Shown here: piece after piece, positions 1 to 32,616 of the stretch
Layout: each line of letters starts with the position of its first letter
Numbering within the stretch: position 1 is the stretch's first letter
Assembly: GCA_030429495.1 (NCBI GenBank)
Contig: JAUIFH010000015.1
Span: 1 to 32,616, forward strand
Length of the DNA: 32,616 nucleotides
Direction: 5' to 3'
Origin: Alphaproteobacteria bacterium
GTDB taxonomy: Bacteria; Pseudomonadota; Alphaproteobacteria; Rhodobacterales; Rhodobacteraceae
Translations under genes and position numbers: made by a program
Notes under the pieces: generated by a model
The model's database searches: none
What the model saw: the letters and a program-made list of their open reading frames with translations, nothing else
What the model was told of the DNA's origin: nothing

Positions 1-66
1 GGCCTTGTCTGCTACATCCTCTACGAACGCATCTGGTCGCGTATCTCGTGGGGCCGTCATGTCTGA
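1..66 (+). CDS. DUF2061 family membrane protein, C-terminal fragment
   Basis: The first reading frame is open from the window edge to a TGA at 64-66 and encodes only the last 21 residues, including YILYERIWSRISWG. That tail matches the end of small DUF2061 proteins, whose last helix is usually followed by a Tyr/His-Glu-Arg-hydrophobic-Trp segment and a terminal WG. DUF2061 proteins are predicted two-to-three-helix inner-membrane proteins of unknown function. The stop overlaps the start of the next gene by 8 bp (ATGTCTGA), so the two are probably translated from one message. The call rests on a short tail only; the rest of the gene lies outside the window. Confidence 0.6.
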   Translation, partial: GLVCYILYERIWSRISWGRHV

Positions 67-955
67 GCGGCGGCACGAGGTTGAATGGCCGACACTGGCG
101 CTGATCGTGGGCTGCTATGCCGCATGGCTTCTGGCCACCACGTTTCTGGCGGATTTCTGGATGCCGCTCGCGCTTCTTGTCCTTACGGTTGCGGTGACCC
201 TGCACTCATCGCTTCAGCATGAAATCCTGCACGGCCATCCGTTCCGGTCGCGGCCGCTGAACGAGGCACTGGTGTTTTTGCCGATCGGGCTTTTCTACCC
301 TTACGGTCGATTCCGCGACCTGCACCTTGCCCATCACCAGGACGAAACCCTGACCGATCCCTACGACGATCCGGAGTCGAACTACCTCGACCCGAAGGTC
401 TGGGCCCGGCTGCCGCGCTGGCGGCAACGGCTTTTGCGCGCAAACAACACGCTTGCCGGGCGGATGGTGATCGGGCCGGCCCTGTCGCTTCACGCGCTGG
501 TGGTAAGCGATGCAAGGGCGATCCGGCATGGCGACCGGGCGATCCTGCGCGACTGGCTTCTGCATCTGGCCGGCCTGGTGGTTGTCGCGGGCTGGATCGC
601 CGTGTCCGGCATGCCGTTCCTTGCCTATTTCGGTGCTGCATATGCCGGCATGTCGATCCTGAAGATCCGCACCTTCCTGGAGCACCGGGCGCATGAACGC
701 GCGCGCGGCCGCAGCGTGATCGTCGAGGACAGGGGGCTGTTGTCCTTCCTCTTCCTCAACAACAACCTGCACGTTGTTCACCACTCCAAGCCCCGCGTCG
801 CATGGTACCGGCTGCCCGCGATCTATGCCGCGCAGCGTGACGAGTATCTGCGCAGGAACGAGGGCTATCTCTATTCCTCCTATGGCGAGATCTTCCGGCG
901 TCATTTTCTGCGCGCGAAAGATCCGGTCCCACACCCGCTGCGCCCGAAGGTCTGA
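59..955 (+). CDS. Fatty acid desaturase family membrane di-iron enzyme
   Basis: This 298-residue protein carries the three histidine boxes of membrane fatty acid desaturases: HEILHGH near residue 52, HLAHHQDE near residue 84 and HVVHHSKP near residue 238. In this family the boxes hold a di-iron centre that inserts double bonds or hydroxyl groups into acyl or similar lipid chains. Hydrophobic segments lie at about residues 12-50 and in the 170-200 region. I chose ATG 59 over an in-frame TTG at 5 because it follows a GGGG stretch at useful spacing and overlaps the upstream DUF2061 stop by 8 bp, a typical coupled start. The substrate (acyl-lipid, carotenoid or other) cannot be fixed; the NNLHVVHHSKP context favours FA_desaturase proper over the CrtZ type. 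Confidence 0.85.
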   Translation: MSERRHEVEWPTLALIVGCYAAWLLATTFLADFWMPLALLVLTVAVTLHSSLQHEILHGHPFRSRPLNEALVFLPIGLFYPYGRFRDLHLAHHQDETLTDPYDDPESNYLDPKVWARLPRWRQRLLRANNTLAGRMVIGPALSLHALVVSDARAIRHGDRAILRDWLLHLAGLVVVAGWIAVSGMPFLAYFGAAYAGMSILKIRTFLEHRAHERARGRSVIVEDRGLLSFLFLNNNLHVVHHSKPRVAWYRLPAIYAAQRDEYLRRNEGYLYSSYGEIFRRHFLRAKDPVPHPLRPKV

Positions 956-992
956 GCTTTCCGTCGCCAGCGCGGCGTGACAGAAGGGACGC

Positions 993-1886
993 ATGAGCCT
1001 CTGGGTCCTCTTCACGTTGGCCGCAGCCGCCATGCAGACCGTTCGCTTCATGCTGCAAAAGCAGTTGAAGGGGGTGGGCCTGTCGACCGGCGGCGCGACC
1101 TTTGCGCGGTTCGTCTTCGCGGCACCGGTCGCGCTGATCCTGTCTGCGCTGGCGCTGTGGGCGACGGACACGCGCTTGCCGGTGCCGGGGGCGGCATTCT
1201 GGGGCTTCGTTGCGCTGGGCGCCCTCGGTCAGATTGTCGCGACGTTCCTGACCGTCGCGCTCTTCTCCTTGCGCAACTTTGCCGTCGGCATCGCATTCAC
1301 CAAGACCGAGACGGTGCAGGTCGCACTATTCTCGGCGGCAATTCTGGGCGAACGCGTCGGACCGCTCGGCTGGGTCGCGATCGCGATCGGCTTCGCGGGT
1401 GTCCTTCTGCTGTCGCGCGGCCCGGAGGCCGGGGCGCGGCTATTCGGGCGCGCGGCGCTTTACGGCGTCCTTGCGGGCGGGCTTTTCGGCCTGTCGGCAA
1501 TCGGCTATCGCGGTGCGACGCTGGCCCTCATGCCGCTTCCGTTCTTCCTTCGCGCGCTCCTCGCGCTGGCGGCGGCGACGGTCATGCAGTCGCTTGTGAT
1601 GTCCGCATGGCTGGCATGGCGCGAGCCGGGCGAGGTCGGGCGGGTCGTTGCGCGCTGGCGACGAACGGCCTTGGTCGGACTGACCGGCCTTGCCGGATCG
1701 CTCGGCTGGTTCGCCGCCTTCGCACTTCAGAACGCGGCCTATGTCCGGGCGTTGGGGCAGGTGGAGATTGTCTTCACCCTTCTCGCCTCCGCGCTTGTCT
1801 TTCGCGAACGGCTGGCGCTGCGGGAAGGCACCGGCATCGCGCTTGTCGTCGTCTCGGTCGTCGTCATCGTGCTCAGCTTCGGTTGA
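993..1886 (+). CDS. DMT-superfamily (EamA) transporter
   Basis: A 297-residue, strongly hydrophobic protein with about ten predicted membrane helices arranged as two EamA-type repeats (roughly residues 4-135 and 150-296). This is the standard size and layout of drug/metabolite exporters. These carriers usually export amino acids or other small metabolites; nothing here identifies the substrate. The second half holds the family-typical stretch in which a helix rich in Ala and Gln (FALQNAAYVRALGQVEIVFT) precedes the last helix pair. ATG 993 follows AAGGGA at good spacing. The gene lies 37 bp after the desaturase on the same strand, so it may share its transcript, and converges on the Nudix gene 22 bp downstream. 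Confidence 0.88.
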   Translation: MSLWVLFTLAAAAMQTVRFMLQKQLKGVGLSTGGATFARFVFAAPVALILSALALWATDTRLPVPGAAFWGFVALGALGQIVATFLTVALFSLRNFAVGIAFTKTETVQVALFSAAILGERVGPLGWVAIAIGFAGVLLLSRGPEAGARLFGRAALYGVLAGGLFGLSAIGYRGATLALMPLPFFLRALLALAAATVMQSLVMSAWLAWREPGEVGRVVARWRRTALVGLTGLAGSLGWFAAFALQNAAYVRALGQVEIVFTLLASALVFRERLALREGTGIALVVVSVVVIVLSFG

Positions 1887-1908
1887 CCCGCATCCGGCGC
1901 GTTGCTGG

Positions 1909-2595
1909 TCAGGCGAGGCGGCGGAACCGCGGTTCGGAGCCGGAATTGTCGAAGAAAGGGACGCTGTCTGGCGGCGTGTCACGACCGATCTGGGCCGCGA
2001 CCTCGCCCAGCACGACCTCGGTGATGAAGGGCAAGTTGAGCTGCCGCGCCTCGGCGACCGGCACCCAGTGAAGATGGCTCAGCTCGTCCGACGCACGGGA
2101 GAAGTCATCCGGGTCTCCGGCAAGATGGGTGGCGTCGGCCAGGAAGAAGCGTGCATCGAAGCGGCGCGGCCGGCCGGGCGGCGTGATCGCCCGGAAGACG
2201 AAGGTAAGCGCCGCGGCGCTTGGAACATGACCGGTCGCGGCGAAACCGTCCCAGTCCTGCGGCGCCGCGCCCGGCCATTCGCCGGGGCGGCCGAGCACGA
2301 GGCCCGTCTCTTCCCAGAGTTCCCGGATCGCTGCGACGGCGAGCGCGCCGGCAAGCCCCGGCTTCGCGTCGAGGCCGAGCCGCGCGGTGCAGATCGAGCC
2401 CAGCGGTTCCGCAAGGCCGACCGCCGCGTCCTCGGCATCAACGGCACCGCCGGGAAAGACATACTTGTTCGGCATGAAGACAGCGCCGGCACCGCGTTGA
2501 CCCATCAGGATCGACGGGCCGCTGTCCCCACGGCGCACCACCAGAACGGTCGCCGCATCGCGGACCGGAATGTCCGCCGCCGCCTGTTCAGTCAT
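1909..2595 (-). CDS. Nudix hydrolase with a split Nudix box (NUDT19-like)
   Basis: A 228-residue protein with a Nudix fold. The catalytic half REL-WEETGL is at residues 91-99, while the Gly-rich start of the box (VFPGGAVDAED) is at about 46-56. The two halves are separated by roughly 35 residues instead of being contiguous, as in NUDT19-type enzymes, some of which cleave CoA esters. Nudix enzymes hydrolyse nucleoside-diphosphate-linked compounds using Mg2+ held by the EE pair. ATG 2595 overlaps the upstream DUF983 stop (ATGACTGA), indicating coupling; an in-frame ATG at 2616 would add seven residues and has an AAGCGG sequence upstream. The substrate is not determined. Confidence 0.85.
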   Translation of the reverse strand: MTEQAAADIPVRDAATVLVVRRGDSGPSILMGQRGAGAVFMPNKYVFPGGAVDAEDAAVGLAEPLGSICTARLGLDAKPGLAGALAVAAIRELWEETGLVLGRPGEWPGAAPQDWDGFAATGHVPSAAALTFVFRAITPPGRPRRFDARFFLADATHLAGDPDDFSRASDELSHLHWVPVAEARQLNLPFITEVVLGEVAAQIGRDTPPDSVPFFDNSGSEPRFRRLA

Positions 2596-2986
2596 GGGCG
2601 GGATCGCCGAAGCCATGCATCCGCTTGGCCCACTGGATCGCCACCATCACACCCTTTAGCCGCGGCAGGAGGTAGAGCGAGAGCGCCACGCAGCCGACGG
2701 CGAAGACACTCGACAAAACAACCGGATCGGGCCGGTAGGTCACGAAGGCCCACATGATGAGCGGCGCCATCAGATGTCCGACAACGAGGATGGTCAGGTA
2801 GGCCGGGCCGTCGTCGGCACGATGGTGATGCAGTTCCTCGCCGCAGTTCGGGCAGGTGTCGCGCACTTTGAGGTAGCCGCGCAGAAGCTGCCCCTCGCCG
2901 CAGTTCGGGCAGCGCCGGCGCCAGCCGCGCAGCATCGCCGGGCGCATCGGCCGGTCGTCTTCGGTTAGGGCGTCTGCATGTGTCAT
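2588..2986 (-). CDS. DUF983 family zinc-ribbon membrane protein
   Basis: A 132-residue protein with two CPNCGE knuckles (Cys26/Cys29 and Cys45/Cys48) that form a short zinc ribbon, then DDGPAYLTILVVGH and two hydrophobic helices (about residues 62-85 and 88-108). This order is characteristic of DUF983, an alphaproteobacterial family of unknown function that is often found near cytochrome oxidase genes, which are not seen here. ATG 2986 was chosen because AGGAG sits six bases upstream; in-frame starts further upstream lack this. It is the first gene of a two-gene - strand unit with the Nudix hydrolase. Confidence 0.85.
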   Translation of the reverse strand: MTHADALTEDDRPMRPAMLRGWRRRCPNCGEGQLLRGYLKVRDTCPNCGEELHHHRADDGPAYLTILVVGHLMAPLIMWAFVTYRPDPVVLSSVFAVGCVALSLYLLPRLKGVMVAIQWAKRMHGFGDPAHD

Positions 2987-3162
2987 GGGCATCTCCTGTC
3001 GCCCGTCATGTAGCACCGAAGTGCCGCCTTGCGAAGGGAGAGGCGGAGGGGCGGGAGAAAATGTCGCAAAGCACTACGGCAGGCGCGACGGAAATCCCCG
3101 GCCGGTCCGTTGGAAGAACAGATGGCGGATATGACCGCCGCAATTCCTGGAAAGGACATATC

Positions 3163-3792
3163 ATGGCCAAGAAAACCTATCGCGTGGCGGCGGTTATCGC
3201 GCTCGGCGCGGTCTTGCTCAGCGTTCCGGCGCTGACCCTTGCAGACGACCGGGGCGGCAAGCGCTCCATGAAGCATCATGGGATGAAGCACCACGGCATG
3301 ATGCAGGGCGGGCTGATGGACGGGATGTTCCCGGGCGGGATGATGCGTGAAGGGTTCGATTTCGCCACGATTGACGCCGACGGCGACGGCAAGATCACCC
3401 GTGCAGAAATCGACGCCCATCGGCAGTCGCAGATTGCCGGGCTGGACGCCGACGGCGACAACCTGATCTCGGCCGAGGAGATGACCGCGTTCGCGACCGC
3501 ACGGATGCAGGACCGCATCGCGGAGATGGCCGCCGCGCGCATCGCGGCGCGGGACACCGATAGCGACGGCAAGCTCAGCGCGGCGGAGATGATGGCCCCG
3601 GCCGGACCGGCACGCATGTTCGAACGCGCGGATGCGGATGGCGACGGCGCGGTGAGCGAGGATGAGATCGCGGCGATGAAAGAGCGGATGAGCGCGATGC
3701 GCGGTCAACGCGCCGGTGGCGGTCAGGGCCGGATGGGCCACGACTGGTTCGGCATGGACGACATGGATGATGAGGCCGGGGAAAGCGAGTGA
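3163..3792 (+). CDS. Exported EF-hand protein with His/Met-rich segment
   Basis: A 209-residue protein starting at an ATG with AAGGA six bases upstream. Residues 1-27 form a signal peptide ending in TLA before DDRGG, so the protein is probably periplasmic. Residues 36-62 are rich in His and Met (MKHHGMKHHGMMQGG), a composition suited to copper or other soft-metal binding. Four EF-hand loops follow at about 71-82, 95-106, 131-142 and 157-168, each with DxDxDG-type spacing; the second and third deviate slightly (DADGDN, DTDSDG). The gene lies directly before an ECF sigma factor and a CnrX/CpxP-like sensor, which suggests a role in metal or calcium homeostasis in the envelope. That role is inferred; the Ca2+-binding loops are seen directly. 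Confidence 0.88.
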   Translation: MAKKTYRVAAVIALGAVLLSVPALTLADDRGGKRSMKHHGMKHHGMMQGGLMDGMFPGGMMREGFDFATIDADGDGKITRAEIDAHRQSQIAGLDADGDNLISAEEMTAFATARMQDRIAEMAAARIAARDTDSDGKLSAAEMMAPAGPARMFERADADGDGAVSEDEIAAMKERMSAMRGQRAGGGQGRMGHDWFGMDDMDDEAGESE

Positions 3793-3794
3793 GA

Positions 3795-3836
3795 CCCCGC
3801 GCTGCATCCGGCGGGGCGGCCCTTTTGGGCCGTCCC
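3795..3836 (+). terminator. Overlapping hairpins after the EF-hand gene (terminator or attenuator)
   Basis: Two mutually exclusive stems follow the EF-hand stop codon. The upstream stem pairs CCCCGC (3795-3800) with GCGGGG (3811-3816). The downstream stem pairs GGGGCGGCCC (3813-3822) with GGGCCGTCCC (3827-3836) around a TTTT loop, with one G-U-type pair. They share 3813-3816, so only one can form at a time. No strong T tract follows, so this may be a partial terminator that sets the EF-hand to sigma-factor ratio rather than a full stop. Confidence 0.45.
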
Positions 3837-3887
3837 GGTGATTTCCGATTTGTGGGCCGCGCGCTTCCGGTCTAGGTCTTGGGAACG

Positions 3888-4472
3888 ATGGCCATGGCCT
3901 TTGACGCCGAGGATGACAGGACTGACGAGGCGCTGCTCGCGCTCTACGGCCGGGGCGATGCCGCGGCCGCGCGGGCGCTGGCATTCCGGCTGACGCCGCG
4001 GGTGTTACGGGTCGCCGCACGGATGCTGGGTGACGCGGCAGAGGCGGAAGACGTGGCGCAGGAAGCGATGCTGCGGCTCTGGCGCATCGCTCCGGACTGG
4101 CGGTCGGACGGTGCGAAGGTCTCCACATGGCTCTACCGGGTGGTCGTGAACCTTGCGACCGACCGGCTGCGCCGCCGGCGAAGCGTGCCACTCGACGCCG
4201 TGCAGGAACCGGAAGATGACGCGCCGGGCGCGGTTGGGCGGATGATCGAGGCCGACCGGGCCGCAGCACTTGAGCAGGCGCTGCTGGAACTGCCTGAACG
4301 CCAGCGGGAGGCGGTCGTGCTGCGCCACCTCGAAGGCTTGGCCAACCCCGAGATTGCCGCGATCATGGGCGTCGGGGTCGAGGCGGTGGAAAGTCTTGTC
4401 GCACGCGGCAAGCGCGGATTGACCAAGGCGCTGGTGGACCGGCGCGAGGAACTGGGGTTTGGCAATGACTGA
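3888..4472 (+). CDS. ECF-type RNA polymerase sigma factor
   Basis: A 194-residue sigma-70 family protein of the extracytoplasmic-function type, with only regions 2 and 4. Region 2 is seen as RVAARMLGDAAEAEDVAQEA followed by MLRLWR and a -10-binding segment ending STWLYRVVVNLATDRLRRRR. Region 4 holds the -35-binding helix-turn-helix in LPERQREAVVLRHLEGLANP and EIAAIMGVGVEAVESLVARG. ATG 3888 is the likely start; ATG 3894 is possible, and a TTG at 3879 is open upstream. The ribosome-binding site is weak. The stop overlaps the next gene by 8 bp, and the following two genes look like an anti-sigma partner and a periplasmic sensor, so the factor is probably held inactive until an envelope signal arrives. 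Confidence 0.9.
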   Translation: MAMAFDAEDDRTDEALLALYGRGDAAAARALAFRLTPRVLRVAARMLGDAAEAEDVAQEAMLRLWRIAPDWRSDGAKVSTWLYRVVVNLATDRLRRRRSVPLDAVQEPEDDAPGAVGRMIEADRAAALEQALLELPERQREAVVLRHLEGLANPEIAAIMGVGVEAVESLVARGKRGLTKALVDRREELGFGND

Positions 4473-4821
4473 ACATGACCGACAGGACGAGATGCTTGAG
4501 GATTTCCTGACCGCCGCGCGGGCGCGGGCGCCGGAACCGTCCGAAGCCCTGATGGCCCGGATCCTCGCCGATGCTGATGCCATCCGCCCACGCCGGGCCA
4601 TCGCAAAGCGCAGTCTCCGGGAACGGTTCGGCACCCTGTTCGGGGGATGGCAGGGAATCGGTGGCCTTGCTACGGCGACGGCGGCCGGGCTGTGGATCGG
4701 CTATGCCGGGATCGCCGACCCCGGCACATTGAGCGGCGGTCTGGTCGAGCCGGGGGCGGAAACGGTGGAACTGATGCCGGGCGCGGATGTCTTTGCCCTG
4801 GCGTCGGCGGTGGAGGGCTGA
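4465..4821 (+). CDS. Small single-helix protein, probable anti-sigma partner
   Basis: An 118-residue protein starting at ATG 4465 in an ATGACTGA overlap with the sigma gene. Its first half is charged and cytoplasmic in character (MTEHDRQDEMLEDFLTAARA, then ALMARILADA). A moderately hydrophobic stretch around residues 60-80 (GIGGLATATAAGLWIGYAGI) could span the membrane. The rest is acidic and low in features. No enzyme motif is visible. Its place between an ECF sigma factor and a CnrX/CpxP-like protein matches the position of short CnrY-type anti-sigma factors; that role is inferred from order and topology, not from sequence match. Confidence 0.65.
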   Translation: MTEHDRQDEMLEDFLTAARARAPEPSEALMARILADADAIRPRRAIAKRSLRERFGTLFGGWQGIGGLATATAAGLWIGYAGIADPGTLSGGLVEPGAETVELMPGADVFALASAVEG

Positions 4822-4823
4822 GG

Positions 4824-5312
4824 ATGGCTGAAGTCGAACCCGAAAACGGAAAAGGCAGGCGGACGGCGTCTCGCTGGCTCAAACCAGTTCTGATCCTGTC
4901 GCTGGCGTTCAATCTTTTCGTCGGCGCGGTCATCGTGGGGTCCGCGATCGGGCACCACAAGCGGCCGCATCCCGGCGTGCGGGACGTCAGTTTCGGCCTG
5001 TTCACCGAGGCGCTTGACCGTGATGATCGCAAGGCGCTGCGCGAGGCCTTCTTCCGCGCCGCGCCCGATATCCGCGACCGCCGACGCGAGGCGCGCGAGG
5101 ACTACGAAAGCCTGATCGCCGCTTTGCGTGCCGATCCGTGGAGGCAGGAACAGGTCGAGGAGACATTCGGCGCGCAGGAGGCGCGGATGGTCGAACGGTT
5201 CGCGCTGGGCCGCCGTCTGCTTGGCGAGCGGATCGCGCAGATGTCGCCGGCCGAACGCGCCGCGCTTGCCGAGCGGATGGAAGATATCCTCGAAGACCGC
5301 CGCCGCGACTGA
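4824..5312 (+). CDS. Periplasmic heavy-metal sensor, CnrX/CpxP-like
   Basis: A 162-residue protein with a short basic N-terminus, one membrane helix at about residues 19-41 (PVLILSLAFNLFVGAVIVGS) and a helical, charged periplasmic domain that starts with a His-containing patch (GHHKRPHPG). It holds long amphipathic helices rich in Arg/Glu and an MSPAERAALAERM segment, as in the Spy/CpxP/CnrX 'metal resist' fold. Such proteins sense metals or misfolded envelope proteins and signal through a partner anti-sigma factor. GGAGG seven bases upstream supports ATG 4824, two bases after the previous stop. It ends one base before the convergent pleD-like gene. Confidence 0.78.
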   Translation: MAEVEPENGKGRRTASRWLKPVLILSLAFNLFVGAVIVGSAIGHHKRPHPGVRDVSFGLFTEALDRDDRKALREAFFRAAPDIRDRRREAREDYESLIAALRADPWRQEQVEETFGAQEARMVERFALGRRLLGERIAQMSPAERAALAERMEDILEDRRRD

Positions 5313-5313
5313 G

Positions 5314-6693
5314 TCAGGCGGCGCTGCGGCCCACCGTAACCTGGTTGCGGCCCTCCGCCTTCGAGGTAAGCAGCGCGCGATCGGCGAGGTTGACGAGGTC
5401 GTCGACGGTACCGCCCGCCGCGCCCGGTCCGATTGCAAGCCCGATTGAGAGTGTGACGGCGATGCTGCCGGTCCCCTTGGGCAACGGCACGGGGCGTTCG
5501 CCCACGACGCGGCGCAGCCGCTCTGCCGTGGCCTGCGCCGCCTGGGGCGTCGTGTCGGGCAGCGCCACGAGGAATTCCTCACCCCCGATGCGGGCCAGAA
5601 GGTCGACGGCCCGGAGGTTCGAGCGCAGCCGGTCCGCTATCTCTGTCAGCACGGCATCGCCGGCGGCATGTCCGAACGTGTCGTTGATCGCCTTGAACCT
5701 GTCCAGGTCCAGAACCATCACCGCGAACTGGCGCCCGGCGGCATCGGACCGCTCGGCGAGCCGGGTGAGGTGGGGAAGCGCGTAACGGCGGTTGTGCAAC
5801 CCGGTCAGCGGATCGGTCATGGCAAGTCGCAGACCATCGGCGAGCGAGGCGCGCAGCCGGTCGGACTGACGCTTGCGTGCGATCTGCGTGCGGATGCGCA
5901 GCGCCATCTCCTCCGGATCGGCCTCCGGTTCGATCAGGTCGCTGGCGCCCAGATCGAGGGCGACAGCGGCCGTATCGGAACCGCCGCCCGGCAGCACAAC
6001 GCAGATCGCGGAATAGCGCGTTTCGGCCCGCGAACGCAGCTCCGACATGAGCCGGAGGCCGTCGCCGGGACGGTCGAGATCGGCGGCTATGACATAGACG
6101 TCCGGCACCAGCGCGACATCGCTCTTCCCAAGCGCGGCATCGCGGCTGAGAACGACAAGCCGGTCGCGCAGATGCGGTTGCAGATCGCGCTTCCAGCCGA
6201 GCGCGGTATCGGACCGGTCCGCCACCAACGCGATCAGCGCCTGACCGGCAAAGGGTTGGACGGCTTCGGCGAAACCGAGTTCGCGGTACGTCCCGTCACG
6301 CAAGCCAAGCTGCTGCACCGTCTCGCGCGCCCTGAGCAGGCTGCGCATCCGCGCCAGCAGAACGTTTTCGTCCAGCGGTTTCCAGAACACCTCTTCCGCG
6401 CCGGCGCGCAGCGCCTGCATCTTGCGCTCGGGGTCGCGGAACGCGGTTACCATGACGACGGGTATGTCACGCGTCGCCGGGTCGCGTTTCAGCCTTTCAC
6501 AAACGTCGATTCCGTTTACGTCGGGAAGCTCCACGTCGAGCAGTATGAGGTCCGGCCGCCGTTCGCGGGCGAGGGCCAGCGCCTCCTCCCCGCCGGATGC
6601 CTGCAACGTTTCGTAGAAGGCCGAGGCGAGCTTTACCTTCAGAACGATGCGATTGGTCGCGACGTCATCGACAATGAGGATTTTGCCAGCCAC
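5314..6693 (-). CDS. pleD: PleD-like response regulator diguanylate cyclase
   Basis: A 459-residue protein with the PleD layout. The first receiver domain (residues 1-120) has acidic Asp9/Asp10, phospho-acceptor Asp53 in LLDVELPD, Thr83 and Lys105. The second receiver-like domain (about 150-270) is degenerate and probably serves dimerisation. A GGDEF domain follows with the signature GGEEF at 370-374 and an inhibitory RxxD site (Arg361-Asp364) five residues before it. It makes c-di-GMP from two GTP and is product-inhibited through the RxxD site. Divergent from the DUF3572 gene, a neighbour commonly seen with pleD in this bacterial group. No cognate kinase is in the window. Confidence 0.92.
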   Translation of the reverse strand: MAGKILIVDDVATNRIVLKVKLASAFYETLQASGGEEALALARERRPDLILLDVELPDVNGIDVCERLKRDPATRDIPVVMVTAFRDPERKMQALRAGAEEVFWKPLDENVLLARMRSLLRARETVQQLGLRDGTYRELGFAEAVQPFAGQALIALVADRSDTALGWKRDLQPHLRDRLVVLSRDAALGKSDVALVPDVYVIAADLDRPGDGLRLMSELRSRAETRYSAICVVLPGGGSDTAAVALDLGASDLIEPEADPEEMALRIRTQIARKRQSDRLRASLADGLRLAMTDPLTGLHNRRYALPHLTRLAERSDAAGRQFAVMVLDLDRFKAINDTFGHAAGDAVLTEIADRLRSNLRAVDLLARIGGEEFLVALPDTTPQAAQATAERLRRVVGERPVPLPKGTGSIAVTLSIGLAIGPGAAGGTVDDLVNLADRALLTSKAEGRNQVTVGRSAA

Positions 6694-6781
6694 GGGATCG
6701 CTCCGTCCGGTTTACTTGTGGTGCCGCTATGCTCATCATCCAAGCGCAATGGTTAAGAAAGTCTTTCCGGGCAGGTAACAG

Positions 6782-7078
6782 ATGGGAAATGTGATGAAGG
6801 CCGGTCGGGATTTCGCCGACACGGTTGCGCTCAGGGCGCTCGGCTGGCTTGTGGGCAACGAGGAGCTGCTGCCGGTTTTCCTTGGCGCGAGCGGTCTCGC
6901 GCCGGACGAGATCCGGCAGCGCGCGGCGGATCCGGTCTTTCTGCGCTCGGTGCTGGACTTCTTGCTGATGGACGATACATGGGTCGTGGCGTTCTGCGAC
7001 TCGGCCGGTCTCGACTATACCGATCCGATGGCGGCGCGGCGCGCCCTTCCGGGCGGCGAGGAGGCGCACTGGACCTGA
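6782..7078 (+). CDS. DUF3572 family protein
   Basis: A 98-residue acidic helical protein with the family's pattern: LRALGWLVGNEELLPVFLGA near residues 17-36, LAPDEIRQRA, then FLRSVLDFLLMDDTWVVAFC. It contains no enzyme or DNA-binding motif I can recognise. DUF3572 is a small alphaproteobacterial family of unknown function, usually next to pleD, as here. ATG 6782 is preceded by AGGT; an in-frame ATG at 6794 with GGAA upstream is an alternative. Confidence 0.82.
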   Translation: MGNVMKAGRDFADTVALRALGWLVGNEELLPVFLGASGLAPDEIRQRAADPVFLRSVLDFLLMDDTWVVAFCDSAGLDYTDPMAARRALPGGEEAHWT

Positions 7079-7164
7079 CAGAAGCTCAATTGTGCCGTTG
7101 CGTCGGCGCACGCGCTGGGTCAGTTTCGCCCCGAAGCGGCCTTGTGGACCGCGGGGGAGGAATC

Positions 7165-7875
7165 ATGACCGAAATCCGCGGACTCGTCTTTGACAAGGAT
7201 GGCACGCTGTTCGACTTCCGCGCCACCTGGGGCGCCTGGTCGCGGCGCTTGCTGGACCGGCTTTCGGGCGGTGACGCCGCGCTGGCCGAACGGTTGGGCG
7301 AGGCCATCGGATACGGCTATCACTCCGGCGCGTTCGCACCCGAAAGTCCGGTCATAGCCCATACCGCGCCCGAGATTGCGACCTATCTCGTTCCGAACTT
7401 GCCCGGCGCGGATCTGCCGACCCTCGTCGCGCGGATGAACGCGATGGCTGCGGAGACCGAGCTTGTGGAAGCGGTGCCGCTCATACCGCTGTTCGAGCGG
7501 TTTGCGGCGCGCGGCCTGAAACTCGGCGTTGCAACGAACGATGCCGAGGCGCCGGCGATCGCGCATCTGCGCGCCGCCGGGATCGCACGGTTCTTCCACC
7601 ACGTTTCCGGTTTCGACAGCGGATACGGAGCGAAACCCGATCCGGGTCCGCTTCTGGCCTTCGCACAGTCGCAGTCCCTTGCCCCCGAGACGGTGGCAAT
7701 GGTGGGCGACAGCCGCCACGACCTCGAAGCGGGCCGCGCGGCGGGTATGCGTACGGTTGCGGTTCTCACCGGCATCGCGGAAGCGGATGAGTTGCGTCCG
7801 TTCGCCGATGTCGTCCTTCCCGATATCGGCCACCTTCCGGACTGGATCGAGGCACGGGCGCACGCGGAAACCTGA
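7165..7875 (+). CDS. HAD-superfamily phosphatase (phosphoglycolate phosphatase-like)
   Basis: A 236-residue HAD-IA hydrolase. Motif I is VFDKDGTLFDF with nucleophile Asp10 and acid/base Asp12. The cap domain spans about residues 17-105. Motif II is around VATND (124-126), motif III Lys157 (GAKPDP) and motif IV GDSRHD with Asp182 and Asp186. These proteins dephosphorylate small sugar- or glycolate-phosphates with Mg2+. The start has AGGA five bases upstream; an open frame continues upstream to 6979 but overlaps DUF3572 and lacks a ribosome-binding site. A Gph-like role is the best guess, but the substrate is not fixed by sequence. Confidence 0.87.
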   Translation: MTEIRGLVFDKDGTLFDFRATWGAWSRRLLDRLSGGDAALAERLGEAIGYGYHSGAFAPESPVIAHTAPEIATYLVPNLPGADLPTLVARMNAMAAETELVEAVPLIPLFERFAARGLKLGVATNDAEAPAIAHLRAAGIARFFHHVSGFDSGYGAKPDPGPLLAFAQSQSLAPETVAMVGDSRHDLEAGRAAGMRTVAVLTGIAEADELRPFADVVLPDIGHLPDWIEARAHAET

Positions 7876-7976
7876 CCGCACTTGCCGAAAAACGACCCCC
7901 GGCGTCGCAGAAGGCGGCGAAGCGCCCCCGGCATGCTTCAATTCTGGGGCGCGGGCAGATGACCGGAGGAATGGCG

Positions 7977-9530
7977 ATGTCGAGTGAATTGCGGCGCAAG
8001 CGGGCGGGCGGTCGCGCCGGTCATGCCGAACGCGCCGGCGGTAAGGCCATCGAGCAGATGCCCTGGCGTATCCCGTTCAATCCCGACCGGCCGATTGAGC
8101 CGCTTGGCCCCGACGGCGTCGCGGCGATCCACAAAGGCGCGATGCGGATCCTGAGCGAGATCGGCATCCGCTTCCTGAACGACGAGGCGCTGGCGATCTT
8201 CCGCGAGACGGGTTGCAAGGTGGACGGCGACACTGTCCGCATGGACGAGGATTTCGTGATGGAGATGGTCGGGCGCGCACCGGCCACGTTCTCCATCACG
8301 CCGCGCAATCCCGAACGCGTGCTGCCGATCGGCGGACAGGCGATCATCTTCGGCAATGTCTCCTCGCCGCCGAACTACTGGGATCTGGAACGCGGCAAGG
8401 TGCCGGGCTTCATGGAAGGGTTCCGCGACTTCATCAAGCTGACGCAGTATTTCAACTGCATCCACTTCGCGGGGGGCTATCCGGTGGAACCGGTGGACGT
8501 TCACGCCTCGGTCCGCCATCTCGATTGCCTCTATGAGAAGCTGACCCTGACCGACAAGGTCTGCCATGCCTATGCCTTGGGCAAGGAGCGGGTTGAGGAC
8601 GGGATGGAGATGGTGCGCATCGCTGGCGGGTTGTCGGATGAGGAGTTCCGCGCAACGCCCCGGATGTACACGAATATCAACTCCGTGTCGCCGTTGAAGC
8701 ACGATTTCCCGATGATCGACGGCGCGCTCCGGCTGGTCCGGAACGGTCAGGCGGTGATCGTCACGCCTTTCACGCTGGCCGGGGCGATGGCGCCGGTGAC
8801 GATGGCGGGTGCCGTCACGCTCTCGATCGCGGAGGCCCTGGCTGCCATCGCGCTGATGCAGTACGTCGCGCCCGGTGCGCCGGTGGGGATCGGCACCTTC
8901 ACATCGAACGTCGACATGAAGTCGGGCGCACCGGCTTTCGGCACGCCGGAATACATGCGCGCGACGCAGATGACCGGTCAGATGGCGCGGTTCTACAAGC
9001 TGCCGTTGCGCTCCTCCGGGGTCTGTGCGGCCAACGTGCCCGACGGTCAGGCCATGTGGGAGACGTGCAATTCGCTCTGGGCCGCGATGCAGTCGGGAAC
9101 GAACATGGTCTATCACGCGGCCGGCTGGCTCGAAGGCGGGCTGATCGCGAGCCCGGAGAAGTTCGTGATGGACTGCGAAGTGCTGCAGATGATGCAGCGC
9201 TACATGGAACCCGCGACTTGGGCGACAGCGCCCGAGGACATCGCCATCGACACGATCGCCGAGGTGGGGTCGGACGGCCATTACTTCGGATGCCAGCACA
9301 CTCAGGACCGCTACACGACCGCCTTCTACCAGCCGATCGCGTCCGACTGGCGCAACTACGAAGCGTGGCAGATCGACGGATCGGTCTGGACGGCCGAACG
9401 CGCACACAGGATTTTCAAGGCGATCCTCGCCGAGTTCGAAGCCCCCCCGATGGATGAAGGCATCCGCGATGAGCTTCAGGCCTTCGTCGCCCGGCGGAAG
9501 CAGGAGGGCGGCGCGCCCACCGATTTCTGA
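7977..9530 (+). CDS. MttB-superfamily trimethylamine/glycine-betaine methyltransferase-like protein
   Basis: A 517-residue member of the MttB superfamily (COG5598), cytosolic TIM-barrel methyltransferases that move a methyl group from a quaternary or tertiary amine to a corrinoid protein. Family-typical segments are seen: the N-terminal GVAAIHKGAMRILSEIGIRF, the central FTLAGAMAPVTMAGAVTLSI, and a C-terminal GHYFGCQHTQDRYTTAFYQP. The frame is open with no in-frame amber codon, so it belongs to the pyrrolysine-free branch, in which glycine-betaine and similar methyltransferases occur. GGAGGA six bases before ATG 7977 fixes the start; upstream in-frame ATGs lack this. No corrinoid protein or RamA activator is nearby, so the partner must be encoded elsewhere or the activity has changed. 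Confidence 0.87.
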   Translation: MSSELRRKRAGGRAGHAERAGGKAIEQMPWRIPFNPDRPIEPLGPDGVAAIHKGAMRILSEIGIRFLNDEALAIFRETGCKVDGDTVRMDEDFVMEMVGRAPATFSITPRNPERVLPIGGQAIIFGNVSSPPNYWDLERGKVPGFMEGFRDFIKLTQYFNCIHFAGGYPVEPVDVHASVRHLDCLYEKLTLTDKVCHAYALGKERVEDGMEMVRIAGGLSDEEFRATPRMYTNINSVSPLKHDFPMIDGALRLVRNGQAVIVTPFTLAGAMAPVTMAGAVTLSIAEALAAIALMQYVAPGAPVGIGTFTSNVDMKSGAPAFGTPEYMRATQMTGQMARFYKLPLRSSGVCAANVPDGQAMWETCNSLWAAMQSGTNMVYHAAGWLEGGLIASPEKFVMDCEVLQMMQRYMEPATWATAPEDIAIDTIAEVGSDGHYFGCQHTQDRYTTAFYQPIASDWRNYEAWQIDGSVWTAERAHRIFKAILAEFEAPPMDEGIRDELQAFVARRKQEGGAPTDF

Positions 9531-9623
9531 TCGAAGGCGCCGGCACCCGGAGGGAGAGGCGCGGATTCGGCCTTTCTTAAGACGCGTGCAGCTAGGCTTG
9601 CCCGGACGAAGGAAGGGCACGCC

Positions 9624-10205
9624 ATGCACGGTCTGATAAACCGGTCGATCCAATCATTCTTACGCGATACCTACGGCGGTGCGTTGTGGGATTCTGTCGC
9701 GGCCGACACCGGGATCGGCTCTCAGGGTTTCGAAGCCCTGATGAGTTACGATGACGCGTTGACCGACACTCTGATCGACGCGGCGGCCCTTCGCCTTTGC
9801 AAGCCGCGCGACGCGCTGCTGGAGGATGTCGGGATCTACCTGGTGGCGCGCGAGCCGCTGCGCCGTCTGCTGCGGTTCGGCGGCGTCGACTATGCCGATT
9901 TTCTGCAATCCCTTGACGAGCTGCCCGACAGGGTGCGGCTGGCGGTGCCGGAGCTTGAGATGCCGGACCTGTCGCTGACGGCCGCCGGCACGGGCCGGTT
10001 CCGGTTGACCTGCCGCGGTGGGCATCCGGGGTTCGCCGCCGTGTTCACCGGCATCTTGCGGGCGATGGCGGATGACTATGGCGCGCTGGTGCTGATCGAG
10101 GCTGGCGGTGGCGACGGTGATGCGGAAACGGTTGGCATCGAACTGCTCGAAGCACGCTTTGCCTCGGGGCGGCAGTTCGATCTCGCCCGACCAGTGCCTC
10201 GATGA
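9624..10205 (+). CDS. H-NOX (HNOB) fold protein lacking the heme-ligating histidine
   Basis: A 193-residue stand-alone H-NOX domain: the N-terminus MHGLINRSIQSFLRDTYGGA is typical of heme NO/O2-binding domains, and the DYADFLQSLDELPDRVRLAV segment aligns with the region carrying the proximal heme ligand. In heme-binding members that segment reads LHxxV; here residue 101 is Pro. The YxSxR heme-propionate motif is also gone, replaced by Cys130-Arg-Gly-Gly-His134. The protein contains only two histidines (His2 and His134), so a canonical heme site is not possible. Start has AGGAAGGG upstream. Its stop overlaps the start of the diguanylate cyclase (ATGA), so the two proteins are made together and probably interact through the cyclase's HNOBA domain. 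The signal it senses is unknown. Confidence 0.82.
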   Translation: MHGLINRSIQSFLRDTYGGALWDSVAADTGIGSQGFEALMSYDDALTDTLIDAAALRLCKPRDALLEDVGIYLVAREPLRRLLRFGGVDYADFLQSLDELPDRVRLAVPELEMPDLSLTAAGTGRFRLTCRGGHPGFAAVFTGILRAMADDYGALVLIEAGGGDGDAETVGIELLEARFASGRQFDLARPVPR

Positions 10206-11257
10206 TGGATGGCGGCACGCATTCCGACTCGGCTACCGTGGGCGAGGGCGGCCTTGGCCGCTTGATGCCGATGCACCTTTGGATCGCGCCGAGCGGGCAC
10301 ATCCGCGGTGCCGGCCCGACGCTGCGAAAGCTCTGCTCAGAAACGGCGTTGCTCGGCGCGCGGTTCCTTGAAGTGTTCGCCGTGCACAAACCTCGGCCGG
10401 TGCAGTCGATGGAGGATCTGAGCCGCCTCGTGGGGCAGCGGTTGCATCTTTCCCTGCGCGGATCGCCACGCACCGCGCTGCGTGGCCTTGCCGTGCCGCT
10501 AGAGGGCGGGCAGGGGATGCTCATCAATCTGTCCTTTGGCATCGCTGTCGCGGATGCGGTACGGGAACATGCGCTGACCAATGCCGACTTCGCGCCAACC
10601 GACCTTACCGTGGAACTGCTGTATCTGACCGAAGTGAAGGCTGCGGTGATGGAGGAGCTTGCGGCGCTCAACCGGCGCCTGAGGGCCGCGCAGCAGGCCG
10701 CGGAGAAACGCGCCCTGACGGATGTGTTGACCGGACTTGCCAACCGGCGCGCCCTTGAACTTGCGCTGGCGCGTGAAATTCGCGGCGTTGAGCGCGGCGC
10801 TCCGGGATTCGCGCTCGTTCAGCTCGACCTCGACCATTTCAAGTCGGTGAACGACACGCTGGGCCATGCCGCCGGCGATCGCGTGCTTGTTCGTGTCGCC
10901 GAGGTGCTGCGTAACGCAACACGAGGGCATGACACCATTGCGCGGATTGGCGGTGACGAATTCGTGCTGATCCTGCCCGGACCGGTGGATGACGCGATGG
11001 TCCGGCGCATCGCCCGCCGGATCATCGAGGGGTTGGAACAGCCGATCCTGTATGATGGCCGTCCCTGTCGCGTGTCGGCCAGCGTCGGGGCGGCGCTGTC
11101 GGCCAGCTACGAGAGGCCAGACCCCGACCGGATGCTCAGTGATGCCGACGCCGCTCTCTATCAGTCCAAGCATCGCGGGCGCGCGCGCTACACGATTCAT
11201 TCCACGGCGCCGCTACCATCGGCGCAAGGCAAAACAGGCGGGACGGACGAAGGCTAG
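10202..11257 (+). CDS. HNOBA-GGDEF diguanylate cyclase
   Basis: A 351-residue cytosolic protein. Residues about 20-140 look like the H-NOX-associated (HNOBA) PAS-like domain of soluble guanylate cyclases (GRLMPMHLWIAPSGHIRGAG; LINLSFGIAVADAV). A coiled-coil linker at about 140-170 (EELAALNRRLRAAQQAAEKR) leads to a GGDEF domain with signature GGDEF at 250-254 and an RxxD inhibitory site (Arg241-Asp244). It should convert GTP to c-di-GMP under control of the H-NOX-fold protein encoded just upstream with a 4-bp overlap. This is the c-di-GMP counterpart of a split soluble guanylate cyclase. The GGDEF call is firm; the HNOBA call rests on sequence pattern and pairing. Confidence 0.86.
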   Translation: MMDGGTHSDSATVGEGGLGRLMPMHLWIAPSGHIRGAGPTLRKLCSETALLGARFLEVFAVHKPRPVQSMEDLSRLVGQRLHLSLRGSPRTALRGLAVPLEGGQGMLINLSFGIAVADAVREHALTNADFAPTDLTVELLYLTEVKAAVMEELAALNRRLRAAQQAAEKRALTDVLTGLANRRALELALAREIRGVERGAPGFALVQLDLDHFKSVNDTLGHAAGDRVLVRVAEVLRNATRGHDTIARIGGDEFVLILPGPVDDAMVRRIARRIIEGLEQPILYDGRPCRVSASVGAALSASYERPDPDRMLSDADAALYQSKHRGRARYTIHSTAPLPSAQGKTGGTDEG

Positions 11258-11312
11258 CCCCGGCCAGCCGGTGGTCGCCCGATCAACCGAGGTCAACAAA
11301 GACACGGGGCGG

Positions 11313-11873
11313 TCAGCGCCGTAGCGTTGTCGCGATATCCGCGGCAAGGCGTGCGATGGCCTCTCCGCTCGCCGCGGCGATACCGGCCGAGCCGGGCGTC
11401 GTGATCGTGACGAGGATGTCGAAGCGGACAAGCCGTTCGCGGATGATACCGTCGGGCGAGGCAATCGCGTACTGCCCGGACAGTTCGAACACGCCGTCGG
11501 CGCGGGCCAGCATCCGTTCAACCCGAAGGTCGATCCGGGCCTGCGCCGGCTCGTCAAGGGGCCACGGCTCTGCCGCGACCGTCGCCGTCGTGGCGAGGTC
11601 GAGGCTGCGGGCAAGCGCGGTCGTCACCGCGCGAACCGGATCGTCCGCCCAGAGCGCGTCGTCGAGATTGTGCAGCGCGCCGCCCTCGTCCTGCTGCGCG
11701 ATCTCGATCGCGGCCGCATGCCCCGGCAGCGACGCCTCGCGCACCTCGATCGTCGAGACGCGCACCGGCGTTTGGGTGGCCGCCGCAGGCGGGTCGATCA
11801 GGAACCGCGCCGAGTTGTCGGCGCAGGCCGGAAGCAGAAGGAGGAGACCGAGGAATACAGCGGAACGCATCAC
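11313..11873 (-). CDS. pqiC: PqiC/ABC-type transport auxiliary lipoprotein
   Basis: A 186-residue lipoprotein with a signal peptide and lipobox LLPAC (lipidated Cys at about residue 17), followed by a domain of the PqiC/DUF330 type. In the Pqi system it sits in the outer membrane and joins the periplasmic PqiB tunnel to it. The GTG at 11873 has AGGA seven bases upstream and is followed at once by an in-frame ATG at 11870, either of which could be used. It follows pqiB by one base and is the last gene of the four-gene operon. It converges on the diguanylate cyclase across 55 bp with no clear terminator. Confidence 0.85.
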   Translation of the reverse strand: MMRSAVFLGLLLLLPACADNSARFLIDPPAAATQTPVRVSTIEVREASLPGHAAAIEIAQQDEGGALHNLDDALWADDPVRAVTTALARSLDLATTATVAAEPWPLDEPAQARIDLRVERMLARADGVFELSGQYAIASPDGIIRERLVRFDILVTITTPGSAGIAAASGEAIARLAADIATTLRR

Positions 11874-11874
11874 A

Positions 11875-13959
11875 TCACCGTCCTGTCAGAAGCGAGTTCG
11901 GATTTCGCTCGATCGCGCGGGCAAGCTGGCTGACCGCACGGGCCGCGCTGCGCACTTCACGCAACGCGGCGAGCGTCTCTTCGTTGAAGGCCGAGCGGTC
12001 GCCGTAGGCGGCAAGCAGGGCTTCGGACCGGGCCACCAGCTGTTCGAGCCGGGCCGAAAGGTCGGGCAGGCCTTCGGCGGCCTCGGCGACTGCGTCGGCC
12101 GCACTGCGCGCCGACGCCATCGTGGCATTGGCGTTCTCGACCGCGCCGCCTTCGCGCAGGTCCGCCAGCGTCGCACGAATCTCGCCCAGGGCCGCGTTGA
12201 GCGAGGGCGGAAGGTCGCGTGCGGCGTCGGTGCCCAGCACCTTGTCCGCGCTGTCAAGCACGCGGGTCGCGGCAGCCACGAGTTCCTCGGCCTCGAGCGA
12301 ATTGGCTTTTGCCGCGACGGCCCGCAGGTCTTCGACAAGGGCAGGAAATTTTTCTGACGCGGTGGCAATGTTCGCGGCCGCCGCGTCGGCGCGCGCGAGG
12401 GCAGAGGCGAGGTTTTCGAGCGTGCCGCCTTCTTTCAGTTCGGCCACCACAGCCCGCAGGTCGGCCACGGCGGCACGGATATCGCCGGGCAGGGCGCGGG
12501 TCGCCTCGTCATTGACCAGCGCGCGGGTGTCTTCCAGCAGTGCCACGACCGCATCGGGCGCCGCGCGTGTGCTTTCGGCCGATGCCACGGACTCGATCGA
12601 GGCCATCAGGCTGATCGCCTGGTTGATCAACTCCTCGATCGGGAGCGAGTTGATGCGCTCCAGCACGCCCTCCGCCGTCGCGGTGAAATCCGGCAGGTTG
12701 GACACAACGCTTGGCAGCACCGGCACCGGGGTCGCATCGCGCAGGAATACGGCCGGTTCGGCATCCGGGATCTCGACCAGTTCGACGATCAGCGCTGAGG
12801 AGAAGAGGTTGGCGGCGGCAAGGCGCGCCCGCAGCCCGTCCGCGACTGCGGAATCGAGAAAGTCGAGCACCTCGGCCTTGCCGGCGGCCAGCGGCAGGCC
12901 AAGCCGGTCGGGTTCGATCGCGAGATTGGCGAGCAGCCGGATCTTCGGACCGTCGCCCGAATCCTCGATATCTGCCGAGATCGTCGAGACCTCACCCACC
13001 TTCAGCCCGCCATAGGTGACATCTGCGCCGGGTTCGAGGCCGCCGAGGGATTCGCCGAATTCGGCCGCGACGGTCACGGCATTGGCCGTCGAGCGGGCGA
13101 AGAGGCTACGACGCGCCTCGGGTTCGTCGGGATAGATCTGGAACACGTGACCCGCGCTCACCGGGAGGCCGCCTTCGTAGATCGTATCGAACTCGACGCC
13201 GCCGGCGACGACGGAGGCAAGCGAATCGAAATCAAGCGTCAGGCCAGCGCCGCCGAGCGATACGGAGAAGCCCGACGTGTCCCAGAATCGCGTGGCGGAG
13301 TTCAGCCGCCGGTCGTGCGGCGCCTCGATGAAGGCGTCCACGACGATCGCGTCGCTGGAGACGGTCAGGCGGGGGCGCTCAAGACGGCCGACCTCGATCC
13401 CGTGGAAGAAGACCGGCGCGCCCTCCGAGATCAGGCTGCCATCGGTCGTGACAAGGCTGATCCTCTTCCCCGCGCGGCCGGGCTGAACCAGTGGCGGCCC
13501 GTCGGCACCTTCGAATGACTGGCGTGCCTCACTCTGTTCCTGATCCCATGCGCCCTCGATATAGACGCCGGAAAGCACGGTAGAGAGCCCGGAGATGCCG
13601 CGCGCGCTGACCTTGGGGCTGACGACCCAGAACTGCGCGTCGTCATCGAGGAACGGGGCGACGTCCTTGTCGACGCGGGCCCGGACGAGAACCTTGGTGA
13701 GATCCTCGGTGAAGGTCACATGCTCCACGGTTCCGATCACCACGTCGCGAAAGCGCAGCGTTGTTTCGCCGGGCGTGACGCCGGACGCGCTCTGGAAGGT
13801 GATCGTGATGGCAACGCCCCGATCGGAGAAATTCTGCCACGCGAGGGCAAGGGACACGACAAGCGCGAGAATCGGGACAAGCCAGACAAAAGACAGATTG
13901 CGCCAGAACGAAGGTTTGGCAGTGCTGACATCGAGTTCGGCGGGCGCGGGATCGGTCAC
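11875..13959 (-). CDS. pqiB: PqiB, MCE-domain intermembrane transport protein
   Basis: A 694-residue protein with a short N-terminal tail, one membrane helix at about residues 20-43 and three MCE/MlaD domains (about 45-150, 160-270 and 290-400). Each carries the family's VxxxGxxVGxVxxv pattern, e.g. RFRDVVIGTVEHV, FFHGIEVGRLERP and TYGGLKVGEVSTI. The C-terminal 280 residues are long Ala/Glu-rich helices that form the coiled-coil needle in PqiB. The protein spans the periplasm and carries lipids between membranes. Start is a GTG that overlaps the pqiA stop by 4 bp (GTGA). The C-terminal half is made of repeated segments of about 85 residues with similar wording (AxAxxxLRAVVAELKEGGTLEN and kin). 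Confidence 0.92.
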   Translation of the reverse strand: MTDPAPAELDVSTAKPSFWRNLSFVWLVPILALVVSLALAWQNFSDRGVAITITFQSASGVTPGETTLRFRDVVIGTVEHVTFTEDLTKVLVRARVDKDVAPFLDDDAQFWVVSPKVSARGISGLSTVLSGVYIEGAWDQEQSEARQSFEGADGPPLVQPGRAGKRISLVTTDGSLISEGAPVFFHGIEVGRLERPRLTVSSDAIVVDAFIEAPHDRRLNSATRFWDTSGFSVSLGGAGLTLDFDSLASVVAGGVEFDTIYEGGLPVSAGHVFQIYPDEPEARRSLFARSTANAVTVAAEFGESLGGLEPGADVTYGGLKVGEVSTISADIEDSGDGPKIRLLANLAIEPDRLGLPLAAGKAEVLDFLDSAVADGLRARLAAANLFSSALIVELVEIPDAEPAVFLRDATPVPVLPSVVSNLPDFTATAEGVLERINSLPIEELINQAISLMASIESVASAESTRAAPDAVVALLEDTRALVNDEATRALPGDIRAAVADLRAVVAELKEGGTLENLASALARADAAAANIATASEKFPALVEDLRAVAAKANSLEAEELVAAATRVLDSADKVLGTDAARDLPPSLNAALGEIRATLADLREGGAVENANATMASARSAADAVAEAAEGLPDLSARLEQLVARSEALLAAYGDRSAFNEETLAALREVRSAARAVSQLARAIERNPNSLLTGR

Positions 13960-14591
13960 GTGTCGTCGGCCTCGTATGCGTCCCAGAGAAGTCTGGGGTC
14001 GATGTTCTGCGCGGAAATCATGGTGAAAGCAACCGAAAGTGCGAAGCTGACGGCCGCGATGCCCGGATTGATGGTGGCGACGAAATCGAACCTTACCAGC
14101 GCGGCGAGGATCGCCACCACGAAGACGTCGATCATCGACCAGCGGCCGATGAACTCGACCACTTCGTAGAGGTGCTGGCGACCATGGCCACGGATTGTAA
14201 CCGCCGTTCGCATCGAGATCGCGAGATAGGCAATCGCGATGAACTTGCCGATCGGGATCAGCACCGATGCGGTGAACACGATGAGCGCGACGCCCCAGGA
14301 ACCGTGATCCAGAAGCTCGATCGCGCCGCCGACGATCGTGTTCTCCTGCCGCTTTCCGAAGGTCTGGGTCAGCAGCATCGGGTAAACATTGGCGGGGATA
14401 TACGCGATCATGCCGGCGATGAGCCACGCCCAGACGCGTTGCAGGCTGCCGACGTCGCGGCTGGAAAGGGCGCTGCCGCAGCGCCGGCAATGGTGCTCGT
14501 CGGCAAGGTGAACGCGCCCGCAGCGCGTACAGCCGATCAGGCCGGCGCGCCGTGCGGTCAGGACCGCGTGCGTTCTTCGAGCGTTTTCCAT
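13956..14591 (-). CDS. pqiA: PqiA-type membrane protein, second half-size subunit
   Basis: A 211-residue protein with a zinc ribbon at residues 21-41 (CTRCGRVHLADEHHCRRCG) and then four hydrophobic helices, including the PqiA signature AYIPANVYPMLLTQTFG. It corresponds to the C-terminal half of the two-lobed PqiA/YebS proteins of enterobacteria. PqiA is the inner-membrane partner that feeds lipids to PqiB. The best in-frame ATG, 14591, overlaps the upstream gene by 34 bp and has only a weak ribosome-binding site, suggesting coupled translation. It overlaps pqiB by 4 bp. Confidence 0.88.
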   Translation of the reverse strand: MENARRTHAVLTARRAGLIGCTRCGRVHLADEHHCRRCGSALSSRDVGSLQRVWAWLIAGMIAYIPANVYPMLLTQTFGKRQENTIVGGAIELLDHGSWGVALIVFTASVLIPIGKFIAIAYLAISMRTAVTIRGHGRQHLYEVVEFIGRWSMIDVFVVAILAALVRFDFVATINPGIAAVSFALSVAFTMISAQNIDPRLLWDAYEADDT

Positions 14592-15208
14592 ATTGTCAGT
14601 CTGCACATGAAGTTGTCTTTCAGCACCGTCACGAGGACGAGCGCGGCGAAGGCCCAGAAGGCCGGGCCGAGTGTCACAGTAGCGAGCCCCGCGACCTTCA
14701 CCAGCGCGACGGCCACGCCGATGATGAAGATTTCGGCCATTGCCCAAGGCTTCGTCGCCTCGGCCCAGCGGAAGGCCCGTATTGCGTGGCGCGCCGGGTG
14801 CCAGCCAAGCGCCATCGGGGCGAGCGCGTAGGTGATCGCCAGAAGGCGGCCGAGCGGCAGGATCACGATCAGGAGCGCGACCGCGACCGAGAGCGGCAGC
14901 ATCCCGCCTTCCGAAAAGGCCATGACCGCACCGAGAACGGAACTCTGACGGCTGAGGCCGCCGGCATGAAGCTGGAGGAAAGGAAAGAAGATCGCCGCGA
15001 CCATCAGGACCGCCGCAGTCGCGGCGAGCATCACGATCTGCGTCATCGCGCCCTTGCGCGGCGTCATCAGGACGGTATGGCACCGGCTACAGCGTGCGCG
15101 GGCGCCGGCCGGGACGTCGGTGATGTGATGAAGCGCGTCGCAGGTCGGGCAGGCGATGAGGTCGTCGACCATGGCCGTTGCAGCCTGCTGCGATGGGTCC
15201 TGTGCCAT
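14558..15208 (-). CDS. pqiA: PqiA-type membrane protein, first half-size subunit
   Basis: A 216-residue protein with an N-terminal zinc ribbon (CPTCDALHHI and CSRCHTVL, about residues 20-47) and four membrane helices, including FPFLQLHAGGLSRQSSVLGA, which matches the first lobe of PqiA. Together with the next gene it makes up the content of a full-length PqiA, so PqiA is encoded here as two polypeptides. First gene of the pqi operon, 73 bp after the oxyR stop on the same strand; an AGG-containing ribosome-binding site precedes ATG 15208. Confidence 0.88.
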   Translation of the reverse strand: MAQDPSQQAATAMVDDLIACPTCDALHHITDVPAGARARCSRCHTVLMTPRKGAMTQIVMLAATAAVLMVAAIFFPFLQLHAGGLSRQSSVLGAVMAFSEGGMLPLSVAVALLIVILPLGRLLAITYALAPMALGWHPARHAIRAFRWAEATKPWAMAEIFIIGVAVALVKVAGLATVTLGPAFWAFAALVLVTVLKDNFMCRLTIWKTLEERTRS

Positions 15209-15281
15209 GCCTGCCTTTCATCCCGACTGCCGCGCGCGCGGTCAGCGGCCGGGCCTCGCGGTCCTTACCCTATACATGACT

Positions 15282-16235
15282 TCACGCGGGACTTGAAAGC
15301 GCGCGCGTCGGATGGCCCTGCGCCGCGCCGTCATGGCTTTCGCGCAGCGCTTCGGCAGAATCGCGGACCACGTCCGCGATCTGCATCAACTGTCTGGCAA
15401 GCGGGCTGGTGCTGCGCCAGATCATCCCGATCGTACGCTCGGGCTGCGGGTCGCCGAACCGCGCCACCGATACCGGCGCTGACCGTGTTTCCACCGATAC
15501 GGCCATTTCCGGGATCAGGGTGACGCCAATCCCGGCGCCGACCATCTGAACAAGGGTCGAGAGCGAACTGCCATCCAGGATCTCTCTCGGCAGCGCCGCG
15601 CCAAGATTGCAGAACGACAGGGCCTGATCGCGAAAGCAGTGGCCTTCCTCAAGCAGCAGCAGCCGCATCTCGCGCAGCATGTCGCGGTCCGGCACCGGCT
15701 TTTCGGCATCCTCGCCGGAGCGGACCAGAACGAAACTTTCCTTGAAAAGCGCGACCTCGGTCAGCGTCGGTTCCGACACCGGAAGCGCCACGATCGCCGT
15801 GTCGAGCCTGCCTTCGGCAAGTTCCTGGAGCAGTTTCGGCGTCACAGTCTCGCGGACATGGATGTCCAGCCCGCTGTATTGCCGCGAGAGATTGCCGACG
15901 ATCGTCGGCAGCAGATAAGGCGCAATCGTCGGAATCACTCCGATCCGCAGCCGCCCCACAAGCCGTTCGCGGGATGTCCGGGCGAGGTCCTCAAGTTCCT
16001 CCACCGAACGCAGGATATCGCGGACGCGCGGTGCGAATTCCTCTCCGAAACTGGTGAGCCGTACCTGCCGCGCGCTACGTTCGAACAAGGCGGTGCCAAG
16101 CGACGCCTCCATCTCCTTGATCTGCATCGACAACGCGGGCTGCGAGATAGCGCAGGCACTGGCCGCGCGTCCGAAATGGCCGAGAAGGGCGAGCGACTCG
16201 AAATAGCGAAGCTGCTTGAGGGTCAAATTTATCAT
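15282..16235 (-). CDS. oxyR: OxyR, peroxide-sensing LysR-type regulator
   Basis: A 317-residue LysR protein. Residues 1-60 hold the winged helix-turn-helix (RYFESLALLGHFGRAASACA, SQPALSMQIKEMEASLGTAL). The effector domain contains the OxyR-specific pair Cys200 in EEGHCFRDQ and Cys209 in SFCNLG, matching Cys199 and Cys208 of E. coli OxyR, which form a disulfide on peroxide exposure. This pair separates it from generic LysR proteins. It is divergent from katG across 187 bp, the classic arrangement in which OxyR activates katG and controls itself. Confidence 0.93.
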   Translation of the reverse strand: MINLTLKQLRYFESLALLGHFGRAASACAISQPALSMQIKEMEASLGTALFERSARQVRLTSFGEEFAPRVRDILRSVEELEDLARTSRERLVGRLRIGVIPTIAPYLLPTIVGNLSRQYSGLDIHVRETVTPKLLQELAEGRLDTAIVALPVSEPTLTEVALFKESFVLVRSGEDAEKPVPDRDMLREMRLLLLEEGHCFRDQALSFCNLGAALPREILDGSSLSTLVQMVGAGIGVTLIPEMAVSVETRSAPVSVARFGDPQPERTIGMIWRSTSPLARQLMQIADVVRDSAEALRESHDGAAQGHPTRALSSPA

Positions 16236-16248
16236 AACTGCAGATTAT
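16234..16248. promoter_or_regulatory. Candidate OxyR operator in the oxyR-katG intergenic region
   Basis: The 15-bp inverted repeat ATAA-CTGCAGA-TTAT fits the OxyR half-operator rule ATAG-N7-CTAT with two substitutions that keep its symmetry. It overlaps the oxyR start codon, a position that suits autorepression. A second, weaker AT-rich element follows toward katG (16253-16300, including GATAG at 16292), but it does not complete the four-part consensus convincingly. Seen: the palindrome. Inferred: that OxyR binds it. Confidence 0.5.
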
Positions 16249-16410
16249 AACAATAATCAGAAAATCCAACTTAAACTAATTGATCTGGTTTGATAGAACA
16301 CTCGCAACGGAGACGGGACAGCCCGGCCCTGCGGATCACGTTCGTGGCCACATGTCCGTTACGGTTTTCGCGGTGCCTGTCGCCAACAAGATCAACCAAT
16401 GCAGCCATGA

Positions 16411-18630
<2,220 letters not shown>

Positions 18631-18651
18631 GTGCGGCTGTCATGAAGAATG

Positions 18652-18686
18652 CGCCCCGGACCGTTCACATGGTCCGGGGCGTTTTC
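18652..18686 (+). terminator. Rho-independent terminator of katG
   Basis: A perfect 11-bp stem (CGCCCCGGACC at 18652-18662 with GGTCCGGGGCG at 18671-18681) around an 8-base loop is followed by TTTTCG. It lies 21 bp after the katG stop and ends just before the stop of the convergent aminotransferase at 18688, so it may also act on the other strand, although the T tract there is weaker. Confidence 0.88.
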
Positions 18687-18687
18687 G

Positions 18688-20100
18688 TCAGCCGAGCACG
18701 GTCTTGATCGCGCGGGCGGTGGCGGCAACGACCTGATCGGCCTCGGCCTTCGTCAGGCAGAAGGGTGGGGCGAAACCAAGGATGTCGCCCTGCGGCATGG
18801 CCCGCGCGATGACCTTGTCCTGCGCGAGAAGCGCGGCCGAGACCTGCGGCCCGATCTTCCTCGCCGGATCGAAGAACGTGCGGTTAGCCTTGCCCTCGAC
18901 GAACTCTACCGCGCAGAGCATCCCTTCGCCGCGCACATCGCCTACATGGGGGTGGCTCGCCAGCGCCTCGGCCATGGTCTTTTTCAGATAGGCCCCGACC
19001 TCACCCGCGTTCTGTACGAGGTTCAGATCGTCGATGAGCTGAAGGTTCGCGACCCCCGCCGCCGCGCCGATCGGATGGGCAGAATAGGTCCAGCCATGGC
19101 CGATGGGGCCGTTTTCGTCCGTGCCCTGTGCCAGCACCTTCCAGACCCGATCCGAGACGATGGAGCCCGACAAAGGCGCATAGGCCGAGGTCAGGCCCTT
19201 GGCGATGGTGATGATATCGGCCTCGATCCCGTAATGGTCCGACCCGAACATGGTGCCGAGACGGCCAAAGCCGGTCACGACCTCGTCCACGATCAGCAGG
19301 ATATCGTGCTTTTTCAGCACCTTCTGGATCGCCGCCCAGTAGCCGGCGGGCGGCGGCACGATGCCGCCGGTGCCCAGAACCGGTTCGCCGATGAACGCGG
19401 CGATAGTGTCGGCGCCTTCGCGCTCGATCAGCGCCTCCAACTCGGCCACGAGGTGGGCGGTGAACGTGGCCTCGGACTGCGACGGGTCCTTGCGCCGGTA
19501 GTAATAGGGCGCCTCGGTATGGATCACCTGCGCAAGCGGCAGGTCGAACTTCTTGTGGAAAAGCTCCAGCCCCGTCAGCGAGCCGGTCACAAGGCCAGAG
19601 CCGTGATAGCCGCGCCAGCGCGAGATTATCTTTTTCTTCTCAGGCCGTCCGAGGACGTTGTTGAAGTACCAGACGAGCTTGACGTTCGTCTCGTTCGCGT
19701 CCGACCCGCCAAGGCCGAAATAGACCTTCGACATGTTCGAAGGCGCCCGGTCGAGGATCATTTTGGCGAGCGTGATAGACGCCTCGGTCCCGTGACCGAC
19801 ATAGGAATGATAGTAGGCAAGCTCGCGCGCCTGCGCGGCGATGGCGTCCGCGATCTCCTGACGGCCGTAGCCAGCATTGACGCAATAAAGCCCGGCAAAG
19901 GCGTCGAGCAGCCGGTTGCCGTCGCGGTCTTCGATGTGAACGCCCGAGGCGGTGCGGATCACCCGGTTCGGGCTTTCGCCGCGCGCATGCTGGGCAAGAT
20001 GGGTCGAGGGATGGAAGAAATTCTCGCGGTCCCACTGGTCCAGTTGATCATTCTTCAGCATCTTTGTCCTCTCTGGCGCGGAAATCCCGGGTTCGGTCAT
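18688..20100 (-). CDS. Class III PLP-dependent aminotransferase
   Basis: A 470-residue omega-aminotransferase of the large class III family. Seen: the cofactor-binding GLGGSDANETNVKLVWYFNN region, Asp272 in LLIVDEVVTGFGR and the Schiff-base Lys301 in TIAKGLTSAYAPLSG. Such enzymes move the terminal amino group of compounds such as putrescine, diaminobutyrate, beta-alanine or taurine to pyruvate or 2-oxoglutarate. ATG 20100 is the likely start; a GTG at 20109 is also in frame. It diverges from an ectoine-hydrolase-like gene, as the ectoine-pathway transaminase (DoeD/Atf) does in some bacteria, which suggests a diaminobutyrate-like substrate, but this is inferred from context only. Confidence 0.88.
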   Translation of the reverse strand: MTEPGISAPERTKMLKNDQLDQWDRENFFHPSTHLAQHARGESPNRVIRTASGVHIEDRDGNRLLDAFAGLYCVNAGYGRQEIADAIAAQARELAYYHSYVGHGTEASITLAKMILDRAPSNMSKVYFGLGGSDANETNVKLVWYFNNVLGRPEKKKIISRWRGYHGSGLVTGSLTGLELFHKKFDLPLAQVIHTEAPYYYRRKDPSQSEATFTAHLVAELEALIEREGADTIAAFIGEPVLGTGGIVPPPAGYWAAIQKVLKKHDILLIVDEVVTGFGRLGTMFGSDHYGIEADIITIAKGLTSAYAPLSGSIVSDRVWKVLAQGTDENGPIGHGWTYSAHPIGAAAGVANLQLIDDLNLVQNAGEVGAYLKKTMAEALASHPHVGDVRGEGMLCAVEFVEGKANRTFFDPARKIGPQVSAALLAQDKVIARAMPQGDILGFAPPFCLTKAEADQVVAATARAIKTVLG

Positions 20101-20196
20101 GTTGTGCACATCATCATGCTGATTGGTAGTGCGTCAAGTCGCGATGCTGCGTGTATTCTTAGTAATTCTTGTCAGACCTCAATCATCGTCGTAGCG

Positions 20197-20206
20197 TTGT
20201 ATACAA
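20197..20206. promoter_or_regulatory. Candidate GntR-family operator TTGTATACAA
   Basis: A perfect 10-bp palindrome lies in the 136-bp region between the aminotransferase and the M24 gene. Its form (TNGTNNACNA) is that of operators of FCD-type GntR regulators, and a gene for one is the third gene downstream (22594). It lies 31 bp before the M24 start, where it could control both divergent transcripts. Confidence 0.5.
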
Positions 20207-20236
20207 ATCAACCGCGACTCATGAAAGTGTCCGCCA

Positions 20237-21421
20237 ATGGCCCAGTCCAACGCCCCCTTCAGCGCCGCCGAATACAACCGCCGTATCACCGCGACCCGGG
20301 CGGCGATGGAACGCGCCGGTCTGGATGCGATCTTCGTCACCGACCCGTCGAACCAGGCCTGGCTGACCGGCTATGACGGCTGGTCCTTCTATGTTCATCA
20401 GGGCGTGATCCTGACGATGGATGGCGATCCGGTCTGGTGGGGTCGTCACATGGACAGCATCGGCGCGCGGCGCACCTGCTGGTTTTCCGGCGATACGGTG
20501 CGGGGTTATGGCGATCACTTCGTCCAGTCGACCGGGCGTCACCCGATGCAGGACCTTGCGGGCCACCTGCGCGCGCTCGGCCTCGAACGGGGCCGGATCG
20601 GCGTCGAGATGGAGAACTACTACTATTCCGCGAAAGCACACGAAGTGCTGCGCGCCGAACTGCCGGAGGCGCGGTTCTCCGATGCGACCGCGCTCGTGAA
20701 CTGGCGGCGACTGGTCAAGTCGGAGGAAGAGGTCGGCTTCATCCGAAATGCCGCGAAAATCTCGGAAAAGGTCGTCCGGACCGCCATCGAGCGGGCAGAG
20801 CCGGGCCTGCGCAAGAACGACCTCGTGGCCGAGATCTATCACGCCGCGATCACCGGAGTGGGCGAGATCTGGGGCGACTATCCGGCCATTGTGCCGCTGA
20901 CGCCCTCGGGCCTTGACGCCACTGCCGCGCACCTGACCTGGAACGGTGCGCCGATGCGGCGTGGCGAGGCCACGTTCTTCGAACTTTCCGGCTGCTACCG
21001 CCGCTACCACGCGCCCTTGTGCCGGACCGTCTATCTCGGGACACCCCCGGCCGAGATGCGCGAGGCGGAAAAGGCCCAGATCGAGGGGATCGAGGCCGGG
21101 CTGGAAGCCGCCCACGCCGGCAACCGGACCTGCGACATCGCCAATGCCTTCATGGCGGTCCTGAAGAAATACGGCATCCACCGCGAAGGGCGCATGGGCT
21201 ACCCGGTCGGTCTGTCCTACCCGCCTGACTGGGGTGAGCGCACGGCTTCGATCCGGTCCGAGGACGAGACGGTGCTGGAACCGGGCATGGTCTTCCATTT
21301 CATGCCCGCTCTCTGGATGGAAAGCTGGGGGCTTGAGACCACCGAGACGATCCTGATCCGCGACAGCGGCCCGGCCGAGGCGCTCTGCAATGTCGAGCGT
21401 CAACTCTTCGTCAAGGAATGA
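20237..21421 (+). CDS. M24 family hydrolase, ectoine hydrolase (DoeA/EutD)-like
   Basis: A 394-residue pita-bread-fold protein with an N-terminal creatinase-like domain (about 10-160) and a C-terminal M24 domain (165-390). Segments LTGYDGWSFYVHQGV (43-57) and YPPDWGERTAS resemble ectoine hydrolases, which open the ectoine ring to acetyl-diaminobutyrate. The metal ligands of true M24 aminopeptidases are mostly missing: the DxG position reads Glu249-Leu-Ser, the second Asp is lost in YHAPLCRTV, and HFMPALW stands where a metal-binding Glu is expected. This fits the metal-free creatinase/EutD branch. Translationally coupled to the next gene (ATGA). The ribosome-binding site is weak. It could act on another cyclic amidine or guanidino compound. 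Confidence 0.75.
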   Translation: MAQSNAPFSAAEYNRRITATRAAMERAGLDAIFVTDPSNQAWLTGYDGWSFYVHQGVILTMDGDPVWWGRHMDSIGARRTCWFSGDTVRGYGDHFVQSTGRHPMQDLAGHLRALGLERGRIGVEMENYYYSAKAHEVLRAELPEARFSDATALVNWRRLVKSEEEVGFIRNAAKISEKVVRTAIERAEPGLRKNDLVAEIYHAAITGVGEIWGDYPAIVPLTPSGLDATAAHLTWNGAPMRRGEATFFELSGCYRRYHAPLCRTVYLGTPPAEMREAEKAQIEGIEAGLEAAHAGNRTCDIANAFMAVLKKYGIHREGRMGYPVGLSYPPDWGERTASIRSEDETVLEPGMVFHFMPALWMESWGLETTETILIRDSGPAEALCNVERQLFVKE

Positions 21422-22587
21422 ACAGGGTGATCGCGCTTGACGATACCAAGGCGCTGCTGCGGGAACTGATCGCGTTTCCGACCGTATCGAGCGACAGCAA
21501 CCTTGCGATGATCGCGTTTCTGGCCGACCGGCTGGAGGCGGCCGGCGCGCGGGTGGACATCTACGGGGATGCAACCGGCACGAAGGCGAACCTCTTCGCG
21601 ACGCTGGGGCCGGAGGTGGATGGCGGTATCCTGCTTTCCGGGCATTCCGACGTCGTTCCCGTCGCCGATCAGGATTGGTCGACCGACCCGTTCGAGATGG
21701 TCGAACGCGACGGCAAGCTCTATGGGCGCGGAAGTTGCGACATGAAGGGGTTCATCGCCGCTGCCGTCGCGATGGCGCCCTTCTACGCCGAACGGGCGAA
21801 GGATCGTCCGATCCACTTCGCCTTCACGCATGACGAAGAGGTCGGCTGCCTGGGGGCGCGGGCGCTTGTTCAGGCGTTGCGCGGCCGCGACGTCCGGCCC
21901 GGCGTGGCGATCATCGGGGAACCGACAGAAATGCGGATCATCGAGGGCCACAAGGGGTGCTACGAATACACGACGCATTTCACCGGGCTGGAAGGCCACG
22001 GATCTGCGCCCGACCGGGGGGTGAATGCGGTGGAATACGCGGTACGCTATGTCGCGCGGCTTCTGGAACTGAAAGGGAAACTGGCGGCGCGCGCGCCGCA
22101 GGACAGCCCCTTCGATCCGCCCTGGACGACGCTCAATACCGGCGCGCTGGTCGGGGGCGTTGCCCACAACGTCATCCCCGGCAAGGCGCGGGTGGACTGG
22201 GAAATGCGGCCCGTTCAGCATTCAGACGCCGATTTCGTCAAGGACGAGCTGCGGCACTACTGCACCCAGATACTGCTGCCGGCGATGCGCGCGGTATCGC
22301 CCGGCGCGGACATCGTCACCGAAACCATCGGCGAGGTCGATGGCCTGATTCCGGCGGCGGAGAACGAGGCGCGGGATATCGTGATGGAACTGACCGGCAC
22401 GAACGGCGCCGATACCGTGCCTTTCGGCACCGAGGCAGGCATCTTCCAGACCCTCGGCATGTCGGTCGTCGTATGCGGGCCCGGTTCGATCGAGCAGGCG
22501 CACAAGCCGGACGAATATGTTGCGATCGACCAACTCGGCCAGTGCCTTGCCATGCTCGAACGGCTTGGCGGGAAACTCGGTGGGTGA
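21418..22587 (+). CDS. M20/ArgE-type N-acyl amino acid deacetylase
   Basis: A 389-residue zinc hydrolase of the acetylornithine deacetylase group. Metal and catalytic residues are complete: His76 and Asp78 in SGHSDVVPV, Asp108 in GRGSCDMKG, Glu140/Glu141 in HDEEVG and a C-terminal His in EQAHKPDEY. The dimerisation 'lid' domain spans about 180-290. It removes the acetyl group from N-acetylated diamino acids. Its ATG overlaps the M24 stop, so it probably acts directly after that enzyme, as a deacetylase follows ring opening in ectoine breakdown; the known pathway uses a different family (DoeB/EutE) or an M20 variant, so the exact substrate is open. ArgE of arginine synthesis is the other reading. 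Confidence 0.86.
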   Translation: MNRVIALDDTKALLRELIAFPTVSSDSNLAMIAFLADRLEAAGARVDIYGDATGTKANLFATLGPEVDGGILLSGHSDVVPVADQDWSTDPFEMVERDGKLYGRGSCDMKGFIAAAVAMAPFYAERAKDRPIHFAFTHDEEVGCLGARALVQALRGRDVRPGVAIIGEPTEMRIIEGHKGCYEYTTHFTGLEGHGSAPDRGVNAVEYAVRYVARLLELKGKLAARAPQDSPFDPPWTTLNTGALVGGVAHNVIPGKARVDWEMRPVQHSDADFVKDELRHYCTQILLPAMRAVSPGADIVTETIGEVDGLIPAAENEARDIVMELTGTNGADTVPFGTEAGIFQTLGMSVVVCGPGSIEQAHKPDEYVAIDQLGQCLAMLERLGGKLGG

Positions 22588-22593
22588 GGGCGG

Positions 22594-23301
22594 ATGATGG
22601 CCGATGACATGGCCGAGCCCGGTTCCTCCGCCCGCGACCGGTTCGACCGGTTCCACAGCGAAATCCGCAACCGGATCTGCCTGCTCGACTATGCGCCCGG
22701 CGCCCGGCTGTCGGAGGAGGCGCTCGCATCCGAGTTCGGGGTCAGCCGGACGCCGCTGCGCCGGGTTCTGGCGCGGCTTGAGGATGAAGGTCTTGTCCGT
22801 TCCGTGCACGGCGTCGGCACTTTCGTCACCGATGTGGAGTTGGGTGAACTGGCGCAGACCTACCGGCTTCGGCTGGAATTGTCGGAACTGACGGGTCGGC
22901 TGGACACGATTGCACCGGATCCGGCGCAGATGACGGAATTCAGGGCGACCTTGATGCGGGTCCGGGCGCTTGTCGGCGATCCCGATCCGAGGCGTTTCGC
23001 AGAACTCAACATGGAGTTCTTCCTCGCCCGGCTCCGGCTGACCAGGAACGAGCCGCTGCGCGAGATCAGCGAACGGCTTTATTTCCGCACGACGCGCATC
23101 TGGCTGAAAGCCGTCCTTGCCTCAAAGATCGACCTGCGGGACGAGGCGGAACTGTTCGAAGGCGAAATCGCCGATGTGCTTCGCGCGCTTGAAATCGGCG
23201 ATATCAGGGCTGCGGCGCTGATCCAGCGCGCGCATATCTCGATGAGTTTCGGGCGGATGCGCAGCGTTCTTGATCCTGAAAGCGGGCAGGTGCAGCGCTG
23301 A
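22594..23301 (+). CDS. GntR-family transcriptional regulator (FCD type)
   Basis: A 235-residue regulator with an N-terminal winged helix-turn-helix (LLDYAPGARLSEEALASEFG, VSRTPLRRVLARLEDEGLVR) and an all-helical FCD ligand domain (about 90-225) in which the expected metal-binding pattern is only partly evident. Seven bases after the deacetylase stop. A GAGGG sequence favours the second of two adjacent ATGs (22597), but either is possible. It probably controls its own operon and the divergent aminotransferase through the TTGTATACAA site at 20197, with a pathway intermediate as effector. Confidence 0.88.
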   Translation: MMADDMAEPGSSARDRFDRFHSEIRNRICLLDYAPGARLSEEALASEFGVSRTPLRRVLARLEDEGLVRSVHGVGTFVTDVELGELAQTYRLRLELSELTGRLDTIAPDPAQMTEFRATLMRVRALVGDPDPRRFAELNMEFFLARLRLTRNEPLREISERLYFRTTRIWLKAVLASKIDLRDEAELFEGEIADVLRALEIGDIRAAALIQRAHISMSFGRMRSVLDPESGQVQR

Positions 23302-23323
23302 GCCGCGCCCGGCCTGTCGCGGC
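23302..23323. terminator. Hairpin between convergent GntR and Ldh genes
   Basis: GCCGCG (23302-23307) can pair with CGCGGC (23318-23323) around a 10-base loop. It lies in the 27-bp gap between two converging stop codons, where a shared terminator would be expected, but there is no T tract on either side. Confidence 0.3.
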
Positions 23324-23328
23324 CAACC

Positions 23329-24321
23329 CTAGCGCGATGCCGCCCCGTGGGTGGCCAGCGCGAGGACGGCTTTCCAACGCTCTGGTGACACCGATACCGC
23401 GTCGCGGGTGCCGCGTCGGCCGCCGGGAAGCCGGACGCCGGGATCGCGGGCGATTTCGTCCGAGATCCGCCGAATCCTGTCGGCAAGCGTTCCCGCGCGG
23501 GCGCCGGGGTCGATCAGGATGTAGAACTGGCCAAGGTCGTGCGGCGGGCCGTTTTCCGCCTTCAGGCCTTGGACATCGAGCGAGTTGACCGACCCGGTCA
23601 GGCCGGCGGCGAGGAACTCCGCCAGCAGCCCGAGCGCCCAACCCTTGTAGCTCGCGGCGCTGACAAGCGAACCGGCGAGGGCAGAGGCGGGGTCGGTCGT
23701 CGGGTTTCCGTCCTTGTCCACGGCCCAGCCGAGCGGGATCGTTTCGCCCGCCGCCTGTGCCATCGTGATCTTGCCAAGCGCTACCGCCGCGGTCGAGAAA
23801 TCGGCATGCATGGCCGGGCCGGAAGGGCCGGGTACGGTAAAGGCGATCGGGTTCGTGCCGATCAGCGGCGTCTTGCCGCCGGGGCCGGAGACGATGGCCG
23901 ACGCGTTGGTCATGCCGATCCCGATCAGCCCGGCAGCGGCGATCTGTTCGGTAAAGAACCCAAGCGAGGTGCAGGTATGCGAGTGGCAGACCGCGAGCGA
24001 TGCGATGCCGCACTGCCGTGCCGCGTCCACCGCCGGGTGAAGCGCGCGGGAGAAGGCCGGCTGCGCGAAGCCCAGTTTCGCGTCCACGGCGACTTCGCCC
24101 GGGCGCGGCGTCGTCACCACGGGTTCCACCCGGCCATCCACCCGCCCGGAAACGAGCTGACGGCAATAGCTTTCGAGGTAGTAGAGTCCGCAGATGATGT
24201 TGCCGGTCTCCTCGGCGCGCGCGACGGCGCGGGCGACCTCCGCTGCCTGCCACTCACCCGCCCCATGCGCCATCAATGCCTGTTGGCTGGCGCTCGCGAT
24301 CTGGTCGATCCCGATCTGCAT
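23329..24321 (-). CDS. Ldh_2-family (malate/L-lactate dehydrogenase-like) oxidoreductase
   Basis: A 330-residue NAD(P)H-dependent oxidoreductase of the Ldh_2 family (MdhL/DpkA/ComC type). Family patterns include GLYYLESYCRQL (45-56), the cofactor-binding GGKTPLIGTNPIAFTVP and YKGWALGLLAEFLAAGLTG. Known members reduce cyclic imines such as pyrroline- or piperideine-2-carboxylate, or oxidise 2-hydroxy acids. The usual catalytic SHG triplet reads ICG here (Cys44), while the SHTCTSLG segment keeps His115, so it belongs to a divergent subgroup. Start ATG 24321 has AGGGGA upstream. It is the last gene of the operon; paired with a RidA-like protein it may handle an imine intermediate. Confidence 0.82.
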   Translation of the reverse strand: MQIGIDQIASASQQALMAHGAGEWQAAEVARAVARAEETGNIICGLYYLESYCRQLVSGRVDGRVEPVVTTPRPGEVAVDAKLGFAQPAFSRALHPAVDAARQCGIASLAVCHSHTCTSLGFFTEQIAAAGLIGIGMTNASAIVSGPGGKTPLIGTNPIAFTVPGPSGPAMHADFSTAAVALGKITMAQAAGETIPLGWAVDKDGNPTTDPASALAGSLVSAASYKGWALGLLAEFLAAGLTGSVNSLDVQGLKAENGPPHDLGQFYILIDPGARAGTLADRIRRISDEIARDPGVRLPGGRRGTRDAVSVSPERWKAVLALATHGAASR

Positions 24322-24373
24322 AGCTGTCCCCTTTCCTGCGGAATCACCCATTCCGGGCTGTATCCCGGTTCCC

Positions 24374-24748
24374 TTATCCTGCGGGCGCGCGTGCCTCCGG
24401 CATTCTCGCCACCGCAATCATTTCGACCCGCATCCCGGGGCGTGCCAGCGCCGCGACGCCGCAGGTGGCGCGGGCCGGCGGCGTCTTCTTGTCAACCCAT
24501 TCGTCCCACGCGGCATTCATTCCCGCGAAGTCGGCCATATCGGTCAGCCAAACCTGGATTGATGCCACGTCGGACTTGCTGCCGCCGAGTTCGGCCATGA
24601 CGCCGTCGATCGCGGCAAGGACCTGCCGGGTCTGCACCTCGATCCCTGCCGTCAGGTCCTCGGGGATCTGGCCGGCCAGAAAGACGGCCTCGCCCACGCG
24701 GACGGCTTCGCTCATCCTCGGGCCGGGATGAAGATGGGTGATGGTCAT
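24374..24748 (-). CDS. RidA-family (Rid/YjgF/UK114) protein
   Basis: A 124-residue protein with the compact Rid fold: VFLAGQIPEDLTAGIEVQTR near residues 22-41, then IQVWLTDMADFAGMNAAWDEW and the PARATCGVAALARPGMRVEM stretch that holds the conserved Arg. RidA-type proteins hydrolyse reactive enamine/imine compounds made by PLP enzymes or oxidases; related members act as deaminases in catabolic operons. AAGGGA precedes the start. It follows the DUF3726 gene by 24 bp and precedes Ldh by 52 bp, suggesting it acts on an imine in the same route. Confidence 0.85.
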   Translation of the reverse strand: MTITHLHPGPRMSEAVRVGEAVFLAGQIPEDLTAGIEVQTRQVLAAIDGVMAELGGSKSDVASIQVWLTDMADFAGMNAAWDEWVDKKTPPARATCGVAALARPGMRVEMIAVARMPEARAPAG

Positions 24749-24772
24749 GCGAGGTTCCCTTTCATCCCGGGA

Positions 24773-25474
24773 TCAATCGTTGTCGCTGGAAGCCGCGCCG
24801 GCATCGGCGCAGGATTTCTCGGAAGGCGGAATCGTCGTCTTCATGGCGAGATCGTTCAGCCGGGCGAGGACGGCGCGGTCGCATTTACGGGGTTCGGGTT
24901 TCCCTTCGGCTGGCGACGCCGCGACACCGGCAGAAAGCACCAGCGTCGTGACCACCAGACCGGCGATATCGTTTCCAAGCACGCTGTCCGCCGTGACCTC
25001 CATCGCGCCACCGTCCCACGAAACGGTCAGCGGCCCGGAAAGGCGCGCGACCTCGGCGAGGAACGGCACGAGGATCAGGGGGCGGCTGACGGGTCCGAGG
25101 GTCAGGCCGCCCCCGGTCAACGCGGCCTCGGGAAGGGCGCGGAAATCGCACAGCGTCACCCCGAGGGCCACGGGGCAGAGCGGTTCCGCCCCGGAAGGGT
25201 GCCAGTGGCCGGTTTCGATGACAGGGCAGACATCCCGCCAGGCCGCACCTTCGGTCCGTTCAAGATGGGCGAGCAGCGCCGAGGCACCGTCGATGCTGCG
25301 GGCGTGAAGCCACCCGACGGCAAAGCCCGCCTCTTCCGCATTGCCCCAGCTCATCCCGGCGCCGCGTGCGGCCTTGGTGCAGAGCGTCTCGATCTCGGTC
25401 TGCGACATCAACACGCGCTCTTCCGAGGGAAGCGGACTGCCCGCGCGGGTCGGGTCATTGGGTTCAGGTGTCAT
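24773..25474 (-). CDS. DUF3726 family protein
   Basis: A 233-residue cytosolic protein. From about residue 23 it carries the DUF3726-like pattern MSQTEIETLCTKAARGAGMS, WGNAEEAGFAVGWLHARSID. No catalytic motif is recognisable; there are several conserved-looking Cys and Trp residues and an acidic C-terminal tail. The family has no assigned function and is, to my knowledge, seen mainly in proteobacterial catabolic operons. AAGGGG six bases before ATG 25474 supports this start, overlapping the preceding gene by 11 bp; ATG 25408 is an alternative that begins right at the domain. Confidence 0.7.
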   Translation of the reverse strand: MTPEPNDPTRAGSPLPSEERVLMSQTEIETLCTKAARGAGMSWGNAEEAGFAVGWLHARSIDGASALLAHLERTEGAAWRDVCPVIETGHWHPSGAEPLCPVALGVTLCDFRALPEAALTGGGLTLGPVSRPLILVPFLAEVARLSGPLTVSWDGGAMEVTADSVLGNDIAGLVVTTLVLSAGVAASPAEGKPEPRKCDRAVLARLNDLAMKTTIPPSEKSCADAGAASSDND

Positions 25475-27131
25475 GCGCAACCCCTTCCTTCAGGTCGAGC
25501 GGGTAGGGCGCACCCTGAAACAGGCAGATGCGCACCCATTTGTCAGAGCGGGGATCGAAATGGCTTGCGCCGAAGAAGGCGAGCTTGCAGCGCATCAGGT
25601 CGATCGGCAGCATGTCTTCGGCGATCAGGTTGTCGCGGACCTCGGCATAGGGGTGGCTGGCCGCGATCTGGGCGCGGCGGACCATGAAGCGGTGTTCGGG
25701 GTGGCGCAGAAGGAAGGCCGCAACCGTCTCGTCCTCCGGCCAGGATTGCAGCGCGTCGTCCAGCTCCTTCGCGAGCCGTCCGGTACAGAGCGGCTGTTCC
25801 CGCTCTGCCATCGCGTCGGTGGCCCGCTCACCCAGCCGGGGTTCAAGCTTGTCCTCCGATACATACCAGAACCGTGCCTGCTGCGCGGGGTCCGCAAAGT
25901 CGATCGCCAATGCCCAGTCGTAGCGGTCGCGAAGGATTGCCCGCAGCGCGCCGACCCGCATCGCGCCGTCGAGGCGGAAGGTCTCGTCCGCGCTCATTCC
26001 CGCCGCTAGATCGTCGACAAGCGGCCCATGCGGTTCGATCAAAAGGGCGAAGAGCGTTTCCTGCCCCTCAAGGCTGAGATTGTCCTCTCCCCAACGCCAG
26101 AGCGCATCCCAGGGCTGAGCTTCGCCACCCGGAAAGGCGGTGAGCCGTTCGCCGATACGGTCGAGGTCGGCCCTGAGATCGGCGAGTTTGGCGATCTGGA
26201 TCGGGTGCTGCGAATGCCAGCATGCGGCGTTGTCGCAGGCCTTGGTGAAAGCGGCGTTCAGCCCGCGCACCGCGTCGGGAGTGGCGGTATCAAGGGTTCG
26301 GACGCGCGCCAGCGCTTCTTCGCGCGCGGCCATCCAGTTGTTCATCAGGATCGGGTGGCGAACAAGGAACGGCGCCATGCCGAGGCCGGTCGAATTACCG
26401 ACGCCGAGGAGACCCTTGGTCTCCGGCGCAAGGCGCGCGGCTCCCGCTCCGCCTCTGACACGCGCGAGGTGTTCGACGATGTCCACCGTGAACTGCCGGG
26501 TCAGCCAGACCGACAGCATCTCGGCCTGGAACGGTGCGGCAAGCTCTGGCCGGGCCGCGATCTCGCGCCGGTCGGCGGCACCGAACTTGCCCGAACCGTA
26601 GACGGCGGTCGTCCGCATCAGGTAGCCTACGGCGCCGATCTCCGCGGGGTCGGGCTGGCGACCTGCGGCAAGGTTCTCGATGACATGCGCCCAAAGCCGG
26701 ACAGAGCGGTTGGCGCGGCTCAGCGACAGTTCGCGCGGGCTGATCCGCCCGGCCTCCTGCAACGGGACGTTGGCCTGAAGCCGGTCCAGATCCGCCGTCG
26801 TCGGCGTTCCGTCGAAGAGTGCGAAAGTCGCGTCCCATGCCGTCGCGATGACCCGGTCGGAGCGCATGTCGTCCGGCAGGTCGTGGGCGAACGCGACAAG
26901 GCTGTAGGTCCGATCTGGCCCGACAGCGCGATAGACGGCGCGGCCGACGCCCTTGTCGTCGATATTCCAGACCGGGCGGTCGAAGCGCCAGTCGCCCGCC
27001 AGCATCCGCCGCAGCATGACCCGCAGGAAGGACAGTCGCGTCGGATGCGCCGAACCCATGCGGGCCAGCCGCATCACGACAGAAGGCGCGCGCCGCCCGT
27101 TCGTTTCGCGTTTCGGATTTGCATTCACCAT
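25464..27131 (-). CDS. Conserved-looking protein of unknown function, 555 residues
   Basis: I do not recognise this protein. It has no signal peptide or membrane helix and is probably cytosolic, with mixed alpha-helical composition. It has aromatic-rich segments (GDWRFDRPVWNIDDKGVGRA near residue 45; CWHSQHPIQIAKLADLRADL) and a glycine-rich stretch, LLGVGNSTGLGMAPFLVRHP, near residue 245 that could bind a nucleotide or phosphate. The C-terminus holds RCKLAFFGASHFDPRSDKW. ATG 27131 is the first plausible start; the frame stays open upstream only as an antisense shadow of the BCCT gene. Its stop overlaps the DUF3726 start by 11 bp, so the two are co-translated and may form a complex. It lies 71 bp after the transporter. 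Confidence 0.75.
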   Translation of the reverse strand: MVNANPKRETNGRRAPSVVMRLARMGSAHPTRLSFLRVMLRRMLAGDWRFDRPVWNIDDKGVGRAVYRAVGPDRTYSLVAFAHDLPDDMRSDRVIATAWDATFALFDGTPTTADLDRLQANVPLQEAGRISPRELSLSRANRSVRLWAHVIENLAAGRQPDPAEIGAVGYLMRTTAVYGSGKFGAADRREIAARPELAAPFQAEMLSVWLTRQFTVDIVEHLARVRGGAGAARLAPETKGLLGVGNSTGLGMAPFLVRHPILMNNWMAAREEALARVRTLDTATPDAVRGLNAAFTKACDNAACWHSQHPIQIAKLADLRADLDRIGERLTAFPGGEAQPWDALWRWGEDNLSLEGQETLFALLIEPHGPLVDDLAAGMSADETFRLDGAMRVGALRAILRDRYDWALAIDFADPAQQARFWYVSEDKLEPRLGERATDAMAEREQPLCTGRLAKELDDALQSWPEDETVAAFLLRHPEHRFMVRRAQIAASHPYAEVRDNLIAEDMLPIDLMRCKLAFFGASHFDPRSDKWVRICLFQGAPYPLDLKEGVAHDT

Positions 27132-27202
27132 CGTGCGACCCGTCCTGCTTTCCCGGTGGAAGTTGGGGCCGGGCGGTAGCCTATTCCGCCCGGCGCGCCT
27201 TG

Positions 27203-28750
27203 TCAGTTGCGCCCCAGTTTCAACGTGATGCGAACCGCATCCCAAAGCGAGGGCAGCAGGACCAGCGAGACCGGCACCGCCGTGACGACGATGAAGCTTT
27301 GCAACTTGCCGATGCCGCCAGACCCGGTCGAGATCAGGATCAGCGCCATCACGCCCATCGCAAGACCCCAGAAGGCGCGGAGCGCGGCCGACGGATTGTC
27401 GTCCGACATCGCGGTCGCGATGACAAAGCTCATGGAGTCCGAGGTGGTGGCGACGAAGATCATCGTCAGCACAAGGAACAGCAGCGACAGAAGGAAGCCC
27501 ATCGGCATCGCCTGCGTGATCGCCAGCAGTCCGGCGGGCAGGTTGAAGCCCTCGAACGGGCCGGAGATGATGCCGGGTGTTGCCTGTTCCAGCGCGATTC
27601 CCGAACCGCCGATGATCGTGAACCAGAAGTTGGTGATGAGCGGCGCGGCGACCGACAGCATGATGATGATCGAGCGGATGGAGCGCCCCCGGCTCACGCG
27701 GGCGATGAAGATCGCCATCAGCGGGCCGTAACCCAGGAACCAGCCCCAGAAGAACACCGTCCACCAGCCGAGCCAGCCCGGCGCCCCAAACATCCCGGCA
27801 TCGCCCCGGTACATCGCCATCTGGAAGAAGTTCTCGAAGTAGGTTCCAAGACCCCCGAAGAAACCCTTGAAGATAGTGAGCGTCGGGCCGGCGACGAGGA
27901 TGAAGGCCAGAAGCGCGAAGGCAAGGATCACGTTTGCCTTGGACAGGAACTGAATGCCCTTCTCCAGCCCTGAGATCGCGGAAACGGTGTAGATGCCTGC
28001 CAGTGCGAGGATGACCAAAGCCTGCGTGGCGAAGTCGTCGGGGATACCGAACAGCGCGTTCAGTCCGTAGGACATCTGCAGTCCGAGGAAACCGATCGGT
28101 CCGACAGTGCCGGCCACGACCGCGATGATGCAGGACGCGTCTGCGATCAGCCCGATCGGGCCGTTGATCGCGCGATCGCCGAAGACCGGATAGAGAAGGG
28201 TCCGGGGCGCCAACGGAAGGCCGAGATCATAGTGGTAGTGCATCAGCATGATCGTGGTGAGCGAGCCGAGGATCGCCCATGCCAGGAAACCCCAGTGCAG
28301 GTAGGCCTGCGCCAGTGCCGCATTGGCCTGCGCTTGCGGATCGCCGCTCAGATCGCTGAAATGCGGCGGTGTCGAAAGATAGTGCGCGATCGGCTCGCCC
28401 GCCGCCCAGAAGACGCCACCACCGGCGAGCAGCGTGCACATGATCATCGCCGCCCACTGGAACAAGGTGAACTCGGGCCGGTCGAGCCGGCCGAGCACCG
28501 CCCGGCTGCCGGGGAGGAAGCAGATGACGAGCCCGATCAGGAAGGTCGCCAGCAGCAGGACCTGCCAGTAAAGGCCGAAATAGGTCGCCGCGAAGTTGAA
28601 GCCCCAATCGACAATTGCCGAAAGGGTATCAATGCTGACGAGCGCCAGCGCGCAGAACAGCAGGATGAAACCGCCGGTCACCGCGAAAAGCGGTTTGTCC
28701 ACGCGGCCAAGCCCGGCTATCCGCCCGCGGCTCTCGGTAGTGTCCGTCAT
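27203..28750 (-). CDS. BCCT-family betaine/carnitine/choline-type transporter
   Basis: A 515-residue transporter with twelve predicted membrane helices. The family Trp box WWTVFFWGWFLGYGPLMAIF (329-348), followed by IARVSRGRSIRS, is intact and marks the aromatic cage that holds quaternary ammonium groups. The glycine motif after helix 3 reads AGGGVFWAAGEP (109-120) rather than the GMGIG of BetP, which suggests altered coupling or substrate. No long osmosensing C-terminal tail is present, favouring a nutritional over an osmotic role. GGAGGAAGG lies before the start. It probably imports the substrate of the surrounding catabolic operon. Confidence 0.93.
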   Translation of the reverse strand: MTDTTESRGRIAGLGRVDKPLFAVTGGFILLFCALALVSIDTLSAIVDWGFNFAATYFGLYWQVLLLATFLIGLVICFLPGSRAVLGRLDRPEFTLFQWAAMIMCTLLAGGGVFWAAGEPIAHYLSTPPHFSDLSGDPQAQANAALAQAYLHWGFLAWAILGSLTTIMLMHYHYDLGLPLAPRTLLYPVFGDRAINGPIGLIADASCIIAVVAGTVGPIGFLGLQMSYGLNALFGIPDDFATQALVILALAGIYTVSAISGLEKGIQFLSKANVILAFALLAFILVAGPTLTIFKGFFGGLGTYFENFFQMAMYRGDAGMFGAPGWLGWWTVFFWGWFLGYGPLMAIFIARVSRGRSIRSIIIMLSVAAPLITNFWFTIIGGSGIALEQATPGIISGPFEGFNLPAGLLAITQAMPMGFLLSLLFLVLTMIFVATTSDSMSFVIATAMSDDNPSAALRAFWGLAMGVMALILISTGSGGIGKLQSFIVVTAVPVSLVLLPSLWDAVRITLKLGRN

Positions 28751-28826
28751 GACCTTCCTCCCTCAAAGATCAGGTTGAGCTTGCCCGCGGGCCGTCAGAT
28801 GGTCGCTTGGCGATGATGGTGTGCGT

Positions 28827-29807
28827 TCAGGTCGCCGCACCGAAGCTTTTGTCGAAGAATCTCTGCCAGTTGCCGCCCATGACCGCCGCGACGTCGGCGT
28901 CACTCATCCCGGCGGCCTTCAGGCCCGAAGCGATGTTCCCGAAATCGCGGTTGCCGCCGAACCAGCCGGGCATCGGCGGAAAGCCGGGGGCGGACGCATT
29001 GCCTTCGCCATAATCGATGGACTTGGTCCAGCGGCCGACGCGCATCCATTCGACCACGCTGTCGGGCTGGTCCTGACAAAGGTCGGTGCCGATGCCGACA
29101 TGGCCGATCCCCATCAGATCGGCGGTGCGTGCGATCATGTCGCAGAAATCCTGTAGCGTGCAGGCGCTGCCGCCCTTCAGGTGATGCGGATAGACCGAAA
29201 AGCCAAGCATCCCGCCGCTTTCGCCGAGCGCGCGCAGAAGGTCGCCCGACTTGTTCCGCAGCGCCGGATGCCAGCTTGCCGGGTTGGCATGGGTGATGGC
29301 AATGGGCCGCGTCGAGTGCTCGATCGCCTCCAGCGTGGAGCGTTCGCCGGAATGGCTCATGTCGACGACCATGCCGACCCGATTCATCTCGGCGACGACC
29401 CCGCGCCCCATTCGGGTGAGGCCGGTGTCGTCGTCCTCATAACAGCCCGACGCCAGCAGCGACTGGTTGTTATAGGTGAGTTGCATGAACCTGAGGCCGA
29501 GCGTGTAGAGGACCTCCACAAGGCCGATATCGTCCTCCATGCAGGAAGGGTTCTGCGATCCGAAGAAGATCGCCGTCCGGCCGGTATCGCGGGCCAGCGC
29601 AATGTCCGCCGCCGTGCGGCCCTGAAAGATCAGGTCGGGAAACTGCTCGAACCAGCGGTTCCAGCGTTCGATCTGCAAGACCGTCTCGCGGAAGGTCTCG
29701 TGATAGGTGATGGTGACATGGACTGCGTCCACGCCACCCTCGCGCATCTGGCGGAAGATGTTTTCCGACCAGTTCGCGTATTGCAGACCGTCGATCAGCG
29801 GGTTCAT
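28827..29807 (-). CDS. M19 (membrane dipeptidase)-like amidohydrolase with altered metal site
   Basis: A 326-residue TIM-barrel protein of the renal-dipeptidase family. Three metal-site residues remain: His152 in VVDMSHSG, His173 in ITHANP and Asp242 in GIGTDLCQD. The N-terminal HxD pair, normally DGHND, is replaced by DGLQY (residues 6-10), and the bridging Glu is replaced in FFGSQNPS (about Gln85). So at most one metal is likely to bind, and dipeptidase activity may be lost or changed. Its ATG overlaps the aldehyde dehydrogenase stop by 4 bp. The substrate in this operon is unknown; a lactam, N-acyl or cyclic amide is plausible. Confidence 0.84.
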   Translation of the reverse strand: MNPLIDGLQYANWSENIFRQMREGGVDAVHVTITYHETFRETVLQIERWNRWFEQFPDLIFQGRTAADIALARDTGRTAIFFGSQNPSCMEDDIGLVEVLYTLGLRFMQLTYNNQSLLASGCYEDDDTGLTRMGRGVVAEMNRVGMVVDMSHSGERSTLEAIEHSTRPIAITHANPASWHPALRNKSGDLLRALGESGGMLGFSVYPHHLKGGSACTLQDFCDMIARTADLMGIGHVGIGTDLCQDQPDSVVEWMRVGRWTKSIDYGEGNASAPGFPPMPGWFGGNRDFGNIASGLKAAGMSDADVAAVMGGNWQRFFDKSFGAAT

Positions 29808-31255
29808 TCGGGTGCGCCCGCCGCCACATAGGCGGTCTTCACGGTGGTGTAGAACTCCGCCGCATAGCGCCCCTGTTCGCGCGGTCCGAACGAGGATGCG
29901 CCGCGCCCGCCGAAGGGCACGTGATAGTCGGTCCCGGCGGTCGGCAGGTTCACCATGACGCAGCCCGCGCGCATGTTGGTGCGGAAGTGGCTGGCGCGGG
30001 ACAGCGACCGGGTCATGATCCCGGCGGTCAGGCCGAATTCGCTGTCATTGGCGAGGCCGATCGCCTCATCATAGCTGCCCACCTTGATCACGCAGGTGAT
30101 CGGCGCGAACATCTCCTCGCGGTTCACGCGCATGTCGTTGCGGGTGCCGGCGAAGACGGCGGGCGCCATGTAGTAACCTTCGGTCGGGCGGTTCAGCCGC
30201 TCGCCACCACAAAGAAGCTCCGCACCCTCGGCCTTGCCGACGCCGATATAGTCGAGGTTCTGCGCAAGCTGTCCCTCGGACACGACCGGACCGATCTGAG
30301 TGCCGTCTTCCAGTGCGTGGCCAACCTTCAGCGCCTGCGCCGCCTTCACCAGTTTCTCGACAAAGGCATCGTGAACCGCCTCGTGCACGATGAGACGTGA
30401 GGCGGCGGTGCATTTCTGCCCTGTCCCGCCGAAAGCCGCGTTGGCAGAATGGGCGACAGCAAGGTCGAGATCTGCGTCGTCCATGACGACCATCGGGTTC
30501 TTCGACCCCATCTCCATCTGGACCTTGGTCATGTTGGCGACGGCCGATGCGGCGATGCCGCGCCCAACGGGAACGGAGCCGGTGAAGGTGATGGCGTCCA
30601 CATCGCGGCTTTCGACCAGCCGTTGGCCGACCGCCCGACCCGGGCCGGTGACGAGGTTGAAGAGCCCGGCGGGAATGTCCTGCCTGGCGATGATCTCGGT
30701 CAGCGCGATGGCACTGGCGGGTGTCAGGTTCGCGGGCTTCCAGACGACGGCATTGCCGAATGCCAGCGCCGGCGCGATCTTCCAGGCGGGCGTCGCCACC
30801 GGGAAGTTCCAGGGCGAGATGATCGCCACGACGCCCACGGGTTCACGGCGCACGTCGATCTCAATCCCCGGACGGACGCTTTCGGCCAGATCGCCATGCA
30901 GGCGCAGAACCTCGGCGGCGAAATAGGTGAAGAACTGACCGGCGCGGTAGACCTCGCCCTTGCCCTCGGCGAGGGGCTTGCCCTCCTCGCGCGACAAAAG
31001 CGCGCCGATCTCTCCCGCCCGCGCCATCAGTTCCGTGCCGATGGCCATCAGCACGTCGTGGCGCTTCTGCACGCCTGCCGCCCACCAGAGCGGCTGCGCT
31101 TTGCGCGCGGCGTCCAGCGCCTCGTCAAGCTGGGCGCTGCTGGCCTGGCCGTAGGTGCCGATCAGGTCGGACAGATCCGACGGGTTGCGGTTTTCGATCG
31201 CCGAGGCGCCAGCCTCCCACCGTCCGGCTATGTAGATACCTGTTGCCTGCGCCAT
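29804..31255 (-). CDS. NAD(P)-dependent aldehyde dehydrogenase
   Basis: A 483-residue ALDH of standard length with Asn150 (SPWNFP), Lys173 (WKPAN), general base Glu248 and nucleophile Cys282 (GTGQKCTAASR). The Cys context resembles 2-oxoglutarate semialdehyde and succinate semialdehyde dehydrogenases. It oxidises a semialdehyde to the acid that enters central metabolism. First gene of the operon, with GGAGGG before ATG 31255, divergent from the LysR gene across 89 bp. The exact aldehyde is not determined. Confidence 0.93.
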   Translation of the reverse strand: MAQATGIYIAGRWEAGASAIENRNPSDLSDLIGTYGQASSAQLDEALDAARKAQPLWWAAGVQKRHDVLMAIGTELMARAGEIGALLSREEGKPLAEGKGEVYRAGQFFTYFAAEVLRLHGDLAESVRPGIEIDVRREPVGVVAIISPWNFPVATPAWKIAPALAFGNAVVWKPANLTPASAIALTEIIARQDIPAGLFNLVTGPGRAVGQRLVESRDVDAITFTGSVPVGRGIAASAVANMTKVQMEMGSKNPMVVMDDADLDLAVAHSANAAFGGTGQKCTAASRLIVHEAVHDAFVEKLVKAAQALKVGHALEDGTQIGPVVSEGQLAQNLDYIGVGKAEGAELLCGGERLNRPTEGYYMAPAVFAGTRNDMRVNREEMFAPITCVIKVGSYDEAIGLANDSEFGLTAGIMTRSLSRASHFRTNMRAGCVMVNLPTAGTDYHVPFGGRGASSFGPREQGRYAAEFYTTVKTAYVAAGAPE

Positions 31256-31295
31256 GTCGCCCTCCTGTAATCCGGCGGAGGGTAGACGTGTGGAA

Positions 31296-31312
31296 TAGAT
31301 TCAGGCAATCTA
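31296..31312. promoter_or_regulatory. Candidate LysR operator, 6-5-6 inverted repeat
   Basis: TAGATT-CAGGC-AATCTA is a perfect 17-bp inverted repeat and contains the T-N11-A signature of LysR operators. It lies midway between the divergent aldehyde dehydrogenase and LysR genes, where a LysR recognition site is expected. Confidence 0.6.
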
Positions 31313-31329
31313 AAAGTAATTAACAATAC

Positions 31330-31344
31330 TTCAGGATTTCTGAA
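31330..31344. promoter_or_regulatory. Second inverted repeat abutting the LysR start codon
   Basis: TTCAG-GATTT-CTGAA is a perfect 15-bp inverted repeat ending directly at ATG 31345, so it occupies the place of the ribosome-binding site (only a short AGGA is available at 31333). Its half-site shares ATTCAG/TTCAG with the 31296 repeat. Binding here, or hairpin formation in the RNA, would repress the LysR gene. Confidence 0.5.
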
Positions 31345-32211
31345 ATGGCGATCAAGCTGGAGATGCTCCGCGTCTTTCGTGTCGTGGCCGAGCACGGGGC
31401 CCTCGCCGACGCAGCGGCGAAACTCGGCCGGACGCCCTCCGCCGTCTCGATGACCTTGGCGCAGCTTGAAGGCCATATCGGCGCGCCACTTTTCGAGACC
31501 GACCGCAAGAACCGCCTGACAAAACTGGGTGAGCTGATCCTTGCCGAGGCTGTGCGGACGACGGATGTGTTCGCCGCCAGCACGGAGGCGATCCGCCGGC
31601 TGACGACGTCTATAGCGGGGACGGTGCGGATCGCGGCGGTTCCGACGGTCATCGCCACGCTGTTGCCCGGCGCCATAGCGGCGTTCAGGGCGTCGCACCC
31701 CGACGTCCGGCTTGAGATCAGCGATCTGGACAGCGAATCCGTGCGCCGCCGCATTCGCTTCGACGAGGCCGATATCGGCATCGTCACTGCTGCCGCCGGC
31801 ATGCCCGAAGAGGGCGTCCTGATCGCGCATGACGCGCTCGGGATCGTCCATCGCACCGACGGCCCGATCGCCCGCGTTCTGGCATCGGGGGAAACGGCGC
31901 CGAGCTGGTCTTTGCTTCGGCTGGAACCGCCTATCGCCAACCCGCTTTGCGCGCTGGTCGACAGTCCGGAAATCGCGGGGATCCTTGAGAACTGCACTCT
32001 TCAGGCGCGCAACACGACGGCGCTCCTGTCCTTCGTGCGCGAGGGGCTGGGGGCTACGATCCTCCCCGAAGGCGCACTGTCGATCCTTGGAGACACGCTC
32101 GCCTTCACCCGCCCCGCCGACCCGGCAACGCAGCGGGAGTTGCGCATGATCAGCAGCACCGAGAGAAGGCTGAGCCCCGCGGCCGAGGCTTTCCGGGATG
32201 CACTCCTGTGA
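31345..32211 (+). CDS. LysR-family transcriptional regulator
   Basis: A 288-residue LysR protein with an N-terminal winged helix-turn-helix (MLRVFRVVAEHGALADAAAK, TPSAVSMTLAQLEGHIGAPL) and a periplasmic-binding-protein-like effector domain (about 90-285). It is divergent from the aldehyde dehydrogenase operon with palindromic candidate operators between them, so it is the likely activator of that operon. The effector is unknown. The start is set by the first ATG after the inverted repeat; a leader this tight suggests autoregulation. Confidence 0.92.
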   Translation: MAIKLEMLRVFRVVAEHGALADAAAKLGRTPSAVSMTLAQLEGHIGAPLFETDRKNRLTKLGELILAEAVRTTDVFAASTEAIRRLTTSIAGTVRIAAVPTVIATLLPGAIAAFRASHPDVRLEISDLDSESVRRRIRFDEADIGIVTAAAGMPEEGVLIAHDALGIVHRTDGPIARVLASGETAPSWSLLRLEPPIANPLCALVDSPEIAGILENCTLQARNTTALLSFVREGLGATILPEGALSILGDTLAFTRPADPATQRELRMISSTERRLSPAAEAFRDALL

Positions 32212-32490
32212 CGCACCCGCGATCACGCGGTTCCGTCGCTTTGTGCAAGGCTGGTCTTTTGGAGAGTGGCCAAGTGGCAGTGCTGGCAGTCCCGGGCTAG
32301 CTGGTCTCTGCCTTCGAAATCCCTGTTTACAGGGAATTAACAGGGAAATCGGCGTGTTTCGGGGTCTTTGGGGCATTTCTCTCGCTGATTAATGGCTTCT
32401 TTTCAATGGTTTGTCGGCGATTTCCCTGTGCGCGTGAACAGGGAAATCGAAATCCCTGATCAGGGAAGGTCGCAGGGAAAAACAGGGACC
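32212..32490. other. Non-coding region with no supported gene
   Basis: After the LysR stop there is no convincing gene for 366 bp. Lower GC in 32320-32490 contrasts with the neighbouring genes. The left part (32212-32310) shows nothing clear apart from a tRNA-Ser-like 5' stretch at 32261-32278 without a matching acceptor arm. The right part holds the CAGGGA repeats. Confidence 0.6.
32320..32488. repeat. Cluster of inverted and direct CAGGGA repeats
   Basis: The core CAGGGA or its complement TCCCTG occurs about nine times in 170 bp. Organised pieces are TCCCTG-ttta-CAGGGA (32320-32335), CAGGGAAATC (32341), a perfect 12-bp stem CGATTTCCCTGT/ACAGGGAAATCG (32418-32429 with 32438-32449), the 14-bp palindrome TCCCTGATCAGGGA (32453-32466) and two direct copies (32473, 32483). 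The set could be a recombination or attachment region, a repeated intergenic element, or a protein-binding array. Nothing in the window settles which. Confidence 0.75.
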
Positions 32491-32616
32491 GTAAGCGTCC
32501 ATTCGCTACACACTTGTCGTTGTTGGCAGATTTCCGATTTTCTTGGCTTCACGGTGTTGAAGCGAGAGGAGATCGAGATGTCGGAGGACGGGTGCCGCCG
32601 GGCGCGGTATGGCGAA
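32491..32616 (+). mobile_element. Left end of an IS66-family insertion sequence
   Basis: The sequence GTAAGCGTCC at 32491 matches the usual GTAAGCG start of IS66-family terminal inverted repeats. It is followed at 32578 by a well-placed short gene start typical of the first accessory gene of such elements. The element runs off the right edge, so its transposase and right end are not seen. IS66 elements make 8-bp target duplications; the expected copy here is CAGGGACC (32483-32490). Confidence 0.65.
32578..32616 (+). CDS. IS66-type accessory protein, N-terminal fragment
   Basis: Thirteen residues (MSEDGCRRARYGE) are open to the window edge after AGAGGAG six bases before ATG 32578, a strong ribosome-binding site. 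The start resembles the N-termini of IS66-family accessory proteins (TnpA/OrfA type, MSEDxxxRxRYGExF). The call depends on this short match plus the GTAAGCG end 87 bp upstream. Confidence 0.55.
   Translation, partial: MSEDGCRRARYGE

Follow-up and report, generated by a model that had tools for sequence, protein, structure and literature searches.

The window analysed here, a stretch of 32,616 nucleotides from a member of the Rhodobacteraceae, carries on its minus strand a set of seven genes specifying ALDH, an M19-like hydrolase, a BCCT importer, a protein of 555 residues (here named U555), a DUF3726 protein, a Rid-family protein and an Ldh_2 oxidoreductase, each of which was located by its ORF coordinates (Table 1). 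The ALDH and M19 genes overlap by 4 bases (29804-29807), and the U555 and DUF3726 genes by either 11 or 17, according to which start codon is used, while the remaining gaps amount to 76 (M19-BCCT), 71 (BCCT-U555), 24 (DUF3726-Rid) and about 52 bases (Rid-Ldh_2), the last figure assuming that Ldh_2 starts at 24321; from the listed TTG start at 24417 it would overlap Rid. ORF coordinates and Pfam matches thus confirm the earlier note, which had described seven co-directional genes with two overlapping junctions, short gaps and a divergent LysR gene. A plus-strand ORF of 575 residues (18649-20376) is probably spurious, being antisense to an aminotransferase gene, without a Pfam family and unlike U555.

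Table 1. Features of the gene set and of its upstream region in the window.
Feature	Position	Strand	Match and proposed role
LysR regulator, divergent	31345..32211	+	HTH_1 6.4e-16, LysR_substrate 1.1e-25
Two operator-like TTTCAG-N5-CTGAA copies	31330-31345 (exact on minus strand); 31300-31315 (one mismatch)		30 bases apart
ALDH	29804..31255	-	Pfam Aldedh 4.5e-158; heads the operon; proposed to oxidise a semialdehyde
M19-like hydrolase	28827..29807	-	Pfam Peptidase_M19 7.4e-71; proposed deformylase or C-N hydrolase
BCCT importer	27203..28750	-	Pfam BCCT 1e-146; proposed homarine uptake
U555, 555 residues	25464..27131	-	no Pfam family; proposed large subunit of ring-attacking enzyme
DUF3726 protein	24773..25480	-	PF12525 2e-22; near-constant partner of U555
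Rid-family protein	24374..24748	-	Ribonuc_L-PSP 5.2e-27; proposed enamine/imine handling
Ldh_2 oxidoreductase	23329..24321 (start uncertain, up to 24417)	-	Ldh_2 5.2e-76; proposed N-methyl-imino acid reductase

The operator-like palindromes that the same note had placed by the LysR gene are present, and their motif is conserved across six aligned promoters, the half-sites being identical in five or six of the six (TTCA in all six, as is CCTGAA, the second half-site of the first copy). When one mismatch was allowed, the pattern TTTCAG-N5-CTGAA gave three matches in the window, where 0.15 would be expected, and none of 100 shuffles reached that number, although this chance figure is optimistic because the pattern was picked after the aligned promoters had been viewed. 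All three matches fall within 31300-31345 and, since two of them represent both strands of one palindrome, they correspond to two places. A plain inverted-repeat scan listed three other 6-base repeats, this palindrome not being among them. The LysR protein would control the gene set through the paired operator.

U555 is present in 71 of 149 genomes of the family (one match being a fragment) and in 52 of the 54 genomes from the genus that includes Ruegeria profundi. Gene neighbourhoods were counted over 76 loci chosen for U555 or DUF3726, some of them from the same genome (L121 and L122), with the main figures taken from the 54 loci flanked on either side by 6 kb or more (hereafter well-flanked) and with the short loci L001-L030 and L079-L108 left out. 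An M19 gene lies near U555 in 50 of the well-flanked loci, ALDH in 34, Ldh_2 in 23 and Rid in 12, the last three figures being undercounts, and a LysR gene lies within 8 kb in 29. The identity cut-offs employed miss divergent partners, as illustrated by DUF3726, which was counted in 31/54 loci by identity, whereas a profile search recovered a DUF3726-like ORF directly after, or fused to, 79 of 86 U555-cluster ORFs; one neighbourhood comparison also dropped matches below 26% identity. Among the seven ORFs without a partner, L109:7918-8664 is itself a DUF3726 protein, and the L038 sequence ends just downstream. The gene set is therefore a conserved catabolic module, its genes being linked in relatives, so that the absence of linkage which the earlier note had named as refuting its reading does not apply, while the partial presence of ALDH, Ldh_2 and Rid means that the full route does not occur at every U555 locus. 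In L069 and L071, the module is succeeded by a formate-dehydrogenase-like gene of the FdhF/YdeP type.

A BCCT or ProU-type (glycine-betaine-type) ABC importer is encoded within 8 kb in 31/54 well-flanked loci, the neighbourhood of the other 23 showing no recognisable carrier of the betaine type; in Phaeobacter inhibens a different ABC importer takes its place. The suggestion of a nitrogenous, possibly quaternary or cyclic, solute is supported, the solute probably being both quaternary and cyclic and handled by a conserved catabolic unit that often includes a betaine-type carrier.

U555 has no relatives in Pfam, NCBIfam or PDB sequences (best PDB-sequence E 0.12), and its AlphaFold model (pLDDT 84.8, pTM 0.88) gave no Foldseek match against the PDB at E<=0.001; several weak matches to kinase-like folds, with TM of about 0.1, were taken as noise. 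Its DUF3726 partner probably represents a shortened or divergent Ldh_2-type fold, as indicated by Pfam in a relative, by Foldseek on a fusion protein and by hhalign. The DUF3726-like partner in L111 matches Pfam Ldh_2 above the cut-off of 38.8 bits (1.3e-10, 41.4 bits) and that in L131 below it (4.8e-9, 36.2 bits), and the window's own DUF3726 protein has no Ldh_2 match at E<=0.01. In three Arcobacteraceae loci, U555 and a DUF3726-like domain form a single fusion protein, and with the model of the Arcobacter fusion, Ldh_2 enzymes made up 17 of the best 18 Foldseek matches (best E 4.2e-3, none <=0.001), while none was among the 50 matches listed for U555 alone, for which reason the match is assigned to the DUF3726 part. 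In hhalign, DUF3726 against Ldh_2 scored 69.5% and 20.1%, compared with 0.2% for the U555 control, the profiles aligning over the N-terminal 44-58 columns only. With about 170-255 residues, DUF3726 proteins are shorter than members of the Ldh_2 family fold such as YiaK, ureidoglycolate dehydrogenase and DpkA (about 335), and no paper on the term DUF3726 was found in the literature searched.

The M19-like protein has an amidohydrolase as its nearest PDB relative (2i5g, 2.1e-57), and H152, H173, D242 and Q85 are each retained in all 66 aligned rows. The residues that we take to be the metal ligands of renal dipeptidase and of the M19 binuclear zinc dipeptidases (HxD and a bridging Glu) are replaced throughout: in 66/66 rows Leu stands at the first His position and Gln at the bridging Glu position, and the Asp position holds Tyr in 62 rows and Cys in the other 4. 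The Glu-to-Gln change is also seen in the alignment with the nearest PDB relative. This protein thus departs from the binuclear zinc dipeptidases and, judged from its sequence, is probably not an ordinary dipeptidase. A literature search combining M19, BCCT and ALDH did not return 'peptidase M19' among the matches listed. The best NCBIfam equivalogs of ALDH are alpha-ketoglutaric semialdehyde dehydrogenase and 2,5-dioxovalerate dehydrogenase, both at about 494 bits and thus below their cut-offs of 770 and 750. Among solved structures, Ldh_2 is closest to delta1-piperideine-2-carboxylate reductase (DpkA; 1wtj/2cwf/2cwh, 6e-46), a cyclic-imine reductase.

Genes resembling mgd, which specifies N-methylglutamate dehydrogenase (Mgd), adjoin the module in seven of the loci examined: L134 (Ruegeria sp. 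TM1040), where four sarcosine-oxidase-type genes and a TmaR-like regulator gene lie beside it, L157, where mgdA and mgdC lie co-directionally behind Ldh_2 and BCCT, L118, L119, L077, L054 and L158. The genome to which the window belongs carries an mgd-type operon at G000:C21, unlinked to the window. The linked genes are read as mgd rather than as plain sarcosine oxidase because the TM1040 copy is closest to the own-genome copy that adjoins a TMAO demethylase gene (an equivalog match above cut-off): the alpha subunits are 72% identical, compared with 55, 46 and 44% for the other three own copies. The regulator at this own-genome copy is 51% identical to that of TM1040, and GXGXG, Glu_synthase and glutamine-synthetase genes of the mgs/gmaS type lie about 6 kb beyond it. 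In a nine-row tree, four of five linked copies group with the mgd copy of the TMA cluster at a support of 90/93, which is below the 'starred' mark of the tool, the L054 copy not being firmly grouped with it.

U555 and mgdC occur together in 30 family genomes and are separated by 10 kb or less in four (G075, G086, G100 and G117), where 0.15 would be expected (P about 1.5e-5). Of the 44 genomes with a high-scoring mgdC, 30 contain U555, compared with 41 of the remaining 105 (Fisher P 0.0013, or 0.0011 without G108, counted as U555-bearing on a 31-bit fragment). Both P values are optimistic because the genomes are related. High-scoring here means at least 1318 bits, a threshold set by eye at a score gap, plus the partial G032 match. 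A high-scoring mgdC is lacking in 41 of the 71 U555-bearing family genomes, a Poseidonibacter genome gave no mgdC match, and a query search placed mgd near the module in only 3/54 well-flanked loci. Since the release of methylamine alone would likewise call for Mgd, this linkage is no proof of the direct formation of N-methylglutamate.

A passage of PMC13390433 (2026) reports, with a pathway paper as its reference, that Mgd participates in homarine (N-methylpicolinate) breakdown, and also that tmaR adjoins mgdABCD in R. pomeroyi. According to a passage of PMC12817926, homarine is assimilated by this organism, its mean lifetime being <=2 h, and an extract of a 2022 paper lists homarine among the metabolites without a confirmed transporter in R. 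pomeroyi. Considering the mgd linkage, this reported role of Mgd, the DpkA-like Ldh_2 and the betaine-type importers, a homarine operon ending in N-methylglutamate is the best reading, and it appears likely from the gene neighbours that the operon imports and degrades homarine or a very similar N-methylpyridinium carboxylate. Marine phytoplankton contain homarine as an osmolyte, and it is common in sea life; if the assignment is true, U555 and DUF3726 would serve as genome markers for its use.

In the proposed order of steps, homarine would enter through BCCT, its ring would be attacked and opened by the U555-DUF3726 pair, and the resulting semialdehyde would be oxidised by ALDH. The M19-like hydrolase would then free the N-bound ring carbon as formate, or otherwise cut the C-N bond, with Rid acting on the reactive imine or enamine. 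The DpkA-like Ldh_2 would convert the N-methyl-imine of 2-oxoglutarate to N-methylglutamate, from which Mgd, encoded elsewhere in the own genome and beside or within the set in some relatives, would yield glutamate and a one-carbon unit on tetrahydrofolate. Pfam and NCBIfam revealed no recognisable oxygenase or flavoenzyme among the seven genes (U555 being outside known families), so that such a ring opening would be without precedent, and the pair, with U555 unmatched in the PDB, would be the candidate for this step. Somewhat short of an even chance, in our estimate, is the further proposal that U555 and DUF3726 form a new kind of two-part enzyme, in which a PDB-unmatched fold and a shortened Ldh_2 domain dearomatise and open N-methylpyridinium carboxylates with no recognisable flavin, Rieske or molybdenum partner in the operon, more distant homologues (about 30% identity, in rhizobia and one haloarchaeon) acting on related heterocycles.

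Another N-methylated cyclic or quaternary solute feeding Mgd, such as a trigonelline-like pyridinium or an N-methylated proline or pipecolate, is an unlikely substrate, even though transporter type and mgd linkage would suit any N-methyl amino acid route. Distant U555 relatives have other partners, including IclR, another ABC importer and, at some loci, a TPP enzyme or GabT/SSADH; the family is therefore not tied to a single substrate. The neighbours of the module in Pseudomonas MPC6 include genes of the Rieske and mandelate-racemase types, along with a second BCCT gene. However, leaving aside the chemistry of U555, no Rieske oxygenase, N-demethylase or flavin monooxygenase is recognisable in the seven genes, and an N-methylproline route would seem not to need an imine reductase. 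The U555 relative in S. meliloti is located on pSymB, and a strain devoid of pSymA is described, in an extract of the published work, as failing to grow on trigonelline, which disfavours trigonelline as the substrate served by this relative. That argument bears on this one distant relative only.

Less probable again is a route in which ring opening gives 2-(methylamino)muconate semialdehyde and methylamine is released, with mgd serving methylamine: ALDH and a Rid-type deaminase are used together in 2-aminomuconate breakdown, and gmaS/mgs-type genes lie near mgd in the own genome, but this route gives the DpkA-like Ldh_2 and M19 no obvious role, and mgd, the gene looked for in the examined loci, is what adjoins the module there. 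That M19 is an ordinary dipeptidase, the set scavenging peptides or N-acyl amino acids, is very improbable. The Pfam name Peptidase_M19 would agree with it, as would the genes of an ABC importer, two of them for ATPases in the manner of peptide importers, which together with an amidohydrolase gene lie upstream of the module in Phaeobacter inhibens (L129), and a similar two-ATPase importer near it in L121; against it stand the replaced ligand positions, the BCCT importer of the window and the frequency of betaine-type importers nearby. The pathways for ectoine, carnitine, choline, creatinine and proline-betaine were set aside because their presumed signature enzymes are missing from the seven genes (Pfam, NCBIfam).

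On the homarine reading, the earlier statement that no described pathway has this gene combination is probably out of date, as the mgd linkage and the 2026 citation, known from a passage, point to a published one. That pathway is reportedly described in Nat Microbiol 2026, 11:1531-1546, and its genes presumably bear the name homABCDER; neither this nor other names of homarine pathway genes were found in the literature searched. Mgd is, as far as the citing passage goes, part of it, and its gene set may match the module described here. Demethylation of proline-betaine and glycine-betaine differs in that the Rieske oxygenase or demethylase which we take to be its hallmark was not recognised by Pfam among the seven genes. 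The trigonelline (tgn) pathway of Acinetobacter baylyi, for which no describing paper was among the matches listed in a literature search, proceeds by ring opening through a flavin-dependent monooxygenase, aldehyde oxidation and amide hydrolysis. The proposed route would share with it this logic of N-methylpyridinium carboxylate breakdown, whereas no flavin monooxygenase is recognised among the seven genes, which instead include U555-DUF3726, M19 and Ldh_2.

The genes for ALDH, an M19-like protein, a BCCT transporter, the 555-residue protein (U555), its partner DUF3726, a Rid protein and Ldh_2 were found, as the earlier note had described, in this order on a single strand, with overlaps between the ALDH and M19 genes and between the U555 and DUF3726 genes, and with remaining gaps of 24-76 bases. 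Operator-like palindromes, which that note had mentioned together with the divergent LysR gene, are present as two copies of TTTCAG-N5-CTGAA located 30 bases apart in the LysR-operon intergenic region. This motif gave three matches against 0.15 expected, a number reached in 0 of 100 shuffles, two of the three being both strands of one palindrome and the motif having been picked after the promoter alignment was seen (a plain repeat scan did not list it). The half-sites TTCA and CCTGAA of the first copy are identical in 6/6 aligned promoters.

Features of the window and the evidence for each
Feature	Position	Strand or orientation	Evidence
Seven-gene operon	31255 down to 23329	minus	ORF listing, Pfam
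LysR gene	starts 31345	divergent from operon	Pfam
Class III aminotransferase, M24 protein, M20 deacetylase and GntR regulator beside operon; possibly an ectoine-type catabolic set	18688-23301	minus (aminotransferase)	M24 resembles DoeA, an ectoine hydrolase (583 bits vs cut-off 613); M20 passes acetylornithine deacetylase models
Catalase-peroxidase	16423-18630		1217 bits, above cut-off 770
LysR-type gene	15282-16235	divergent from catalase-peroxidase	
Haem-NO-binding (HNOB) protein, then directly GGDEF protein; possible NO-to-c-di-GMP signalling pair	9624-11257		
MttB-superfamily methyltransferase; possible further betaine demethylase	7959-9530		Pfam MTTB 3.9e-219; 267 of 525 bits, far under trimethylamine equivalog cut-off

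A protein search of genome contigs returned 48 U555 loci, mainly from Rhodobacteraceae, with others in Rhizobiaceae, Dongia, an Acidimicrobiales MAG and Arcobacteraceae. Within the family sample U555 was present in 71 of 149 genomes (one match being a fragment) and DUF3726 in 64, neither being found in G010, the other sampled genome of the window's genus. U555 matches were also obtained in 29/398 genomes of the phylum sample and in 168/72,556 plasmid records, among them records of Phaeobacter, Sinorhizobium and Vibrio and, at ~31% identity, of a haloarchaeon. Among the 54 of 76 loci having 6 kb on each side, where divergent copies are undercounted, the neighbours of U555 were M19 (50), ALDH (34), DUF3726 (31), LysR (29), Ldh_2 (23), BCCT (19), a ProU-type ABC importer (12), Rid (12) and N-methylglutamate dehydrogenase (mgd) genes (3), while a profile search placed a DUF3726-like ORF directly after 76 of 86 U555-cluster ORFs and fused in 3 (together 79/86). 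Therefore, the gene set, for which the earlier note had proposed a neighbourhood comparison, is a real conserved unit, in which the tightest pairing is that of U555 with DUF3726.

Distant U555 relatives (~30% identity) at L130, L135 and L136 lie beside IclR, an M19 relative, an ABC importer and Rid, in some cases with a TPP enzyme, as a putative sister system. At L065, L068, L122 and L124, U555 is accompanied only by a short downstream partner of ~170-180 aa (the DUF3726 match exceeds the cut-off in L065 and reaches just E 0.13 in L122). In their surroundings ALDH, Ldh_2 and betaine-type importers were not recognised; L068 and L122 do have M19.

The U555-DUF3726 pair is the unexplained core of the operon. 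Neither Pfam and NCBIfam nor the PDB sequences contain a relative of U555, and a Foldseek search of the PDB with its good AlphaFold model (pLDDT 84.8, pTM 0.88) gave no match at E<=0.001. DUF3726 probably has a divergent form of the Ldh_2 fold, a kinship that is likely rather than certain. The relative at L111 matches both Pfam models (DUF3726 4.7e-11; Ldh_2 1.3e-10, which exceeds the cut-off for Ldh_2), and at L131 the haloarchaeal partner has an Ldh_2 match just below cut-off; for the protein of the window itself, DUF3726 is the sole match. Three Arcobacteraceae loci encode a U555 protein of 802-804 residues with a C-terminal DUF3726-like domain (PF12525 match 2.6e-10 at L069). The fusion model (pLDDT 73.6, pTM 0.66; below 50 at residues 555-630 around the junction) gave no Foldseek match at E 0.001, and Ldh_2 enzymes made up 17 of its first 18 matches (best E 4.2e-3, aligned ranges not printed) versus 0/50 among the matches listed for U555 alone. 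Profile comparison of DUF3726 with Ldh_2 returned 69.5% over 44 columns in one alignment and 20.1% in another, the U555 control giving 0.2%.

Regarding the other enzymes, the operon's Ldh_2 is nearest to delta1-piperideine-2-carboxylate reductase in a PDB comparison, and the ALDH to 2-oxoglutarate-semialdehyde dehydrogenases, with scores well below their cut-offs. In the M19 protein, two His and one Asp of what we take, from the classical site, to be the metal site are kept in 66/66 rows, the classical His, Asp and Glu positions being occupied by Leu (66), Tyr (62) or Cys (4), and Gln (66).

The main pointer to the substrate is mgd. Next to the module of Ruegeria sp. TM1040 are four sarcosine-oxidase-type genes and a TmaR-like regulator, and further loci with mgd-like genes beside the module are L118, L119, L077, L054, L157 and L158. 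PMC13390433 describes mgdABCD of R. pomeroyi as adjoined by tmaR and, with reference to a 2026 paper, says that Mgd has been reported to take part in the catabolism of homarine (N-methylpicolinate). Among the copies in the window's genome, that at G000:C21 is 72% identical to the alpha subunit of TM1040, versus 55, 46 and 44% for the other three. The neighbours of the G000:C21 copy are a TMAO demethylase and a regulator that shares 51% identity with that of TM1040, with GXGXG, Glu_synthase and glutamine-synthetase genes ~6 kb beyond, a neighbourhood which is that of the methylamine route. In a nine-row tree, 4/5 linked copies group with the G000:C21 copy (90/93), the placement of L054 not being settled. 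U555 co-occurs moderately with mgdC (30/44 genomes vs 41/105, P 0.0013, which is optimistic because the genomes are related); stronger is the proximity of U555 and mgd within 10 kb in 4/30 genomes against 0.15 expected. Against homarine stand the 41/71 U555-bearing family genomes in which a high-scoring mgdC was not found, and the Poseidonibacter genome, which gave no mgdC match.

Homarine is a zwitterionic N-methylpyridinium compound and as such suits BCCT and betaine ABC importers; it counts against this reading that a betaine-type importer was not recognised in 23/54 loci, and that P. inhibens carries a different ABC importer and an amidohydrolase upstream of the module. From general chemistry, ring opening would come first, followed by oxidation of the aldehyde, removal of one carbon by hydrolysis and reduction of an imine to N-methylglutamate, on which Mgd would act last. 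An FdhF/YdeP-type gene downstream of the module in two Arcobacteraceae loci fits, weakly, with release of that carbon as formate. A further counterpoint is that mgd would also be required if methylamine were released.

The catabolic operon of the earlier note is thus real and widely conserved, and its nitrogenous, possibly quaternary or cyclic solute is, from gene context, most likely homarine or a close relative. Considering that the operon most likely encodes the homarine pathway or close kin, this pathway is probably in print already, the gene match with the published one being presumed; the view that no described pathway has this gene set is probably out of date, given the mgd linkage and the 2026 homarine paper as cited in PMC13390433.
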